DNA from: an uncultured Pirellulaceae bacterium
GTDB taxonomy: Bacteria; Planctomycetota; Planctomycetia; Pirellulales; Pirellulaceae
Length of the DNA: 64,000 nucleotides
Direction: 5' to 3'
NCBI GenBank assembly: GCA_937929805.1
Contig: CALFUT010000008.1
Coordinates: 124,001 to 188,000, forward strand
Shown: positions 1-64,000 of the stretch, in pieces
Layout of the letters: every line of letters starts with the position of its first letter
How positions within the stretch are numbered: the stretch's first letter is position 1
Notes under the pieces: generated by a model
Told to the model about the DNA's origin: nothing
What the model saw: the letters and a program-made list of their open reading frames with translations, nothing else
The model's database searches: none
Translations under genes and position numbers: made by a program

Positions 1-290
1 CAGATGTTGCGACCGCTCAAGTGATTCGCCCGACCGAATTGGATTTTGTTTTGGCTCCGCTGGTGGCTTTTGATGCCAAGTGCTACCGAATTGGCGTTGG
101 AGGCGGGTTTTACGATCGCACATTTGCGTTTAAAAGAACGGCTGCCGATAACCAGACCGAAGCGTCGACTCGGCCGACCATGATCGGTGTTGCGTTCGAT
201 TGGCAGAAATTGGAATCGATTCAGCCGCAACCTTGGGACGTTCAGTTGGACGCCGTTGTTACCGAGTCGAATGAGTACCTTGCTTTGTAG
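1..290 (+). CDS. 5-formyltetrahydrofolate cyclo-ligase, C-terminal part
   Basis: The gene enters from outside the window; the frame is open from base 3 and about 95 C-terminal residues are visible. The family converts 5-formyl-THF to 5,10-methenyl-THF with ATP in the cytoplasm. The diagnostic stretch is GVGGGFYDR, the glycine-rich Tyr-Asp-Arg loop of the family, followed by the usual end containing 'DVQLDAVVTE' (family form: P.D..vD.vvTE). The first GTG seen at base 21 is internal, not a start. The family is normally about 190-200 residues, so roughly half is missing. Confidence 0.85.
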   Translation, partial: DVATAQVIRPTELDFVLAPLVAFDAKCYRIGVGGGFYDRTFAFKRTAADNQTEASTRPTMIGVAFDWQKLESIQPQPWDVQLDAVVTESNEYLAL

Positions 291-310
291 CGAGTTGTTA
301 TTTCAAACAG

Positions 311-373
311 GATTTACAGGATGGACATGATTCTGGTATCCAAACGCGCGTATCATGTCGATCCTGTCAAATC
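311..373. repeat. Imperfect inverted repeat, 'gatttacaggatggacatgat' type
   Basis: The left arm at 311-331 pairs with the right arm at 352-373 with few mismatches. A related 'aatcctgttcatcctgcaaatcctg' block lies at about 18143-18170 after menE. The hairpin sits between the cyclo-ligase stop and the phosphofructokinase start; it could form an RNA stem but has no T-run, so I call it a dispersed repeat rather than a terminator. Confidence 0.55.
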
Positions 374-399
374 TTTCATAGCCATCCGGAATTATTTCC

Positions 400-1491
400 A
401 TGACCAAACGAATTGCAATCACGACAGGTGGCGGTGACGCGCCGGGGCTTAACGCGGTCATCCGCGCGGTGACTTTGGCGGCAACAAAGCGAGGCTGGGA
501 ATGCATCGGGATTCGATCCGGTTTTGATGGCATTCTTCACCCTGAAGATTTTGAAGGCGATGGCACCATTGAGCTAACTCCGGACACTGTTCGAGGAATC
601 GCTCATACGGGCGGGACGATTCTGGGGACGACGAATCGAGGCAACCCGTTCAACTACGAGGTTGAGAACGAAGACGGCAGCACGACCGTTGAGGATATTT
701 CGGCTCGTGTGATCGAGGGTTTCAAGCGGCATAAGGTCGATGTGCTGGTCGCGATCGGAGGTGACGGCACGATGGGTATCGCCGGGCAAGTTGCCGACAT
801 GGGCATCCCGGTGGTTGGCGTGCCCAAAACGATCGACAACGACCTCAATGGAACGATTGCAACATTCGGTTTCGATACAGCGGTTTCTTATGCGACCGAC
901 GCGCTTGGTCGCCTGCACTCGACGGCCCAGTCTCATCAGCGAGTGATGGTGATGGAGGTGATGGGGCGCCACGCAGGTTGGATCGCGTTGCACTGTGGAA
1001 TCGCGGGTTCAGCGGACGTGATTCTGCTTCCCGAAATTCCGTTCGACATCGACAAAGTGGCTGCAAAGGTCGCCGAACGAAATAGCAAGAACCGAAAGTT
1101 CTCGATCGTTGTGGTGGCCGAAGGTGCGAAGCCGATCGGGGGTACCGCCAAGTATCACCAAACCGGTGATGTGTTTCGATTGGGAGGGATCGGCGAATTG
1201 GTTGCGGAAGAGCTTCGGTTGCGTGTTCCCAACGAAGTGCGTACGGTCGAACTCGGGCATCTGTTGCGAGGTGGAAGTCCGACGTCGCGCGACCGATTGC
1301 TGTCGTTTCGCTTTGGAGCAGCCGCCGTGCGAGCGATCGAAGAAAATCACTTGAACGTGATGGTCGGGCTCGATCCACCCACGGTTCACTACGTGCCACT
1401 CGATGAGTGCACCAAAAGCATCAAGTTAGTGCCACTCGATTGCGATTCCATCCAAACGGCCAGAGACCTAGGCACGTGTTTGGGAGACTGA
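400..1491 (+). CDS. pfkA: 6-phosphofructokinase (PFK-A superfamily)
   Basis: Glycolytic kinase making fructose 1,6-bisphosphate. The N-terminal phosphate-binding loop is TTGGGDAPGLNAVIRA, the phosphoryl-donor loop is GGDGT (residues 120-124), the catalytic loop is PKTIDNDL (from residue 142), and MGRHAGWIA and EGAKP follow. At the two positions that separate ATP from pyrophosphate enzymes (E. coli 104 and 124) it has Gly and Lys. The G/K combination is known from ATP-using enzymes such as trypanosomatid PFK, so ATP is the more likely donor, but this is inferred. Length 363 is between short bacterial ATP-PFKs and longer PPi types. It stands alone, with repeats on both sides. Confidence 0.92.
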   Translation: MTKRIAITTGGGDAPGLNAVIRAVTLAATKRGWECIGIRSGFDGILHPEDFEGDGTIELTPDTVRGIAHTGGTILGTTNRGNPFNYEVENEDGSTTVEDISARVIEGFKRHKVDVLVAIGGDGTMGIAGQVADMGIPVVGVPKTIDNDLNGTIATFGFDTAVSYATDALGRLHSTAQSHQRVMVMEVMGRHAGWIALHCGIAGSADVILLPEIPFDIDKVAAKVAERNSKNRKFSIVVVAEGAKPIGGTAKYHQTGDVFRLGGIGELVAEELRLRVPNEVRTVELGHLLRGGSPTSRDRLLSFRFGAAAVRAIEENHLNVMVGLDPPTVHYVPLDECTKSIKLVPLDCDSIQTARDLGTCLGD

Positions 1492-1495
1492 TTGA

Positions 1496-1570
1496 AATGC
1501 GGAACGGGGAATGCGGAGTGCGGAATATCGACTCACGTAATTCCGCATTCCGCACTCCCCATTCCGCATT
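1496..1570. repeat. Long palindromic repeat, 'aatgcggaacggggaatgcgg' type
   Basis: A 31-base arm (1496-1526) pairs with 1540-1570 around a 13-base loop with about three mismatches. A related palindrome is at 5172-5233 after priA. Both lie just after a stop codon between genes. It may act as a 3' stem in mRNA, but the two copies suggest a mobile or amplified repeat. Confidence 0.7.
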
Positions 1571-1573
1571 GGC

Positions 1574-1840
1574 TTAGTCTTGATACCAGACTCGAAGGAA
1601 CTGATGCCAGCGGCTAGGCGTGTCGCCGCTGGTGCCGATCGAGGCATCGTTGGAGCCCTCTTCCCAGCGACTCCAGATGTTGGGTAGGACAACCGTTTCC
1701 AAGCTGACTAAAGTGACCGAGCTTTCGCTAAGCCACTCGTTCGCCGCGACTACCGCTGCATCAAATGATTCGTGTTTGCCCGGTTTCAAGAATCCGGGTG
1801 CCTCGATCTGTTTGGGCACGAAGTCTCGGTATTGGATCAT
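1574..1840 (-). CDS. Small hypothetical protein, 88 aa
   Basis: I do not recognise this protein. It is a clean 88-residue frame on the minus strand between the palindrome and a tandem repeat, with a mixed, globular-looking composition and no signal peptide, membrane segment or Cys. It is rich in Trp (four) and has an acidic middle. No strong Shine-Dalgarno precedes the ATG. It reads like a short cytoplasmic protein, but there is no homology argument, so it could also be a chance frame. Confidence 0.45.
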   Translation of the reverse strand: MIQYRDFVPKQIEAPGFLKPGKHESFDAAVVAANEWLSESSVTLVSLETVVLPNIWSRWEEGSNDASIGTSGDTPSRWHQFLRVWYQD

Positions 1841-1846
1841 GGCGTG

Positions 1847-1880
1847 AGTGTTCAGTGTTCAGTGTTCAGTGTTCAGTGTG
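1847..1880. repeat. Tandem 7-bp repeat (agtgttc x4)
   Basis: The 7-base unit agtgttc is repeated four times with a partial fifth. It lies just upstream of the small hypothetical gene's ATG (minus strand) and next to a copy of the 'gggagggcgaggctccgtcc' repeat at 1891-1920. Such short tandem arrays change copy number by slippage. Confidence 0.7.
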
Positions 1881-1890
1881 AGGTGTGAGC

Positions 1891-1920
1891 GGGAGGGCGA
1901 GGCTCCGTCCGAGCCACGCG
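1891..1920. repeat. Dispersed 'gggagggcgaggctccgtcc' repeat
   Basis: One member of a family also seen at 14726-14756, in inverted orientation at 14781-14885, and in degenerate form at about 30739-30760 and 30836-30860. All copies are intergenic. The core contains a small palindrome (ggctccgtccgagcc). Confidence 0.65.
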
Positions 1921-2055
1921 GATGCAGCGCGTCTCATTCCGCCGGGGGCGGCAGAAGCCTTCCTCTCGCATTGGTTCCGTTCGAGACACCGGAGCCAAAG
2001 ACCGGCAACGATCTATCTAGTGCCTTGTAGCTATTCCGAATTCCGACTTTCAAAA

Positions 2056-2661
2056 TTACTTGTACAGCTTTTGGGTCTGGATGAATTTTTCGACCGCTCG
2101 CGGCAACTGATACCGGCCGGACTTCCCTGCCCCGATGCGTTGCCTCAAGTCGCTGCTGCTGATCTCGATCATGGGGCTTTCGACCAAGAGACTCTCGAAT
2201 GATTTCAATCGATCAGGTTCCGTGAAAGCCGCCAGCTTGGAAAGGTCAATTGGATCGGCTCCGGGGCGATTAACGATCAGGGGCGAGGCGAGTTTCAAAA
2301 TCTGTTCTGGCTTGTGCCACTTGTCAAACGAGTCCAACGAGTCACCGCCCATCAGGAAAAACAGTTCGTCGTCAGGTTGGTTGTCGGCGATCTCTTGCAG
2401 CGTGTCGACCGTGTAGCTCACGCCGCCTCGTTCGATCTCCACTTTCGACAGGTAGAACGACTCGTGGCCAGCAATCGCGAACTCGATCATTTCGCAACGC
2501 TGCCGATCCATTGCGGACGCTCCGTCAGGCTTGAGCGGATTCTGCGCGTTGGGCACGAACAAAACTTGATCTAGCTTGGCCTGCTCACGACATTGCTCGG
2601 CCAAAATCAAATGTCCCAGATGAATTGGATCGAATGACCCGCCAAAAATCCCAATACGCAT
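2056..2661 (-). CDS. nadD: Nicotinate-nucleotide adenylyltransferase
   Basis: Adenylates nicotinate mononucleotide to deamido-NAD in NAD synthesis. It starts with the nucleotidyltransferase signature GIFGGSFDPIHLGH, containing the HxGH motif that binds ATP phosphates, and near the C-terminus has ISSSDLRQRI, the second conserved (I/V)S(S/T)xxR motif. Length of about 201 residues fits the family. A longer frame from a TTG at 2673 is possible, but the ATG at 2661 places the conserved strand right after the Met. It is convergent with the region after pfkA and divergent from priA. Confidence 0.93.
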   Translation of the reverse strand: MRIGIFGGSFDPIHLGHLILAEQCREQAKLDQVLFVPNAQNPLKPDGASAMDRQRCEMIEFAIAGHESFYLSKVEIERGGVSYTVDTLQEIADNQPDDELFFLMGGDSLDSFDKWHKPEQILKLASPLIVNRPGADPIDLSKLAAFTEPDRLKSFESLLVESPMIEISSSDLRQRIGAGKSGRYQLPRAVEKFIQTQKLYK

Positions 2662-2865
2662 GGAGGCTTTCAAGTTAGTTGATCGTTTGAGCGTGATAAC
2701 AACGCGACGTTAGTTGAAGGCAAGAATCGCAGGTCGGAATTTGGAACTGGTATTCATAAAATTCCCATTTCTGATTTCCGACCTCCGCCGTCTTTTTTCG
2801 AGGCGTCAAATATAACTGTTGGCGGTCACTCCCTCCATCCATCGCCAATCTGCTAAATTGACGCC

Positions 2866-5163
2866 ATGGACCAAAAGTCTCTTTTCAATACGACCCCGCA
2901 GCCGTGGCAACTGGACGATCAAGATGATTGGCTTGCGGCGCGGATTGCGTTTGCGGAGGCTCCGTACGGTCCGTACGACTACTCGATCCCGGCAAAGCTG
3001 GAAACGGCGATCAAGCCGGGCATTCGCGTCGAGGTCCCCCTTGGCCGAGGTAATCGGAAGATGTCGGGGTATTGTATCGAGATCATTGGAGCGTTTTCGG
3101 ACAACGCGGCGTCGGTAAATCCGGGAAAACTGAAACCCGTCAGTCGCGCGATCGACAAGACGCCCCTGATGACGCCCAGTTTGCTGGAGCTGGCCAAATG
3201 GATCAGCCAATATTACCTGTGCCCGATCGGGACGGTGATCGAAACCATTGTCCCGCCCGGCATTCGCAATGACGCGGGCACTCGTGAGATGCTGTTCCTG
3301 AGCCTACCCCCCGACATCGCCGCGCGGATGAAAACCGAAAAGCTGTCCGAACTGCAAACCAAAATCTTGCAGACTCTGGGCCGCGGCGCAGAAGACTGGA
3401 CGCCTCGCGAGCTGGCGGACACCGTTGGTTGTACGGCCGGACCGATTTCGACGCTGCGAAAACGAGGCCTGATCGTCGCCACGGCTAAACGCGTGCAGCA
3501 GCGGACTCACGAAATTCCAAGCGAAGATCGGATGGAGGATCTGTCGCTCAACCCGGAACAGCAAACGGCACTCGATCAGATCGTGGAACATGTTGAATCC
3601 GATTCGCACAAAACTTTTTTGATGCACGGGATCACCGGCAGCGGGAAAACGGAAGTCTACATCCGAGCGATTCAGAAAGTGGTCGAGTTCGGTCGGCAGG
3701 CGATCGTGCTGGTCCCCGAAATTAGTCTGACTCCGCAAACGCGGCAGCGATTCCGAGCCCGTTTCGATCGAGTTGCCGTGTTGCATTCGCATTTGACCGC
3801 GGCACAGCGAGCGTGGCATTGGCGGCAGATCGCAGCGGGACACGTGCAGGTCGTCATCGGAGCCCGCAGCGCGATATTCGCGCCGACGCCCAATCTTGGT
3901 TTGATCGTGTTGGACGAAGAGCATGACGGCAGCTTCAAGCAAGACAAAGCGCCTCGGTACCACGCACGAGATGTAGCCGATTGGCGAGCCGCGAACGAGA
4001 AGGTGCCGCTGATCCTTGGATCGGCTACGCCGTCACTGGAAACGTATCAACGATCACTGGACGAAAAATACGACACGCTGACCTTGAGCAAACGGGTACT
4101 CGATTTGCCGTTGCCCGATGTGGCGACGATCGATCTTCGAGCCGATTTTGGAGGCCGCAAACGTTTCAGCCCGATCAGTCAGAAACTTCGCAATGAGATT
4201 AACAACACGTTGGCAGATGACGGTCAGGTGATTCTGTTGCTCAACCGACGCGGCTTTTCGACGCGGATTCAATGTCCGGCCTGCGGTCACGTCGAAACTT
4301 GCCCTGACTGTTCGATCCCGTTGACTCATCACAAGGACGGCAACAAAGCGGCTTGCCACTACTGCGATCATCAGATTCCGTCGCCCAAGCGTTGCACCGA
4401 TTGTGGTAATCCATCGGTTAAATTTTCGGGCCTTGGTACGCAGCGGTTGGAGATGGAAGTGGCGGCATTGTTTCCCAACGTTTCTATCATGCGGATGGAT
4501 ACCGACACGATGAAGCGCCCCGGCAGTCACGAAAAAGCGTTGGCAAAATTTCGCAAAGGAGAAACTCGGATCCTGCTGGGGACTCAGATGATCGCCAAGG
4601 GCTTGGATTTTCCGAACGTTACCTTGGTGGGAGTCATCAATGCCGACACGGCGTTGCACTTGCCGGACTTCCGCGCGGCCGAGCGATCGTTCTCGCTGGT
4701 GACGCAAGTGGCGGGCCGGACCGGTCGAGGAAAACGGGGCGGGCGAGTTCTAGTGCAGACGTTCAATCCAGACAATCCGGCGATCGTGGCTGCGACTCGG
4801 CATGACTATCTGGGCTTTGCGAAAACCGAATTGCCCGCGCGGAAAATGTTTGGATACCCGCCGTTTGGTTTTCAGGCTCGGATTATCGTTCGCAGCGAAA
4901 CAGAAACGCGAGCCGATCACATGGCAGAGAATGTTGCAAAATTGGTCAAGCAATCGGCCGAAGAACTGAAAGCGCCGATCAATGTGCTGGGGCCTTCGCC
5001 CTGCCCCATGGAAAAACTACGAGGCAAATATCGCTATCACATGTTGCTCAGCACGTCCGAACCGTTGCGGTTGCAAACCGTTTTGGCTCACGCTGACTCG
5101 CGGATCAAGCCGGTCGAAGGAGTCCAATACGCGATCGACATCGACCCGCAGGACATGATGTGA
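2866..5163 (+). CDS. priA: Primosomal protein N', replication-restart helicase PriA
   Basis: Superfamily 2 3'-5' DNA helicase that recognises abandoned forks and reloads the replisome. An N-terminal DNA-binding domain (about 1-200) is followed by Walker A GITGSGKTE near residue 255 and a DEEH box (LDEEHDGSFKQD) near 350. Between the helicase lobes lies the zinc-binding insert, residues about 470-520, with all eight expected cysteines in four pairs (CPAC, CPDC, CHYC, CTDC). The C-lobe has GTQMIAKGLDFPNVTLVGV and QVAGRTGRGKRGG. At 765 residues it is full length. It appears monocistronic and is followed by a palindromic repeat. Confidence 0.96.
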   Translation: MDQKSLFNTTPQPWQLDDQDDWLAARIAFAEAPYGPYDYSIPAKLETAIKPGIRVEVPLGRGNRKMSGYCIEIIGAFSDNAASVNPGKLKPVSRAIDKTPLMTPSLLELAKWISQYYLCPIGTVIETIVPPGIRNDAGTREMLFLSLPPDIAARMKTEKLSELQTKILQTLGRGAEDWTPRELADTVGCTAGPISTLRKRGLIVATAKRVQQRTHEIPSEDRMEDLSLNPEQQTALDQIVEHVESDSHKTFLMHGITGSGKTEVYIRAIQKVVEFGRQAIVLVPEISLTPQTRQRFRARFDRVAVLHSHLTAAQRAWHWRQIAAGHVQVVIGARSAIFAPTPNLGLIVLDEEHDGSFKQDKAPRYHARDVADWRAANEKVPLILGSATPSLETYQRSLDEKYDTLTLSKRVLDLPLPDVATIDLRADFGGRKRFSPISQKLRNEINNTLADDGQVILLLNRRGFSTRIQCPACGHVETCPDCSIPLTHHKDGNKAACHYCDHQIPSPKRCTDCGNPSVKFSGLGTQRLEMEVAALFPNVSIMRMDTDTMKRPGSHEKALAKFRKGETRILLGTQMIAKGLDFPNVTLVGVINADTALHLPDFRAAERSFSLVTQVAGRTGRGKRGGRVLVQTFNPDNPAIVAATRHDYLGFAKTELPARKMFGYPPFGFQARIIVRSETETRADHMAENVAKLVKQSAEELKAPINVLGPSPCPMEKLRGKYRYHMLLSTSEPLRLQTVLAHADSRIKPVEGVQYAIDIDPQDMM

Positions 5164-5171
5164 CAATGAAG

Positions 5172-5233
5172 GCGGAGTGGGGAATGCGGAATTGTCGAGT
5201 TTGAGAAATTCCGCACTCCGCACTCCGCATTCC
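5172..5233. repeat. Palindromic repeat related to 1496-1570
   Basis: A left arm at about 5172-5193 (gcggagtggggaatgcgg core) is complementary to the right arm at about 5208-5233 (attccgcactccgcactccg). Sequence and position just after a stop codon match the palindrome behind pfkA. Confidence 0.65.
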
Positions 5234-5307
5234 TCACTCATTCCTATGGCTTGTCACCTGAAGCGGTCCTACAATGACGATGTCAACTCATTGGAACAAC
5301 CTCTCCC

Positions 5308-7191
5308 ATGTCCTATCGCGGCATCAAACGAACGCTCGGCGAATCTTCCCTCGAACGGAAGATTTTGATCCTGTTCGGCATTTGCTTGCTGCTGTTAATC
5401 GGCGGGTCGTTTCTCTCGGTCAACCAGATCACCAACGACTTGATCCGCAGCAGCACGCGAGACAAAGCGAAGGGGCTCAAACGCGACTACATCCTGCGGA
5501 CTCACCTTGAGAACCTGAAATTCGTCGACGGCCAAGTGGGTGCGGAAGAGCTGTTCAAAGATCTGGCGATCGATTCGAGTGCCATTCAATACGAGGCCCG
5601 GGCGTTGGTGCTGAGTGATCAGATTGGTCGGCATCAGCTGAGTCCCTACCTAGTGACGGACCCCGACAGTGCTGAGCGATTGGAAAAGCTCTGGCAGAAA
5701 ACGTTTGAGCGACAGGCCGCTGAGAATTTGGCCGAAGTTGAAACGGCAACCGAAAACACAGAACCTGCCGAACTGAAGCCCGACGAAATCAGTCTGGCAA
5801 GCGACGATTTTTTCGCGGCCAAAAAATACGTCTACTACACGCCGCTGGTGTTTGAGTCCCAATCGAGATGCATCAAGTGTCATTTTCCGGTGGCTGCCGC
5901 AGGAACGCAGAACGCGGCGATTGCGCGAATTGATGAGCAATTAGGAAACTCCGCGGACCGAGATGAATTGCAGCGTTTGGAGTTAGAGAAACTGTCACTT
6001 GCCCCGCCGATGTTCCTCGAGATCACGCTGCCCAACGAGGAAGCTCAAAACGCGATCAGCAAGAACCGTGCGATTTTGATCACCGTGGCGTTGGTGACGA
6101 CCGTATTGTCGGTCGGGGCGATCTGGTTGATCGTTCGCTACGTGATCGTCAAGCCGCTCGAACACTTGCGCGACGTCACGGTCGAGGTCGGCCAAGGTCG
6201 GATGGATGTTCGGTCGGAACTGAACACCGGAGACGAATTCGAGGAACTATCACGTTCGTTCAACCGCATGCTTCGCCACTTGTTGGATACTCAGGTTGCG
6301 CTTCAAGGAGCGAACGAAGACCTTGATCGAAAAGTCGACGAACAAGGTCAGCTGAACCTGAAGCTGCACGAGATGAACCAGCTGAAAAGTGAATTCCTTG
6401 CCAACATGAGTCACGAGCTTCGCACGCCGCTCAACAGCATCATTGGCTTTTCCGAAATTTTGGAAGCCAAGGGCGAAGGTGATGAGAAGCAGGTCCGGTT
6501 TGCGTCAAACATTCGCAACAGCGGCAAATTGCTGTTGGAGCTGATCAACGACATTCTGGATTTGGCGAAGCTGGAAGCCGGGAAAATGGACGTCAAACCT
6601 AGCGAGTTTGCGATCGACAACCTTTTGTCTGTGCTGTGCGATATGGTGCGAGGTTTGGCGGACACCAAGAGTATCCAATTGACGCAGCACGTCGATGAAA
6701 ACCTGCCCGACATGTATCAGGACAAGATTAAGATTCGCCAGATTTTAACCAATCTAATTTCCAACGCGATCAAATTTACTCCCGAAGGTGGTCGCATTGA
6801 CGTTTACGCCGTGCGGAACGCAGACCAACAACTCGTTCTGACGGTTGCCGATACAGGAGTCGGAATTGCGGAGAGCGATCAGCAGATCGTGTTTGAGAAA
6901 TTTCGGCAAGGTCCGTCGGCGATCGGCGATGACGCACTCACGCGAGAGGTTTCCGGCACCGGGCTGGGTTTGTCGATCGTGAAGGAGTTGTGCATTCTGT
7001 TGGGCGGCGGCATCGAGCTTTCCAGCGAAGTGGGCAAAGGAAGCACGTTCACGGTCACGTTGCCTTGGAACGCCAAGCCACGCACGGGCAAGGCATCGGG
7101 GATTGCTCGGTCACTGGACGAAGTCACCAAGCAGCAGCGCGTCGATTTTGCTCGCGCCGAGTTGACGCCTCAACCGCCAAGTTCGTCGTAG
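5308..7191 (+). CDS. Membrane histidine kinase with a CxxCH heme-motif sensor domain
   Basis: Membrane sensor kinase. A transmembrane helix at residues ~19-39 is followed by an extracytoplasmic domain of about 210 residues, a second helix (~252-275), a HAMP linker, a HisKA dimerisation domain with the phosphoacceptor His369 (MSHELRTPLNSIIGFSE), and an HATPase_c domain with its N, G1 and G2 boxes. The sensor carries CIKCH (Cys188-His192), a c-type heme attachment motif, and resembles the Tll0287-like/DUF3365 domain. A redox, oxygen or NO sensing role is inference from that family. No response regulator is encoded next to it, so its partner is elsewhere. Confidence 0.9.
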   Translation: MSYRGIKRTLGESSLERKILILFGICLLLLIGGSFLSVNQITNDLIRSSTRDKAKGLKRDYILRTHLENLKFVDGQVGAEELFKDLAIDSSAIQYEARALVLSDQIGRHQLSPYLVTDPDSAERLEKLWQKTFERQAAENLAEVETATENTEPAELKPDEISLASDDFFAAKKYVYYTPLVFESQSRCIKCHFPVAAAGTQNAAIARIDEQLGNSADRDELQRLELEKLSLAPPMFLEITLPNEEAQNAISKNRAILITVALVTTVLSVGAIWLIVRYVIVKPLEHLRDVTVEVGQGRMDVRSELNTGDEFEELSRSFNRMLRHLLDTQVALQGANEDLDRKVDEQGQLNLKLHEMNQLKSEFLANMSHELRTPLNSIIGFSEILEAKGEGDEKQVRFASNIRNSGKLLLELINDILDLAKLEAGKMDVKPSEFAIDNLLSVLCDMVRGLADTKSIQLTQHVDENLPDMYQDKIKIRQILTNLISNAIKFTPEGGRIDVYAVRNADQQLVLTVADTGVGIAESDQQIVFEKFRQGPSAIGDDALTREVSGTGLGLSIVKELCILLGGGIELSSEVGKGSTFTVTLPWNAKPRTGKASGIARSLDEVTKQQRVDFARAELTPQPPSSS

Positions 7192-7281
7192 CGGATGTTC
7201 TTGGAATTGTGATCTCGTCCACTTCCTTGGCAACTTAGGCCCCGCCTTGGTTCCGGCTTCGCAAACGAATAAACTGCCGCG

Positions 7282-7752
7282 ATGATTCCTCCTGCCGACA
7301 AACCGATTGAAGTTCACCTGTTCACCGACGGAGGTTGCAGCGGCAACCCGGGTCCCGGCGGTTGGGCGTTCATCCTGCGACATCTTCCCAGCGATACAGA
7401 GATCGAAAAATTTGGCGGAGCACCCGAAACGACGAACAATCGGATGGAGCTGGAGGCGGTCGTGCAGGGTTTGCGAGCGCTCAAGCGGCCGTGTCATGTC
7501 GAATTGTTTACCGACAGCGTTTACGTCGGCAAAGGCATGACCGAATGGATGCCCAAGTGGAAAGCCAACGGTTGGAAACGCAAAGAAAAAGGCAAGCTGG
7601 CTCCGGTCAAGAACGAAGAACTGTGGAAGCAGCTTGATGAAGTCTTGCAGCGGCACCGCGTGAAATACACCCGCGTCGCCGGTCACAGTGGCCATCGTGA
7701 AAACGATCGAGTCGACGAGCTGGCTGTCGCGGCGTATCAAAAGTATTTGTAG
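7282..7752 (+). CDS. rnhA: Ribonuclease HI
   Basis: Cleaves the RNA strand of RNA-DNA hybrids. All four acidic catalytic residues are visible in context: Asp in FTDGGCSGNPGPGG, Glu in NNRMELEAV, Asp in LFTDSVYVGKG and Asp in ENDRVDELA. The basic protrusion WKANGWKRKEKGK that binds hybrid is also present. The length of 156 residues is that of E. coli RNase HI. The ATG at 7282 puts the first strand at the N-terminus. It is followed by a block of hairpin repeats rather than another gene. Confidence 0.96.
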   Translation: MIPPADKPIEVHLFTDGGCSGNPGPGGWAFILRHLPSDTEIEKFGGAPETTNNRMELEAVVQGLRALKRPCHVELFTDSVYVGKGMTEWMPKWKANGWKRKEKGKLAPVKNEELWKQLDEVLQRHRVKYTRVAGHSGHRENDRVDELAVAAYQKYL

Positions 7753-8162
7753 AAGAACTGGGTGGCCGCGTCCGCAATTCAATCCCGCAGGGATTTCAGC
7801 TTGTAGCCGGGGATAAGCGAAGCGCCATCCCCGGAACCTGATTCGAGTAAAACGCATCCCGGAGGGATGCCAGCCTTGCGATCGCTTGCATCCCTTCAGG
7901 ATGCGAAGAATCTTGCGAGAGGAATCCGGTGGTGTTCGCTGCGCTCGACCACCGGCTACAAGCTGATATCCCTTCGGGATGAGATAATGAAAGGCAACAG
8001 GTTAGCTGTTGTTCGTCACATTAGATCACCGGCTACAGGCTGTAATGCCTTCGGCATCGTTCGGGCCACTCAAACAACGTTAAAATCGAACAACGTTTGG
8101 ACTCGCACGTGATCGCTGCACTTCATTCACAGTTCAATCGACCACAAATCTTTGCACTTCAG
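7753..8162. repeat. Gene-free block of short hairpin (REP-like) units
   Basis: About 400 bases without a gene hold a series of small perfect stems: CCGGGGAT/ATCCCCGG (7807-7834), GCATCCC/GGGATGC (7854-7870), GCATCC/GGATGC (7888-7904), ggtggt/accacc around 7930-7955, tatccc-ttc-gggat near 7968-7981 and atgcc-ttc-ggcat near 8045-8057. 'ccggctacaagctg' and 'ccggctacaggctg' recur between them. Many loops contain TTC or TTCG. This looks like a dispersed repeat family; a frame through 7867-8112 is low-complexity reading through it. Confidence 0.65.
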
Positions 8163-8924
8163 CTACAACTTAATCGACCACGATTCTTGGCAAAGCTTGG
8201 GCACGTGAGGCAACGAGTCAATCTGGGCCGCGAACACGATGTCGTGATCGAGGCCAATTCGTACTAAGTTGATTCCGCCTCGTGCCGTGCGGAAAAAATC
8301 GGCCAAAGGTTTGCCATTTTCGACTTCGGCCTTTGTCTGCTTCCAATGATTGACCGCGATCATCGCCGTGTCGGTGACTTTGCCGGGGTCGATGCCGGCT
8401 GATTTTCGCAAAGAGCAAATTCGATCGATCATCGCGCCGGCAAACAGGATGTCCTCGCTGGTGATGATGCGATCCGTCCCGCTGCACATGACGGTGACCT
8501 TAGATTCGTGCAGGACCGCTTCGGCCACGGCTTGGATGTTGACCATGGCTCCGATCAAAATCTGCTTTGCTTGCCGGCAATGCTCCATCGCGACCGTTCC
8601 ATTGGTCGTGGCAAGAATCACCGTCTTGTCTGCAACAACATCCGATGTGTACTCGACCGGCGAGTTCCCATTAGTAAATCCGTCCACGATCTGGCCTTGG
8701 CGCTCACCGCCCAGCAAGGCATCGCCATTCATGCTGGCATAAACCTCCCGAGCGGCCTCGATACTCGGTTGAGGCAGCACCTTGCTCGCTCCGTTGGCCA
8801 GCGCGCTGATGATGGTGGTGGTGGCTCGAAGCACGTCGACGACGATCACGGTGTCTTCGGTCAACGATTCGGGCGAAACGGTCGAGGGCAAAAAAACGAC
8901 GTTGAGAACAGATTCGGGAGTCAC
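8163..8924 (-). CDS. comB: 2-phosphosulfolactate phosphatase family protein (ComB)
   Basis: The ComB family removes phosphate from 2-phosphosulfolactate, in archaea for coenzyme M synthesis and in bacteria for sulfolactate formation. Family features are the start VVFLPS..., VIVVDVLRATTTIISAL, LLGGERQG, GFTNGNSP and the ATTNGT motif in the middle, followed by CSGTD. The length of 253 is typical. The start is GTG at 8924. It is divergent from the menaquinone cluster. No comA or comC homologue is in the window, so whether it acts in sulfolactate metabolism here is not shown. Confidence 0.88.
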   Translation of the reverse strand: MTPESVLNVVFLPSTVSPESLTEDTVIVVDVLRATTTIISALANGASKVLPQPSIEAAREVYASMNGDALLGGERQGQIVDGFTNGNSPVEYTSDVVADKTVILATTNGTVAMEHCRQAKQILIGAMVNIQAVAEAVLHESKVTVMCSGTDRIITSEDILFAGAMIDRICSLRKSAGIDPGKVTDTAMIAVNHWKQTKAEVENGKPLADFFRTARGGINLVRIGLDHDIVFAAQIDSLPHVPKLCQESWSIKL

Positions 8925-9021
8925 AGGTTCAGTTGGGTCCGTATGAAATAACAGATTGAGAATGTCAGATTGGGCAAAAAGGTCGATGCATCGAAACCGA
9001 TCGATATCGGGGTGCGGCCTT

Positions 9022-9049
9022 TTGCCACAGGGTCACGTTAAGGTATTCT
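9022..9049 (+). promoter_or_regulatory. Probable sigma-70 promoter of the menaquinone cluster
   Basis: TTGCCA (9022-9027), 16 bases, TATTCT (9044-9049) lies about 75 bases before the ubiE/menG start and reads toward the cluster. A very similar -10 (TATTCT) is seen upstream of the nusA region. Prediction by eye only. Confidence 0.45.
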
Positions 9050-9122
9050 GTCAGATTCGGTCGATAATGTAGACGGGTAGCAGTTAGTTGCCCATGACCA
9101 CCAAACTTTCACGGCCCGATGA

Positions 9123-9827
9123 ATGACAGTCGACAAATCCAACGATCGTGTTCAAAAAATGTTCGGCGAAATTGCGCCGAAATACGATCGCATGAATCAT
9201 CTGCTTTCGATGAATGTCGACCGCTACTGGCGCTGGCTAACGGTTCGAAAGCTGGCTCCAAACAAAACAGATCCAATCTTGGATGTTTGCACGGGCACGG
9301 GTGATCTGGCTTTTTCGTTCCACAAGTTCACCGACGGCCAAGTGCCGGTGATTGGTTCGGATTTTTGCTACGAGATGCTTGAAGTCGGACGCGAGAAGGT
9401 TGGCAAGTTTGGCCGCGAAGTTGAATTCATCGAAGCGGACGCTCAGAATTTGCCGTTTGAAGACGAACAGTTTCAGGTGGTTTCGGCCGCTTTTGGTTTG
9501 CGTAACGTGGCAGACACCGATCAAGGCCTGCGGGAAATGACGCGAGTCTGCAAGCCCGGTGGCCAAGTCGCGATCCTCGAGTTCAGTGTGCCTCGATATC
9601 AGCCGATCAAAGGATTGTACGGTTGGTACTTCAAGAACGTGCTGCCCAAGATTGGACAGTTTTTGGCTCGCAATGATTCCAGTGCCTACAACTACTTGCC
9701 GGATAGTGTCGGTGAATTTCCCTGCTACGAAGCGTTAGTCGACAAGATGGTGGCCGCCGGAATGACGTCGGCCAAGTTTTATCCTCTGACGGGCGGGATC
9801 GCGACTTTGTATGTGGGGGTCAAGTGA
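9123..9827 (+). CDS. menG: Demethylmenaquinone methyltransferase (UbiE/MenG)
   Basis: SAM-dependent C-methyltransferase for the last step of menaquinone synthesis. UbiE signature elements are present: MFGEIAPKYDRMNHLLSM at the N-terminus, SAM motif I LDVCTGTGDLAF, PFEDEQFQVVSAAFGLRNV, and LEFSVP near the end. The length of 234 is normal. It is first of an eight-gene men cluster; its TGA overlaps the GTG start of menF, indicating translational coupling. The ATG at 9123 is chosen because the conserved region begins a few residues later; an alternative ATG at 9119 is out of frame. Confidence 0.95.
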   Translation: MTVDKSNDRVQKMFGEIAPKYDRMNHLLSMNVDRYWRWLTVRKLAPNKTDPILDVCTGTGDLAFSFHKFTDGQVPVIGSDFCYEMLEVGREKVGKFGREVEFIEADAQNLPFEDEQFQVVSAAFGLRNVADTDQGLREMTRVCKPGGQVAILEFSVPRYQPIKGLYGWYFKNVLPKIGQFLARNDSSAYNYLPDSVGEFPCYEALVDKMVAAGMTSAKFYPLTGGIATLYVGVK

Positions 9828-11170
9828 GCGACTATCAGGCCGAATCCAATTTGAATTTCGCCGTTGCTCCGGCTCAGTTAGACGATCTGCGATCGCAGCT
9901 CAATGCGCTTGAACGATCAAGTGTTTCGTTTCCCGTTCAGTTGACGATTCCGGCACCGAATTTGGATGTTTGGCAATGGCTTCGCGCTAATCATGGGTTG
10001 GCTCGGATTGCTTGGGCGGATCGAAGCACGGACGCGGTGGTCGGCGGAGTTGGTCAAGCGGCGGTCGTGGAGCTGGCCGATGGACAAGACGTGTCTGAGT
10101 GCATCGATCAGTGTCACCAGCAATTGGCGGGTGGTTCGGAAGGGCTGCGATTTTTTGGCGGGTGCTCTTTTGATGGAACAGACCATTGGAATTCGTTCGG
10201 TGGGGGAAAGTTTATTGTTCCTCGAATGCTGTTGTCTGGTAATAAATTGACTCTGGCCGTTGCGAATGAGGACGATATCGATCAGGCGCGGCTCGATTTG
10301 CAGCAAGTTTGTTTCTCGCCGGCAACTGTCAACGAAAAGATGCCGACGCAGACAGGAAGAAGTTACTCGCCCACGTTTGATGGATGGCAGTCTCGAATTG
10401 ATGAAGCGCTTTCTTTGATTCGCAGCGAGGTCGTTGAGAAGATCGTGTTGTCACGAAAAGCTGGGCTGACGTTTTCGGCTCCCCTTTGCCCCATCGCGTT
10501 GACCAGGCGGCTGAAGGAAGCGACGCACGATTGTTTCGTTTTCTGTTTCGATTTCGGTGGTGGCAGTGCGTTTGTTGGTGCAACGCCCGAGCGATTGTTT
10601 CTTCGCGAAGGTGATTCATTGAAAAGCGAAGTGGTTGCCGGAACACGGATGCGCGGAGAGGACTCGATCGCTGACGAAGGCCTAGCCATTGAGTTGTTGA
10701 CCAGCGACAAAGATCAACGCGAGCACGACATTGTTCGTAAAAGCATTCGGCAAAAGCTGCACAAATTTGTGGATCACCTAAGCGTCGACAGCCAAGCGTC
10801 GATTTTGCGGCTGGCCAACAAACAGCATCTGCGCTCAAACGTTCAAGGGACGTTGAAACCGGGGGTCGACGACGGCATGTTGCTCAAGCGTTTGCACCCG
10901 ACGCCAGCGGTAGGTGGCTACCCAACAGACAACGCGCTGCCAGAGATCGCTCGGATAGAGCCGTTCAACCGCGGTTGGTATGCGGCTCCGGTGGGTTGGG
11001 TTGGTGCCGACAGCGCCCAATTTGCTGTTGGCATACGCTCGGGCCTAGTCGAGGGCAACGAGTTGTCGTTGTTCAGCGGAGCCGGTATCGTACGAGGCTC
11101 TGACCCGGATGCCGAATGGCGAGAAGTCGAGAACAAGATTCAGGATTTCATCGGTATCCTAGAACGTTAA
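9824..11170 (+). CDS. menF: Isochorismate synthase
   Basis: Chorismate-binding enzyme converting chorismate to isochorismate, the entry step of menaquinone synthesis. The C-terminal half has the family blocks KIVLSRKAGL, FVGATPERLF, GTRMRGED, LHPTPAVGGYP, EPFNRGWYAAPVGW and GAGIVRGSDPDAEWREVENKI, which carry the Mg-binding Glu and chorismate-binding residues. The N-terminal half is less conserved, as usual. The start is GTG at 9824, overlapping the stop of the upstream methyltransferase. PchA/EntC-type siderophore synthases are close relatives, but the gene neighbourhood settles the assignment. Confidence 0.95.
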   Translation: MSDYQAESNLNFAVAPAQLDDLRSQLNALERSSVSFPVQLTIPAPNLDVWQWLRANHGLARIAWADRSTDAVVGGVGQAAVVELADGQDVSECIDQCHQQLAGGSEGLRFFGGCSFDGTDHWNSFGGGKFIVPRMLLSGNKLTLAVANEDDIDQARLDLQQVCFSPATVNEKMPTQTGRSYSPTFDGWQSRIDEALSLIRSEVVEKIVLSRKAGLTFSAPLCPIALTRRLKEATHDCFVFCFDFGGGSAFVGATPERLFLREGDSLKSEVVAGTRMRGEDSIADEGLAIELLTSDKDQREHDIVRKSIRQKLHKFVDHLSVDSQASILRLANKQHLRSNVQGTLKPGVDDGMLLKRLHPTPAVGGYPTDNALPEIARIEPFNRGWYAAPVGWVGADSAQFAVGIRSGLVEGNELSLFSGAGIVRGSDPDAEWREVENKIQDFIGILER

Positions 11171-11241
11171 ATTGGAACGCTGGAGATAATGAACTTGACC
11201 GGCATGTTGCCCGTCTCCTGCCTGAAAGTGGAACCTGAACC

Positions 11242-12918
11242 GTGATCGACCAAATTTGGGCCAACGCCGCGATCGAAAGCTGCTTGCGACACGGCATCGA
11301 TCATTTTTTTCTCGCGCCGGGGTCTCGTTGTACTCCGCTGACGTTGGCCGTCGCTCGAAACGAACGGGCTCATGTGGTGCAGCACTTTGACGAACGAGGC
11401 CTCGCCTTCGCGGCGCTTGGTTACGCTCGGGCAACGGGTCGGCCGGGTGTGTTCATTTGTACTTCGGGAACAGCGGTGGCCAATGCGTTTCCAGCGGTCA
11501 TTGAGGCATCCATGGAAGGCGTGCCGATGCTGTTGTTCACGGCGGATCGGCCGATGGAGTTGCGGGGGACAGGAGCCAATCAGACGATCGACCAGTTGGA
11601 GATTTTTGGAAGCTACGCGAAGGCGTTTTTGAATCTGCCCGTTCCGCCAAGTGATGGTTCGGCCGGTAATCCGCAAGATGCGCACTTCCCGATGCCAGTT
11701 TTGGAACAGGCGTTCGAAGCGGCCAAGCATGGACCGGCCCATTTGAACTGGATGTTTCACGAGCCGTTCACGATCGATGCCCAAAACTCGGATCGGTCGA
11801 AGGGCTCGCTGGCGGAGCCCGGCACACGGGAAGTAGCAAGTTCTTTTAGCATCGATTCGCTAAAGATCGAGGTTGGTGGGAACGTGTTGATCGCTTTGGG
11901 CAGTTGTCGACCCGAAGAAGCACGCGAGGCGTTGGAACTTTCGAAGCGGCTCAATTGCCCCATGCTTTGCGACGTCACTAGCGGGCTGCGAGCGGGTTCG
12001 TTCGAGTTGCCGTCGGAATTCGCGCTGCCTGTGCCGGACACGATTCTGCATCTTGGCGGACGCATCGTTTCAAAAACTTGGCATCAATGGACCGCAAGCT
12101 TGGCCGACAAAAGCGTGGAGTTCATTCATCTGACGCCGACGGGACACACCGTTAATCCAAACGGTTTGGATGTTACCAAGATTCAACTGCCTCTGGAAAA
12201 TCTGTCGTCAAAGGTCGTTGGCTCATCCAGTTCAGATGCTTTCCGGCAGTCGTGGACCGACGCGGCGGCGATGCGCGATCAACTGCTGCAAGATCAGCTG
12301 GCTGATGTGAGCGGCGTGAGTCAATTGAGTGAACCGGCGATTGCGTTTCACCTTAGCCGGCGATGCCCTCTGGATCATGGTCTGTTTATTGGCAACAGCA
12401 TGCCGATCCGAGACATGGATTGGTTTAGCGTTGCAGCAACGAATCTGCCACGATCGATTGCCGCCAATCGAGGAGCCAGTGGGATCGATGGCTTACTGGC
12501 GACGGCTGTCGGATACGCCAACGGCTTGCGAAAGCCAACGACGGTGTTGCTGGGCGATCTGTCCGCTTTGCACGATTTGAACTCGTTGGCGCTGATCGCA
12601 AATTCCAAATGGCCGTTGACGGTCGTCATCGTCAACAATCAAGCCGGACACATTTTCGATCAACTGCCGATCCAGCAGTCTGAATATTTCGAGCAATTTT
12701 TTGCGACGCCGCACGATTGCCGATTTGAACATGCGGCAAAAATGTTTGGGCTGGAGTACCGGCAAATTACTGACATGGCGGACTTTGTGCAAAGCTACGG
12801 CGACGCGTGTTCATCGCATGGCTCGATTGTGTTGGAGTTGATGACCAATCGAGAACTGAACGGACAAGTGAGAAAACAGATTCGTGAAAAGATCAAAACA
12901 TGCAGCGACCAAGTTTGA
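11242..12918 (+). CDS. menD: SEPHCHC synthase (MenD)
   Basis: Thiamine-diphosphate enzyme condensing isochorismate with 2-oxoglutarate to form 2-succinyl-5-enolpyruvyl-6-hydroxy-3-cyclohexene-1-carboxylate. The N-terminal Pyr domain has LAPGSRCTPLTLAV and HFDERGLAFAALGYA with the cofactor-activating Glu region. The C-terminal PP domain has RGASGIDG, GDLSALHDLN and VIVNNQAGHIFDQLP, which form the Mg-ThDP site. The length of 558 is normal. The start is GTG at 11242, 71 bases after menF; the 3' end overlaps menH by 19 bases. Confidence 0.96.
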   Translation: MIDQIWANAAIESCLRHGIDHFFLAPGSRCTPLTLAVARNERAHVVQHFDERGLAFAALGYARATGRPGVFICTSGTAVANAFPAVIEASMEGVPMLLFTADRPMELRGTGANQTIDQLEIFGSYAKAFLNLPVPPSDGSAGNPQDAHFPMPVLEQAFEAAKHGPAHLNWMFHEPFTIDAQNSDRSKGSLAEPGTREVASSFSIDSLKIEVGGNVLIALGSCRPEEAREALELSKRLNCPMLCDVTSGLRAGSFELPSEFALPVPDTILHLGGRIVSKTWHQWTASLADKSVEFIHLTPTGHTVNPNGLDVTKIQLPLENLSSKVVGSSSSDAFRQSWTDAAAMRDQLLQDQLADVSGVSQLSEPAIAFHLSRRCPLDHGLFIGNSMPIRDMDWFSVAATNLPRSIAANRGASGIDGLLATAVGYANGLRKPTTVLLGDLSALHDLNSLALIANSKWPLTVVIVNNQAGHIFDQLPIQQSEYFEQFFATPHDCRFEHAAKMFGLEYRQITDMADFVQSYGDACSSHGSIVLELMTNRELNGQVRKQIREKIKTCSDQV

Positions 12919-13616
12919 CGTTCATTCATGGCTTCATGGGCCATCCTTCCGATTGGGATGAAGTTCGGGCTGCACTGCCCGAATTTGAAACTTCGGCGTT
13001 GGAGGTCCGGCCGGCTCTGGACTGGCAGTCGACCGTCGCGCAGTTGGCTGCCCAGATTTTGGAGCCGTCCGTCGTGATTGGTTACTCGATGGGAGCCCGG
13101 TTGGCTTTGGGGATCGCGTTAGAGCACAATCAGAAGTGTGCGGGGCTTGTTTTGGTTTCAGGCAATCCGGGTTTGGAAACGAAGGAAGCACGCGAGCAAC
13201 GTTGGGCTTCCGATCAGCAAGTCGCGTTTCAATTGCAGCGGCTTGATGAAGAGTCAGTGTCGACCTTTTTGAGCCAGTGGTACAAAGCCGATGTTTTTGC
13301 CACCGTGCCGGCCGAGATTCGGCAAGCGGAAATCGCGAGGAAGCGAGAACGTTTTTCGACAGATTGGGCGAAGGTTTTGCAGGCGTGCTCGGTGGCTCGT
13401 CAGCCGAATTATTGGCCTCGTTTGAAACAGCTGTCGATCCCGATAACCGTCGTCGCAGGGGAATTGGATGAAAAGTATCGATCGATTGCGGTTAGCTTTG
13501 CCAGCGAAGCGAATTCTGTTCACGTCTCAAAAAAAATCGTGCCGAACTGTGGCCATATCGTCCATCGTGAGCAACCGGATGTGTTGGTGCAGGCCATTCG
13601 GGACTTGGGATTGTAG
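12900..13616 (+). CDS. menH: SHCHC synthase, alpha/beta hydrolase (MenH)
   Basis: Eliminates pyruvate from SEPHCHC to give 2-succinyl-6-hydroxy-2,4-cyclohexadiene-1-carboxylate. It has an alpha/beta-hydrolase fold with an HGFMG oxyanion region, nucleophile elbow VIGYSMGARLALG (Ser), an acidic residue in VVAGELDEKY and the catalytic His in NCGHIVHREQP. MenH-like details (GYSMGAR, VSGNPGL) are clear. The length of 238 fits. Its start lies inside the end of menD in another frame. Its stop codon is the first triplet of a long hairpin. Confidence 0.93.
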   Translation: MQRPSLTFIHGFMGHPSDWDEVRAALPEFETSALEVRPALDWQSTVAQLAAQILEPSVVIGYSMGARLALGIALEHNQKCAGLVLVSGNPGLETKEAREQRWASDQQVAFQLQRLDEESVSTFLSQWYKADVFATVPAEIRQAEIARKRERFSTDWAKVLQACSVARQPNYWPRLKQLSIPITVVAGELDEKYRSIAVSFASEANSVHVSKKIVPNCGHIVHREQPDVLVQAIRDLGL

Positions 13617-13684
13617 AACAGTCGTCCCGACTGTCTGTGCGCTCTGCTGGCTTTGCCAGTGAAACAATCGGGACGATTGTTCTA
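13614..13684. repeat. Long hairpin between menH and menB
   Basis: The arms at 13614-13634 and 13664-13684 (tagaacagtcgtcccgactg / its complement) pair over 21 bases with only two G-T wobble positions, and a second small stem, ctggc-ttt-gccag (13647-13659), sits in the loop. The menH stop codon is part of the left arm. There is no T-run afterwards. It may attenuate readthrough into menB, or be a mobile repeat. Confidence 0.65.
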
Positions 13685-13796
13685 CATTAGATTGTTCTAC
13701 ATTCCGAACGGCGCTACGATCGAATCTGCACGAGATCGATGGTTCAAGCTATGATGCACGTCAGATTTGCTATCTCTTCAAGGAAACGATCGACCG

Positions 13797-14702
13797 ATGA
13801 CCGCGAAAGTATCTGAAATTTTTGACCCAAGTCTGTGGCAGGAAATAGAGCCATTCAGTTTTTCCGACATCACTTACCATCGCGCGAAGAACGTGGCGGC
13901 GGTTCGTATCGCGTTTAATCGCCCGGAAGTTCGCAACGCGTTTCGGCCTCAAACCGTCGACGAACTTTACACGGCGCTCGATCACGCGCGGCAATCCAGT
14001 GATGTTGGGGCCGTCATCCTGACTGGCAACGGTCCGTCGCCGAAAGACGGTGGCTGGGCGTTTTGCTCGGGCGGCGACCAACGCGTTCGCGGTAAAGCCG
14101 GCTATCAGTACTCGACCGGGGATGGTCAGCAGATTGATGCGACTCGGGCTGGGCGGTTGCATATTTTAGAATGCCAGCGGTTGATCCGCGTGATGCCCAA
14201 GGTCGTCATTTGTGCGGTGCCGGGTTGGGCAGTCGGTGGCGGGCACAGTTTGCACGTGGTTTGCGATTTGACGATCGCTTCGGCTCAGCATGGAAAGTTT
14301 AAGCAGACCGACACCGATGTCGCCAGCTTTGATGGCGGATTTGGATCGGCTTATCTGGCAAAACAAGTTGGGCAGAAGATCGCTCGTGAGATTTTCTTTC
14401 TGGGCAAGACATACTCGGCCGAGGAAGCGAAATCGCAAGGTGCGGTCAACGCCGTGGTGGACCACGAGAAACTTGAGTTGGAAGCACTTCAGTGGGCGGA
14501 CGAAATTTGTCAGAAAAGCCCAACGGCTCAACGCATGGTCAAGTACGCATTTAACTTGGCGGACGATGGTTTGTTTGGTCAGCAGTTGTTCGCGGGGGAG
14601 GCGACTCGATTGGCGTATGGAACCGAAGAAGCGAAAGAGGGGCGTGATGCGTTTTTGGAGAAACGGAAGCCTGATTGGTCCGATTATCCGTATCACTTTT
14701 AA
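13797..14702 (+). CDS. menB: 1,4-dihydroxy-2-naphthoyl-CoA synthase
   Basis: Crotonase-fold enzyme cyclising o-succinylbenzoyl-CoA. The oxyanion-hole region FCSGGDQRVRG, GWAVGGGHSLH and SFDGGFGSAYLAKQVGQ are present. At the position where E. coli-type (type I) MenB has Gly and needs bicarbonate (QTGPKV), this protein has Asp (FKQTDTDVASFDGG), as in the Mycobacterium-type (type II) enzyme, so it is probably bicarbonate-independent. I chose ATG 13797 because it has an AAGGA box about 12 bases upstream; the frame extends further to a TTG at 13767. The 180-base gap after menH suggests possible separate initiation. Confidence 0.95.
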   Translation: MTAKVSEIFDPSLWQEIEPFSFSDITYHRAKNVAAVRIAFNRPEVRNAFRPQTVDELYTALDHARQSSDVGAVILTGNGPSPKDGGWAFCSGGDQRVRGKAGYQYSTGDGQQIDATRAGRLHILECQRLIRVMPKVVICAVPGWAVGGGHSLHVVCDLTIASAQHGKFKQTDTDVASFDGGFGSAYLAKQVGQKIAREIFFLGKTYSAEEAKSQGAVNAVVDHEKLELEALQWADEICQKSPTAQRMVKYAFNLADDGLFGQQLFAGEATRLAYGTEEAKEGRDAFLEKRKPDWSDYPYHF

Positions 14703-14725
14703 GGCGGAGGTCGACGGAGGTCGGC

Positions 14726-14885
14726 GGGAGGGCGAGGCTCCGTCCGAGCCGTGCGGAAAAATTTGCGTAGTCATTTGAATGGGTTCGGACGGAGCCTTAC
14801 CCTCCCTGAAAAATTGGGTGCGGACGGAGCCTTCCCCTCCCTGAAAAAATTGGGTTCGGACGGAGCCTTACCCTCCCTGAAAAGA
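14726..14885. repeat. Repeat cluster between menB and menA
   Basis: A 'gggagggcgaggctccgtcc' copy (14726-14756) is followed, in opposite orientation, by three tandem 35-36 base units beginning 'gggttcggacggagcc' at 14781, 14816 and 14852, each ending in 'ccctccctgaaaa'. The first copy and any later unit could form a strong hairpin. The array ends 16 bases before the menA start, so it shapes that gene's leader. Confidence 0.8.
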
Positions 14886-14901
14886 ACGAAAACTGAACCC
14901 T

Positions 14902-15768
14902 ATGCCCCCTTGGATCCTTGCTGCTCGTCCCAAAACGCTACTGGCTGCCTTTGCGCCGGTTTCGATCGGTGCGACGTTGGCGGCGTGCGATGGGCAGTTT
15001 CAGCTATGGCCGATGCTGTGTGCCCTGCTCTGTGCGACCTCGGTTCAGATCGGAACCAACTTCTGCAATGACTATTGCGACTTCTTTCAGGGTGCCGACA
15101 CCGAGGATCGAAAAGGGCCAACGCGAGCCGTTCAGGCAGGACTCATTTCGCCTCGAGCGATGCTTGTTGCGACGGTTCTGATGTTCACGATCACAGGATT
15201 GGCGTCTTGGCTGCTTTATCTGCGAGCCGGTTGGCCGTTTCTGGTTTTGGGCGTGTTTAGTATTTCGTTTGGCGTGTTGTACACCGCCGGGCGTTTTTCA
15301 CTGGCTTATTTGGGTATCGCGGATCCGTTTGTGCTGATCTTCTTTGGGCCCGTCGCCGTGGCGGGGACTTATTATGTTCAAGCCTTGCAATTCGATTGGT
15401 CAACCGTGATCGCGGGTTTGGCTCCCGGTTTGATCGCCACCGGTTTGCTGGTTGTGAACAACTTGCGCGATATCGATGAAGATCGACAGGCGAACAAACG
15501 GACTTTGGCGGTGCGTTTCGGAGCAGCCTTCAGTCGATATCAATACACGGCCTGCATTGTTCTGGCGGCGATTGTTCCGGTTGTCTTCGGCGCGATGAAA
15601 AACAATTGGTGGCCGTCGCTTGCGTCGCTGGTGATTTTACCTAGTGCGATTATGATCTCAAAAGTTTGGCGAAATGATGGCGTAACGCTGAGGCCGTGTC
15701 TCGGCATGACCGCCGGTTTGCTGTTGTTGTACACGGTTCTTTTTTGTGTGGGGCTGTTGATCGGATGA
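14902..15768 (+). CDS. menA: 1,4-dihydroxy-2-naphthoate polyprenyltransferase
   Basis: Integral membrane prenyltransferase of the UbiA superfamily, attaching the isoprenoid tail to DHNA. The two Asp-rich Mg-diphosphate sites are visible: NDYCDFFQGADTEDRKGP near residue 55-70 and NNLRDIDEDRQANKRTLAVR near 185-205. Hydrophobic helices fill the rest. The length of 288 is standard. Its TGA overlaps the ATG of menC (ATGA). Confidence 0.95.
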   Translation: MPPWILAARPKTLLAAFAPVSIGATLAACDGQFQLWPMLCALLCATSVQIGTNFCNDYCDFFQGADTEDRKGPTRAVQAGLISPRAMLVATVLMFTITGLASWLLYLRAGWPFLVLGVFSISFGVLYTAGRFSLAYLGIADPFVLIFFGPVAVAGTYYVQALQFDWSTVIAGLAPGLIATGLLVVNNLRDIDEDRQANKRTLAVRFGAAFSRYQYTACIVLAAIVPVVFGAMKNNWWPSLASLVILPSAIMISKVWRNDGVTLRPCLGMTAGLLLLYTVLFCVGLLIG

Positions 15769-16676
15769 ACGCGTACCGATTCTGCATTCCATTGAGCCGG
15801 CCGTTGACGTTGAAGGGAGCGGCGTACGCGAAACGTGAAGGCGTGCTGATCGAACGAGATGGAAAGTGGGCCGAGGCGTCGCCCTTGCCGGGGTTCAGTC
15901 GGGACTCGATCGACGACGTGATTGCGGCCCTTCGAGGGCAACAGGCAACTTCGCCCTCGCTTCAGTTCGCGCTTTCAGCGTTAGAAGAACCGGCGATGAA
16001 AGATGCTGCCGTGCCATGGAATTACTTGCTGGTTGGCGACCGCGATCAAGTGATGGCAGGCTTGGATCGATGCGTAGCGTCGGGCGTGACGACGGTCAAA
16101 TTGAAAGTCGGTCGCGATGATTTGGCCTGCGACATCGAATTGGTCAAAGTGGTTTGCGAGCGCCTGCCGAGTCATGTCCGGCTAAGGCTGGATGCGAATC
16201 AAGCTTGGGCGATCGAGCAGGCGGAGCGATTCATCGAATCGTTGAGCGGTTTCAATTTTGAGTACATCGAAGAGCCTTTGCAGAATCCGCACCAATTGGA
16301 AGATTTGTTTTCCAAGACCGGCGTGCCCTACGCGTTGGATGAAACTCTGACGGATAACGACCAGATTGATGCTTGGCCGAATGCGGCGGCTTTGATCTGT
16401 AAACCAACGATTCTTGGTGGTCGAACGGTGGTGGAGAAGCTGGCAGCAACGGGTAAACCAATTACGTTCACGGCGGCGTTTGAGTCGGGTGTTGGGGTGG
16501 CGAGGATTGTTCAGTTGGCGGCCGAGTTTTCACCCAACAACGCAGCGGGGCTCGATACGCTCGATTGGTTGAAGGACGACTTGCTTTTGACGTCGCCCGA
16601 AAAACGAGACGGGATCATGACCTTCTTGGGTGAGCCGAAGGTTGATCCAAGCAAGCTGGAGTCTATCGCGTTATGA
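15765..16676 (+). CDS. menC: o-Succinylbenzoate synthase
   Basis: Enolase-superfamily dehydratase converting SHCHC to o-succinylbenzoate. The catalytic set is recognisable: Lys in TVKLKVGRDD, metal ligands Asp in RLDANQAW, Glu in YIEEPL and Asp in ALDETL, and the second Lys in ICKPTILGG. The ATG at 15765 overlaps the menA stop and gives 303 residues; a longer frame from 15696 would lie inside menA and is unlikely. Downstream it overlaps menE by four bases. Confidence 0.95.
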   Translation: MNAYRFCIPLSRPLTLKGAAYAKREGVLIERDGKWAEASPLPGFSRDSIDDVIAALRGQQATSPSLQFALSALEEPAMKDAAVPWNYLLVGDRDQVMAGLDRCVASGVTTVKLKVGRDDLACDIELVKVVCERLPSHVRLRLDANQAWAIEQAERFIESLSGFNFEYIEEPLQNPHQLEDLFSKTGVPYALDETLTDNDQIDAWPNAAALICKPTILGGRTVVEKLAATGKPITFTAAFESGVGVARIVQLAAEFSPNNAAGLDTLDWLKDDLLLTSPEKRDGIMTFLGEPKVDPSKLESIAL

Positions 16677-18010
16677 CATCGCCAATTCAACTTGCCGCTC
16701 GCGAGCATCCGGATCGACTGGCCTTTGACGATGGCGCGGTTCGAATTACCTACCGTCAGCTGCTCGACCAAATCGAAAACTCGCCCGTGATGAAAGCAGA
16801 TGGGTTGAAGCAAGGCGATCACGTGGCGTGGTGCCCGCGTAACGATTGGGACAGCTTTCTGACTTTCTGGGCGTTGCAGCATTTGGGGTGCGTGGCTTGC
16901 CCGATCAGTTATCGCTATCCGATGGCTGAACGAGAGAAAATTGTTGAGCGTCTGGACGCGAAATGGCCGCCCGATCTGACCGAGGGTCAGCTTGGGCCAC
17001 AGGAATTGGAAACCGAATCGCTAGAGCGGCCGGCGACCATCGTGCTTAGCTCGGGAAGCACGGGGATTCCAAAAGCAGTCGTTCACACAATCCAGGCACA
17101 TGTCGCCAGTGCCCGCGGCGCGGCGATGAACATGCCGCTAGAGCCCGGCGATCGCTGGCTCTGGTCGCTGCCACTGTTTCATGTCAGCGGTTTATCGATC
17201 CTGATCCGGTGCGCGGTGGCGGGCGCGACGGTGGTCGGTGTGCCCGAAGGTTCAACGCTACATGCCGGTCTGATTGTCGAGCGAGGCGTGACGCATTTGT
17301 CGGTCGTGACGACTCAGCTTCGCCGCTTGCTGGAAGAGGACGATTTTCCGTCTGAAAGTTTGAAAGCAGTTTTGCTGGGGGGCAGCAGCTTTGACGAAAC
17401 CATGATCGAGTCCGCGCGAAAGCGAGGCGTGAGAGTTCATACGACTTACGGATTGACCGAGATGGCGTCGCAAGTCACGACCTCGTCCGCGATCGATTCC
17501 CCAAGCTGTAGTGGGCGAGTTCTTGCTGGCCGCGAGCTGCAAGTTAGCGAGTTGGGTGAAATTTTGGTGCGTGGTGAAACGCTTTGCGCGGGATATTATC
17601 AAGACGGACTGGTTCATCCCATCGGTGATGAGCATGGTTGGTTTCACACGGGGGATCTTGGCCAGTTGGCGGCCGACGGAAGCTTGGTGGTGACTGGCCG
17701 CATCGACAACATGTTTATCTCGGGCGGCGAGAACATTCATCCAGAGCGAATCGAGCGAGCGATGATGAACGCGTTCGGTGGAGATGGCGTCGAGCAGGTG
17801 ATCGTCGTGCCGAGGCAAGATGAAACTTTTGGTGATCGACCGGTCGCGTTTGTATGCGGGCAATTGCCGGTCCAATGGGAGTCCGAATTGAGTCAGTATT
17901 TGCAGCGATACGAGATTCCGATCGAAGTGCTCGATTGGCCAGCGGAAGCCGAAGGCGCCATCAAGCCGGACAGGAAGCTATTGCAGCGAAAGGCTAATAG
18001 TTCGTTGTGA
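16673..18010 (+). CDS. menE: o-Succinylbenzoate-CoA ligase
   Basis: Adenylate-forming ligase activating o-succinylbenzoate with ATP and CoA. The P-loop is VLSSGSTGIPKAVVHT; YGLTEMASQ, TGDLGQLAADGSLVVTGRIDNMFISGG (hinge) and the C-terminal GAIKPDRK with the catalytic Lys are all present. The length of 445 is typical. It is the last gene of the cluster, with its start inside the menC stop (ATGA). With the preceding genes every committed step from chorismate to menaquinone is covered, except the DHNA-CoA thioesterase, for which I see no candidate here. Confidence 0.95.
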   Translation: MTSPIQLAAREHPDRLAFDDGAVRITYRQLLDQIENSPVMKADGLKQGDHVAWCPRNDWDSFLTFWALQHLGCVACPISYRYPMAEREKIVERLDAKWPPDLTEGQLGPQELETESLERPATIVLSSGSTGIPKAVVHTIQAHVASARGAAMNMPLEPGDRWLWSLPLFHVSGLSILIRCAVAGATVVGVPEGSTLHAGLIVERGVTHLSVVTTQLRRLLEEDDFPSESLKAVLLGGSSFDETMIESARKRGVRVHTTYGLTEMASQVTTSSAIDSPSCSGRVLAGRELQVSELGEILVRGETLCAGYYQDGLVHPIGDEHGWFHTGDLGQLAADGSLVVTGRIDNMFISGGENIHPERIERAMMNAFGGDGVEQVIVVPRQDETFGDRPVAFVCGQLPVQWESELSQYLQRYEIPIEVLDWPAEAEGAIKPDRKLLQRKANSSL

Positions 18011-18022
18011 AGATGAGGTTCG

Positions 18023-18170
18023 TAGTAAAGGCTTTAGCCTTTGAGCGTTTCAAGTTCCGTGACGAACGCCTGAAGGCTTGACTACAAACGGCGCGTGTGA
18101 TTTTACCGGATCAGCATGATGGAGAGGAGGTTTCTGCGAGGCAAATCCTGTTCATCCTGCAAATCCTGTC
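18023..18170. repeat. Short hairpin repeats after menE
   Basis: aaaggct-t-tagccttt (about 18031-18046) and gcctgaaggc (about 18068-18080) with flanking 'gtagtaaa'/'gactacaa' form an imperfect inverted pair, followed by 'aaatcctgttcatcctgcaaatcctg'. The stretch may help end the men transcript; there is no T-run. Confidence 0.45.
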
Positions 18171-18206
18171 GACGATCACTCGCTGAGTTTCGCGGCCTCT
18201 TAGTCG

Positions 18207-19523
18207 TTATGCTTTGCGGATCGCGATCGCGCTGGCTTGGCCTTGCGGTGTGATGTTCAGGTTGATGAACGTGTCGCCGGCAGCGGTGCCGGCTTCGGTG
18301 ATTAGATTGATTGGGCAGGCGGGGTCGAGCGAATCGCAGTTGGCGGTCGCGAATAGCGTGCCTTCATTCGCGGCCAATAGGCTACCGATCATCTCGACCA
18401 TGCCGCTGCCTCCGCCAAGATTCCCCATCAGAGACTTGGCCGCGACCACTGGCGTGTCGCCGAGCTTAGCGTTGATCGCCTGAGCTTCTTCGGCGTCGCA
18501 GCGGATGGTGCCCAGTCCGTGAGCGTGAACGTGACCGACATCGGCAGCAGCTAAGCCCGATGTTTCCAAAGCTCCTTCTATCACGTTTTCAAAAGCGGTT
18601 TTATAATTGGCCACCCCGGCACTGTCGGCGACCGATGAAGAGCTATAGCCGACGACTTCGCCAAGGATTTTGGCACCTCGAGCCTTTGCGAATTCGTATT
18701 CCTCAAGGATCATCACGCCCGCGCCTTCGCCAAGCACGATGCCGTTTCGGTCTGAGTCAAATGGGCGGCAAGTTTTGGTTGCGTCGCCGCCGGAAATCGG
18801 AGCATTTCGATCAGCCAGTTGCTCTTGAAGGACCACATGCAAAGTTCGCAGAGGTTGAATTCGCGAACCTGTTGCGCCGGCGACCATGATGTCGGCGGTG
18901 CCTCGCTGGATGATCGTCATGGCTTCGGAGATCGCCAAGTTGGGCGATGCTTCCCGCACGGTCAGGCTGTTGCTGGGGCCGCGAAGTTGATTGTAAATGG
19001 CGACGTGGCTTGCGGGCATGTTTGGAAGGTACTTCAGCAGCCAGAGTGGTTCAACTTTGGCTAAGCCATTTTCGGCCCACTGCGTCATCTGGAATTCTTG
19101 TTGATCGTTCAGGCAGCTTTGCACACCACTGGCGAACTCTTCGGGGCGCGTGATGATGTAATCGCTACCGAACAGGGTTCCGATCCGGGTTGGATCACAA
19201 CTTTCTTCGGTTAGTCCTGCGTCGGCGATGGCCAGCTGCGAAGCGGCGACACCCATCTGGATTTCGCGACACATCAGCCGTAGGCCCTTTTTGATGCTGC
19301 GCTTTAGCTGTTTTTCTAGCGTGCCAAAGTTGTCGATGTGACCGGTGAACTGTTTGCACTCGCCGCCGAAGTCAGCCGGCAGGTGATCGGTTGGCAGCAG
19401 TTCAAGTGGTCCGATGCCGCTGCGACCAGAATCAAGAGACGCCTTGAGTTCTGTCGGGCTGTTGCCCAAGGGGCTGATCAGACCTAATCCGGTGATGACG
19501 ACTCGACGATCTGAAGCAGGCAT
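18207..19523 (-). CDS. Beta-ketoacyl synthase-like protein lacking the catalytic Cys
   Basis: Thiolase-fold protein of the KAS I/II (FabB/FabF) family, 438 residues, with RRVVITGLGLISPLGN at the N-terminus, FDSDRNGIVLGEGAG in the middle and the C-terminal half intact. Aligned by eye to FabF, the nucleophilic Cys is Glu191 (SLTVREASP instead of a TACAS-type motif). The first catalytic His is kept (His335 in HAHGLGT), Lys363 is kept, and the second His is Asn368 (KSLMGNLGG). It therefore should not condense acyl groups in the normal way. Comparable families are chain-length factors and KSQ decarboxylases, where Cys is Gln. No ACP or partner ketosynthase is adjacent. Confidence 0.85.
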   Translation of the reverse strand: MPASDRRVVITGLGLISPLGNSPTELKASLDSGRSGIGPLELLPTDHLPADFGGECKQFTGHIDNFGTLEKQLKRSIKKGLRLMCREIQMGVAASQLAIADAGLTEESCDPTRIGTLFGSDYIITRPEEFASGVQSCLNDQQEFQMTQWAENGLAKVEPLWLLKYLPNMPASHVAIYNQLRGPSNSLTVREASPNLAISEAMTIIQRGTADIMVAGATGSRIQPLRTLHVVLQEQLADRNAPISGGDATKTCRPFDSDRNGIVLGEGAGVMILEEYEFAKARGAKILGEVVGYSSSSVADSAGVANYKTAFENVIEGALETSGLAAADVGHVHAHGLGTIRCDAEEAQAINAKLGDTPVVAAKSLMGNLGGGSGMVEMIGSLLAANEGTLFATANCDSLDPACPINLITEAGTAAGDTFINLNITPQGQASAIAIRKA

Positions 19524-19658
19524 TGAATAGCGGCCGGAAAAAAGAGGCGATTGATAGGGTTCAAAACGAAAAACGTTCGACTTTGACGCCCGTCTATTTT
19601 ACGTTCGTTCGGCGGCGCGTCGAGCGGTTGGTGGCCAAGGACCGAAAGAAGCGAACCG

Positions 19659-21122
19659 TTATTTTCGGGTGATGGGTGCGAGTCGGCTGCTGGCGGTGGC
19701 CGGAGCACTCGCGCCGCGGGCGGGGCCTCGGTAGTCCAGAAACAGCAACGCTTCGACTCGGTCGGACCGGTTACCCAGCAATTTGAGGCCGGTTGTCTTG
19801 GTGGTCCGTGGCTCTGGATTCGCAACCACGCCGCAGCCCAGCAGCAGAACCTGATCGGCTGGCCAGCGGAATCGTTCTTTCAGCCTCCAACTGACCAATT
19901 GCGGAATTTGCAGGTTCATGGGCATTGAATTTCCCAGCGAATTGGGAACATTGACTTTCACGGTGTTCAATTTTTCAACCTGATCGACTTCGCATTCGAC
20001 GCACGCTTCAATCGATTGATTGTCCAGTGATGAAAGGCAGGCAATTTCTAGGCGATAGCCCTCATTGATGGTCGTCATTTCCGGTTGCACGCTGGGGCTG
20101 GCGGCTCCGAGCCCAATGCCGCTGTTGGCCCAACGCAGGTTTCTGACAAACTGCACCGGCTGTTTTTTCTCGAGCGTCAGCGATTGGCCGTCGTGGTTAG
20201 TCAACAGTCCGCCACTATGTTGGCGAAAGTCAGATCGTTTGCTTAGGCCGTTCATCAATAACGCAGCGTTCTCTTTTGAGATCAGCCAAGCTTCGATTCC
20301 GGGTGACTGAACGTCGATCGATTGCAGGATCGAATACGATTGCGATCGCCAGTTGGGATTTCCGACGGTGACTAGGTTGACGTCAACGTTTTGTAGTTGA
20401 CCTTGCGTCCGAATGAACCGATCCACAATCGGCTTGACCACGTTGTGAATTTCCGGCGTATGGTAAACGCGCAATTGATTCTTGTTAACGCTTAACACGC
20501 CCAGCGGTTGATTAAACCACATCTCGGTTCCAGTTTCGTGCAAGATCCAATCGATGATCGCTTGTTGCGGATTTTCGACCGAAGGAATTTGCTTCGTGTA
20601 GGGCGAAATATCGTACTCGCGCCAGATTTGGCCGGCGGTGTTGGGTAATGTGTTCAGCGACCGAGTGACTCGAGTGACGGGCGGCGTTTTGCTTGGTGGC
20701 GGGACCAGTGATCGAGCCCTTGCGATTTGAGCGGCGATGGGTTGGATCTGGCTTGTGTTGGAACGGGTGCCTGATCCAGATCGTGCGTTCGCATTCGCGT
20801 TAGTGTTTTGGTTCGGGGATCCGGGTGGTGATAGATCGACGGTTCGTTGAGTCCCGGTAGTTCCGGTCACGTTGTTCGTCGTCGCGGCAGCTTGCGAGTT
20901 AACTTGGCCGAACGAGGGACGCCACGGGGCCGCAACGGAACGGCCTTCGCTGGAAGTGACTTGCATTGCCGCGGCGGTTGGCGGTCCGAACGAAAGAGTC
21001 ACCAAGGAGAACAGGGATGCAATCCCAGCAGCGATGGAGCCGCGTGAAGCGATCCAATTCGCGATTGCGGTTGGTCGATTTGTGTAATTGATCACGGATT
21101 CTCCCGTCCATAAGGCCTTCAT
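19659..21122 (-). CDS. Secreted hypothetical protein, 487 aa
   Basis: I do not recognise a named family. The N-terminus has a hydrophobic stretch (IAAGIASLFSLVTLSFG) ending in PPTAAAM, so it is probably exported. Residues about 60-160 are a Gln/Asn/Thr/Ser-rich, low-complexity linker. The rest is globular, and the part with 'VKPIVDRFIRTQGQLQNVDVN' recalls the repeat domains of secretins, but without the outer-membrane gate region. The start ATG has a GAAGAAGA box directly upstream. It is divergent from the von Willebrand A gene. Confidence 0.7.
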   Translation of the reverse strand: MKALWTGESVINYTNRPTAIANWIASRGSIAAGIASLFSLVTLSFGPPTAAAMQVTSSEGRSVAAPWRPSFGQVNSQAAATTNNVTGTTGTQRTVDLSPPGSPNQNTNANANARSGSGTRSNTSQIQPIAAQIARARSLVPPPSKTPPVTRVTRSLNTLPNTAGQIWREYDISPYTKQIPSVENPQQAIIDWILHETGTEMWFNQPLGVLSVNKNQLRVYHTPEIHNVVKPIVDRFIRTQGQLQNVDVNLVTVGNPNWRSQSYSILQSIDVQSPGIEAWLISKENAALLMNGLSKRSDFRQHSGGLLTNHDGQSLTLEKKQPVQFVRNLRWANSGIGLGAASPSVQPEMTTINEGYRLEIACLSSLDNQSIEACVECEVDQVEKLNTVKVNVPNSLGNSMPMNLQIPQLVSWRLKERFRWPADQVLLLGCGVVANPEPRTTKTTGLKLLGNRSDRVEALLFLDYRGPARGASAPATASSRLAPITRK

Positions 21123-21405
21123 TCTTCTTCGTGCTGGCGGGAGTATAGATGGGCGTTGAACAAGCCAACAATACGAATCTGGCCCGTGAAAACCCGAGTG
21201 ACTCAGCTAGCGGCAAGTTTTCCAACTTGTCGGGACGATCGGATGTTTTGCGGGCAGAGTCCGCTTGTGTGGGTTTTGGGAGTAATAGAAGCCTCGCAGT
21301 TCCCGTCTTTTATTCGTGGGAAGCATTGCCTTTTTCCGTCAATCGTTCGACAATGTATGTGCAAGGCAGCCACGGCGCTACTCGTGCCGAAAGCTGTATC
21401 TATCG

Positions 21406-22494
21406 ATGAATTCTATACCTCGCGCAAGTCTGACTCTTCCGGTCTCGGGAGATTCAGTTTCTGCCGATCGCCAGCGCTTGCCGGTGTTCGCGCCGTCCCC
21501 GGTCCCGGTGTCTGAACAAGGTGACGTTGCGGACAATCAGGCGCCTGAGACTCTGCTGGGTTTTGCACAGCGGCAAGGCAAGCAGTTGCTCGCCGGATGG
21601 GCGACCAGTCTGTTGTTGCACCTGTTTCTACTGGGGGTGCTGGCAATTTTCTCATTCGGCAGCGCGTCGACGCAGTTGGGTTTGGAGCTGGCGTTTTCTG
21701 ATGACGTGGAATCGGTCGAGCTAGACGACGTGCAGTTTGAGATGCCTGCTTTGGACGAAATCAAGTTTCCGGAAAGTCTGGAGACCGTGACGATTCCCGA
21801 AGACGTTCCAGATGACCCGGTGTTGGAGATTGAGGAGCCCGTCGTTGCGTTTGCCGAATCAGCGATGGATCCGGCGACGTTGAGTTCGGAATCGACCAAT
21901 CCCATGTCCGACAGCGAACCGAGTTCAGGTGACGGCGGCGTGACGGGGGAGGAATCGGGCGCGAAGTTCTATGGGATTAAGACGGATGGAAATCGTTTTG
22001 TCTTCGTGATCGATGCGTCGACCAGCATGCTGGAGGATGGTCGCTGGGGTCGGGCGGTCAACGAGTTGCTGGAATCGATTTCACAGCTAAAAAGCAGTCA
22101 GCAGTTTCTGGTGATGACTTACAATTCAGGTTTTCGCGCGATGCTAGACATGCCAATGAACCAAATTGACTTGGTTCGAGCGACTCGGGGGAACAAGCGT
22201 CGGCTGGCCAACTGGCTTCTTGGGCAGTATCCCAACGGCGTGACCATGCCGGCAGGGGCAATGATGGTGGGCCTGACCTTGAATGTGGACGCGATCTACC
22301 TGCTGTCTGACGGGTTACTGATGGACCGAACGGACGCGATGCTGCGACAGCACAATCTGCCTCGGCAGGCACGGTATGGTGAGGGTCGAAAAACGCCGGT
22401 CCACACGATCGCCATGGATATGGACGGAGACGGAGCGGATTTGTTGCGGGTGATTGCCGAGGAGAATGCTGGCATCTTTCGGGTGGTGCAGTGA
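21406..22494 (+). CDS. Membrane-anchored von Willebrand factor A domain protein
   Basis: A single transmembrane helix (LLLHLFLLGVLAIFSFG, residues ~65-82) is followed by an acidic Glu/Pro/Asp-rich linker and a C-terminal vWA domain (~185-360). The metal-ion site is FVIDASTSM (DxSxS), with the expected later Asp in LLSDGLL. Such proteins bind protein partners through divalent metal; the partner is unknown. ATG 21406 is chosen; the frame is open further upstream to 21316 but that stretch is Arg/Cys-rich and unconserved in look. Confidence 0.8.
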   Translation: MNSIPRASLTLPVSGDSVSADRQRLPVFAPSPVPVSEQGDVADNQAPETLLGFAQRQGKQLLAGWATSLLLHLFLLGVLAIFSFGSASTQLGLELAFSDDVESVELDDVQFEMPALDEIKFPESLETVTIPEDVPDDPVLEIEEPVVAFAESAMDPATLSSESTNPMSDSEPSSGDGGVTGEESGAKFYGIKTDGNRFVFVIDASTSMLEDGRWGRAVNELLESISQLKSSQQFLVMTYNSGFRAMLDMPMNQIDLVRATRGNKRRLANWLLGQYPNGVTMPAGAMMVGLTLNVDAIYLLSDGLLMDRTDAMLRQHNLPRQARYGEGRKTPVHTIAMDMDGDGADLLRVIAEENAGIFRVVQ

Positions 22495-22727
22495 CTTAGT
22501 CAAAAGTTGACAGGGTCCAGTTGACAGTTCTTTTGGGGTTTGAAACCAAGGATTTCGCATTGCGGCTGAAGATTGCAGTGCATTTTGGCTCTTTCCCGGT
22601 CGTTGAGATGCTCTTTCGGGAAATTAGATTGCGCCAAGCCTCGGGCTGTTATCTGCCCTCAGGTGGTAAGCCAGTATCGCTGTGCCCTGAAATCTGAGCC
22701 CTTGCCCCTTTCAGGCCCATTAAAACA
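22495..22727. other. Gene-free stretch before the nusA region
   Basis: No gene recognised. The stretch contains 'ccctgaaatctgagccct' (22685-22702), which recurs at 28283-28300 just before rbfA. Confidence 0.4.
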
Positions 22728-22756
22728 TTGACCCGATCTTGGGAACGGTGTATTCT
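22728..22756 (+). promoter_or_regulatory. Good sigma-70 promoter in front of the ABC pseudogene and nusA
   Basis: TTGACC (22728-22733), exactly 17 bases, TATTCT (22751-22756). It lies about 60 bases before the decayed ABC ATPase start and about 880 bases before nusA, and reads toward both. Prediction by eye. Confidence 0.5.
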
Positions 22757-22818
22757 ACTCGACCAAAGATTTTAGAAGCTTGGCAAAGTTTCGTAGCAGG
22801 TTTGTCGAACGAGTTTCC

Positions 22819-23642
22819 GTGAGTAGCGTGGTTCTGGATCATTCATCCAAACGCTAACTGGGTGGCTCGGAGGCGGTCGGCCGCGTATTGCTTGAGGTTC
22901 CGAATCAAGAGTTTTTGGTTTTGGTTGGTCCCAGCGGCTGTGCAAGAGCATGACGTTGAGGCTGATCGTAGGACTGAAATCCGTTATCGATGGAAAGTTT
23001 CTTACTGGCGAACGCGTTGTGAACGACGTGGCGTCAAGGGATCGTGACATCGCGATGGAGTTTCAGAATTATGCTCTGTATCCGCATGTCGGTTTACAGA
23101 AACATGTCGTTTGGACTAACACTACGCTTCGGCGGTGGAGTACTTGCACGTGGTTTAAGGAATGTTTTTCAGCCCCGACGGGCGGCGGAGTTATCTGCCA
23201 AACGTACCGGGATTGATCACTAGGTTCGACAGGCGGCCAGTCGTTTGAGCATTGAACATTTGCTCGATCGAAAGCCCCACCAGTTGTCCGGCGGTGAACG
23301 CCAGAGGGTCGCTTTAGGGCGAGCCATTGTGCGGGAACCGGCGGTATTTTTATTGGATGAACCACTTTCAAACCTTGATGCTAATCTTCGCCGACAGTTT
23401 GCGAGATTCGGAATTGGCTTATCTGCGATGGCAGGCGGCCGGTGACGGTTCGCACGAGGTGGGAGCCGGTTCCGTCGACTTACAATTTGGACAATTTGAC
23501 AAAAATGATCGTCTGGTGGTGGCGTATTTCGCTCGGCCAGTCCGTCGCGGCAGGTGATCGCGTCGGCGTGACGATTGGGCCTCATCGGCTGAATTGGTTC
23601 GACCCTAAATCGGGCCTTAATTTGCGGAAAGAAGAAACATGA
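22819..23642 (+). pseudogene. Decayed ABC transporter ATPase (MalK/UgpC type)
   Basis: Fragments in all three forward frames join into a sugar-importer ATPase. From GTG 22819: start of the protein with an in-frame TAA, then [17 protein letters not shown] (Walker A) ending at a stop; frameshift to RLIVGL...[26 protein letters not shown] (Q-loop); frameshift to [20 protein letters not shown] and [14 protein letters not shown] then a stop; frameshift to [20 protein letters not shown] (signature) and [16 protein letters not shown] (Walker B). After a deletion, the C-terminal end AAGDRVGVTIGPHRLNWFDP appears. Intact relatives are about 350-400 residues; only about 820 bases remain. Its last codons overlap the nusA start. 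Confidence 0.9.
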
Positions 23643-25018
23643 ACGCTAGCGAAGTACTGCGAATTGTTGATTCACTTCATCGTGAGAAAAACATCGAAAA
23701 GGAGCTTGTCTTTACGGCAATCGAATCCGCGCTGGTGACTGCTGCGCGAAAGCACTACGGCGAAGAAGCGGATGTCGAGTTCATCATTGATCGCGAGAGC
23801 GGTGAAATCGCTGGCCGTTGTGAACAGGAAGAATTGAACCACGAAGAAGTGATTGGCCGTATTGGTGCTCAGACCGCCAAGCAGGTGATTATTCAGAAGA
23901 TTCGCGAAGCAGAGCGCGATTCTCAGATCGAAGAATTCAGCGAACTGATCAATGATTTGATCTCGGGCACCGTGAACCGGAATGAAGGCCGCGTGACGAC
24001 GGTAACGCTCGGCAGCGTCGAAGCGATTCTGCCTCGTAGCGAACAGATTCCGGGCGAGAGCTATCAGCCAAACGACCGGATACGTGCCTTGGTCACCGAG
24101 GTGAAGCCTCAGGGAAGCCGAGTGAAAGTGGTGCTCAGTCGGACACGTCCGAAACTGGTTCAGCGGTTATTCGAAAGCGAGATTCCGGAAATCGCCGATG
24201 GTGTGATCACGATCAACGCGATTTCTCGCGAGCCGGGCTATCGCTCGAAGGTGGCGGTTAGCAGCTTCGACGTGAAGGTCGATTGCGTGGGTGCCTGTGT
24301 GGGCGTCAAGGGAAATCGAATCAAGATGGTGATCGACGAACTGGCGGGCGAACGGATTGATATCGTCCGATTTGACGAAGATCCTCAGGTCATGATTCCC
24401 AACAGTTTGCAACCGGCGGATGTCGATGAGGTCATTTTGTGTCAGATGATGGGCCGAGCGATCGTGCTGGTCGGGGATGACCAATTGTCGCTGGCGATCG
24501 GAAAACGAGGCCAAAACGTGCGTTTGGCCAGTAAATTGTGCGGATGGGACATTGAAATCATGACCCAGCCCGAATTGGAGCAGCAGATCGACCGGGCCGT
24601 CCAAGGCTTCTGTCAGATCGAAGGAATTGATGAAGAATTGGCGAATCGTCTGGTCGGCGAGGGCTATTTGTCTTACGATGATTTGGAGGTAATCGAGCCT
24701 GACGATCTCATGGAGATGGGAAGCTTGACCGCCGAACAGGTCGACTCGATTGTCGAGAAGGCTGAGGTTCTCGCTCAAGAAGCGGAGATCAAAGCCGCTG
24801 AAGAGAAACGTGCGCGACGTGCTGCTGAACAGCAGGCCGCCGCGGAGGCTGCCCAACTGGCGGCGGCGGAAGCTGCTCAACAGGCGGCTGCTTCTCAAGC
24901 AACCTCATCGGAACCGGCAGAGAGCCCTGCTCCTGCGGAACCATCGGAGGGTGCTGCTGACTCGTCAGCTGAACAGGCTGCCGAAACTCCGGCGGCCAAA
25001 AATACTGACCAAGCGTGA
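23639..25018 (+). CDS. nusA: Transcription termination/antitermination factor NusA
   Basis: RNA polymerase-binding elongation factor. The N-terminal domain (1-~130) contains EKELVFTAIESALVTAARK, the S1 domain is around 135-200, and two KH domains follow with GACVGVKGNRIKMVIDEL and LAIGKRGQNVRLASKL. A helix-hairpin-helix-like segment (~320-370, IEGIDEELANRLVGEGYLS) is followed by an Ala/Glu/Gln-rich low-complexity tail. RBS GGAAAGAAG is just upstream. The usual upstream partner rimP is absent; instead the start touches the ABC pseudogene. Followed by infB and rbfA, the standard translation cluster. Confidence 0.96.
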   Translation: MNASEVLRIVDSLHREKNIEKELVFTAIESALVTAARKHYGEEADVEFIIDRESGEIAGRCEQEELNHEEVIGRIGAQTAKQVIIQKIREAERDSQIEEFSELINDLISGTVNRNEGRVTTVTLGSVEAILPRSEQIPGESYQPNDRIRALVTEVKPQGSRVKVVLSRTRPKLVQRLFESEIPEIADGVITINAISREPGYRSKVAVSSFDVKVDCVGACVGVKGNRIKMVIDELAGERIDIVRFDEDPQVMIPNSLQPADVDEVILCQMMGRAIVLVGDDQLSLAIGKRGQNVRLASKLCGWDIEIMTQPELEQQIDRAVQGFCQIEGIDEELANRLVGEGYLSYDDLEVIEPDDLMEMGSLTAEQVDSIVEKAEVLAQEAEIKAAEEKRARRAAEQQAAAEAAQLAAAEAAQQAAASQATSSEPAESPAPAEPSEGAADSSAEQAAETPAAKNTDQA

Positions 25019-25320
25019 CAGCTGTCATGCCGAAGGTTGGCAAAGATCATGTCACACGATTGAAGTGGGGCTGAACAAGATGAATAAACAAACGTCCGTC
25101 TGATGCAGGCACCTCTGATGAAATTCAGATCCAGCGTTTCGATGGTTAGAAATAATGACTTGTCTGTGCCCGGTTGCGGCGGACTTGAGCGAACGCTCGG
25201 GTTCACCGGTTTGCCGGTCAGAGAGGGCGATTTATGTAGAGAATTTTGGCAAGAGCGTTTAAGCGAGTCGTCTGATGTAAACGACGACCGACTTAAACCG
25301 ATACAGGAAGGTCACAACAC
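25019..25320. other. Gene-free spacer between nusA and infB
   Basis: About 300 bases with no gene I can support. The ylxR gene often found here is not present: no GRGAYLC-like motif appears. A 107-codon frame from 25103 has no recognisable content and runs into infB out of frame. A GGAAGG box precedes the infB GTG. Confidence 0.5.
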
Positions 25321-28149
25321 GTGCCCATACGCATTTACGCGTTTGCAAAAGAACTTGGCTTTGATAACAAGCAATTGCTTGATGTTTGCGAAAAAGTGGA
25401 CATCAAAGGCAAGGGGTCTGCGCTAGCAAGTCTTGATGACGACGAAGTTGCCAAAATTAAATCTTTCCTTGACGGCGGTGGAGCGACTGCGGCGGAACCC
25501 GAGCCTGAAGTGCTCACTCCGATGCGGCCCGAGCCCTCGCGCCAGCGAAAGATCGTCGACTTGCCGGACAAGGTTTCATCGAAAGCAGATGAGGCGACTG
25601 AACCCGAGGCTGACGATGAAGTCGCCGAACCTGAGGTTGCTGAAGTTGTCGCCGAGGAAGTAACAGAGGCACCTGCTGAGCCAGTCGCCGAGGCGCCTGT
25701 TGAAGAGGCGCCTGCCGAAGAGGAACCATCCGCGCCCGAAGCTGCGGAAACGGACGAAACGCCGGAAGACGCGGCAGAGTCGAAGAAGAAATCTGCCAAG
25801 TCAATGGTTGGCAGTTTGCTTGACCGGATGCGCATGAACAAGCCAAACGCTTCGGTGCGGCCGGTGAACCCGATGGCGCCGATCCGTCCGGGCGGGGCTC
25901 GAAAGCCCGCCGCGGTTCGCAATCTTGATCAGCGTGAGTCGAAGCCTGCCGACGGTGAAGAGAAGAAAAAGGAAGTCCGCAAGAAGACGGGCTTGAACGT
26001 CAAGCTGGCGGCAATGCCGGAAGTCAAGCAGCCCAAGCCGGGTTCGACTTCGACAGGCGAAAAAGTTCAGAAACCCGATATTGCACTTCCTCAGGACGCT
26101 ATCGCCAAGGCGCGTTCAGGCGCGGCGCCGCTTGAGCAGTTTACGAAATCGAGCAAGGTCAAGAAAAAAGGCAAGGGAGCCAAGGCCGGCGAAGATGCGA
26201 GCGAAATGCCATCCGCTGTTCGTCGTGCGGGTCGCCGCCCGGAAATGATTGGCGGGTTTGGTGGTGGTCGCCGGAACATGCGTGATCGCAGACCGCGAAG
26301 CTACAACCGACATCGTCGCAAGTCGGGCGTTAATACAGCGGCACCGCGAAAAGACAGCGTGGTGTTGCAGTTGCCCTGCTCCGTTCGAGAATTCAGTGAA
26401 GCGGCCGGTGTGCCGGCGATTCAGGCCTTGCTGACCATCAAGCAGTTGGGCGATGAATCGAACAAAACGATCAACTCGCAGTTGGAAGACGAGATGGTCG
26501 AAGTCTTGCTGGACCATTTCAAAGCGGAGGTCGAGGTTCGCCAAGCGAAGTCGCTGGAAGAATCGTTGATGGATGAGATCAATCCTGAAAACGACGATCC
26601 GGATGCGTTGGAGCCTCGTGCTCCGATTGTCACCTTCCTTGGTCACGTCGATCACGGAAAGACATCATTGCTTGATGCGTTGATCGGGATCGACGTCGTT
26701 TCCGGAGAAGCGGGCGGAATTACTCAGTCGATTCGTGCCTACGAGATCATGAAGGGCGATCAAAAGATTGCCTTCGTTGATACTCCGGGTCACGAGGCGT
26801 TTACCGAGATGCGTGCTCGTGGAGCCAACGTCACGGACATCGCGGTCTTGGTTGTTGCGGCGGACGACGGCATCATGCCGCAAACCGAAGAAGCGATCAG
26901 TCATGCCAAAGCGGCCGGCGTTCCGATCATTGTTGCACTCAACAAGATTGATATTCCGGGCGTCACGGCTGACAAAGCGATGCAGGATTTGGCCACTCAT
27001 GATTTGCTGCCAAGTGAATGGGGTGGTGAAATCGAAGTGGTGAAGACCAGTGCCATCAACGGTACGGGCTTGGACGAATTACTCGAGACGATTCTTGTTA
27101 CTGCGGAACTGCACGAATACCAAGCGAACCCTGAGCGTCCCGCTTACGGAACTTGCTTGGAGTCGCATCAGGAATCCGACCGAGGTGTGGTTGCGAAAGT
27201 GATCGTGCAAGGCGGCACCTTGAAAGTCGGTGATGTGGTCGTTTGCGGCCAAGCGTTCGGTAAAGTCAAAGCGATGCACGATACGCTGAAACGAAACAAG
27301 AAACATAACGAAGCCGAACCATCGACGCCCATCAATTTGACGGGTTTGGATGTTGCTCCGGGCGCCGGCGAGAAATTTTACGTGGTTGACGACATCGCCA
27401 AAGCGCGTGAAGTGGCCGCCAGTCGCGAGTTCCAGTCTCGAACGGACCGCGTGGGTGGCTTTACGACCAAGATTTCCCTCGAAGAAATTCAGCGACGTCT
27501 TGAGGCGGGCAACCTTGCCGATGACACGGCGGAAATGATTACGCTAAATCTGATCTTGCGTGCCGACGCGAAGGGCTCACTCGAAGCGATTCAGAAAGAG
27601 CTTGGGAAGATCTCGCATCCAGAGATTCGAATCAAAGTCTTGCAGGCACTTGCCGGTGGTGTGACGGTGGCGGATGTCCGCCTAGCCGATGCTTCGGAAG
27701 CGATTATCGTTGGATTCAATGTTGTTCCTGACGAGGCAGCGCGTTCATTGGCGGATGAGCTTCAAGTTGAGGTTCGCCGTTACGACGTGATTTACAAGAT
27801 CGTCGACGACTTGAAAGCGGTATTGGAAGGCAAACTCAAGCCGGAAGAGCAAGTTGTTGAAACGGGCATGGCGATGATTCTGAAAACGTTCAGCGTCAGC
27901 CGGACTGGAACGATTGCCGGTTGTCGCGTGATGCGTGGCAGCATCGAACGCGACTGTCGCATGCGAGTGATTCGTGATAGCCGAATCATCGGCGATTACG
28001 CGATCGATTCTCTCAAGCGTGAAAAAGACGACGCCAAGGAAGTCCAGCGCGGAATGGAATGCGGTATCAAGCTGGATGGTTTCAATGATGTCAAGGAAGG
28101 CGATACACTCGAAGCTTACAAGATTGAGGAAATTGCCCGGACCTTGTAG
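25321..28149 (+). CDS. infB: Translation initiation factor IF-2
   Basis: GTPase that positions initiator tRNA on the ribosome. The N-terminal IF2_N element ([21 protein letters not shown]) is followed by a ~350-residue Glu/Ala/Pro-rich then Lys/Arg-rich variable region. The G domain starts near residue 440: G1 [15 protein letters not shown]3 DTPGHEAF, G4 NKID, G5 TSAINGTG. Domains II-IV follow with [18 protein letters not shown] near the end. The start is GTG, with GGAAGG upstream. At 942 residues it is full length. Confidence 0.97.
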
Positions 28150-28314
28150 GCAGCCATCGCTCAAGGAGCTCGGGAAGTGCGATGCGTTTTCCGGTGGTAG
28201 CTCAATTGGGCTGTCGGCACCAACTAAGTAGGCACTCGTCCTTAAGTTTCAAATCACCGTGTACTGAGTATTCAGTACTGAACCCTGAAATCTGAGCCCT
28301 GAAACCTTTTTCTT

Positions 28315-28722
28315 ATGAGTTCCCGTCGAGTATTGAAAGCCGCACAGGCGATTCGTGAAGTTGTCAGCATGGCAATTATCACGGATTTGAAGGACCCTCG
28401 CGTGAAGGACGTGACCGTCACGTTTGTTGAGGTTTCGGGGGACATGCGGCAGGCCAAAGTCCATGTGTCGGTGATGGGCGACGAAACCAAGCAGGAATTG
28501 GCGCTGCGAGGCTTGCAGAATTCTGCCGGGTATTTACAGTCGAAGGTCGGCAACCGGATCGACACCCGATACACGCCCCGGATTCAGTTCGAGCTGGATA
28601 AGGGGATGCAAAATGCCATGATGGTGACACGGATTCTGGAAGAGGTCCTGCCCAAGGACAAGCTTTCTAGTGATTCGGATGATGCCCCATCTGAAGCGGT
28701 TCCCGACACCCACGAAGGCTAA
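28315..28722 (+). CDS. rbfA: Ribosome-binding factor A
   Basis: KH-like factor for 30S maturation. It has the typical start SSRRVLKAAQAIREVVSM, the conserved DLKDPRV followed by VTVTFVEVSGDMRQAKVHVSV, and RYTPRIQFELDKG with an acidic C-terminal tail. The length of 135 is normal. It follows infB by 165 bases containing a 'ccctgaaatctgagccct' repeat. Confidence 0.95.
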   Translation: MSSRRVLKAAQAIREVVSMAIITDLKDPRVKDVTVTFVEVSGDMRQAKVHVSVMGDETKQELALRGLQNSAGYLQSKVGNRIDTRYTPRIQFELDKGMQNAMMVTRILEEVLPKDKLSSDSDDAPSEAVPDTHEG

Positions 28723-28859
28723 AAAACGTGGTGACGATACCGTCGTCGCCTCGATCAGCCGACAATTTGATGACCGATCATCGGCTCCATTTGAATGGAC
28801 AAACCGATGGACTGTTTAACCGACAATAAATATTCCAACACCGTCTGACAAATACACTC

Positions 28860-29909
28860 ATGGCCGCAAAAAACCGAGCTGATCAGCTGACTAAACTGCA
28901 CAAGTTTGTCAAAAAAGAGTACGAAGCTGTGTTGCCACCCTCTAACCGGTCGGTGCTGGATCACATGCTTTATGCGTGCTGCCTGGAGGATTCTACGTCC
29001 GAAGCCGCCGACGAAGCGTTTGCTCGGTTGCAGGAAAATTTCTTTGATTGGAATGAGGTTCGCGTTACCACCGTCGACGAACTTTCTGAGTCGATGAAAA
29101 GCGTGGCTCGTCCTATGGAAGCGGCTCAGCGTGTTCGAAAAACACTGCAAGGCGTGTTTGAAGCCTACTATCAGTTCGATCTGGATTTCTTGAAAAAGGA
29201 AAACCTTGGAAAATCGATTCAGCAGTTTGAAAAATTTCGTGGTGTGACCCCGTTCGTCATTTCGTACGTTGCTCAACATGGTTTGGGCGGTCACTCAATT
29301 CCTGTCGACAAGTCACTGCTGCTGCTTTGCTATGTGCTGGGAATCATCAGCGAAGATGAAGCGACCAAGGGTAAGATCCCGGGCCTAGAGAGAACGATTC
29401 CAAAATCGAAAGGGATTGATTTTGCTGCGTTGGTCCATCCGTTCGCGGTCGAGTTTTCTTCGGCTCCTTTCAGCAAAACCGTTCGCGACAAAATTCTGAA
29501 ATTGGCACCGGACGCTGCTGAGCGATTCCCGAAACGAGCCAGCAAGAAGAAAGCGGAAGAGAAAAAGAAGAAAGAAGCGGCTGAAAAAGCTGCGGCAGAA
29601 AAGGCGGAGGCCGAAAAGCAGGTCGCTGAAGCTGCTGAAAAAGCTGAGGCGAGAAAAGCTGCTGCGAAAGAAAAAGCGGCTGCGAAGTCCGCCGCGAAAC
29701 AGAAAACGGCTACGAAGAAAGTTGCCGCGAAAAAGGCTGCTCCAAAGAAAGCAGCTCCCAAAAAGGCTCCGGCGAAGAAGGTGTCTCCAAAGAAATCCAC
29801 GCCAAAGAAAGCGGCCCCTAAAAAGAAGCCCGTCAAGAAAAAGACACCGACCAAAAAGAAGGTTGCCAGCAAGTCGAGCGCAAAGAAGACGACGAAACGG
29901 AAAAAGTAA
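28860..29909 (+). CDS. HhH-GPD-like protein with a histone H1-like tail
   Basis: Residues 1-~215 look like the endonuclease III / HhH-GPD fold: an FEKFRGVTPFVISYVAQHGLG segment sits where the helix-hairpin-helix lies and IPVDKSLLLLC gives the Asp found in glycosylases (VDTHV in endonuclease III). The catalytic Lys of the GVGRKTA loop is not present (GVTPFVIS), nor are the four iron-sulfur Cys, so base-excision activity is doubtful or monofunctional. Residues ~216-349 are an almost pure Lys/Ala/Pro/Glu tail with repeated AAPKKA/KKxxPKK units, like histone H1 or bacterial Hc1-type proteins, expected to bind DNA. Confidence 0.75.
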   Translation: MAAKNRADQLTKLHKFVKKEYEAVLPPSNRSVLDHMLYACCLEDSTSEAADEAFARLQENFFDWNEVRVTTVDELSESMKSVARPMEAAQRVRKTLQGVFEAYYQFDLDFLKKENLGKSIQQFEKFRGVTPFVISYVAQHGLGGHSIPVDKSLLLLCYVLGIISEDEATKGKIPGLERTIPKSKGIDFAALVHPFAVEFSSAPFSKTVRDKILKLAPDAAERFPKRASKKKAEEKKKKEAAEKAAAEKAEAEKQVAEAAEKAEARKAAAKEKAAAKSAAKQKTATKKVAAKKAAPKKAAPKKAPAKKVSPKKSTPKKAAPKKKPVKKKTPTKKKVASKSSAKKTTKRKK

Positions 29910-29963
29910 ATCTGACAGCCGATATTTCTCTACGAGAACCTTGTATCACCGGAGACCCTTGCC

Positions 29964-30716
29964 ATGGCTGGCCACAGTAAATGGGCAAACATCAAGCACA
30001 AAAAAGCCGCCACCGATGCCAAGCGGGGCAAGATGTGGTCCAAGCTTAGTAAAGCAATTATTGTCGCGGCCAAGGGTGGCGCTGATCCGGATGGAAATGC
30101 CAAGCTGCGAACGGCCATCGCCGATGCCAAAGCCGTTTCGATGCCCAAGGACAATATCGAACGAGCGATTAAAAAAGGGTCCGGCGAAGGTGCTGATGCG
30201 ACTACCTTTGAGGAGATTCTGTACGAAGGATACGGCCCCGAGGGTGTTGCGGTCATGTGCGATATCTTGACCGACAATCGCAATCGCACTGCCCCTGAAG
30301 TGAAGAAGATTTTCGAAAAGCTGGGTGGCAAGATGGGTGCGACCGGCTGCGTTGGCTACTTGTTCGACCGCAAAGGCATGTTTGTCATCGACGCGAGCTT
30401 GGTCGATGAGGAAAAGCTGATGGAGGTCACCATGGAAGCGGGAGCTGAAGACATGTCGCAACAGGAAGACATGTTCGAGGTCGTCTGTGATCCTAATCAG
30501 TTTTCGGCCGTCAGTGACGCGTTGGATGCAGCGAACATCGAGTGCCAGTCTCGCCAAGTGACGCGGATTCCTCAGACGACCGTTGACTTGGATGTCGAAT
30601 CGGCAAAAAAAGTGATGACCTTGATCGACGCGCTGGATGATCACGACGACGTGCAAAACGTATCAGCCAATTTCAACCTCTCCGAAGAAGTCATGGCGGC
30701 TCTCGCGGACGAGTAA
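29964..30716 (+). CDS. yebC: YebC/PmpR family protein
   Basis: Conserved cytoplasmic protein; family members are described as transcriptional regulators and, for some, as factors that help ribosomes through proline-rich stretches. The signature start MAGHSKWANIKHKKAATDAKRGK, SMPKDNIERAIKKG and YEGYGPEGVAVM are all present. The length of 250 is normal. It follows the HhH-GPD-like gene by 54 bases. No ruvABC genes, the common neighbours, are present. Confidence 0.94.
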   Translation: MAGHSKWANIKHKKAATDAKRGKMWSKLSKAIIVAAKGGADPDGNAKLRTAIADAKAVSMPKDNIERAIKKGSGEGADATTFEEILYEGYGPEGVAVMCDILTDNRNRTAPEVKKIFEKLGGKMGATGCVGYLFDRKGMFVIDASLVDEEKLMEVTMEAGAEDMSQQEDMFEVVCDPNQFSAVSDALDAANIECQSRQVTRIPQTTVDLDVESAKKVMTLIDALDDHDDVQNVSANFNLSEEVMAALADE

Positions 30717-30735
30717 GCCTCCCCTCGAAGAAGAT

Positions 30736-30862
30736 CAGGTAGGGTAAGGCTCCGCCGGCACCCCGATTCTGTGCGTGCTGGGACTTGTTTGGGTGCGCAG
30801 GCTCGGCAGACTGGGAACCGATCGCCTCCGCTAGGCTTGGACGGAGCCAGCGCCCTCCCGAG
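30736..30862. repeat. Degenerate copies of the 'aggctccgtcc' repeat before putA
   Basis: 'ggtagggtaaggctccgcc' (about 30739-30757) and the opposite-strand copy 'cttggacggagccagcgccc' (about 30836) flank a short spacer and could pair. They belong to the family at 1891 and 14726-14885. Confidence 0.5.
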
Positions 30863-30954
30863 CTAGGCTTGGACGAAGTCGGTGTCACCGCGTAATATGA
30901 TTGGACCGAGCTAGCGCGTTGCCGTAACTTGAACGACCTTTCGGCGAATTACCA

Positions 30955-33900
30955 ATGCCATCTGAGCCCTTCGATCTGACTGACCGGCAAATCACCGATG
31001 ACGCGATTCGGCTGGCCGGTCAACTGCTCGAGTCGTCTCGGTCATTTGAAACGTCCGATGAACGTTCTCGTACAGCCATGATGGCTCGGATGATGCGGGA
31101 CGCTAACGGGAAGCAGTTCACGATGGCGTTGGCGGATCAGGTTTTGCGTATTCCGGATCCGAAACGAGCGGCCGCTCGATTGAGAAGTCTCGTTGGTCAA
31201 TTTGGGTTGCCAAAATATCTGCCTTGGCTGGACCGTCTAGCGATTCGCGCCGGTAACGCGGCGGCGTCGCTTTTTCCGAAGTGGGTGATGCCAATGGTCA
31301 CCGATCGAATTCGAACGAACTCGCAGCACGTAATCGTTTCGGCAAAGCCAGCGGTCGTCGACGCGTATCTTCAGTCTAGGAAAGCCTCTGGTATCCGCGT
31401 CAACTATCACCCGTTGGGAGAGGCGGTGCTGGGAGAAGCAGAGGCAGCGCGGCGGCTTCAGCAAACTCTAGACCGACTGCAGCAACCGGGAATCGACTAC
31501 GTTTCGGTCAAGTTATCTGCGATCGCGAGTCAAATTTCGCTGACGGGTTACCAGCAAACGCTTGAGATACTTTGCGACCGACTGCGCAAGATTTATCGAA
31601 CGGCCATCAAGTTCCCTACCGCTAACGGTTCGCCGAAGTTCGTGAACTTGGACATGGAGGAATACAAAGATCTTGCGTTGACGGTCGACGCATTTCGTCT
31701 GGTGCTCGATCAGCCCGAATTCGAAACGCTGGAAGCCGGCATGGTTTTGCAGGCGTACTTGCCGGATTCATTTGAGGTTCAACAATCGTTGACGCAGTGG
31801 GCCATTGAACGTCATGCTCGAAGTGGTGGCCGGATCAAGGTGCGTCTGGTAAAGGGAGCCAATCTGGCGATGGAGAAGGTTGATGCCTCATTGCATGGCT
31901 GGCCGCAAACTCCGTATGACATCAAAGTTCAATCCGATGCGAACTTCAAACGCATGCTCGTGTACGCAACTCGCCCCGAGCATGCGTCGGTCGTTCGTGT
32001 TGGCGTGGCGAGTCACAACCTGTTCGATATCGCACTTGCTTTGCTGTTGCGACAGCGGCGTGGCGTTGAGGAGCACGTCGAGTTTGAAATGCTGGAGGGA
32101 ATGGCTAATGCTCAGGCTTTGGAAGTCCGCAAACGTTCGGGCGGGATGGTGATGTACTCCCCCATCGTGGCGGACGACGAGTTCGAAGCGGCGGTCGCGT
32201 ATCTGGTTCGGCGACTGGACGAAAACACCGACGAAGGCAGTTTTCTGGGAGCCATGTTCTCATTGCAAGAAGGTTCCGAAGAATGGAACCGCCAAGCGGC
32301 TGCGTTTTCTGCCGCGATGGAGTTGGCGCAAAGTGATCAGCTTTCCAATCGACCTCGTCGGATTCAAAATCGGTTGACCGAAACTCCGGTTCGGCGCAAC
32401 GCGGATGATCGATTCGAAAATGAATCGGACACCGATTTTTCTCTGGCAGCTAATCGACAATGGGCGAGTGAAATTCTCGATCATTGGCGTGAAAAAACGA
32501 TCGAAGATGTTCCACTGTGCCTTGCCGGCAACATTGAATCACGCGACCAAACCGCGGCTGCGTGCGATCCTTCTCGCCCGGGCGTCGTGGCATACCGATT
32601 TGCTCAAGCGACCGGCGACGATGTGGAGAACGCTTTGGCGACGGCGGTTCAGGCTCAAGCCGCTTGGGAAAGTCGTGGCTTTGACGAACGAGGGAAAATC
32701 CTGCGGCAGGTTGCGGCGACCATCGCTCAGCGCCGAGGCGATCTGATTGGCGCGATGGTGCTGGATGCCGGCAAAGCGATTGCCGAGGCCGATGTGGAGA
32801 TCAGCGAGGCGATCGATTTTGCCAACTACTACGCTCGGGGTTGCCCAAACGGATCGCAAGATGGTCTCACTAGCGATCCGATGGGAGTCGTCGTTGTCAC
32901 GCCGCCATGGAATTTTCCGTTTGCGATTCCAGTTGGCGGAGTCCTCGCGGCACTCGCGGCGGGTAACGCGGTGATTTTGAAACCGGCATCTGAAACGGTC
33001 CTGACGGCGTGGATGGCGGCGAACTGCCTTTGGGACGCTGGTATTCCAAAAGAGGCTTTGCAGTTTTTGCCAATGGAGGACGGCCCCGTCGGGCAACAAT
33101 TGATTTCTGACGCTCGAACCGCAGCGGTGATCCTGACCGGCAGTACTCAGACGGCTCAACTTTTCCAATCTTGGCGGCCGGACTTAAAGCTGTACGCCGA
33201 GACCTCGGGCAAGAACGCGATGATCATCACGGCAACGGCCGACGTGGATCTGGCGATCAAGGATCTGGTCGCCGGAGCCTTTGGGCACGCGGGTCAGAAG
33301 TGTTCGGCAACCAGCTTGGCGTTGGTCGAGGCGTCGGTTTACGACAGCTCCAAGTTTCGGCAGCAGCTACTGGATGCCGCCGGCAGTTTGAAGGTCGGCT
33401 CTGCTTGGGATCCATCGGCCAAAGTGACTCCTGTGATTCGTGAACCTGATCCGAACTTGCGCCGCGGGCTGACTCAATTGGACAAGGGGGAATCGTGGCT
33501 GCTCGAACCGAAAATGGTCGATGACAATCGTTGCCTGTGGTCACCCGGGATTCGGTTGGGCGTTCAGCCGGGTTCGTGGTACCACACCAATGAGTGCTTT
33601 GGTCCCGTGCTGGGTTTGATCCGGGTTTCGAATCTCGACGAGGCGATCGAAATTCAGAACAGCAGCCGGTTCGGTTTGACCGGCGGCATCCATTCGCTCG
33701 ATCCTGACGAGATTGAACGTTGGCGTGAAGAAGTGGAAGTCGGCAACGCCTACATCAATCGCGGCACCACCGGAGCGATCGTGCAACGCCAGCCATTTGG
33801 CGGTTGGAAGGACTCCAGCGTCGGCCCGGGAGTAAAAGCGGGCGGTCCGAACTACGTGGCCGCGTTTCGCGAATGGACCGACGACGAATCGGCCGCGTTG

Positions 33901-34506
33901 GATTCAACAGACCCGGCCAACCAAACCGCCGAGGCGTTGATCGACTCGTTAAATAGGCATCTGCCTTCCGACTTGCATGAGCCCTTAGCGAAGTCGGTCA
34001 CCAGCTATGCACATTGGTGGCAAAGCGAATTCTCGGTTGCTCATGATCCGTCCCAGTTGCATGGTCAGACCAACCATTTTCAGTATCGACCTCAGCCGCA
34101 GCACGTGCTGCGGTTTGGGCAGGCCGATCAATTGAAGCCCGAAGATCTGTTGCCGGTTGCCCGAGTGATCGCCGCCTGTCAGCTGACGAACTGTCCGTTG
34201 TTTATCAGCGTTGACGTTCCGCACAAGAAAATCGAAACCATGCTGACCGAAGTCAGTTGGGCGATCTCGGCGGAGGTTCGGGTCGAGTCCACCGAGGCGT
34301 TCGTCGAGTGGCTAAAGACTCTGGATCATGGCACGCTTCGGATCGTGGGCGAGTACCAAACAGACCAATTCTCCCCGTCGGCGATCGGAAACATCTTCAT
34401 CGTGTCGCCGCGAGTGTTATCCAACGGCCGCATCGAACTGATGAACTACCTGCGCGAACAATCCATCAGCGAAACGGTGCATCGATATGGAAATATCACG
34501 AAGTAG
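30955..34506 (+). CDS. putA: Bifunctional proline dehydrogenase / P5C dehydrogenase
   Basis: Oxidises proline to glutamate in two channelled steps. The N-terminal PRODH barrel has YVSVKLSAIASQ, RIKVRLVKGANLAMEK and VGVASHN; the ALDH domain begins near 530 with WNFPFAIPVGGVLAALAAGN, ETSGKNAMII and the nucleophile Cys in GHAGQKCSATSLALVE, then QPFGGWKDSSVGPG. About 200 further residues at the C-terminus lack clear motifs but probably correspond to the extra domain of long PutA proteins. There is no N-terminal ribbon-helix-helix, so it should not act as its own repressor. It appears monocistronic. Confidence 0.95.
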   Translation: MPSEPFDLTDRQITDDAIRLAGQLLESSRSFETSDERSRTAMMARMMRDANGKQFTMALADQVLRIPDPKRAAARLRSLVGQFGLPKYLPWLDRLAIRAGNAAASLFPKWVMPMVTDRIRTNSQHVIVSAKPAVVDAYLQSRKASGIRVNYHPLGEAVLGEAEAARRLQQTLDRLQQPGIDYVSVKLSAIASQISLTGYQQTLEILCDRLRKIYRTAIKFPTANGSPKFVNLDMEEYKDLALTVDAFRLVLDQPEFETLEAGMVLQAYLPDSFEVQQSLTQWAIERHARSGGRIKVRLVKGANLAMEKVDASLHGWPQTPYDIKVQSDANFKRMLVYATRPEHASVVRVGVASHNLFDIALALLLRQRRGVEEHVEFEMLEGMANAQALEVRKRSGGMVMYSPIVADDEFEAAVAYLVRRLDENTDEGSFLGAMFSLQEGSEEWNRQAAAFSAAMELAQSDQLSNRPRRIQNRLTETPVRRNADDRFENESDTDFSLAANRQWASEILDHWREKTIEDVPLCLAGNIESRDQTAAACDPSRPGVVAYRFAQATGDDVENALATAVQAQAAWESRGFDERGKILRQVAATIAQRRGDLIGAMVLDAGKAIAEADVEISEAIDFANYYARGCPNGSQDGLTSDPMGVVVVTPPWNFPFAIPVGGVLAALAAGNAVILKPASETVLTAWMAANCLWDAGIPKEALQFLPMEDGPVGQQLISDARTAAVILTGSTQTAQLFQSWRPDLKLYAETSGKNAMIITATADVDLAIKDLVAGAFGHAGQKCSATSLALVEASVYDSSKFRQQLLDAAGSLKVGSAWDPSAKVTPVIREPDPNLRRGLTQLDKGESWLLEPKMVDDNRCLWSPGIRLGVQPGSWYHTNECFGPVLGLIRVSNLDEAIEIQNSSRFGLTGGIHSLDPDEIERWREEVEVGNAYINRGTTGAIVQRQPFGGWKDSSVGPGVKAGGPNYVAAFREWTDDESAALDSTDPANQTAEALIDSLNRHLPSDLHEPLAKSVTSYAHWWQSEFSVAHDPSQLHGQTNHFQYRPQPQHVLRFGQADQLKPEDLLPVARVIAACQLTNCPLFISVDVPHKKIETMLTEVSWAISAEVRVESTEAFVEWLKTLDHGTLRIVGEYQTDQFSPSAIGNIFIVSPRVLSNGRIELMNYLREQSISETVHRYGNITK

Positions 34507-34693
34507 CGAGGCAGCAGGCAACATCAGAAAGTAGATGCACGGACTCAACCGATCCGTAGCTGCGTCGTCTCGCCGCAGTAGTCGAGGAATTCGAAATCCA
34601 GTCGACAGGCGCTCGTCGGGGTATGCTCTCTTCAATAGCAACTTTTTGGGCTCCATTTGTTAGGGCGGGACGACCCAACCACGACGTGATACC

Positions 34694-35065
34694 CTACTTC
34701 AGGTACGAGTTCAACAACTCAATCGTTTTGGGCGTGTTCAATGCCGACTTGCCGAAGCCTTGAACGGCGCCTGCGGCGACGGCAGCGTCTTGAGCGTCCG
34801 CGTAATTCGAAACGATCATCACCGGAATATCCGCGGTGGTTTCATTGGCTTTGAGTGCCTTGAGCGTTTCCATGCCTTCGCTGCCGTTGGCATCGTACAG
34901 TCGGTTGATCAAGATCAATGCGGGTTGCGAATCCTTTGCCATCGTCAGGGCTTGGTCATGTGAATGAGCCTTCTGGACTTCCACATCAAAGTGTTGCTTC
35001 AGCATGCTGGTGATGTTCGAGTTGTCCAAGGCACACTGCCCCACATCAAGTACTGTTTTGCTCAT
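34694..35065 (-). CDS. Degenerate response-regulator receiver protein
   Basis: Single receiver-like domain, 123 residues. The fold pattern is clear ([41 protein letters not shown]), but the phosphoacceptor Asp is Asn54 and the paired acidic residues after strand 1 are Gly9-Gln10. Ser86 and Lys106 are kept. It therefore cannot be phosphorylated in the normal way and is probably a pseudo-receiver that works by protein contacts. Its ATG overlaps the stop of the upstream DNA methyltransferase by four bases, so the two are translated together. Confidence 0.85.
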
Positions 35066-36144
35066 GGTTGTTTCGTCTCCGTAAGTTGGGGTTCGCTGCC
35101 GTTGGCGTCAGCTTGTTTTGAATCATTGGCGAAAACGTTTTTTCGTCCGCGGTCTGCGGTTTTCGTTTTTACCGTCATCTTTGGCTTCGCTCTCGATTTC
35201 ACTTTCGCTTTTGCCTTAGGCACTTTCTTCACTGAGGCAGGTTGAGTTGGTTTGCCGCCTTTGGTGGGTTCGGGGGAACCATCGAGTGAATCACCCACCT
35301 CGATCGCGTCAAGTCGCTTTCGTCCATGTTCGACGTACTCTTTGGACAAGTCAAAACCGATTTGCTGCCGGCCCAGTTTCTTGGCGACCGCCAGCGTGGT
35401 GGCGCTACCGGAGAACGGGTCGAGCACCAATTCGCCCTCGTGTGAGCACGTGCGGATGATGCGACCGAGTAATTGCTCGGGCATTTGACAGCCGTGGAAA
35501 CCGGCTCGTTCTTTAAAGGTGCCTGCCACCCGTGGGATGTACCAAGTGTCTTCGGAGTCGTTGAAGCTGTCGGGTAAATCTTGCGGTCGCAAAACGAAGG
35601 TCTTGGCGACGTCCTGATCGGCAGGTGGAATGATCCACGTATCATCCGGCAGCCGCCCCTTGGGATTGGCTCGTTTGTCGTTGTAGACTAATTCACGGGC
35701 AGAAGGGATTCGATTCTCTAGATCGTCGCTGCGGAACGTGAAGTTGTCCTTGTCCTTCACAAAGTAAAACAGATGAGCGTGTGATCGTGTGAATTTGTTC
35801 TTGCAGTTCACGCCAAAGGTGTAGTACCAGATGACCCAACTGCGGCAGTGGAAGCCAACTTTCTGGCTTTCAATTTTAAGCTCGGCCGCGTACTCGTCCC
35901 CGATCGCCAGCCAAAACGAGCCGTCTGGTTTCAACACTCGGTGAACGCCTTGGATCCACTGGCTGCACCAATCGATGTACTGTTGGTGATCGACTTTGTC
36001 GTCATACACATCGTAATCGTAGCCAATGTTGAACGGCGGATCGGCAAAGGCAAGATCGACCGAACCCTCATCCAGTTTCTGCATGCCCTTGATGCAGTCA
36101 CTGTTGAGAATCTTGGATGTCCAGTTTTTCGCTGAAGTCGCCAT
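35062..36144 (-). CDS. Orphan DNA methyltransferase (DPPF type, beta class)
   Basis: SAM-dependent amino-methyltransferase acting on DNA (N6-adenine or N4-cytosine). Catalytic motif [18 protein letters not shown], begins the protein (Asp35) and SAM-binding motif [16 protein letters not shown], lies near residue 245, the beta-class order seen in CcrM-like and restriction methylases. Between them a target-recognition-like insert (~100-215). Residues ~290-345 are a Lys/Ala/Pro-rich basic tail. No restriction gene is adjacent. DPPF alone does not settle adenine versus cytosine. It is co-translated with a pseudo-receiver. Confidence 0.92.
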
Positions 36145-36328
36145 GGCCGTTCCGTTATCGGTAGATGAAGCAGGAGGATTCTACCAATTGCACTCACAGG
36201 GCGCAAGTTTGGGCATCAAGATTCGCACTATTTGTAATGGTTTTCTTGGCCGATGAGCGATGGTTGCTATACTTGTCGCATCGAGAACGTGACTCGAAAG
36301 ATTGATACAACGAACAAGGGTTTCGGCC

Positions 36329-36541
36329 ATGGAGCGATTTTCTGACATTGTGGACGCCGTTAATGAGCTTCCACCCGACGACCAACTTACACTCGCTCAG
36401 ATTCTCAAACAGCGGCTCGCGGCAAGGGAGCGAAGCGAGATTGTCAAAGAAGTAGCTGATGCTCGAGACAAGTATCAAACCAACGGGTTGAATTCACAGT
36501 CGGCCAGTTCGATTATGGATGAAGCTCGGGATGACTCGTGA
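36329..36541 (+). CDS. Antitoxin-like small protein, 70 aa
   Basis: Acidic, helical, 70 residues from ATG 36329 (MERFSDIVDAVNELPPDDQ), with a LAQILKQRLAARERSEIVKEV core. It overlaps by 11 bases the start of a broken RelE/YafQ-like toxin gene, the usual order antitoxin-toxin. The frame also opens upstream at 36302, but the ATG at 36329 is the better start. Assignment as antitoxin rests on the neighbour more than on its own sequence. Confidence 0.7.
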   Translation: MERFSDIVDAVNELPPDDQLTLAQILKQRLAARERSEIVKEVADARDKYQTNGLNSQSASSIMDEARDDS

Positions 36542-36810
36542 GTTGATCCCAACGACCTCGTTCAAGGGGCACGCTTCGAAAGTTTGTGCGTCGGAATCCG
36601 CGGTGCGCCGATAGTATCGAGCAGACGCCTGGCGACCTTGCCGCTGATGCCTTCGCACCGAAGCTGAGAACTCACAAACTGAAAGGTGACCTAGACGGTG
36701 TCTGGGCATGCAGTGCAGGCGCTTAGATGTCAGGGTTCATCGTGTCAAGCTAGGCAAGCGTGGAGGCGATTACTCGGTAGGCAACACCGCGGTTAGCTGT
36801 TCGACACACA
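36531..36810 (+). pseudogene. Frameshifted RelE/YafQ-like toxin
   Basis: From ATG 36531 the frame reads MTRELIPTTSFKG, then a frameshift near 36567 leads to LRKFVRRNPRCADSIEQT and DLAADAFAPKLRTHKLKGDL followed by DGVWACSAG. A stop and a second shift near 36722 lead to DVRV and VKLGKRGGDY. This is the order of the RelE/ParE/YafQ toxin fold (FxxxxKFVRRxP, PKLRTHKLKGDLxGxWACSAG, DxRVxF). The gene is too broken for an active mRNA interferase. Its antitoxin remains intact. Confidence 0.85.
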
Positions 36811-36875
36811 ATCGACAACGCGGTTGCAAAGAAGTGGTTGAGTATTGGAACCAAGAGTGAATTCAGGTACATAGG

Positions 36876-36904
36876 CTGACCAATCTCAAAATCTAAGCTA
36901 CAAA
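36876..36904 (+). promoter_or_regulatory. Possible promoter of the kinase-ATPase operon
   Basis: CTGACC (36876), 17 bases, TACAAA (36899-36904), only 15 bases before the ATG at 36919, so a transcript would be nearly leaderless. The ATG has no good Shine-Dalgarno. Weak match, by eye. Confidence 0.25.
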
Positions 36905-36918
36905 AATAGAGACGCCGA

Positions 36919-39393
36919 ATGCGTACAAACCTTCCAGATTACCAGTACTTTCTTGGTAAATCTGTACCTACTCAGCTTGATATTGAAATCGTATCTCACG
37001 TCGCCAGCGGCAATGACGGTCACGTATTCAAAGGTTTTTCGAGCTCTTTGCAAAAAGACGTAGCTTGTAAAGTTATCCCGCGATCCAATCTTATTCATGG
37101 GCCGGCGGGTGAGCCGCGTTGGCAAGCGGAAGTTCATAAGGCCGACGCTTTGCGCAACCCCGCTGTTGTTAAATTCGAGCGCATACTTGAATGGAACGCC
37201 GAGGATTGTCCCTGCATTTTACTTGTCTCAGAGTTTGTTCAAGGGCCGAGTCTAAAGACATTCGTCAAGGAGTCTGGCGATGAAGTCAGCATGCCTTTTG
37301 TTGTGAATTTCCTCGCAACGATTCTCAATCTTTTCTATGAGATGAAAGAAAAGAAAGTGAATCATGGTGATCTGCATCTAGGGAATATCTTGGTAGAAGA
37401 CCGGTCGGATTTTGATCTCTTGGGGCCAAAGTATGTCTTTCGGGTGACTGATTTTGGTGTGGCGGATGCATCAAGCGAGCAGCGATTTCGTGATGATTAT
37501 CATCAGCTTGCAGATGTCGTTAACGGCCTTTTGCGTCTAATAAAGTACACAGAACTGGCCCCAAAAGACAAATTTGCGTTTAAGGTGATTCGCGATGAAT
37601 TTGTCGGACGGTCATTGGTCGAGCATGACTTAACTCGGGACGCTCATGCTCGCCAACCAGATCAATTACTATTAAGATTGCAGGGTTTAGGGCGAGAGTT
37701 CGAGAAAACAATTGCTTCTGACGAAGACGCCCTTAGCACCCCATTTGACTTCTTAAGCTGTGAACAAATCGACACTCCAGCAATTCTTGAAACGCTCTAT
37801 TCCGAGCGTTTCCTCGGCCTAAAAGAAATTGCAAGTCGAAATAATACGGTTGTAACTGGCCCACGTGGATGTGGAAAAAGCACGGTTTTCAAGGCGCTGA
37901 GTCTCGAGCACAAAATTAAGGTTGGAAAATCTGAACCCTCCGACTTAGAGTACATCGGTATCTACTATCGATGCGATGATTTGTATTTCGCTTTCCCTCG
38001 ATTCGCTTCGCCCGATCGAGAAGACGCTATCAACGTACCCGTTCATTTCGTAACGAGTACCTTGATCTCGCGACTTTTGGATTCTTTGGATGCTTGGGCA
38101 AACTTGTTTTTCGCAGACGATTTTGCGGAGATTGAGCCAAAGATCAGCGAACAGATTTGGAGAATCTTGCGGATAAATTCTCCTCAAACCCCAAATGCAA
38201 ATAGCTTTGCGAGTATATCAAGCAAACTTCACAAAGAGCGAATTAGGGCGGCAGAAAGACACCGTTTTGTTCACGACAAAAAGCGAAAAATTGGTTACTG
38301 CTTTGGCCCTGACGTAATTCAATCTGTCTGCTCAGCTCTCCAGCAATATTCTTTCTTGCGTGAGCGGCCAATTTACTTTTTCATTGATGACTACTCGTCG
38401 CCGAAGGTGTCAGAGGCTCTACAGGCAAACTTGAATCGTGTTTTCATGCATCGGTCGTCCGCTTGTTTCTACAAAATTTCCACTGAGAGTTCCGTTTCCT
38501 TTCTTCCAAAAGATATTGACGGAAAAACATATGTTGAAAACCGAGAATTTTCATTGCACAACTTAGGCTTGGCGTTTCTGCATGCAGATCTCACAGCCAA
38601 GAATCAGTTCATCGAAGACGTCCTGCAGCGTAGACTAAATGCCTCGCCAAACTTTCCGATAAAGGATCTGCACCATCTCATTGGTGTCGCCGAGTCTGTT
38701 TCAAACAATGAGCTTGCAAAACAGATTCGCGAGCACAAATCTGTAGTTGCCTGGGGCCGAAATTCGATTGCCGAGCTTTGCAGCGGTGACATCCACTACG
38801 TTATCGGTTTGGTTGCGGAAATGGTTAGGCTCGCTGGAGGGGCCAACGAGTTAGACGTTGCGAACTCGCCGGCTATCACACCGAAGACACAAAACAGAGC
38901 GATCCGAGACTGGGCAGGAGGTTTTCTAAAAAACTTGAGCGGAATCCCCAAAGTTGGCGAAAAGTTGGTTGCAGTCGTTCAGGCGTTTGGGAACATCGCG
39001 CACTCTCACCTCAGGTTCATCGATTCTAAAAATGAGGAAAGCTTGCCACCCAAGCAGGCGACGCGAATCGAACCATACGAAGCGTTAAAGTTGAACGCGG
39101 AAGCACGCCATATTTATGACGAACTTCTTCGCTATTCGGTTTTCCTAGAAGACTTTAGAGGAAAAAGCAGGCGAGGATTAATCGTGCCGCGGTTGTATCT
39201 CCGTAGATTCTTGATACCTCACTTCAATTTAACGTATAGCAAACGTGATTCAATTGAATTAGAACCACAAGAATTCGAATTGTTTTTGCTGAATCCGTTG
39301 GCGTTGGAGAAAGCCAAGAGTGTCCAAAAGAAGTCAGATGAAACCAAGGATCGTCAACCGTTCCTCGAATTTGACAGTGAGGAAGAGCAATGA
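36919..39393 (+). CDS. Protein kinase fused to a P-loop ATPase, 824 aa
   Basis: Two modules. Residues ~20-240 are a protein-kinase-like domain: glycine-loop region VASGNDGHVFKG, Lys51 in VACKV, catalytic loop HGDLHLGNIL (Asp151, Asn156) and DFG in VTDFGVAD (Asp178). Residues ~280-620 hold an ATPase: Walker A GPRGCGKST (Gly314-Thr322, Lys320) and Walker B IYFFIDDYSS (Asp490-Asp491), like AAA/ORC-CDC6 or STAND-type NTPases. The C-terminal ~200 residues are unassigned and end acidic. ATGA overlap couples it to the next gene. Base composition is lower in GC than its neighbours. Function unknown; a defence role is my inference. Confidence 0.85.
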   Translation: MRTNLPDYQYFLGKSVPTQLDIEIVSHVASGNDGHVFKGFSSSLQKDVACKVIPRSNLIHGPAGEPRWQAEVHKADALRNPAVVKFERILEWNAEDCPCILLVSEFVQGPSLKTFVKESGDEVSMPFVVNFLATILNLFYEMKEKKVNHGDLHLGNILVEDRSDFDLLGPKYVFRVTDFGVADASSEQRFRDDYHQLADVVNGLLRLIKYTELAPKDKFAFKVIRDEFVGRSLVEHDLTRDAHARQPDQLLLRLQGLGREFEKTIASDEDALSTPFDFLSCEQIDTPAILETLYSERFLGLKEIASRNNTVVTGPRGCGKSTVFKALSLEHKIKVGKSEPSDLEYIGIYYRCDDLYFAFPRFASPDREDAINVPVHFVTSTLISRLLDSLDAWANLFFADDFAEIEPKISEQIWRILRINSPQTPNANSFASISSKLHKERIRAAERHRFVHDKKRKIGYCFGPDVIQSVCSALQQYSFLRERPIYFFIDDYSSPKVSEALQANLNRVFMHRSSACFYKISTESSVSFLPKDIDGKTYVENREFSLHNLGLAFLHADLTAKNQFIEDVLQRRLNASPNFPIKDLHHLIGVAESVSNNELAKQIREHKSVVAWGRNSIAELCSGDIHYVIGLVAEMVRLAGGANELDVANSPAITPKTQNRAIRDWAGGFLKNLSGIPKVGEKLVAVVQAFGNIAHSHLRFIDSKNEESLPPKQATRIEPYEALKLNAEARHIYDELLRYSVFLEDFRGKSRRGLIVPRLYLRRFLIPHFNLTYSKRDSIELEPQEFELFLLNPLALEKAKSVQKKSDETKDRQPFLEFDSEEEQ

Positions 39394-40433
39394 ATGATTT
39401 CATCCTTACTCCGAGCGAATCTTTGGATTCAATTTCAAAACCTAAGCTCTTGCGATTTGCGGAAGTATCCTCCATAGGCTGTACAGCATTGTTGCTTGCG
39501 GCAGGTTTTGAGGAGCGGAGTCTGGGGGTTTTGAAAGCACTGGCGAAACGAGATGAAAAGTTCGCAGTCTTCATGGTTCGATACTTACCGCTAGTCCCAG
39601 AAAATCGTGCTGAAGAGATTGTCAGTTTTTGTAACGAAAATCGCATAGATGTTATTGAGCTTGAGTACGACCGGAGAGATCCAAGAAATTTTGGTGAAAT
39701 ACTGTTAGAAGCAGTCCCAAAGGATGCTCGGATACTTGTTGACGTATCTACGATGTCGAGGCTACTTATCGTTCAGGTTGTCGTGGCACTAGCGAATTCA
39801 GATTTTTCGAGAGACTTTACGATTGGCTATTGCGAGGCCGAGAGCTATTCCCCATCAAGAGAAAAAGCCGATGCCATTCTTGACGACGTAGGTAAAAGCC
39901 CTTCAAGCGGAATGACTTTCCTTTCTTCAGGAGTATTGCAAGTTGCAATTGTCCCAGAACTTTCGTCTGCGACTTACGGCAGCCAGCAAACTAGATTGAT
40001 TGTGTTCCCGTCGTTTGATTCGCACCATTTTATTGCCGTTCGCTCAGAAATTCTTCCGTCTCGTTTTTCGTTTATTGAAGGAATTCCACCGGAAACCACT
40101 AATCTCTGGAGAACAGCAACGATTCGAAAGATCAATGAACTTGAAAAATTCCCAGTATCCGATTGCTTCGCCGTTTCAACTTTAGATTATCGCGAGACAT
40201 TGGATTTGCTGCTAGAAATTTACCACGACCACTCTCTTCGCGAGAGAATAATAATCTCCCCAACGGGTAGCAAAATGCAGACGGTTGCGGTTGGAGTATT
40301 CAAAGCCTATCTCGATGATGTGCAAATCGTTTATCCTGTGGCAAAAAACTTTACCAGTCCGGAGAGTTACTCAAGCGGCATTGGAGAGAAGCACCTTTTG
40401 AATGTAAATCAATTTTTCAAAAGAGAATGTTGA
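39390..40433 (+). CDS. Unknown protein with two Rossmann-like halves, 347 aa
   Basis: I do not recognise the family. The N-terminal half has alternating strands and helices with TALLLAAGFEERSLGVLKAL (FEERS at 40-44) and ARILVDVSTMSRLLIVQVVV (Asp118). The C-terminal half has IIISPTGSKMQTVAVGVFKA (residues 287-306), followed by DDVQIVYPV. A (T/P)xG(T/S)K-M loop after a hydrophobic strand is typical of CARF-type nucleotide-binding Rossmann domains, so a CARF-like sensor is possible but unproven. No membrane segment. Its ATG overlaps the stop of the kinase-ATPase gene; both share the AT-richer composition and probably form one operon. Confidence 0.8.
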   Translation: MNDFILTPSESLDSISKPKLLRFAEVSSIGCTALLLAAGFEERSLGVLKALAKRDEKFAVFMVRYLPLVPENRAEEIVSFCNENRIDVIELEYDRRDPRNFGEILLEAVPKDARILVDVSTMSRLLIVQVVVALANSDFSRDFTIGYCEAESYSPSREKADAILDDVGKSPSSGMTFLSSGVLQVAIVPELSSATYGSQQTRLIVFPSFDSHHFIAVRSEILPSRFSFIEGIPPETTNLWRTATIRKINELEKFPVSDCFAVSTLDYRETLDLLLEIYHDHSLRERIIISPTGSKMQTVAVGVFKAYLDDVQIVYPVAKNFTSPESYSSGIGEKHLLNVNQFFKREC

Positions 40434-40548
40434 GTTTCACTCTCAAGGCGCTAATCGCGTACGAATTACGAAGATGTTGTTCGTGGCTTTCTTCGTGTCC
40501 TTCGCGCTCTTCGTGGTTCAATCTTGCATCCTTGTCTGTATGAAGACC

Positions 40549-42156
40549 TCACTCGTCGATTCGTTCCCGAATCACCTGCTCGACTTCGTCGATTTTGACG
40601 CGGACTTGCTCTAGGCTGTCGCGGTCGCGGAGGGTGACTGTTTTGTCCGTGAGTGATTCGCCATCGACGGTGATGCAGTACGGTGTGCCGGCCTCGTCTT
40701 GCCGACGGTAGCGGCGACCGACCGCGCCTTTTTCGTCATAGAAGACGTTGAAGTGCTTTTTCAGGTCTAGGTAAATGTCTTTTGCGACTTCAGGCATGCC
40801 GTCTTTCTTGACCAACGGGAACACGGCGGCCTTGATCGGAGCAAGCCGCGGGTGAAGCTTCATCACCGTCCGCGTTTGCATCTTGCCTTTGTCGTCCGGC
40901 GCCGAATCCTCGGTGTAGGCTTCGCACAAGAACGCCAGCGTCGCGCGGTCGGCGCCCGCGGAGGGCTCGATCACATGCGGCGTGTACTTTTCGTTGGTCA
41001 GGTCGTCACGGTAGGAAAGGTCTTTGCCGCTGCCCTTCCACTTGGGTTTGCCGTCTTCGCCCAGTTGCAGAGTCAGCGGATCGGTTTTCTCGTCCAGCTT
41101 GCCTTCCATGTGGCTGCGGAGGTCGAAGTCGCCACGATGAGCGACGCCTTCTAGTTCACCGAATTCACCTTCGGCCATGAACGGGAACGCGTACTCAATG
41201 TCGGCGGTGCCGATGCTGTAGTGAGCCAGTTCTTCCTTGTGATGCTCTCGCATGATCAGGCGATCGCCACTGATGCCCATGTCGTGATACCACTGCAGAC
41301 GACGGTCACGCCAATAGCGATACCATTCTTGTGACTTGTCCGGGTGGCAGAAGAACTCGATTTCCATCTGCTCGAATTCGCGGCTACGAAACGTGAAGTT
41401 GCGTGGCGTGATCTCGTTGCGAAAGCTTTTTCCGATTTGAGCGATACCCATCGGCAAGCGGTTGCGGGTGCTGTCGAGGACGTTCTTGAAGTTGACGAAA
41501 ATGCCTTGAGCGGTCTCCGGGCGCAGGAAGGCGGCTCCTTCTTCACCCGACAAGGCACCGACGTAAGTTTTGAACATCAAGTTGAACTCACGCGGTTCGG
41601 TTAGCGTGCCGAGCGTTTTCGCATCGGGGCCCAGAACTTCAGCGAAGGAATCGATCTCGGTTAGGCACGTGGAAGCGCCGTCCCATTGGATATCGTCTTT
41701 GTTTTTGGCTCGGATTTTGAAAAACTTCATGGCCTGCTTTTCCATCACGGCCTGTTCTTCATCGCCCGCGGGTGCCGTGACGAAAATCTTCTGACCTTTG
41801 GCCTCGACCCAGCGGCCGTTCAGTTGGTCGTGGCGATAACGCTTTTTGGTTTCGCGGCAGTCGACCATGAAGTCATGGAACAGGTCGTAGTGACCGCTGC
41901 ATTTCCAGACCTGAGGGTGCATGATGATGGTGCAATCGAGCCCCTCCATCGCGTAGGACGAAGGCGCGCCCGGAAGCGTACTGATGTCGTCGTGGCCGCT
42001 GACCATGTCCTGCCACCACGCGTTTTTCACGTTGCGTTTTAGTTCAACGCCCAAGGGACCGTAGTCCCAGAACCCTTGGAGACCGCCATAGATTTCGCTG
42101 GATTGAAAAAGAAATCCGCGTCGCTTGCACAACGAAACGATTGAGTCCATGTCCAT
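40549..42156 (-). CDS. glyS: Glycyl-tRNA synthetase (single-chain, eukaryote/archaea type)
   Basis: Class II aminoacyl-tRNA synthetase charging tRNA-Gly. Residues 1-80 carry SLCKRRGFLFQSSEIYGG and WDYGPLGVELKRNVK; motif 2 region is FRNEITPRNFTFRSREFEQMEIEFF, and motif 3 is near VIEPSAGADRATLAFL. This is the dimeric alpha2 form, not the alpha2beta2 GlyQ/GlyS form. The length of 535 is normal. The anticodon-binding domain is at the C-terminus (PRLAPIKAAVFPLVKKDG). Confidence 0.95.
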   Translation of the reverse strand: MDMDSIVSLCKRRGFLFQSSEIYGGLQGFWDYGPLGVELKRNVKNAWWQDMVSGHDDISTLPGAPSSYAMEGLDCTIIMHPQVWKCSGHYDLFHDFMVDCRETKKRYRHDQLNGRWVEAKGQKIFVTAPAGDEEQAVMEKQAMKFFKIRAKNKDDIQWDGASTCLTEIDSFAEVLGPDAKTLGTLTEPREFNLMFKTYVGALSGEEGAAFLRPETAQGIFVNFKNVLDSTRNRLPMGIAQIGKSFRNEITPRNFTFRSREFEQMEIEFFCHPDKSQEWYRYWRDRRLQWYHDMGISGDRLIMREHHKEELAHYSIGTADIEYAFPFMAEGEFGELEGVAHRGDFDLRSHMEGKLDEKTDPLTLQLGEDGKPKWKGSGKDLSYRDDLTNEKYTPHVIEPSAGADRATLAFLCEAYTEDSAPDDKGKMQTRTVMKLHPRLAPIKAAVFPLVKKDGMPEVAKDIYLDLKKHFNVFYDEKGAVGRRYRRQDEAGTPYCITVDGESLTDKTVTLRDRDSLEQVRVKIDEVEQVIRERIDE

Positions 42157-42421
42157 GGGGAAATGCCGGGAAATTGAGTGGATCTAGAAATGTAAAAGGC
42201 ACAATTTTAGTCGGGAGGACAAGTTTGTGCTATGCGAACGGGATTGGAAATGGAGGCCAGAAATCAGAGCTGAGAATTAGAAAACCTCGAATCTGGCGAA
42301 TCAAACGAATCGCGGCCGCAGTATTTGTAAGATTCGCTTGATTGGTGGACGCGTCGTTTTGATTTGAAGTTGCGCAACGAGCGCTACGAAAAAATGCTTC
42401 CCATTGTGGGTTATCAAGAAT
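42157..42421. other. Spacer between glyS and the alpha-2-macroglobulin gene
   Basis: About 265 bases that should hold the glyS promoter (minus strand). I see no gene. It contains an imperfect palindrome around 42297-42345 (cgaatcaaacgaatcg ... cgattcgcttgattgg type) that could form a stem. Confidence 0.35.
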
Positions 42422-45400
42422 TTACTGCACCTCAATCGTCACGCTATTGCTGTGGCTGTTAAATTCAGGGGCATACATGCACTGCAGAGTCGCGATGCCG
42501 GATTGGTACTGGCCACGATGTTGGACCCGCACGCTGTACTCGAACACGTACGTTCCGCGGCGAAGATAATCGATGAAGAAGTGGCTGGCGGTATCGCGAG
42601 TCGATTCGTAGTACCACAGACCGTCTTGGTTTTTGTACCGCGAGAGCACATTGACCGGTTCGGTGCCGCTGCCGCGTTGGTCCTTCAAGTGGACGTATTC
42701 CATGTCGCGATCGACCCGAAGTTCGACGCGAGTCACCACTTCATCACCGACCTCCACCGGGCCCGTGATCGGATTGATCGTTGGGCCGTCCTTGGTGTTC
42801 TTCTTAATGAACAGCGCCTTTTTCAGTTGCAGCGGCGTGCCCTCGTAGGATTTGATCTTTGACGCGTCTTCTAGGTACTGCCAATGGACACTGCCCCACG
42901 CGACACCGTCGTCCGACTTTTTGACCTCGATCGTTTTCATCTTGGAAGTCACTTCGCTGCCGGCGAACTTTTGTGAATAGAAACCTGTGCCGGCTTCGAC
43001 GTTCTTGGGTTCGATTTTTGTGCCGCCCAGTGAGACCTCAACCAGTTTGTCGGACGCTAAAGCATCGGTGCCTCGCAGCAGCAACGCGTAGACAGCGTCG
43101 GCGGTCGCTTTGGTGGTTTTCCAGTTTTGGGTTTGCTTTTGCTTCAGCAACCAAACCTTACAGTCCTCGACCTTCGTCGCGTCGCCCGCCACTTCGTCAT
43201 AGGCTTCGATGATCAATGCTTGAGTTTCAATCGGAGCCCGGTACCACCACCAGCGTTCTTCGTTTTCGGTCCAGAACCGACCTAGTTCTTCATCGTTTTG
43301 CGAGCGTTCGGTGAGTGATGCCATGATCTTGGCTGGCGTTTCCGCATCACCTTGTTTGAACGTCGTAAAGCGCTTGGTGGCGATGGCCAGATGAGCCTGA
43401 GACATTTTGCCGACCGAGAGCCAATGTGCGTTGGCTTGGCCAAGGAAGTAGTCCACCGCCGGGCGATGCTGATCGGCAATGCCTTGGTCTTTCAGGAAAA
43501 AGCTACGGCCATAAAGGTACAGACAGATCGTCGAGGACAAATTATTTTGCTCGAGCTGGTTTTTTTGTTTGAGCCGTTGATAGGTTGAGCTAATCCACCC
43601 GTCGAGTCGCGAAAGCGATTTGATCGCAGGATTCGCGTCGACCTCCACATTCAAGTGCCGCAGTCGGCCAAATCCGGTGGTGATGTACAGTGTGATAAAG
43701 TCGTTGGCCGGTCCACCGGGGAACCAAGACCACGATCCGTCGGAGTACTGGCTTTCTTTCAGTTGATGGGTGGCTCGACGCAGTTCGTTCTCCAATCGGT
43801 TTTGGTCGAACAGGACCGCCACGTCGCGACGAGCTTGGCTCTCTTCTTTACCGGCTCGCAGCCATGGCGTTTCGGCGATCAAGACGTTGCGAAGGTCTTC
43901 GTTTTTCTCCAGCGGACTATCGAGCGCCTCGGTGCCGCGCCATTGATCGAAGACGCGTTTGATTTTCGGTTGGCTAGTGACGATGTGCCGACCGAGCGCG
44001 TTGGCGTACAGCCGGTTGAAAACCTGTTCGTTACACTGATGCGGGTACTCCATCAAGTACGGCAACGCCATGACGGCGTACCACGACGGATTGGAGGTCA
44101 TCTGCACGGTTAGCGATTGGCTTTGCAGGCTGTCGCTGCTGTCGATCAAATCCAGACGGTCGAAATCAAAAATTTTCGTTTGGTTGCCACGAATCGGCAG
44201 CGGCAAAGATTCGGTCACCAAAATCCGTTTGCTCAAAACGGGCAGCAGTCCTTCTTCGCCGTCGGAGAGTGTTTCGGTTGCGGCGACGGCTTTCCACGTT
44301 AGCACACCCACGTAATCTGGCACGTTCAGTTTCCAGAAAATGCTTTTCGATTGGCCCGCGGGCACGGTAAACGTTTGTTCGATATTTTGGTTCGCGAACT
44401 TGGCGTCCAAGGTTTCTTCGGTCGTCGCGTCGGCCAGCGTCAGCCGCACCTTGCCGGTTTGCTCGGCCTCGCTGAGGTTGGTGATCTTGGCGGAAAATTC
44501 CAGCTGGTCACCTTCTCGTAAGAACCGCGGCGGGTTGGGCTGAACCATCAAGTCCTTGCTGGTGGTGATTTCGTCGGTCAGCATGGCCGTGCGAAGCTGG
44601 GCGTCGTGAGCCAGTCCAAGGAATTTCCACTTCGTCAGTGCTTCGGGGATTTCGAATTCAATGCGAACGGTTCCATTTTCATCGGACACCAATTGAGGGA
44701 AGAAGAACGCAGTCTCTTGCAGGTTGGTGCGAGCAGAAACTTGATCCAGCTGAATGTTGGCGGCGGCTCCCGATTTGTCCCCTACCGATTGCTGTTTCAC
44801 AAGCTCCCAAGACTCATTTGCCTCAAATGCTGAGTCTGCAACAACGGCAGAGCCGGCCATCGGTTTTGCACGGCCCTTTGCCATGCCAAGGTCCATCGCA
44901 AAGCTTTCGGTGTAGGGAACGCTGACGGCGTAGTTTTGCATCACTCCTCCAACCGTTCTCGATCTTGACTCACGTCGCGGCATTCGGACGCCTCTTCCAG
45001 CACCACCACCGCCGCTGAAATCCCAGAAGTAATCGCCTCTTCCATAATAATTCTGAATAAGCACAACGTGAGATGCAAAGGTTCGGTAAGACCAGTCGAC
45101 CGGTTTTCGAGTCAGCGAATAGCTGTGATTGAAGTTACTTAAGTACTGAGTCTGATTGTGCGTTCGCACCGATGTGCGAGCATAGTCTCGATAGAACAAG
45201 CCACGGATTGAATTTGACCAATTGTGCGGAGCGAACGCATCCAGCGAGGCGTCGTACATGCCGGCAACCATCTCGGCGACCGCTGTTTCGGCGTCGGGGC
45301 CCGTGATCACGGCGGTCCATGTTTCACGCCCGCCGGGTGTTATCTTGGAAACAAAATGCTCCCACTTGATCGTCAGGTTCTTGTTCGACCAAGGAACTTC

Positions 45401-48400
45401 GACCGTTCGCGTCACCAGATAGGTTCGATTGTCACGAACGAAGGTCACACGGACTTGGAAACCGCCCCGATGTCCCTCGCCGACGGAAAAGCGAATGGGA
45501 ATCTGAGTCCGATCGGCATCCGTCCAGTAAGCTTCCACGATCTCGCCCCGATGTTCGATTTCCACGTACGCTTGACCGGTTTTGTATCCGGTGCCCCAGA
45601 ACCCGACGAAATCCGAACCCGGTTCGACGGACCAAGATTCTGCCGCAACGACGTTGGCAATCGGAGTCGTGAATTTCTTTGCTTCCAAATCGAAAACTTG
45701 AAACGGAATCTCGGCCGAAACCGCTTGGCCAGCGGCATCGGTCGTTTCGAATACCGCTTTGTAAGCTCCAGCGGCCAGCTCAAGCGTTGGTTCCGCTTTG
45801 CCTTTCTCGTCCGTTTCGACTTCATGTTGCTGGACGGATTCGCCCAGCGGCCACGATTTAATGTCCGACAAGTCGGGGGTCTCGGCGTCTCGGTGAAAGC
45901 CACCCAGCTTGGACCGTTGAGGTCTTTCAGGACCTTTCAGTTTGTAAACGGTCAGCTTTCCTTTCGATGACATGCCGGTTCCATCAAGCGTTGATGTTTT
46001 TAGCTTCAGCTCGATCGGTTGGTCGACGACCAGCCAATCGTCGCACCTGAGATCTGCCTCCAACGAGTTGTAACCGACCGCGACGGTTTCGGAAGAAGAT
46101 CGGGTCTCCCCTGCACTGTCAGTGACATCGGCGTAGACTGTGAACACGAACACGGGTTGGCTTTCGCGATCCACCGACGCGTCTGCCGTGGCGGGGAAGG
46201 TGACTTCCAGCGTTCCATCCGCTGATGTTGTGCCGGTATCGTTCGCCATCTGCTGTTCATTGGAACTTGGTGGAGCGAACCAGCATCGCCAGTACCACCA
46301 CTGCGGATATCGCACACTGCGAACGACTCGCCACGTGACTTTTGCTCCATCGACGGCTGCTCCCGTGTAGCCGGTGGCTTTGACCGTGACCGTTACGTCC
46401 TGATCCAGCCGCACTTGTTGGGTTGGTTTTTCGACATCGACAAAAAACTTGGGGCGTTTGTATTCTTCGACGCGAAAGTTTGTTTGCCCGCCGGGGCCGC
46501 TGAGGACTCGCAACGTCATTCGCCCGGTTCCGCGATCAGCGGGAGCTTCAAACGAGCCGGCGATCGATCCGTACTCGTTCGTTTGGAAGTCTCGTTTTTC
46601 AATTTCTTGGTTATTGCGATCGAATAGTCCGACGGATATTTTTTGGTTTGCAACGGTCGAGTATTCGTTTTTGTCTTGATTTGAGGAAACGCAAACGCCC
46701 TTGAATTGCACGGTCTGACCGGGGCGGTAGATCGATCGGTCCGTGAAGAACATGGTCGACGTGGAAGTGCCAGATCCACGATGGTAGCGGTTGGGGCGGC
46801 CTATCAGCCCGAATTTTTGGTCCGCGTGTTGGACATAAACTTGGAGCTGATTTTGTTTTCGATTTTCTGGCAAGACCTTTCGGTAGATACCGTCGGCATC
46901 CGTCGTCACGGTTCCGACCGAGATCTCGCGACTATTTTTACCGTCCTGTTCCCAACGGTAGATCGAGACATTGGCACCTTCGACTGGCGTGCCTGAAATG
47001 GCGTTCAGGACTTGTCCAGCCAGTTCAGTTGACCCGTTTGATTTGCCACTTTTGACGATCGTTGCTTCACGAGTGACTACGTTCAGGTTGCTGATCCAGA
47101 CGTGAGTGACCGCCATGTAGTTGTCTTGTTCGCTAAAATCTTCTCGCATGCTGCTGAGCAGTAAATAGCACCCGGACGGAAGATCCAATGGAGCGTCCAG
47201 TGAACTTTTGCGATCTTTGTAGTCCGGTGTCGGCAGCAGTCCGACCGACCACTCTTTGAGCGGCTTGCGCTGAGCCAGTTTCAGTCGATCCTGATGCTCC
47301 ATGTTTTCAGGGTTTCGATACTGTCCCCATTTCCAACGTCGATAGTCGAATGGCACTAGGCGGAAATGAACTTTGCCAATGTTTTTGTAAGTGATCTGAA
47401 GCTCTGGTTTCGCCTCGTTCCAAACTTGTTCTGCCATCACGTTCAAAGTAGGTGCTTCGATTGTCTGAACCAGATTGAAACACTGCTTGCCGCCGGGACT
47501 TTTGGGGAAACGTTCCATTCCAACGAGCGCAATTTTTCGCGCTTCGACCAATTCGCCCGAACTTTGGTACGAGGTGGCCAGCGAGGACAATGCCATTGAG
47601 GAAAGTTCGTGCTTTAGATTTTGGTCGGCAAATTTCTGCAACGCCGCGCGGTAGCGAGCCGTTTTCTCATTGCCGCTCGCTTTTTGATTGGCAAACCGTA
47701 AGCGTTGCAAGTTCGCATCCAATCGAGCCGTCGGGTCTTCGTCATCGGCGTGGAACCGAAGTAGATCTTGATAGAGTCGGGTCGCCTTGAGCAATCCCGA
47801 TTTCACATCCGTGGTGACCGGCTCCCAAGCGACAAACTCTTTCACGCTCGAAAAAATGGGCGAATCGGCAGTCAAATCAAACGCGTCTTCCGATCGGACA
47901 ATCTGTTCGTCCAGCGAGTAAAAATCGATCGCTCGATGGGCAAGAAAATCGAACAGCGTCGGGCGGTGGGCATCTGAGACCGTGCCTTTTTGCAGCAACG
48001 AATCGTAGTCCTCGATCGGGATCTTTTTCAACGCATCTGCATTATCCAACGCCTCGGTGAAAAGGTGGTCGATCTCGCTCAGCAGTCGAGGCAAATCCCA
48101 AGTCTCAAAATCTTCGCTGGGTGCTTGACCCGTTTGTGAACGCTGAGCGAATCGCCAGCGATTTTGGTAGTAATACTGCAGAAACCACTCGGCTTGGATC
48201 ACCTGCATCACCGGTTTCATCTCGGCCGGCAAAGCTGGAACTTCCGCCTGCAGTTTGCGGATGATGTAGGGCTGCATCGGCTGATTGATTTCGCCTTCCG
48301 TCCAAGCGATTGCACAGTAGGCACGAGTTGCTTCCACAAATTCCTTGTCGGCGGCGGCGCTGTCGAAAATGGATTGCAGCAATTTGACCGCGGTTTTGGG

Positions 48401-48556
48401 CAGCCCATCCGCTTTGGCTTTCTCGACTTGCTTCCACAGTTGTTCCCGCTGGTCGGAGGAAAGAGGGTGTGGCATCGTGCTGACTCCGAGGGAAACGAAG
48501 CAAATGAGCAACAAACAAGCGGCAATTGCCGGGGAACCAAGCGAACGGATCATCAT
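42422..48556 (-). CDS. Large alpha-2-macroglobulin family protein, 2044 aa
   Basis: Exported protease-trap protein. A signal-like hydrophobic segment (AIAACLLLICFVSLGVS) is at residues 10-27. Residues ~530-950 are macroglobulin-type beta domains (TGYTGAAVDGAKVTWRVV, FTDRSIYRPGQTVQFKG, the MG/YfaS signature). A Gly/Arg-rich segment near 1200 may be the bait region. LDQVSARTNLQETAFFFPQL and TKWKFLGLAHD lead into the thioester domain, where YPHQCNEQVFNRLY (Cys1508) has the CxEQ motif that forms the reactive bond. The C-terminus has the receptor-type domain. No penicillin-binding partner pbpC is adjacent. Complete and unbroken. Confidence 0.93.
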   Translation of the reverse strand: MMIRSLGSPAIAACLLLICFVSLGVSTMPHPLSSDQREQLWKQVEKAKADGLPKTAVKLLQSIFDSAAADKEFVEATRAYCAIAWTEGEINQPMQPYIIRKLQAEVPALPAEMKPVMQVIQAEWFLQYYYQNRWRFAQRSQTGQAPSEDFETWDLPRLLSEIDHLFTEALDNADALKKIPIEDYDSLLQKGTVSDAHRPTLFDFLAHRAIDFYSLDEQIVRSEDAFDLTADSPIFSSVKEFVAWEPVTTDVKSGLLKATRLYQDLLRFHADDEDPTARLDANLQRLRFANQKASGNEKTARYRAALQKFADQNLKHELSSMALSSLATSYQSSGELVEARKIALVGMERFPKSPGGKQCFNLVQTIEAPTLNVMAEQVWNEAKPELQITYKNIGKVHFRLVPFDYRRWKWGQYRNPENMEHQDRLKLAQRKPLKEWSVGLLPTPDYKDRKSSLDAPLDLPSGCYLLLSSMREDFSEQDNYMAVTHVWISNLNVVTREATIVKSGKSNGSTELAGQVLNAISGTPVEGANVSIYRWEQDGKNSREISVGTVTTDADGIYRKVLPENRKQNQLQVYVQHADQKFGLIGRPNRYHRGSGTSTSTMFFTDRSIYRPGQTVQFKGVCVSSNQDKNEYSTVANQKISVGLFDRNNQEIEKRDFQTNEYGSIAGSFEAPADRGTGRMTLRVLSGPGGQTNFRVEEYKRPKFFVDVEKPTQQVRLDQDVTVTVKATGYTGAAVDGAKVTWRVVRSVRYPQWWYWRCWFAPPSSNEQQMANDTGTTSADGTLEVTFPATADASVDRESQPVFVFTVYADVTDSAGETRSSSETVAVGYNSLEADLRCDDWLVVDQPIELKLKTSTLDGTGMSSKGKLTVYKLKGPERPQRSKLGGFHRDAETPDLSDIKSWPLGESVQQHEVETDEKGKAEPTLELAAGAYKAVFETTDAAGQAVSAEIPFQVFDLEAKKFTTPIANVVAAESWSVEPGSDFVGFWGTGYKTGQAYVEIEHRGEIVEAYWTDADRTQIPIRFSVGEGHRGGFQVRVTFVRDNRTYLVTRTVEVPWSNKNLTIKWEHFVSKITPGGRETWTAVITGPDAETAVAEMVAGMYDASLDAFAPHNWSNSIRGLFYRDYARTSVRTHNQTQYLSNFNHSYSLTRKPVDWSYRTFASHVVLIQNYYGRGDYFWDFSGGGGAGRGVRMPRRESRSRTVGGVMQNYAVSVPYTESFAMDLGMAKGRAKPMAGSAVVADSAFEANESWELVKQQSVGDKSGAAANIQLDQVSARTNLQETAFFFPQLVSDENGTVRIEFEIPEALTKWKFLGLAHDAQLRTAMLTDEITTSKDLMVQPNPPRFLREGDQLEFSAKITNLSEAEQTGKVRLTLADATTEETLDAKFANQNIEQTFTVPAGQSKSIFWKLNVPDYVGVLTWKAVAATETLSDGEEGLLPVLSKRILVTESLPLPIRGNQTKIFDFDRLDLIDSSDSLQSQSLTVQMTSNPSWYAVMALPYLMEYPHQCNEQVFNRLYANALGRHIVTSQPKIKRVFDQWRGTEALDSPLEKNEDLRNVLIAETPWLRAGKEESQARRDVAVLFDQNRLENELRRATHQLKESQYSDGSWSWFPGGPANDFITLYITTGFGRLRHLNVEVDANPAIKSLSRLDGWISSTYQRLKQKNQLEQNNLSSTICLYLYGRSFFLKDQGIADQHRPAVDYFLGQANAHWLSVGKMSQAHLAIATKRFTTFKQGDAETPAKIMASLTERSQNDEELGRFWTENEERWWWYRAPIETQALIIEAYDEVAGDATKVEDCKVWLLKQKQTQNWKTTKATADAVYALLLRGTDALASDKLVEVSLGGTKIEPKNVEAGTGFYSQKFAGSEVTSKMKTIEVKKSDDGVAWGSVHWQYLEDASKIKSYEGTPLQLKKALFIKKNTKDGPTINPITGPVEVGDEVVTRVELRVDRDMEYVHLKDQRGSGTEPVNVLSRYKNQDGLWYYESTRDTASHFFIDYLRRGTYVFEYSVRVQHRGQYQSGIATLQCMYAPEFNSHSNSVTIEVQ

Positions 48557-48897
48557 TCACACCTGAAAACAAACGGGTATCACGATTTTGGGACGTCTAT
48601 CCAGAAAGACGCAAGTGCAGGCCAATCGTTCCAGAAGTTTACCAGTTTTCTGTGAAAATGCTGGTTGCCGGTTCACATGATGTTCGATGGGCGTGCTCAT
48701 GAGCGCGCGCCCGAGTCCGACTTGGCCAACGGCCAAATTCAACCTAGCCATGGGCAACGCCCATGGATAATAAAAACCGGATCCGCCTTGGCTGAAAGCC
48801 AAGCTCACCGCCCGTTTCACCAAAAAACACCGCCATCTCAACACGCCATTTGGTACATTTAAGCCCACCCATTCGAAAACGACCGATTGGAATCGCC
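48557..48897. repeat. Spacer with REP-like hairpins before the Y1 transposase
   Basis: About 340 bases between the divergent macroglobulin and transposase genes. It holds ttggcc-aac-ggccaa (about 48723-48737), ccatgggc-aac-gcccatgg (about 48749-48767) and cttggct-gaa-agccaag (about 48787-48803). The same stems, in opposite order and orientation, occur after the transposase at 49362-49437. Confidence 0.75.
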
Positions 48898-49350
48898 ATG
48901 CCTCAATCGTTCTGCCAACTTTACGCTCATCTGATTTTTAGCACAAAAAATCGAGAACCGATGTTGACGGAAGATATTCGCCCACGAGTTCACGCCTATC
49001 TGGCGACGATCGCTCGCGAGATGGGGTCTGGTTACGTTGTCGTCGGAGGAGTCGAAGACCACGTTCACATTCTGTTGGATCTCTGCAAATCCCACCCACC
49101 ATCCAAAATTGTCGAGAAGCTAAAACGCGAGTCGTCCAAGTTTGTCAAAACGCTGGGCCCCAAATTTCAGAACTTCTACTGGCAGCGAGGCTATGGAATG
49201 TTCTCTGTGAGCCCAACTCATCGTGAAACCTGTGAACGCTACGTCCGTAGCCACGAAGAGCATCACCGATCGAAATCGTACCGCGAGGAATTGATCGAAT
49301 TTTTACAACGGTATCGGATTAAATACGACGATCGGTACATTTGGGATTGA
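48898..49350 (+). CDS. REP-associated / IS200-like Y1 transposase
   Basis: HUH-type single-strand transposase, about 150 residues from ATG 48898 (MPQSFCQLYAHLIFSTKNRE). The HUH pair is DHVHILLDL and the catalytic Tyr is in WQRGYGMFSVS, followed by RYVRSHEEHHR. There is no TnpB. The gene is bracketed by short hairpins (ccatgggc/gcccatgg; ttggcc/ggccaa), the arrangement of RAYT genes with their REP sequences. Whether it is a RAYT or an IS200-group transposase cannot be settled here. Confidence 0.9.
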   Translation: MPQSFCQLYAHLIFSTKNREPMLTEDIRPRVHAYLATIAREMGSGYVVVGGVEDHVHILLDLCKSHPPSKIVEKLKRESSKFVKTLGPKFQNFYWQRGYGMFSVSPTHRETCERYVRSHEEHHRSKSYREELIEFLQRYRIKYDDRYIWD

Positions 49351-49809
49351 TTGAGATTGGCCTTCAGCCAAAGGTGGTTGGAGGCGTGCGTTCCATGGGC
49401 GTTGCCCATGGCTAAGGTGTCAATGGCCTTCGGCCAAATCGTTCTCGAAAACTTTTCCCCATCCGTTGTTGCAGATTGAATACGACGATCGACATCTCTG
49501 GGATTGATTGAGATTGGCCTTCAGCCAAATGTTGTTTGGGGTGTTTTTTACATGGGCGTTGCCCATGGCTAAGTTGGCAATGGCCTTCGGCCAAATCGTT
49601 CTTGCAAACTCGGCGTGACAGAAGTGAATCGCCCCCATTCGTCCACCCAAACTTGGAGTCTGGATGAAACACTAGGTCTAGAAATCCGGTTGAAATCTCC
49701 GCATGAACGTCCAGAGAGCTCTTTTCATTCAGCAAACCCGCCGTTGTGTGAGTTCCAGTGGCTGACTGGCTGGCTCTACGCAATGGTGTCTTTGCAGTAA
49801 ATTGGTGTC
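49351..49809. repeat. Duplicated REP block containing a copy of the transposase end
   Basis: Two successive ~145-base units, about 49322-49450 and 49475-49615. Each runs: 'tacgacgatcg', 'tgggattgattgagattgg', ttggc-cttca-gccaa, catgggc-gtt-gcccatg, ttggc-cttcg-gccaa, 'atcgttct'. The first unit includes the true last codons of the transposase (YDDRYIWD, stop); the second carries the near copy YDDRHLWD with its own stop. The unit was duplicated together with the gene end. The remaining 190 bases before recG show nothing recognisable. Confidence 0.85.
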
Positions 49810-51906
49810 ATGCCGGAAGAAGCCACCGACAATCAGAAACAAAAGCTGACGCAGCCGATTCAATTCATCAAAGGAATCGGTCCCGAACGTGCGAAAATGC
49901 TGGAGAAATTGAACCTGCGTACGGCAGCCGATCTGCTGTTCTTTTTTCCTCGATCCTACGAGGACTTTACGCAGCTTCATAAAATTGTGGAACTGGAGCA
50001 CGAACAGTTGGCCAATCTGGTCGGCACCGTCTTTGATGTTAACGTCAGGATGGCGTCCAACGGTCGCCAGATTCTGACGGTGACCCTCCAGCAGGATCAA
50101 CAATACTTCAAAGCGATCTGGTTTGGACAGTCCTACATGGCCAAACGGTTTTCTGTTGGACAACGTGTATTGCTGCGAGGCAAAGCGAAACTGCACGCAG
50201 GTCGGTTTCAGCTGAATCATCCGAAGGTCACGACCCTCGATGAAGACGTCGATGTTGAAGAAACGTCGCAGTTGCTGCCCGTGTACCGTTTGACCGATGG
50301 CATCAGTCAACTGCAAATGCGTGCGATCGTCGATCAAGTCGTGCAAGATTTTGCCGGCCTTGTTCAAGAGGCGTTCCCAGAATCCTTACGGCAGCACGCC
50401 GACGTTTGTGACATTACAAGCGCCATTCGTCAGATTCACGCCCCGAAAACACAAGCCGAGATCGACGAAGCTCGGGGCCGCTTGGTTTACCAAGAACTCT
50501 TGATTCTTCAGCTGGCGCTGGCCGTGCGGCGACACCGGACGCGCGCGGCTTTCAAAGCTCCCGCGTTGGAGCTGACGCCCAAGATTCGCTCGCGTATTTT
50601 AGGTCGTCTGCCGTTTGAGCTGACCGAGTCCCAGCAAACGGCGTTGCATGAAATCGCTGCCAACATGAGCCAACCCTTTCCGATGAACCGGCTTTTGCAT
50701 GGCGAGGTTGGCAGTGGAAAAACCGTAGTGGCCGTTTGTGCGATGATGCTTGCGGTGGCTCACGGCTACCAAGCCGCCATCATGGCTCCGACAGAAATTC
50801 TAGCACGGCAGCATTATTTCACACTCAGAAAACTGTTGGGCAATAGCCGCGTCAAACTTGGTTTGTGGATTGGTAGCTTGAAAGGGGCGGAGCGAAAAAA
50901 GCTGAAAACTGAAATCGAGTCCGGTGAAGTTGATATCGTCGTTGGAACTCAAGCGGTGGTCGCGTCCAAGCTGAACTTTCACAAACCCGGCTTGGTGGTG
51001 ATCGATGAACAACACAAGTTTGGCGTTCGGCAGCGCGCCTCGTTGAAACAGTCGGGCGAAGATCCTCATTACTTAGTCATGACGGCGACCCCGATCCCTC
51101 GCACGATGTCGATGACACTCTTTGGCGATCTAGACGTTTCGACGTTGCAGCGAACGTCCGGGGTCGGGCAACGTGTCAACACTTATTTGGGTACCGAATC
51201 CGCACGCGAACAATGGTGGCAGTTTGTTGCCAAGAAACTTCGCGAAGGCCGGCAAGCGTTCATCGTCGCTCCGCTGGTCGAGTCGGATGGTGATGCTCAG
51301 CTGAGCAGTGCCGAAAAAATGTTCGAGTCACTATCGAACGGACCTTTGGAGGAGTTTCGGCTGGACGTGCTGCATGGTCGACAGTCGCCCGAGCAAAAAG
51401 AGGACGTCATGAAGAGGTTTACCTCTGGTGACATCCAAGCCGTTGTGGCCACCGGCGTCGTGGAGGTTGGAATCGACGTTCCCAATGCCACCATCATGAC
51501 CATCGAGTCGGCCGAACGTTTTGGGCTTTCGCAATTGCACCAGCTTCGGGGGCGAGTCAGCCGTGGGAAACATCCGGGCTTCGTCTGTGCTTTCTCTACC
51601 AATGATGACGCGGCGGAAAACGAGCGATTGGCGGCATTTGCGGAGACTTCTAGCGGTTTTGATTTGGCCGAGATCGACCTAAAACTTCGGGGGCCAGGCA
51701 ATTTATTTAGCACGCATCAAAGTGGCTTTCCACCGTTGATGATTGCCGACTTAATTCGCGACGCGGATTTACTGGCCACCGCTCGAACGGACGCGTTGCA
51801 GTTGGTTGATGATGATCCGGAACTGGAACGGGATGGTCACGACCGCTTGCGACAGCTCGTTTTCGCTCGGTATGGACATGCGTTGGACTTGAGCGACGTC
51901 GGGTAG
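49810..51906 (+). CDS. recG: ATP-dependent DNA helicase RecG
   Basis: Branch-migrating helicase for stalled forks. The N-terminal wedge/OB domain (QPIQFIKGIGPERAKMLEKL, LANLVGTVFDV..., to ~180) is followed by helicase motifs: Walker A LLHGEVGSGKTVVAV, DEQH box VVIDEQHKFGVRQRASL, TATPIPRT, LHGRQSPEQKEDVM, VVEVGIDVPNATIM, and LHQLRGRVSRG. The C-terminal RecG signature FDLAEIDLKLRGPGNLFSTHQSG is present. At 698 residues it is complete. Confidence 0.96.
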   Translation: MPEEATDNQKQKLTQPIQFIKGIGPERAKMLEKLNLRTAADLLFFFPRSYEDFTQLHKIVELEHEQLANLVGTVFDVNVRMASNGRQILTVTLQQDQQYFKAIWFGQSYMAKRFSVGQRVLLRGKAKLHAGRFQLNHPKVTTLDEDVDVEETSQLLPVYRLTDGISQLQMRAIVDQVVQDFAGLVQEAFPESLRQHADVCDITSAIRQIHAPKTQAEIDEARGRLVYQELLILQLALAVRRHRTRAAFKAPALELTPKIRSRILGRLPFELTESQQTALHEIAANMSQPFPMNRLLHGEVGSGKTVVAVCAMMLAVAHGYQAAIMAPTEILARQHYFTLRKLLGNSRVKLGLWIGSLKGAERKKLKTEIESGEVDIVVGTQAVVASKLNFHKPGLVVIDEQHKFGVRQRASLKQSGEDPHYLVMTATPIPRTMSMTLFGDLDVSTLQRTSGVGQRVNTYLGTESAREQWWQFVAKKLREGRQAFIVAPLVESDGDAQLSSAEKMFESLSNGPLEEFRLDVLHGRQSPEQKEDVMKRFTSGDIQAVVATGVVEVGIDVPNATIMTIESAERFGLSQLHQLRGRVSRGKHPGFVCAFSTNDDAAENERLAAFAETSSGFDLAEIDLKLRGPGNLFSTHQSGFPPLMIADLIRDADLLATARTDALQLVDDDPELERDGHDRLRQLVFARYGHALDLSDVG

Positions 51907-52046
51907 CAACCCCGGTGATCAGCATAATCAAAACAATCGGCCTCAATTCACGGGTTCGATTCTGCTTAGTGAATCGCGGCATCGAATGGTCATGAGCGTG
52001 ACCTATATCTTCGGGAACCCCGCCTTTTCCGAATGACTGCAGTCTT

Positions 52047-53468
52047 ATGTCGATGAACCAACCCAAACAACAACAACAACTTCACTACCAAGATGTGTCG
52101 CAGCGAACGTTGCTCAAGGTGACCGACGCTTTGTCAATCGCGGTCGGTCTGTACATGCTGGTGCTGTGTCTTCCGGCAACGAACAGTAAGTCGACAATCT
52201 TGATTGCGTTGGTGGCCTATGGGATTTTCACGTTTGCAGCCGAATTGTTGGGTCTGTACCGACGGTGGCACGGAGTGCCGTTTGCTCGCGAGGCAGGTTG
52301 CACGATCGTAACATGGGTCTGTACCGTATTATTACTGGCCAGTCTCGGTCGATTTACACAATACTCGACCGAAATCTCGACAGCCGGTTTGCTTTTTTGG
52401 TTCACGTGTGCGCCGGTTTTGTCGCTGTTTGCCCGCGTGCTTCGTCGCTGGTATATGCGGACAATGAACACCGCCGGAATCAACACGCGTGGCTTCGCGG
52501 TGGCGGGAATCAACGAGCTGGGAGTTCAGGTTGCGCAGAGTATCAACGAAGTGCCCGATCTCGGATTGAAGTTTCTTGGTTACTTCGACGACCGCCCGCA
52601 GAGTAGACGATCGGAATTACCGACCGACTTGGATGTTGATCTAGGAACGTTGAAAAAGCTAGTTGTTGCCGCGAGAAATGGTGACGTCCAAGTGGTTTTC
52701 ATTACCTTGCCCATGCGGGCGGAAAAAAGAATTCGTCAGTTGATCCACGATCTATCAGACACAACCGCATCGGTATACGTCGTGCCTGATCTGTTCATCT
52801 ATCAGATGCTTAGTTCTCGTTGGACAGACGTGCAAGGGATTCCGTTGGTCAGCGTGTTTGAGAACCCGTTTTACGGTGTCGACGGAGCGATGAAGCGGAT
52901 GGCCGATCTTGCGATTGCTTCGGTGGCCCTTTTGGTTGCCGCCATTCCAATGGCGTTGATCGCGATTGCGGTCAAGCTAACTTCGCGAGGGCCAATTCTG
53001 TTTCGCCAGTTGAGATACGGTCTGGATGGACGTGAAATCCGCGTTTGGAAGTTTCGTAGCATGAAAGTGTGTGAGGACGGCGACGTAGTAACTCAAGCGA
53101 AAAAGAACGATAGCCGACTGACGTCAATCGGAGGGTTCTTACGCAAATCATCGCTTGACGAATTGCCACAGATCTTCAACGTCTTGTTCGGGCAAATGTC
53201 GATGGTGGGCCCACGCCCTCATGCCAATGCTCACAATGAGTTCTATCGAAAGCAGATCGATGGATACATGCTTCGGCACAAGGTCAAACCGGGAATTACT
53301 GGTTTAGCCCAAGTGAATGGTTGCCGTGGAGAAACGGAAACCGTCGACAAGATGCAAGCGAGAGTCCACTTCGACCACCGCTACATCCGCGAGTGGTCTA
53401 TCTGGCTGGATATCAAGATCCTGATGAAGACGTTCATGGTTGTTTTCTCGCGGCAGAACGCTTACTAG
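52047..53468 (+). CDS. Undecaprenyl-phosphate glucose/galactose phosphotransferase (WcaJ/WbaP type)
   Basis: Starts exopolysaccharide repeat units by moving a sugar-phosphate to undecaprenyl phosphate at the inner membrane. Four transmembrane helices lie in residues ~25-125, a CoA-binding-3/Rossmann domain around 145-250, a fifth helix (~290-312, LAIASVALLVAAIPMALIAIA) and the C-terminal catalytic bacterial sugar transferase domain with RQLRYGLDGREIRVWKFRSM, LRKSSLDELPQIFNV and MVGPRPHA. The length of 473 fits. Its TAG stop is part of the CTAG duplicated by the following insertion sequence. No further polysaccharide genes follow. Confidence 0.92.
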   Translation: MSMNQPKQQQQLHYQDVSQRTLLKVTDALSIAVGLYMLVLCLPATNSKSTILIALVAYGIFTFAAELLGLYRRWHGVPFAREAGCTIVTWVCTVLLLASLGRFTQYSTEISTAGLLFWFTCAPVLSLFARVLRRWYMRTMNTAGINTRGFAVAGINELGVQVAQSINEVPDLGLKFLGYFDDRPQSRRSELPTDLDVDLGTLKKLVVAARNGDVQVVFITLPMRAEKRIRQLIHDLSDTTASVYVVPDLFIYQMLSSRWTDVQGIPLVSVFENPFYGVDGAMKRMADLAIASVALLVAAIPMALIAIAVKLTSRGPILFRQLRYGLDGREIRVWKFRSMKVCEDGDVVTQAKKNDSRLTSIGGFLRKSSLDELPQIFNVLFGQMSMVGPRPHANAHNEFYRKQIDGYMLRHKVKPGITGLAQVNGCRGETETVDKMQARVHFDHRYIREWSIWLDIKILMKTFMVVFSRQNAY

Positions 53469-54313
53469 GTTGTGTGGACATTCGTATTTTCTGATTTTCA
53501 CGGATGAGTTAAGTTGACGCAAGTTTGTTTTCCACGGAGGGAATGCGATGCGTCGTCATGAAATATCAGATGAGATTTGGGAAGTGATTGCACCGCTTCT
53601 GCCGGGCAAACAGGGCGATCCCGGACGGACTGCGAAGAACAACCGGAAGTTCATCAACGCCGTTTTCTGGCTGGCCAAGACAGGGGCACCTTGGCGTGAC
53701 CTTCCTGAGCGATTTGGAAACTGGAATAGTGTTTTCAGGCGTTTTCGTCGCTGGGCTGAAAAAGGCGTGTGGGAACGCGTGCTCCAAGCGATCAGCGAAG
53801 ACGAGCAGTACGATCTTCTGCTTGTCGATTCGTCCATCATTCGAGCACACCAACATGCCGCTGGCGGAAAAAAGGGGCCGCCCGAGAAGCGTTGGGACGA
53901 TCACGAGGAGGCTTTGGTACAAAGATTCATGCAGCAGTTAACGAACGTGGCCACGTTGTCAAAATAGAACTGACCGGAGGCGAGCGCCATGATCTCATCA
54001 AAGCAAACGAGCTCATCTCAAAATGTACGGCCGAATATGTTGTTGGCGACAAAGGCTATGACAGCGATGAATTTCGTACCCAGATCCGGAAACAACGAGC
54101 CAAGCCAGCCATTCCTTCTCGGCGGAGTCATCGTCGACGTCGCTGCCCCAAGGCCATTTATCGACAACGCAACATCGTCGAGCGTTTTTTCGGAAGAATC
54201 AAACACTTTCGACGGGTCTCCATGAGATTCGACAAATCCATAGAAAGTTACCTATCATGGGTCAGCATCGCAGCGACCATCGTCACACTAAGATAAATGT
54301 CCACACAACCTAG
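53465..54313 (+). mobile_element. IS5-family insertion sequence with CTAG target duplication
   Basis: The element spans 53469-54309 (841 bases) and is bordered by CTAG on both sides (53465-53468 and 54310-54313), matching the YTAR-type target of IS5-family elements. The terminal inverted repeats begin gttgtgtggacatt at each end (14 perfect bases, then partial). It carries one transposase split into two frames joined by a predicted -1 frameshift at 53868-53874. It looks complete and possibly active. Confidence 0.9.
53548..54296 (+). CDS. IS5-family transposase made by programmed -1 frameshift
   Basis: Frame A (53548-53967, 139 codons) holds MRRHEISDEIWEVIAPLLPG and the first catalytic Asp in LLLVDSSIIRAHQ. 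Frame B, -1 relative, continues from about 53868 to 54296 with GRSRGGFGTKIHAAV, the second Asp in VVGDKGYDSDEFR and Glu in RNIVERFFGRIKHFRR (DDE). The slippery heptamer A-AAA-AAG at 53868-53874 lies exactly where the frames join, giving ...GGKKGAAREALG. This is the IS427-type layout. Neither frame has an internal stop before its use. Confidence 0.92.
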
Positions 54314-54550
54314 TGTTGTAAGCTTGGCGATCGAAAATTAGGCGGTGCCTTCGAGGTTGGTAAACTTGTGCAAATTTCTACGGCATGTACGATCACTGAT
54401 TGGATTTTCTCACGAAATGAACGACGGCCTTGGGTGCTTGGAATCCAAACGATTCGCCGCTGAATCGGCTTGAAAGTCCGTCAACTATCGTTTCGCAACT
54501 GCTTGTCGCGAAACCACGTATGGATCAACGTTCAGTAGCGAAGGAATTCG

Positions 54551-56200
54551 ATGGGCCAGCCGATAACCGACGAATCAACGGATGGACATTCGGCGAGTGC
54601 CCCGGCCCGTCCGAAATCGAAACTGAATCATGTGGTTTTCTGGCCGCCCTTCCTGCTGTTGATCGCAGCCGTCGTTTTGAACTTCACGAATCAGGAGTGG
54701 TTTTCTTCGGTTGCAAACGCGGCCAATCGATGGGTGTTGAACCATTTCGGTTTCTTCTTCTTGGCTGTCGGGGCCGCTTGCTTGATCTTGTGTCTGGTAG
54801 TTTGTGTTTCTCCGTTTGGCGGCGTTCGCCTCGGAGGAAAAGACGCCAAGCCGCTGCTGAAAATGTGGAACTGGTTCGCGATCACGGTTTGTACAACGAT
54901 CGCCGTTGGGATTCTGCTCTGGTCAACGTCCGAGCCAATCATGCACTTGATGTCGCCTCCAGTTAGCAAGCAAATGGAACCTGGCGGACAGGCGGCGGCC
55001 AAGTTTGCGATGGAGACAATGTACCTGCATTGGACGTTTACGCCGTACGCGATCTACGCGGTGGCGTCGCTGATGTTTGCATTTACGTATTACAACATGC
55101 GAAAACCGTACAGTTTGGGTTCGCCCATCGCTCCGCTGATTGGCGATCGGCTCGCGCGGAAAAGTGGAAATTTGATTGACGCGATCTGTCTGTATTCACT
55201 GGTGGCGGGCATGGCGGCCTCGTTGGGAAGTGGGATTCTTGTGTTGGCCGACGGAATTCATCAACTCATTCCGGACGTTGATAGTAAGTCAGCCGTGGTG
55301 CGCGCGATCATTGCGGCGGTGATCATCGTCACCTTCATCGTTTCAAGCGCGACGGGGTTGATGAAGGGAATTCGAATTCTCTCGTCGATCAATACTTACG
55401 CCCTGATGGCGTTGGCGGTTTTTGTGTTGGTGTTCGGGCCGACGGCGTTCATTTTCAGTTTCGGGTTCGAGACTTTCGCTAGCTTTTTGTTAAACTTCTT
55501 TTCGGTCAACCTGTTCACGTTCTCCGATTTTCTCGCACCGCGACAGCTTGATGCGAACGGCAATCCGGTCGCGGCGTGGGCGACTCAATGGACGATTTTC
55601 TACTGGGCCGTGTGGATGGCGTGGACTCCTATCACAGCCTGTTTTCTGGGGTCCATTGCTTACGGTCGAACGGTTCGCGAATTCATGCTGGTCAACTTTC
55701 TTTTGCCCGCGCTGTTCGGAGCCGCTTGGATGGCGATCTTCAGTGGGTCTTCGTTGTACTTGGAGATGGAATCCGATGCCGGGTTTGCGGCATTGCTTGA
55801 AGCGGATGCCGACGGGAAAACGTATCCGGAACGAGTGGCCTATGCATTGTTTGGTTACCTGCCGTTGACGATCGGGCTGGTGATTTTTTACGTAGTCAGT
55901 TCGTTTATCTGTTTTGTGACTTCGGCCGATTCGAACACGACCGCGATGGCGGCCATCAGTTCGTCCGGAATTACACCAGAGAATTCGGAAGGCGGGCTGG
56001 CGGTAAAAATCGCTTGGGGAATCACCGTGGGTTTGGTCGCGTGGGTGATGATCACGTTTGCCGACATCGAGGGAATCAAAATTATCTCGACCTTGGGCGG
56101 TTTCCCGGCGGCGATCCTGTTGGTGCTTGTGTTGGGATCGTTGGTGAAGGTGTTGTTTAACTACAAGCAATACAACATCGTGGACCGGGAAGATTTGTAA
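54551..56200 (+). CDS. BCCT family betaine/choline/carnitine transporter
   Basis: Secondary transporter for quaternary-ammonium osmolytes, 549 residues with about twelve hydrophobic helices. The family signature region is FYWAVWMAWTPITACFLG followed by SIAYGRTVREF, with the aromatic box residues. WSTSEPIMHLMSPP corresponds to the conserved GLxFWGVAEP region. No long regulatory C-terminal tail. Likely import of glycine betaine or similar for salt tolerance; coupling ion not determinable. It stands alone. Confidence 0.93.
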   Translation: MGQPITDESTDGHSASAPARPKSKLNHVVFWPPFLLLIAAVVLNFTNQEWFSSVANAANRWVLNHFGFFFLAVGAACLILCLVVCVSPFGGVRLGGKDAKPLLKMWNWFAITVCTTIAVGILLWSTSEPIMHLMSPPVSKQMEPGGQAAAKFAMETMYLHWTFTPYAIYAVASLMFAFTYYNMRKPYSLGSPIAPLIGDRLARKSGNLIDAICLYSLVAGMAASLGSGILVLADGIHQLIPDVDSKSAVVRAIIAAVIIVTFIVSSATGLMKGIRILSSINTYALMALAVFVLVFGPTAFIFSFGFETFASFLLNFFSVNLFTFSDFLAPRQLDANGNPVAAWATQWTIFYWAVWMAWTPITACFLGSIAYGRTVREFMLVNFLLPALFGAAWMAIFSGSSLYLEMESDAGFAALLEADADGKTYPERVAYALFGYLPLTIGLVIFYVVSSFICFVTSADSNTTAMAAISSSGITPENSEGGLAVKIAWGITVGLVAWVMITFADIEGIKIISTLGGFPAAILLVLVLGSLVKVLFNYKQYNIVDREDL

Positions 56201-56329
56201 GGGACTTCCCCTGAGGTCCTGTGACCGTGGTTCCGGGTGCCACGGCGTGAGCATGCTTACGCAAGCGCAAGGCATGACACTCCAAACTGGGATTTGTTGC
56301 GTTTGTTTTGTGCGACTTTGCGTGCCAAA

Positions 56330-56399
56330 TACAAGCCCGAAGCGCAAGCGAGCGGATCGCGAAGCCCGCAGAAATCCTCGCTCGCGCGTCGGGCTTGTA
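56330..56399. repeat. Hairpin repeat after the BCCT gene
   Basis: Arms 56330-56352 (tacaagcccgaagcgcaagc core) and 56377-56399 are complementary over about 23 bases with a few mismatches. It lies between convergent genes and may also act as a bidirectional transcript end. Confidence 0.6.
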
Positions 56400-56407
56400 G
56401 CGGGCGA

Positions 56408-57658
56408 CTATTTGTTCGCGGCCGTGTTTGGAGTTGAAGCCACGTACATTTTGGATTCATCCGCCAGCTGCTCCAGCATTGCCTCGATCGAATCGCGAAT
56501 CTGATTCATCAAGGGTTCGCCTTCGCCTCCTTTTTCGCGACGTGTGGGGACTTCAATCGCTTCGCCCACGTCGATGATGGCTTTCAAATCGCCATGCAGT
56601 GGATACGTGCCGAGGAAATCCTCTTCGAACTTTTCAACCGTCTCCAAGATGCGATCCACTGTCGGTCGTTCGGTCACGTACTGCTCAGGATAGCAGTCGA
56701 CCTGCTGCGCTAAATAGGTTCGTTCGAGTTGCTCCCATCGTCGCTTACGCTCGGCCACCGAAAGAGTGTCTGTGATCATGTCGGGAAAGATTTTGACTCG
56801 GAGATTCTTGACTCGCATTTGAATCCCGCCTTCCTGCGGACCGCCCAGCCATTCTTCTTCCAGTGGATGCATCAGGTGATTGACCATGTTGGTTTGTCGC
56901 TGGCGATGAGTCGCACCGTCCGTGACCGGGCACTTGTATTCCAATTCCTTGATGTGCAGAAGAGCGTCACCAACTTTGACGATGCGATCGATCAGTGGTA
57001 AGTCTCGCTGCGCGGACCAGCTAAGCCGTTTCTCGATTTGTGACAATACGTGATCGGCTCGTGCCTCGATATCACCATTGAATACGTACTTGATCGCGAT
57101 TGGGTGCACGACCACTTTGCCACTACCAAGCTCTTCTTTGGCGCGGCGTTTGGCGGCGGTGCGAGCGATAAAGGCAGGCCCGTCCATGAAAGCCATCAAC
57201 CAATCGTTGGTGCGACTGGTGGTCCCTTCAGGGAAAATAATCAGCGGACGCTCGGCGGTTTTCAGTACATTGATTGCGAAATCGATCGCGTTTCGATCCA
57301 TGCCTTCACGGTTAACACTGAATGCGCCCGTCAGCCAAAGCATGAAGCGTGAGAAAGTACCTTGATTGAACAGATGCCAACTGGCCATCGTGTAAAACGT
57401 GCACCCGGCCTCGGCGATCAAGTTGTAGGTTGCGATCGGATCGGCAAGGCGGGGATGATTGGGTGTCAGCAGGACGCCATGCCCGGCCGCCAGCGATTCT
57501 GAAAGCCGATTCGCGTTGCGGATTTCGCACTGTGTGACCCCCTCGCGTTTTTGCAACGTGCGTAGGTAAAGCCCAAGCTTGGCGAACAGTTTCTGAGGCC
57601 AACGCGCCTTTGACGGTGGAACAAACTGGTACGGCTTCTCGATAAAGATGTTTTGCAT
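56408..57658 (-). CDS. PlsC-type lysophospholipid acyltransferase, 416 aa
   Basis: Acyltransferase of the 1-acylglycerol-3-phosphate family. Catalytic NHx4D is LLTPNHPRLADPIA (~residue 62), the second block is GAFSVNREGMD, and the glycerophosphate-binding FPEGTTSR is near 135. The family core ends around 210; about 200 extra residues follow, charged and without membrane helices, with no motif I know. Substrate cannot be inferred. It may act in membrane lipid remodelling. Confidence 0.88.
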   Translation of the reverse strand: MQNIFIEKPYQFVPPSKARWPQKLFAKLGLYLRTLQKREGVTQCEIRNANRLSESLAAGHGVLLTPNHPRLADPIATYNLIAEAGCTFYTMASWHLFNQGTFSRFMLWLTGAFSVNREGMDRNAIDFAINVLKTAERPLIIFPEGTTSRTNDWLMAFMDGPAFIARTAAKRRAKEELGSGKVVVHPIAIKYVFNGDIEARADHVLSQIEKRLSWSAQRDLPLIDRIVKVGDALLHIKELEYKCPVTDGATHRQRQTNMVNHLMHPLEEEWLGGPQEGGIQMRVKNLRVKIFPDMITDTLSVAERKRRWEQLERTYLAQQVDCYPEQYVTERPTVDRILETVEKFEEDFLGTYPLHGDLKAIIDVGEAIEVPTRREKGGEGEPLMNQIRDSIEAMLEQLADESKMYVASTPNTAANK

Positions 57659-57736
57659 GGTCGGCTAAACAAACGTGCCCATGGAGATAGATTGATTCTG
57701 CCAAAACATTTTACACCATGATTGTGCGCCGCGTCG

Positions 57737-58918
57737 CTACGGCTTGGGCCATTCGTCCAGCTTCATCTTTTTTCGGACGTTCGCGGTGTGCTCGCTGTAA
57801 TGACGCTCCATCTGTTTCAGCAACGCGCGTGGCGTCCAGAACTTGCTGCCCTTTGCCTTTTGATGAAGCGGCATCCCGTCCAGCAAGTAAGCATACCGGC
57901 GAGTGAACGCTTCGACTCGTTCGGTCTGGCGTGCTTCTTCTGCTCCGGTCCAATCTGGATGAGCCATTTTGTAATCTTTCGGCATCTGGCGAGGGTTTAA
58001 GTCCATCACCGGAATGGCCGGATCGACTGCGTGGTAAATCTGTGAGAAGAACAAAAGCTCTCGTCCCATCATGTGTTCCGAATTCCAGCGAGGCGTGTGC
58101 GTTCCGTTGGATGGTTGGAAGTTCATTTGTTCGATCGAAAGGCTCGCGAACAGCTCGCGAGACTCTTTGCACGCCGTTTCTTTTTTCTGGAAAAGCGTAA
58201 CGAGTTCCGGCGAAAGCTCGTACGGTTGATCGGACAGCGAGACAAACCGGGTGGGTTTGCCGCGCTTGTCATCGCCGGCAGAAACAGCCAGTGTGTTGTG
58301 AGCAATCCCGATGACTTTCTGGTCACCGACCTTCGTTACCCCAATTGGAGTGACAATGACTCGTGGCCGGATCGCGGCGGCGATTTTCAGCGTCGTCGAT
58401 TCGTTGAACGATCGGCCAAGTACGATGACCGTGTTTGAGCTATCTTCCGGCTTCATGCGAAACGCTGCGTGGTTGAGGTCTGGAGAGTCGCTGACTAATT
58501 TTGCAGCTTTGTTATCGATCAGGTGAATCTTGACACCATCTACTTCGACAAGAAATGAACCGGCCAGTAGCTCGGTCGTGGCGTGAGTAATGACGACGTC
58601 ATTCTTGCCTTTCTCTTTGCCGTGACCACTTCTGATCACATTGACGGAAGGATCATTGGGCAGGCGGCTAACTATTGTCGATCTGCCAATGTCGGCAACG
58701 AATGCCAAATCAATCGGGCGAGAGATTAGTTCTTGGGTGGCGTCGTTGAGCCCCGTCCCAAAATGCAAATCCCACATCGTTTCGATGGTAATACCTCCGT
58801 CGGGCCAGCGTCGAATGGCAACCGGATTGCCCTCGTCGGCCATCGCTGAATTAGCAGCGGGCTCGATGGTGGTCAGCAGGACAGTTAGCATCAGGATCAA
58901 GAGGTTGGGAAGCTTCAT
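57737..58918 (-). CDS. Exported protein with a C-terminal DinB-like domain
   Basis: A signal peptide (LLILMLTVLLTTIEPAANSAMA) begins the 393-residue protein. The region ~35-220 has metallo-beta-lactamase-like strands (DVVITHATTELLAGSFLVEV, VIVTPIGVTKVG) but without the HxHxDH metal motif, so a degenerate fold of that type is a guess. From ~240 to the end is a DinB/YfiT-like four-helix domain with the metal His in NSEHMMGRELLFF and HYSEHTANV. DinB-like proteins are metal-dependent transferases of mostly unknown substrate; an exported one is unusual. Confidence 0.72.
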   Translation of the reverse strand: MKLPNLLILMLTVLLTTIEPAANSAMADEGNPVAIRRWPDGGITIETMWDLHFGTGLNDATQELISRPIDLAFVADIGRSTIVSRLPNDPSVNVIRSGHGKEKGKNDVVITHATTELLAGSFLVEVDGVKIHLIDNKAAKLVSDSPDLNHAAFRMKPEDSSNTVIVLGRSFNESTTLKIAAAIRPRVIVTPIGVTKVGDQKVIGIAHNTLAVSAGDDKRGKPTRFVSLSDQPYELSPELVTLFQKKETACKESRELFASLSIEQMNFQPSNGTHTPRWNSEHMMGRELLFFSQIYHAVDPAIPVMDLNPRQMPKDYKMAHPDWTGAEEARQTERVEAFTRRYAYLLDGMPLHQKAKGSKFWTPRALLKQMERHYSEHTANVRKKMKLDEWPKP

Positions 58919-58931
58919 TTGCGTTTGCCAA

Positions 58932-59516
58932 CTAAGACATTAGATCAGAGAGCCAATTCGACAATCGTTCGACTGGTAGGCCAACAACATTGGACTCCAA
59001 TCCTTCCACGATGTGAATCCAGTCAAGACCATCCTGATACCCGAAGGCACCGGCCTTGCCCTGCCATTGCTGCGAATCAAGATAAGCGTCCAACTGGTCA
59101 CTTGGAAATGCGTCCATCTTCAATGTGGTTTGTTCCACATAGCTGGTGTGTTTTTCTGATTGGCAGTCCCATAAACAGACGCCAGTTAGGACGCGATGAG
59201 TTCGGTTGCTCATGGTGGTCAGCATTCTAGCTGCGTCGGCTCGATCGGTTGGCTTGCCCAGAATTTCTCCATCACAATCCGCCACGGTGTCGGCAGCTAA
59301 TACGATTCCAATTTCGTGGCGGGCTGCAATCGAGGTCGCTTTCGCTAACGCGGCTGCCGCTACAAACTGTTCAGGAGGAAGCGAGCCGTCGACCGCCTGT
59401 TCGACCGAATCATCCGGCGGATCAACCGTGAATTGCCAACCGGCGGTCCGCAGAAGTTGTTGACGACGAGGCGATTGGCTGGCGAGAATCAAATGAATCA
59501 CTGGTTGGTTGGTCAT
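58932..59516 (-). CDS. maf: Maf-like nucleotide pyrophosphatase
   Basis: Hydrolyses non-canonical nucleoside triphosphates. ATG 59516 gives 194 residues beginning MTNQPVIHLILASQSPRRQQLL, the family signature; VLAADTVADCDGEILGKPTD contains the catalytic Asp, and DGLDWIHIVEGLESNVVGLP is the conserved C-terminal block. An extended frame to 59606 is not conserved and would overlap the divergent gene. The start is 27 bases from the divergent pseudouridine synthase start. Confidence 0.93.
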   Translation of the reverse strand: MTNQPVIHLILASQSPRRQQLLRTAGWQFTVDPPDDSVEQAVDGSLPPEQFVAAAALAKATSIAARHEIGIVLAADTVADCDGEILGKPTDRADAARMLTTMSNRTHRVLTGVCLWDCQSEKHTSYVEQTTLKMDAFPSDQLDAYLDSQQWQGKAGAFGYQDGLDWIHIVEGLESNVVGLPVERLSNWLSDLMS

Positions 59517-59543
59517 CGAAAACGTTTCTGTTACCGTGGGGTG

Positions 59544-60269
59544 ATGTCGAATTCGCCAAAATCTGCGCCGAGGGTTCCGTTGAAGGTTCTCTACGAAGAT
59601 AACCACTTACTGGTGATCGATAAACCTGCGCCACTGGCGACGATGGGAGCCGAAGCGGGACAGCCCAGCCTTGCCGACCTGGCGAAGGATTACTTACGAG
59701 TCAAATACAACAAGCCGGGCAACGTCTACGTGGGCGTTGTCAGTCGATTGGATGCGTTCGTTACCGGAGTCATCGTGCTGGCCCGTACGTCTAAGGCAGC
59801 GGCGCGGTTGACCGATCAGTTTCGCCGTCGCAGCGTGGAGAAAACGTACTGGGCGATCGTTGCAGATCCGCTGCCCGATCAAGCGGGAAAGCTCGAACAT
59901 CACGTGTTTAAGAATGACGCTAGGCATCGCATGGAGGTTGCTGCTTGCCGTGATCAGCTTCCGGCAGATGCAAAGCTCGCGCGGCTGGGGTATCGTTTGA
60001 TCGCTTCCCATCAGCACCGTTCTTTGGTGGAAGTGAAACTTGAGACCGGCCGGAAACATCAGATTCGCGTCCAATTCGAGTCCATTGGCTGCCCCATTCT
60101 GGGGGACCGAAAATATGGCAGCGAGGTCGCGTTCAAACAGGGAATCGCCCTGCACTCTCGCTTTCTGTCCATCGATCATCCTACAAAGCAAAAGAGGATC
60201 GAGTTTGAATCTGAGCCTCCTTCGGTGTGGCGAATCGAAAAATTCAGTTTTTGCGGTGACGATTCCTAA
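59544..60269 (+). CDS. RluA-family pseudouridine synthase
   Basis: Converts uridine to pseudouridine in rRNA or tRNA. VLYEDNHLLVIDKPAPLA is the typical start; the catalytic Asp lies in VVSRLDAFVTGVIVLARTS (the family HRLDxxTSG, here with Ser for His and Val for Ser); VEVKLETGRKHQIRVQF and GCPILGDRKYG follow. The length of 241 from ATG 59544 fits the short form without an S4 domain. Which RNA position is modified cannot be said. Confidence 0.92.
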   Translation: MSNSPKSAPRVPLKVLYEDNHLLVIDKPAPLATMGAEAGQPSLADLAKDYLRVKYNKPGNVYVGVVSRLDAFVTGVIVLARTSKAAARLTDQFRRRSVEKTYWAIVADPLPDQAGKLEHHVFKNDARHRMEVAACRDQLPADAKLARLGYRLIASHQHRSLVEVKLETGRKHQIRVQFESIGCPILGDRKYGSEVAFKQGIALHSRFLSIDHPTKQKRIEFESEPPSVWRIEKFSFCGDDS

Positions 60270-60536
60270 ACGTCTGAAGTGTCCATGTTGGAGTTTCAAA
60301 CCGGTCGGTTGAGTGCTTCACGGTGAAACCATCAGGAAACCTCTGGCTTTTGGTGATTGTTGTGGCAGTCAGAACGATTACTCACGAGAGTCGGTCAGAT
60401 TTTCATCACTTGCGACGGGCAGCAGATTTCGTTCTTGCGGTTAGGACGTATATTATCTGATTCAGAATGCGTCATCTTGAAGTCTGAGTGACATTCTTTT
60501 TGCGATCAAATCCCTGAGGTTCGACCTGCGTTCGAC

Positions 60537-61922
60537 ATGAGTCCCCAAGCCAGCAAATTCCGTGAATCCGCCTTAGCCAGCAAGCTGGTAACGGAGGATC
60601 AATTGCAATTGGCGATTGCGAAGGTGATGGACTCGCCTAGAAGCAAGCTGGCCCATCCTAACCAAATCAGCGACAAGCGAATTGCTTCGAAGCTGGTCGA
60701 GATGAAAGTGATTTCGGCTTATCAGGCGGATCAGTTGCGATCAGGACGCAGTAAGCTGACGCTTGGTCCGTACATTATCGTCGACTGGATCGGGCAAGGC
60801 GGTATGGGGCAAGTGTTCAAGGCCGTTCACAAAATGCTGGGCCGCGAGTGTGCGGTGAAGGTATTGCCGCTTCACAAGACGACGCCGGATGCGATCGAGA
60901 ACTTTCGCCGCGAGATTCGTGCCCAAGCGAAGTTGGATCATCCAAACTTGGTGCGTGCGTACGACGCGGGCGAAGATGGAAACGTTCATTACTTGGTCGT
61001 CGAATATGTGAAAGGGACCGATCTTCGCCGGTTGGTGCGGACCAACGGACGGTTGTCGGTCCAGCGAGCAGCAAGCATTATCAAACAGTCTGCCGATGGT
61101 CTGGCTCATGCGCACGAGCGAAATCTAATCCATCGCGATATCAAACCGGGAAATATTCTGGTCAACCCGAACGGTGTCGCAAAACTATCTGATTTAGGGT
61201 TGGCGTTTTATCTGAACGATCCAAAAGATCCACGCGTCGGCAAGATCGTTGGCACCGCCGATTACCTTTCGCCGGAACAGATCAAGACGCCGTTGCAAAT
61301 TACCAGCGCCAGCGATATCTACTCGTTGGGTTGCACGCTTTATTATGCGGTCACGGGCAAGGTTCCGTTCCCCGGTGGAACTCCAAAATCGAAAGCCCTT
61401 CGTCATCTGGAAGAAACACCTTGGCATCCACGCCGGTTCAACGAAGAAGTCACCGACGACTTTGTTGACTTGATCGGCGACATGATGGAGAAAGATCCCA
61501 AGCAAAGAATCCAGCAGGCAGGAGAAGTCTCCGAGCGCCTCGCGCCTTGGGCAGAAGACAGCACGCCCATGTACCCGGTTGATTTTGACAATCGGCAGCG
61601 GTGGACGCCCGGACCGGTGCAAGAGGTCGACGACCAAGCGACGGATCCCAACCTAGAAGCCAGCGGAGTTTCCTCTAGCAAAGGTTCGCACTCGAATTTG
61701 CAGGCCACCGGCGGGATGAATGATCAGTCGACTGATCATAGCTCAATCTACAAAAGCTCGATCAAGCCTCCGCCGCCGCTTTCAACGGTGGAGCAGTACT
61801 CGTCGGCCAAACGGCTCAACGATGACTACCAATTCGGCATGACGGAGCTTGTGATCACAGGCCTTGTATGCCTTGTGATTGGTATTGCAGCTGGCGTTTT
61901 GCTGACTTTCTTGAGCGCGTAA
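60537..61922 (+). CDS. Membrane-anchored Ser/Thr protein kinase
   Basis: Planctomycete-type Hanks kinase. Residues 1-75 form a conserved helical N-terminus (LVTEDQLQLAIAKVM, ISAYQADQLRSGRSKLTLGPY) common in such kinases. The kinase domain follows: IGQGGMGQVFKA, Lys in CAVKVLP, HRDIKPGNIL, DLG in place of DFG (KLSDLGLAF), GTADYLSPEQ and DIYSLGCTLYYAVTG. A Ser/Pro-rich linker leads to one C-terminal transmembrane helix (LVITGLVCLVIGIAAGVLLTFL) that ends the protein, so there is no extracellular sensor. All catalytic residues are present. Confidence 0.94.
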   Translation: MSPQASKFRESALASKLVTEDQLQLAIAKVMDSPRSKLAHPNQISDKRIASKLVEMKVISAYQADQLRSGRSKLTLGPYIIVDWIGQGGMGQVFKAVHKMLGRECAVKVLPLHKTTPDAIENFRREIRAQAKLDHPNLVRAYDAGEDGNVHYLVVEYVKGTDLRRLVRTNGRLSVQRAASIIKQSADGLAHAHERNLIHRDIKPGNILVNPNGVAKLSDLGLAFYLNDPKDPRVGKIVGTADYLSPEQIKTPLQITSASDIYSLGCTLYYAVTGKVPFPGGTPKSKALRHLEETPWHPRRFNEEVTDDFVDLIGDMMEKDPKQRIQQAGEVSERLAPWAEDSTPMYPVDFDNRQRWTPGPVQEVDDQATDPNLEASGVSSSKGSHSNLQATGGMNDQSTDHSSIYKSSIKPPPPLSTVEQYSSAKRLNDDYQFGMTELVITGLVCLVIGIAAGVLLTFLSA

Positions 61923-62146
61923 AAGTCAGAACGATAGCCATTTGTTGGTAACGCTGCGAATAACGTTTGACCGGGTGGCACCTCAATTTCGGAATGAAGC
62001 AAGCAGGCGAGCTTGGAAGTTTCTTGTAATCTTCGGTTTAGTGCTTAGCTGTTGGTAAAAAAAGCTATGGTTCAACGTTTAGCATTTCCGAGGAAATGAT
62101 CAGAGATTTCACGGTTCGTTATCCGACCATCTATGAAAGAGCTGTT

Positions 62147-62485
62147 ATGAGTAACGATTTCTCAAAGCTCAGTGCGTCTCCATCTTCGTTTGTGGATCAA
62201 GGCCCATCGTTGATCGCCGACCGGCGACTTCGTGAGCGTACACCCGCACTTCAAGAAGGAACTCACATTTGGTTGACTGGAACCAAACGTGTTGCCGTGG
62301 AGGTGGTTGATGAATCTGCCGGTGGGATTGGAATCGTTATCCCCGACGCATCGTTTAACCTAGGCCCACGTGTCGACGTTGAGTATCAAGGTCGGCGTCG
62401 TCCCGCTATCGTCGCCTATCTGAAAAAGAACGACGATGGGCAGTACCGCCTAGGGCTTGAGTGGGTGTCGCAACGCGAGTCGTAA
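62147..62485 (+). CDS. PilZ-domain protein
   Basis: Small c-di-GMP-type receiver, 112 residues from ATG 62147 (MSNDFSKLS). The two binding motifs are visible: RRLRER (RxxxR) and DESAGGIG (DxSxxG), followed by the beta-barrel strands up to YRLGLEWV. The frame is open to ATG 62096, which would add 17 residues. Binding of c-di-GMP is inferred from the motifs. It follows the kinase gene by about 225 bases; co-regulation is unknown. Confidence 0.85.
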   Translation: MSNDFSKLSASPSSFVDQGPSLIADRRLRERTPALQEGTHIWLTGTKRVAVEVVDESAGGIGIVIPDASFNLGPRVDVEYQGRRRPAIVAYLKKNDDGQYRLGLEWVSQRES

Positions 62486-62641
62486 GCCCGAAAGCGAATT
62501 TAAACCTGACGCAAAGAATGCGAAAACCTCGACCGATCCACATCGTTTTTCGCAAATTTCGTTCTGCCATTTGCCTAACACTCGCGAGGTTCTGTTTTCT
62601 TTCGCTGCTGGTCGTCAGAAAGAATTTTTCTCGTTCGCTGT

Positions 62642-63085
62642 TCAGCCGGCCGTTTGTTCGAGTTTTGGACTGACCACTGCTGAGAAATCAACAAACAACA
62701 GGTAGGCAGCCAACGCGACGCCGATCAACGCGGCTCCATAAGCAACAAACACGACCATCGATGATGCTGCGAAACGGTGATCGCTTTCATTAACGCGACG
62801 AAAATACTGGCGATAATGCGTGGGGGCAACGGCGGTCGTCAGCACACCAAGACTGACCAACAGCACACCGATGATGGTCGCTTTCATGTTCAAGAACGGA
62901 CTGGTGGTTAGTCCAAGCGTTTGCAAAACCAATGCGAACCTAGCGATCACGAAACCGAAAGCCATCAACGCGAGCCCCGTCCTAATCCACGCCAGCACCG
63001 TACGCTCGGCCGCCATTTGGACTCGTGGATCATCCTCTGGAATCACCTTCTGTTCGTGCGTCTCAGTTTGCCGACTGCTCATCAA
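62642..63085 (-). CDS. DUF202 (YidH-like) membrane protein
   Basis: 147 residues with three transmembrane helices. The family signature is AAERTVLAWIRTGLALMAFGFVIARF near residue 30, followed by helices around 68-85 and 115-138. Cytoplasmic function is unknown for the family. Confidence 0.9.
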   Translation of the reverse strand: MMSSRQTETHEQKVIPEDDPRVQMAAERTVLAWIRTGLALMAFGFVIARFALVLQTLGLTTSPFLNMKATIIGVLLVSLGVLTTAVAPTHYRQYFRRVNESDHRFAASSMVVFVAYGAALIGVALAAYLLFVDFSAVVSPKLEQTAG

Positions 63086-63277
63086 TCATTTCGCTAGATA
63101 GAAATTTGGGAAGCAATAACCTTACCACTGAGACAAGGTTGAAGCCACGGCATTGAAGCCATTCTCAAGACCGACACAGCGTTGAAAATCGTTCGCATTT
63201 TGGACGTGAAGAGGGGCCTGTCGCCCACATAATATAAAACCAGCTACGCCCCAAACAGCTTCGCCGAATAGGTCAGA

Positions 63278-63560
63278 ATGATGAAACGGAACGACATGAG
63301 TTTCTCACGACGCGAAATGATCAAAGTCAGTGCGGCTTGCGCTGTCGCGGGCAAATCCACAGCAGCTCAAGCAGGCATATCAACCTCGCTCAGCGAATCC
63401 AACCAAACCACGGCACAGGTTCCAATCCACTAAAAAGGCCTCGCCAAGCTGTACGAAAAAGATCCGTTGGCGGCGTCGGCCAAATGGTTTCGTGAAGCGA
63501 AATATGGTTGTTTGTTCACTACGGAATTTACAGCCTGATGGAGCCGGGCGAGTAAGTTGT
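63278..63560 (+). pseudogene. Broken start of an alpha-L-fucosidase (GH29) gene
   Basis: ATG 63278 begins a Tat-type leader (SFSRREMIKVSAACAVAG), reads through to an in-frame TAA at about 63431, and resumes with KGLAKLYEKDPLAASAKWF and REAKYG. A one-base shift near 63510 then gives FVHYGIYSLMEPGE, followed by a stop. The family's N-terminal block is W(F)xxAKFGxFxHWGxYSxPxxxxEW. Nothing of the remaining ~400 residues is seen. Only the first fragment of a decayed glycoside hydrolase is left. Confidence 0.75.
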
Positions 63561-64000
63561 TGGCCAAAGCGTGGGGCGTGATCAAAACGTCAGGTGGCAT
63601 TCAATGCTTGAGTCGGCAGACAGAAAGACGGACGCGTCAGCGGCAATTCTTGTGAATAAAATCCGTGCAATTCGGGCTTTTTGATTTATTTGTTAGCAAG
63701 AACCATGGCCGACGCAATATCTCAAGAGGATTTTTTTTCAACGAGAAAGTCGCAGCTTCATTCAAGTGTGTAGGCCCGTGTGTTTGTCTCCGACTGAGCC
63801 TATCCTTTCTACAAACGCGCGTTGCAAAATACTTTATGCAAGTTGTTGTTATTCTTTCAGCGGCTATTTGATCGCGAGCGACGGTGCATGCTTTTTCATC
63901 GATCGATGATGCTGTTGGTGGCTTGCAAAACAGCCAATGCAGCTCGATCGCTTGGCAGAATCCGGTTCATCATCACAGGTTAACGATCGTGGCGAATGAC
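63561..64000. other. Gene-free end of window
   Basis: I see no supported gene. A 68-codon frame at 63665-63871 has an atypical composition. The stretch may contain further worn remnants of the fucosidase region. Confidence 0.4.

Follow-up and report, generated by a model that had tools for sequence, protein, structure and literature searches.

A putative anti-phage signalling pair, a kinase-ATPase fusion and a predicted tandem CARF protein, in a horizontally acquired insert of a Pirellulaceae genome

CARF domains are known mainly as readers of Cas10-made cyclic oligoadenylates. In the 64,000-nucleotide stretch of an uncultured Pirellulaceae genome analyzed here (the window), a predicted tandem CARF protein is encoded by a gene that overlaps one for a kinase-ATPase fusion, which raises the question of what such a pair does, where it came from and whether it belongs to a system already named. 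Both genes and the ATGA that they share lie where the first-pass annotation had placed them, and all of the motifs that it had read are present (HGDLHLGNIL, DFG, GPRGCGKST, IYFFIDDYSS, FEERS, DVSTMSR and SPTGSKM). The features of the pair are as follows.

36919 to 39393, plus strand: protein kinase fused to an ORC/CDC6-like AAA+ ATPase, 824 aa (Pfam, PADLOC, AlphaFold)
36982 to 37698, plus strand: kinase domain, about residues 22-260 (K51, E71, D151, N156 and D178 invariant in 17/17 aligned rows)
37858 to 37881, plus strand: Walker A motif GPRGCGKS, with R316 as a P-loop arginine and with K320 (alignment)
38386 to 38391, plus strand: Walker B aspartates D490-D491 (invariant in 17/17 rows)
39390 to 40433, plus strand: predicted tandem CARF protein, 347 aa (AlphaFold, VIA, PADLOC)
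39741 to 39761, plus strand: first CARF signature, DVSTMSR (residues 118-124), where strand 115-118 ends (alignment, model)
40257 to 40280, plus strand: loop SPTGSKMQ of the second half, residues 290-297 (P291, G293, S294, K295 and Q297 invariant in 19/19 rows)

The proposed fusion of a kinase and an ATPase in one chain was borne out by Pfam, which matched the first product to Pkinase (5.3e-13) and to the ORC-CDC6-like family PF24389 (6.4e-44; 151.1 bits against a cut-off of 27); the PADLOC model PDLC01925 also matches it (2.6e-26). In the AlphaFold model (pLDDT 86.0, pTM 0.66), the predicted fold of the kinase domain is closest to the DYRK1A, PknB and DAPK kinases, with Z about 19. Within the P-loop, G314, R316, G317, C318, G319 and K320 are invariant in all 17 rows. 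An enzyme of the aminoglycoside-phosphotransferase type, at which HGDLHxGN hints, was rejected because Pfam and the fold favour protein kinases; the kinase may still act on a small molecule. For the second product, the AlphaFold model (pLDDT 91.1, pTM 0.92) has two Rossmann halves. When the first 1000 Foldseek chains were re-aligned (VIA), CARF proteins filled the first 22 rows and the row after them had a Z of 7.9; the best row was 6sce (Can1; Z 15.3, 234 residues aligned across both halves, rmsd 3.7), and the nearest CARF structures also included Card1, Csm6, Csa3, Cam1 and Cad1. PADLOC matched the protein to CARF6 (1.7e-24), and the segment D118-V-S-T-M-S-R124, in which D118, S120, M122 and S123 are invariant in 19/19 rows, fits the signature [DN]X[ST]XXX[RK] after strand 4 that is printed in an excerpt of PMC4012209. 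Foldseek alone gave TM-scores of at most 0.29 by query length with mixed top rows, so the assignment rests on VIA, the PADLOC matches and the motif. No Pfam family was found for this protein, and a sequence search of the PDB gave a best E of only 0.57. The suggestion of a CARF-type partner was thus upheld by the 22 leading rows, CARF6 and the signature; on the predicted structure we regard the protein as a tandem CARF, with a putative nucleotide-type ligand.

We then compared the window by blastn with contig C157 of a same-genus genome (G352). Homology ends at 36716 and restarts at 40562; G352 holds 235 bp there, and the pair is absent from this site. A short stretch of the window (40468-40518) has its match at another place in this G352 region. 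The insert and its upstream flank are laid out as follows.

35062 to 36144, minus strand: resident N6_N4 DNA methyltransferase, native flank (PF01555, 1.6e-52)
36302 to 36541, plus strand: small gene in the antitoxin position, in the flank and outside the module (same place in G352)
36531 to 36716, plus strand: truncated YafQ-like toxin gene in the flank, lacking its 3′ part (full-length copy in G352; homology ends at 36716)
36717 to 40561, no strand assigned: inserted foreign segment relative to G352 (blastn)

No long frame other than the two genes occurs in the insert, positions 34000 to 43000 gave no Rfam match of use at gathering scores, and the window has no tRNA genes. The G+C of the pair is 45.2%, under that of all 535 sliding 3515-bp windows lying outside the pair (lowest 51.2%), and the hand counts from which a low G+C had been argued are exact (24/60 in 37021-37080 against 37/60 in 12481-12540). 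The closest kin of the pair are in Verrucomicrobiota. Given the composition, the G352 site without the pair and these kin, the pair is foreign and horizontally acquired, as had been proposed. The toxin-antitoxin relic reported just upstream is also real: G352 has a full-length YafQ-type toxin gene (L052, 3859-4140; PF15738 at 31.2 bits, cut-off 30) after the same small upstream gene, and the homology of the window stops inside it, so the insertion cut the toxin gene. The small gene has no Pfam family above its cut-off, and the label "antitoxin" therefore rests on position.

Relatives of the pair are spread over several phyla, with full three-gene versions for example in Ferriphaselus and Bradyrhizobium. 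Of the 19 loci L009-L027, 17 have the ATPase gene directly upstream of the CARF gene; the exceptions are L014, which has no ATPase and a cut CARF gene, and L016, where the contig begins at the CARF gene. The protein distances of ATPase and CARF correlate with an r of 0.96 over 17 rows, and none of 2000 permutations was as high. The pairing is therefore conserved, one of the two outcomes that the first-pass annotation had named as support. Among the relatives, the domains are encoded by either two or three genes. Furthermore, 16/16 relatives have a DNA methyltransferase gene upstream of the pair, counting the loci outside the window whose kinase, ATPase and CARF frames are complete and for which upstream sequence exists. 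This linkage had escaped the first-pass annotation because the window lacks the methyltransferase: the cognate gene is absent from the insert (one of the searches for it ran without a positive control), and among 392 genomes from the phylum the profile of the relatives' enzyme matches 12 at 1e-15, the host's own not being one of them. At L090, the methyltransferase occurs with other partners. We considered the resident methyltransferase as the missing partner and rejected it. Matches to it occur in 38 of 40 related genomes, the host's own among them, and it thus belongs to the core, outside the cassette; it matches the relatives' profile with only 6.4e-07, and it occurs in G352, where the pair is absent. 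It may stand in for the partner enzyme.

In sister loci, the place of the kinase is taken by HD-CE (L008, L097), PRTase-CE (L093, L094, L096; that of L093 also matches PADLOC PRTase_III-A models) or a phosphoesterase-type gene (L095, L101), and each of these loci adjoins a methyltransferase or type I restriction-modification (R-M) gene. The methyltransferases beside the one core belong to unrelated classes. Type I R-M genes flank L012, L014, L094, L097 and L101, and BrxL flanks L020. By eye, we noticed that thyX or thyA adjoins 6 loci.

A housekeeping unit was rejected, since among 343 genomes from the phylum just 3 carry the CARF gene. Plasmid and integrase contexts are found among the relatives, two of which lie on contigs catalogued as viral; a viral scan with a single protein returned 8 pattern matches and no relatives, and no match was found in phage records. 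Enrichment of the loci in defence islands, the other support that the first-pass annotation had named, was not established in a matched PADLOC comparison of flanks with controls. This comparison used 86 of 102 flank genes, chosen without the viral loci and without some frames at the ends, and 86 of 150 genes from control contigs (at most 6 frames per contig), with the first 25 of 98 and the first 25 of 80 PADLOC families, members unnamed; among the matches listed, defence families occurred in both sets, and type I R-M and MADS genes were present on control contigs. A defence role, as had been proposed, is plausible.

These observations provide the basis for a model. Gene content, predicted folds, conserved catalytic and binding residues, pairing, insertion and the methyltransferase linkage in relatives underlie our reading of the locus as a horizontally acquired anti-phage (abortive) signalling module, towards which we lean slightly; the ligand, the trigger, the direction of signalling, the kinase target, the growth arrest and the anti-phage role itself are inferred. 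We propose that an ORC/CDC6-like ATPase and the tandem CARF would form a constant core acting as sensor and switch. Like the two CARFs of Can1, the two halves of the CARF protein would hold a nucleotide-type ligand in a pseudo-dimer cleft, and the ATPase would be a nucleotide-driven switch, perhaps acting on DNA. The kinase would be the exchangeable effector, which once on would phosphorylate targets and halt growth. The relatives count an operonic methyltransferase among the parts of the module, which suggests that self/non-self marking of DNA, or failed restriction, enters the trigger; the window copy would then be a derivative without it, so that either this part is not needed here or the copy does not work. 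Several points weigh against the model: defence families turned up around controls as well, two ligand-synthase markers (PF22335 and SMODS) gave no match in the host's own genome, and L090 has the methyltransferase with other partners. The CARF protein and the ATPase could equally regulate transcription or repair.

That the pair is an orphan remnant, whose defence no longer works in its own genome after loss of the methyltransferase, is unlikely. In favour of this reading, the gene is missing here and present in all 16 complete relatives with upstream sequence, and L014 and L005 show that such loci decay; against it, both frames are full length and the window copy retains 85/87 and 35/35 of the columns that do not vary among the other rows, and so is not itself decayed. 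PrrC is known as a guard of restriction-modification, and a PrrC-like guard, which would watch a methyltransferase/restriction complex or nucleotide pools and fire when a phage disables the watched target, is similarly improbable, as is its corollary that the host's own enzymes rather than unmodified DNA are sensed. The type I R-M and BrxL flanks, the unrelated methyltransferase classes beside one core and the adjoining thyX or thyA genes speak for such a guard, but the window insert has no R-M gene and no partner methyltransferase, and enrichment over the control was not established.

We give still less credence to an ancillary effector of type III CRISPR, in which the tandem CARF would bind Cas10-made cyclic oligoadenylate and unleash the kinase. 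The nearest structures are CARF proteins (from Can1 to Cad1), and PF22335 has a match in 5 of 18 host genomes; however, the other 13, own included, have none, although the draft genomes have gaps (the host's own is 95.64% complete) and PF22335 is unspecific as a marker of Cas10, since an E. coli control also matches. No cas family occurs among the neighbours that were scanned with Pfam, which are part of all neighbours. A kinase of stress signalling or regulation that has nothing to do with phages would fit a predicted fold like that of ordinary protein kinases such as PknB, but we consider it just as doubtful as the CRISPR reading, given the patchy distribution of the CARF gene in the phylum, the plasmid, integrase and viral-catalogued contexts and the matches to defence-library models.

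If the linkage is functional, the signalling module that we favour would make CARF sensing outside CRISPR, and the targets of defence kinases, testable: a tandem CARF goes together with a kinase-ATPase, with a DNA methyltransferase in the relatives, and 13 of the 18 hosts gave no hit for the Cas10 marker. With effectors exchanged around one core, the layout would be of a plug-in kind and its parts directly comparable. More tentatively, and with a chance short of even, we speculate that these loci form a CRISPR-independent class of defence, in which a constant ATPase-CARF core links a DNA methyltransferase with an effector (kinase, HD phosphohydrolase, phosphoribosyltransferase or phosphoesterase), both of them exchangeable, and the nucleotide sensor monitors the status of DNA modification or of restriction. 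In that case, the copy in the window would show that the core can work without a methyltransferase of its own.

How does the pair compare with known systems? The claim that no named system has this exact pair, and with it the label "undescribed", holds only in part. Makarova et al. presented a single-chain kinase-AAA-CARF family in 2014 (PMC4012209, in the excerpt), and one PADLOC model, PDLC01925 (CARF6--CARF_STK_AAA), matches both window proteins, so a match to a described system exists in part; from name and layout, we infer that the two families are the same. According to that excerpt, the order of kinase, AAA+ ATPase with a P-loop arginine and CARF is shared, but the 2014 family is one polypeptide with a zinc ribbon before the kinase and a winged helix after the CARF, whereas the window pair is two genes with an ATGA overlap and has neither addition: the 21 residues before the kinase contain no cysteine, and the CARF model ends with the second Rossmann half. 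The operonic methyltransferase of the pair's relatives goes unmentioned in the 2014 passage, and a description of this linkage, or of the exchange of the kinase for other enzymes in the sister loci, was not found in the literature searched, largely at title level; absence from print is weakly supported.

Can1 homologs likewise have two CARF domains (PMC11090510, in the part consulted), and Can1 resembles the window protein over both halves. In contrast to Can1 and other CARF effectors, the CARF protein of the window showed no nuclease domain, the putative effector being the separate kinase-ATPase chain; neither a nuclease nor a PglZ-type effector was detected in the pair with Pfam, NCBIfam and PADLOC (for the first protein, among the best 25 of 33 matches). 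MADS with MAD6 brings kinase, ATPase and methyltransferase together in one defence locus, but the MAD6 NCBIfam equivalog scored 18.5 bits against a cut-off of 460. BREX type 2 with PglW has the same three activities in one locus (PMC12839542, as excerpted); the insert holds no further BREX core gene, as it has no long frame besides the two genes. The HD-CE, PRTase-CE and phosphoesterase-type loci (PF24389, PF24390, PF24391) share the ATPase family, have a CARF-type partner in most cases and adjoin a methyltransferase or type I R-M, but differ in an effector that is not a kinase and in other methyltransferase classes. Overall, the cassette is probably a mobile anti-phage module that is akin to an already listed system and not identical with it.

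The pair consists of two + strand genes that overlap by a common ATGA:

36919-39393, + strand, kinase-ATPase gene, 824 aa
39390-40433, + strand, tandem CARF gene, 347 aa

In the 824-aa protein, Pfam places a kinase (Pkinase, 5.3e-13) N-terminal to an ORC/CDC6-like AAA+ ATPase (PF24389, 151 bits against a cut-off of 27), and the kinase part has a fold like that of DYRK1A, PknB and DAPK (Z about 19). A 17-row alignment of this protein revealed invariance of kinase residues K51, E71, D151, N156 and D178, of the P-loop (G314, R316, G317, C318, G319 and K320) and of the Walker B residues D490-D491. The 347-aa protein matched no Pfam or NCBIfam family. PADLOC CARF6 models match it (best 1.7e-24), and its AlphaFold model, made with 19 rows, has two Rossmann halves (mean pLDDT 91.1, pTM 0.92). 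Scores from Foldseek alone were low and mixed for this model: a cation-chloride cotransporter domain headed the list, and CARF proteins began at rank 9. When Foldseek's top 1000 chains were aligned with VIA-align, rows 1-22 were all CARF (Z 9.6 to 15.3, then 7.9), including Can1, Card1, Csm6, Can2, Csa3, Cam1, a ring nuclease and Cad1; the best, Can1 (6sce), aligned over 234 residues spanning both halves. The motif DVSTMSR (residues 118-124) starts where strand 115-118 ends and matches the CARF signature [DN]X[ST]XXX[RK], as it stands in the portion of PMC4012209 consulted. D118, S120, M122 and S123 are invariant in 19/19 rows, as are P, G, S, K and Q of the second-half loop SPTGSKMQ. All motifs named in the first-pass annotation were found in the two products.

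Relatives were collected in two scans: the first, over species genomes, yielded 67 pattern matches with 17 relatives, and the second, over viral contigs, 80 with 2. Of the resulting 19 loci (L009-L027), 17 have the ATPase gene immediately upstream of that for CARF; in L014 the CARF gene is cut and the ATPase gene absent, and the L016 contig starts at the CARF gene. The kinase motif HGD(L/F)HxxN is present in 16 of these 17, the exception being L011, where the kinase and P-loop part is missing. Distances among the ATPase proteins and among the CARF proteins correlate with an r of 0.96 (17 rows), a value reached in 0 of 2000 permutations. The pairing on which the first-pass proposal of a two-gene system depended is therefore conserved. 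The kinase is encoded by a gene of its own on a Bradyrhizobium plasmid (L006). We also observed a decayed copy (L005 1621-3285, genome G315) with a split ATPase gene and a CARF frame that continues antisense to a transposase-like gene.

In relatives a further gene lies upstream of the kinase-ATPase gene; its product has 370-452 aa and carries DPFxGxG-type and TSPPYM motifs. Five such genes (L006, L009, L020, L027 and L010) all match DNA methyltransferase families in Pfam, and 14 have 79 invariant columns in common. All 16 loci in which the kinase, ATPase and CARF frames are complete and upstream sequence is available carry the gene (L006, L009, L010, L012, L013, L015, L017-L021 and L023-L027), a count made with a profile built from the very sequences counted and over loci that are not independent (L015/L017/L018/L019 are close, likewise L006/L023, L021/L026 and L024/L027). 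L014 has it too. Left out of the count were L016 and L022 (contig ends; L022 is the same contig as L004), L005 (cut and broken) and L007 (upstream part spanning the record's start). The methyltransferase distances correlate with those of the two pair proteins at r 0.63 and 0.67 (13 rows; 0/2000 permutations each), lower than the 0.96 within the pair. In a contig catalogued as viral (L090 5968-8860), a gene of this methyltransferase family precedes two others that look, by eye, like a cassette in L021; no kinase-ATPase or CARF gene was found there among frames of at least 200 aa, so the methyltransferase has other partners too. In L021 itself (3771-7293), GmrSD_N-type and 211-aa genes separate the methyltransferase from a methyltransferase fragment adjoining the kinase, a layout that resembles cassette insertion accompanied by partial duplication.

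The methyltransferase is missing in L011 (an incomplete locus with a different upstream frame) and in the window. A search of the own genome, run without a positive control, gave no match, and positions 36145-41000 hold no credible remnant, the one match (E 0.049, inside the kinase) being at chance level. The methyltransferase at 35062-36144 is native, being matched in 38/40 related genomes, own included. The window pair keeps 85/87 and 35/35 of the columns invariant in other rows and, judged from its sequence, is not decayed despite the missing methyltransferase.

Foreign origin of the pair was assessed from composition and from a relative without it. Its G+C is 45.2%, below every one of 535 sliding 3515-bp windows clear of the pair (lowest 51.2%), which bears out the low G+C first noted from two hand counts, both exact. 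In G352, a same-genus relative with a 95% identical product of the gene that we name glyS by eye, the same neighbour genes are contiguous and the pair is absent. Homology ends at 36716, within a small toxin gene, and restarts at 40562 adjoining glyS, such that 3845 bp replace 235 bp of G352. In G352 the toxin has its full length and exceeds the YafQ cut-off (31.2 vs 30); the "toxin-antitoxin relic" of the first-pass annotation is thus explained as a by-product of the insertion. The insert holds no further frame above 140 aa, and the 64-kb window no tRNA gene. At its right edge, 40468-40518 is like a sequence elsewhere in a G352 intergenic region, perhaps an interspersed repeat. In a maximum-likelihood tree, the window kinase-ATPase falls in a starred five-row clade with Verrucomicrobiota, Myxococcota and Aminicenantes, apart from L020 and L022, the two rows from planctomycetes. 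The row nearest to it is L010, from Verrucomicrobiota, at 56% identity, but the fork joining it to L009 and L010 carries no star. The CARF gene occurs in 3/343 genomes of the phylum, own included.

PF24389 was found in 12/392 genomes of the phylum: two of kinase type (own and G160), the broken G315 copy, and nine others examined as sister loci. In the effector place are PRTase-CE (L093, L094 and L096), HD-CE (L097, and likewise L008 on an Agrobacterium plasmid) or a phosphoesterase-type gene (L101, Metallophos; L095, only via the associated family wHTH-Calcineurin_assc); nothing was recognised there in L098, L099 is decayed and L100 is cut by the contig end. The L093 PRTase-CE matches PADLOC PRTase_III-A models (3.9e-17), which we take to represent the retron type III-A effector. 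A profile search recognised a CARF-type partner in 7/9 sister loci, L093 and L101 being the exceptions. Neighbouring methyltransferases are of N6 type (L093), N6/Eco57I type (L094), D12 (L095), N6_N4 (L096 and L098), C5 (L097) and cytosine (L008) classes, and L101 has type I specificity and restriction genes. The core thus stays the same and its two companions differ. In L097, the C5 frame (2973-4769, 598 aa) has an HhH-GPD domain and belongs to a single run that also includes CARF, ATPase, HD-CE and thyX.

Defence genes are found around several loci: type I R-M genes adjoin L012, L014, L094, L097 and L101, a 1197-aa N6_N4 methyltransferase gene lies beside L010 and BrxL beside L020, and L006 contains an Mrr-type nuclease; an integrase lies beside L022. 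When 86 flanking genes were compared with a matched set of 86 genes on second contigs of the same genomes, defence families appeared in the flanks (type I R-M, type III methyltransferase, PglZ, BrxL and PD-Lambda-4) and in the controls (type I R-M, MADS and SoFic) alike. The defence-island enrichment that was to support the first-pass proposal is therefore suggestive, not established. PF22335 served as a Cas10 marker, an imperfect one since it also matches the E. coli control; 5/18 host genomes gave a match. The own genome gave none, nor was SMODS found in it. On the Agrobacterium plasmid, typed as conjugative, vsr, another cytosine methyltransferase and a SIR2-family gene follow the HD-CE copy in an apparent defence cluster (L008 13928-21268). 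By eye, we also noticed thymidylate synthase, encoded by thyX or by two thyA frames, next to or near six loci, the HD-CE version included:

L006 13145-14068, thymidylate synthase
L008 12820-13758, thymidylate synthase
L023 10741-11664, thymidylate synthase
L097 2044-2976, thymidylate synthase
L014 10771-12338, thymidylate synthase
L025 6066-7463, thymidylate synthase

These neighbours may reflect an insertion site, phage cargo or a functional link through nucleotides.

The plainest reading is that tandem CARF and ATPase would form a sensor-switch core with an exchangeable effector, here the kinase. The methyltransferase linkage in relatives suggests that, in most copies, the trigger involves DNA modification or failing restriction. 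The literature consulted describes neither the methyltransferase linkage nor the effector swap around one core, which is weak evidence of novelty.

The pair can be compared with a fused PADLOC model, CARF6--CARF_STK_AAA (PDLC01925). Window ATPase residues 302-708 correspond to model 329-723 and the CARF protein to 876-1186, while L009 residues 78-336, mostly kinase, correspond to 100-361. The domain order of the model is the gene order of the pair, and therefore kinase, ATPase and CARF parts very likely act together. In the portion of PMC4012209 consulted, the kinase-AAA-CARF family of 2014 has an ATPase marked by an arginine inside the P-loop, as in the window (R316); its single chain, zinc ribbon and winged helix are absent from the pair, which we therefore file as a split variant rather than a member. 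The plan proposed here is comparable to that of the CoCoNuTs, CARF-bearing loci argued, in the part of PMC11090510 consulted, to back up DNA restriction and to end in dormancy.
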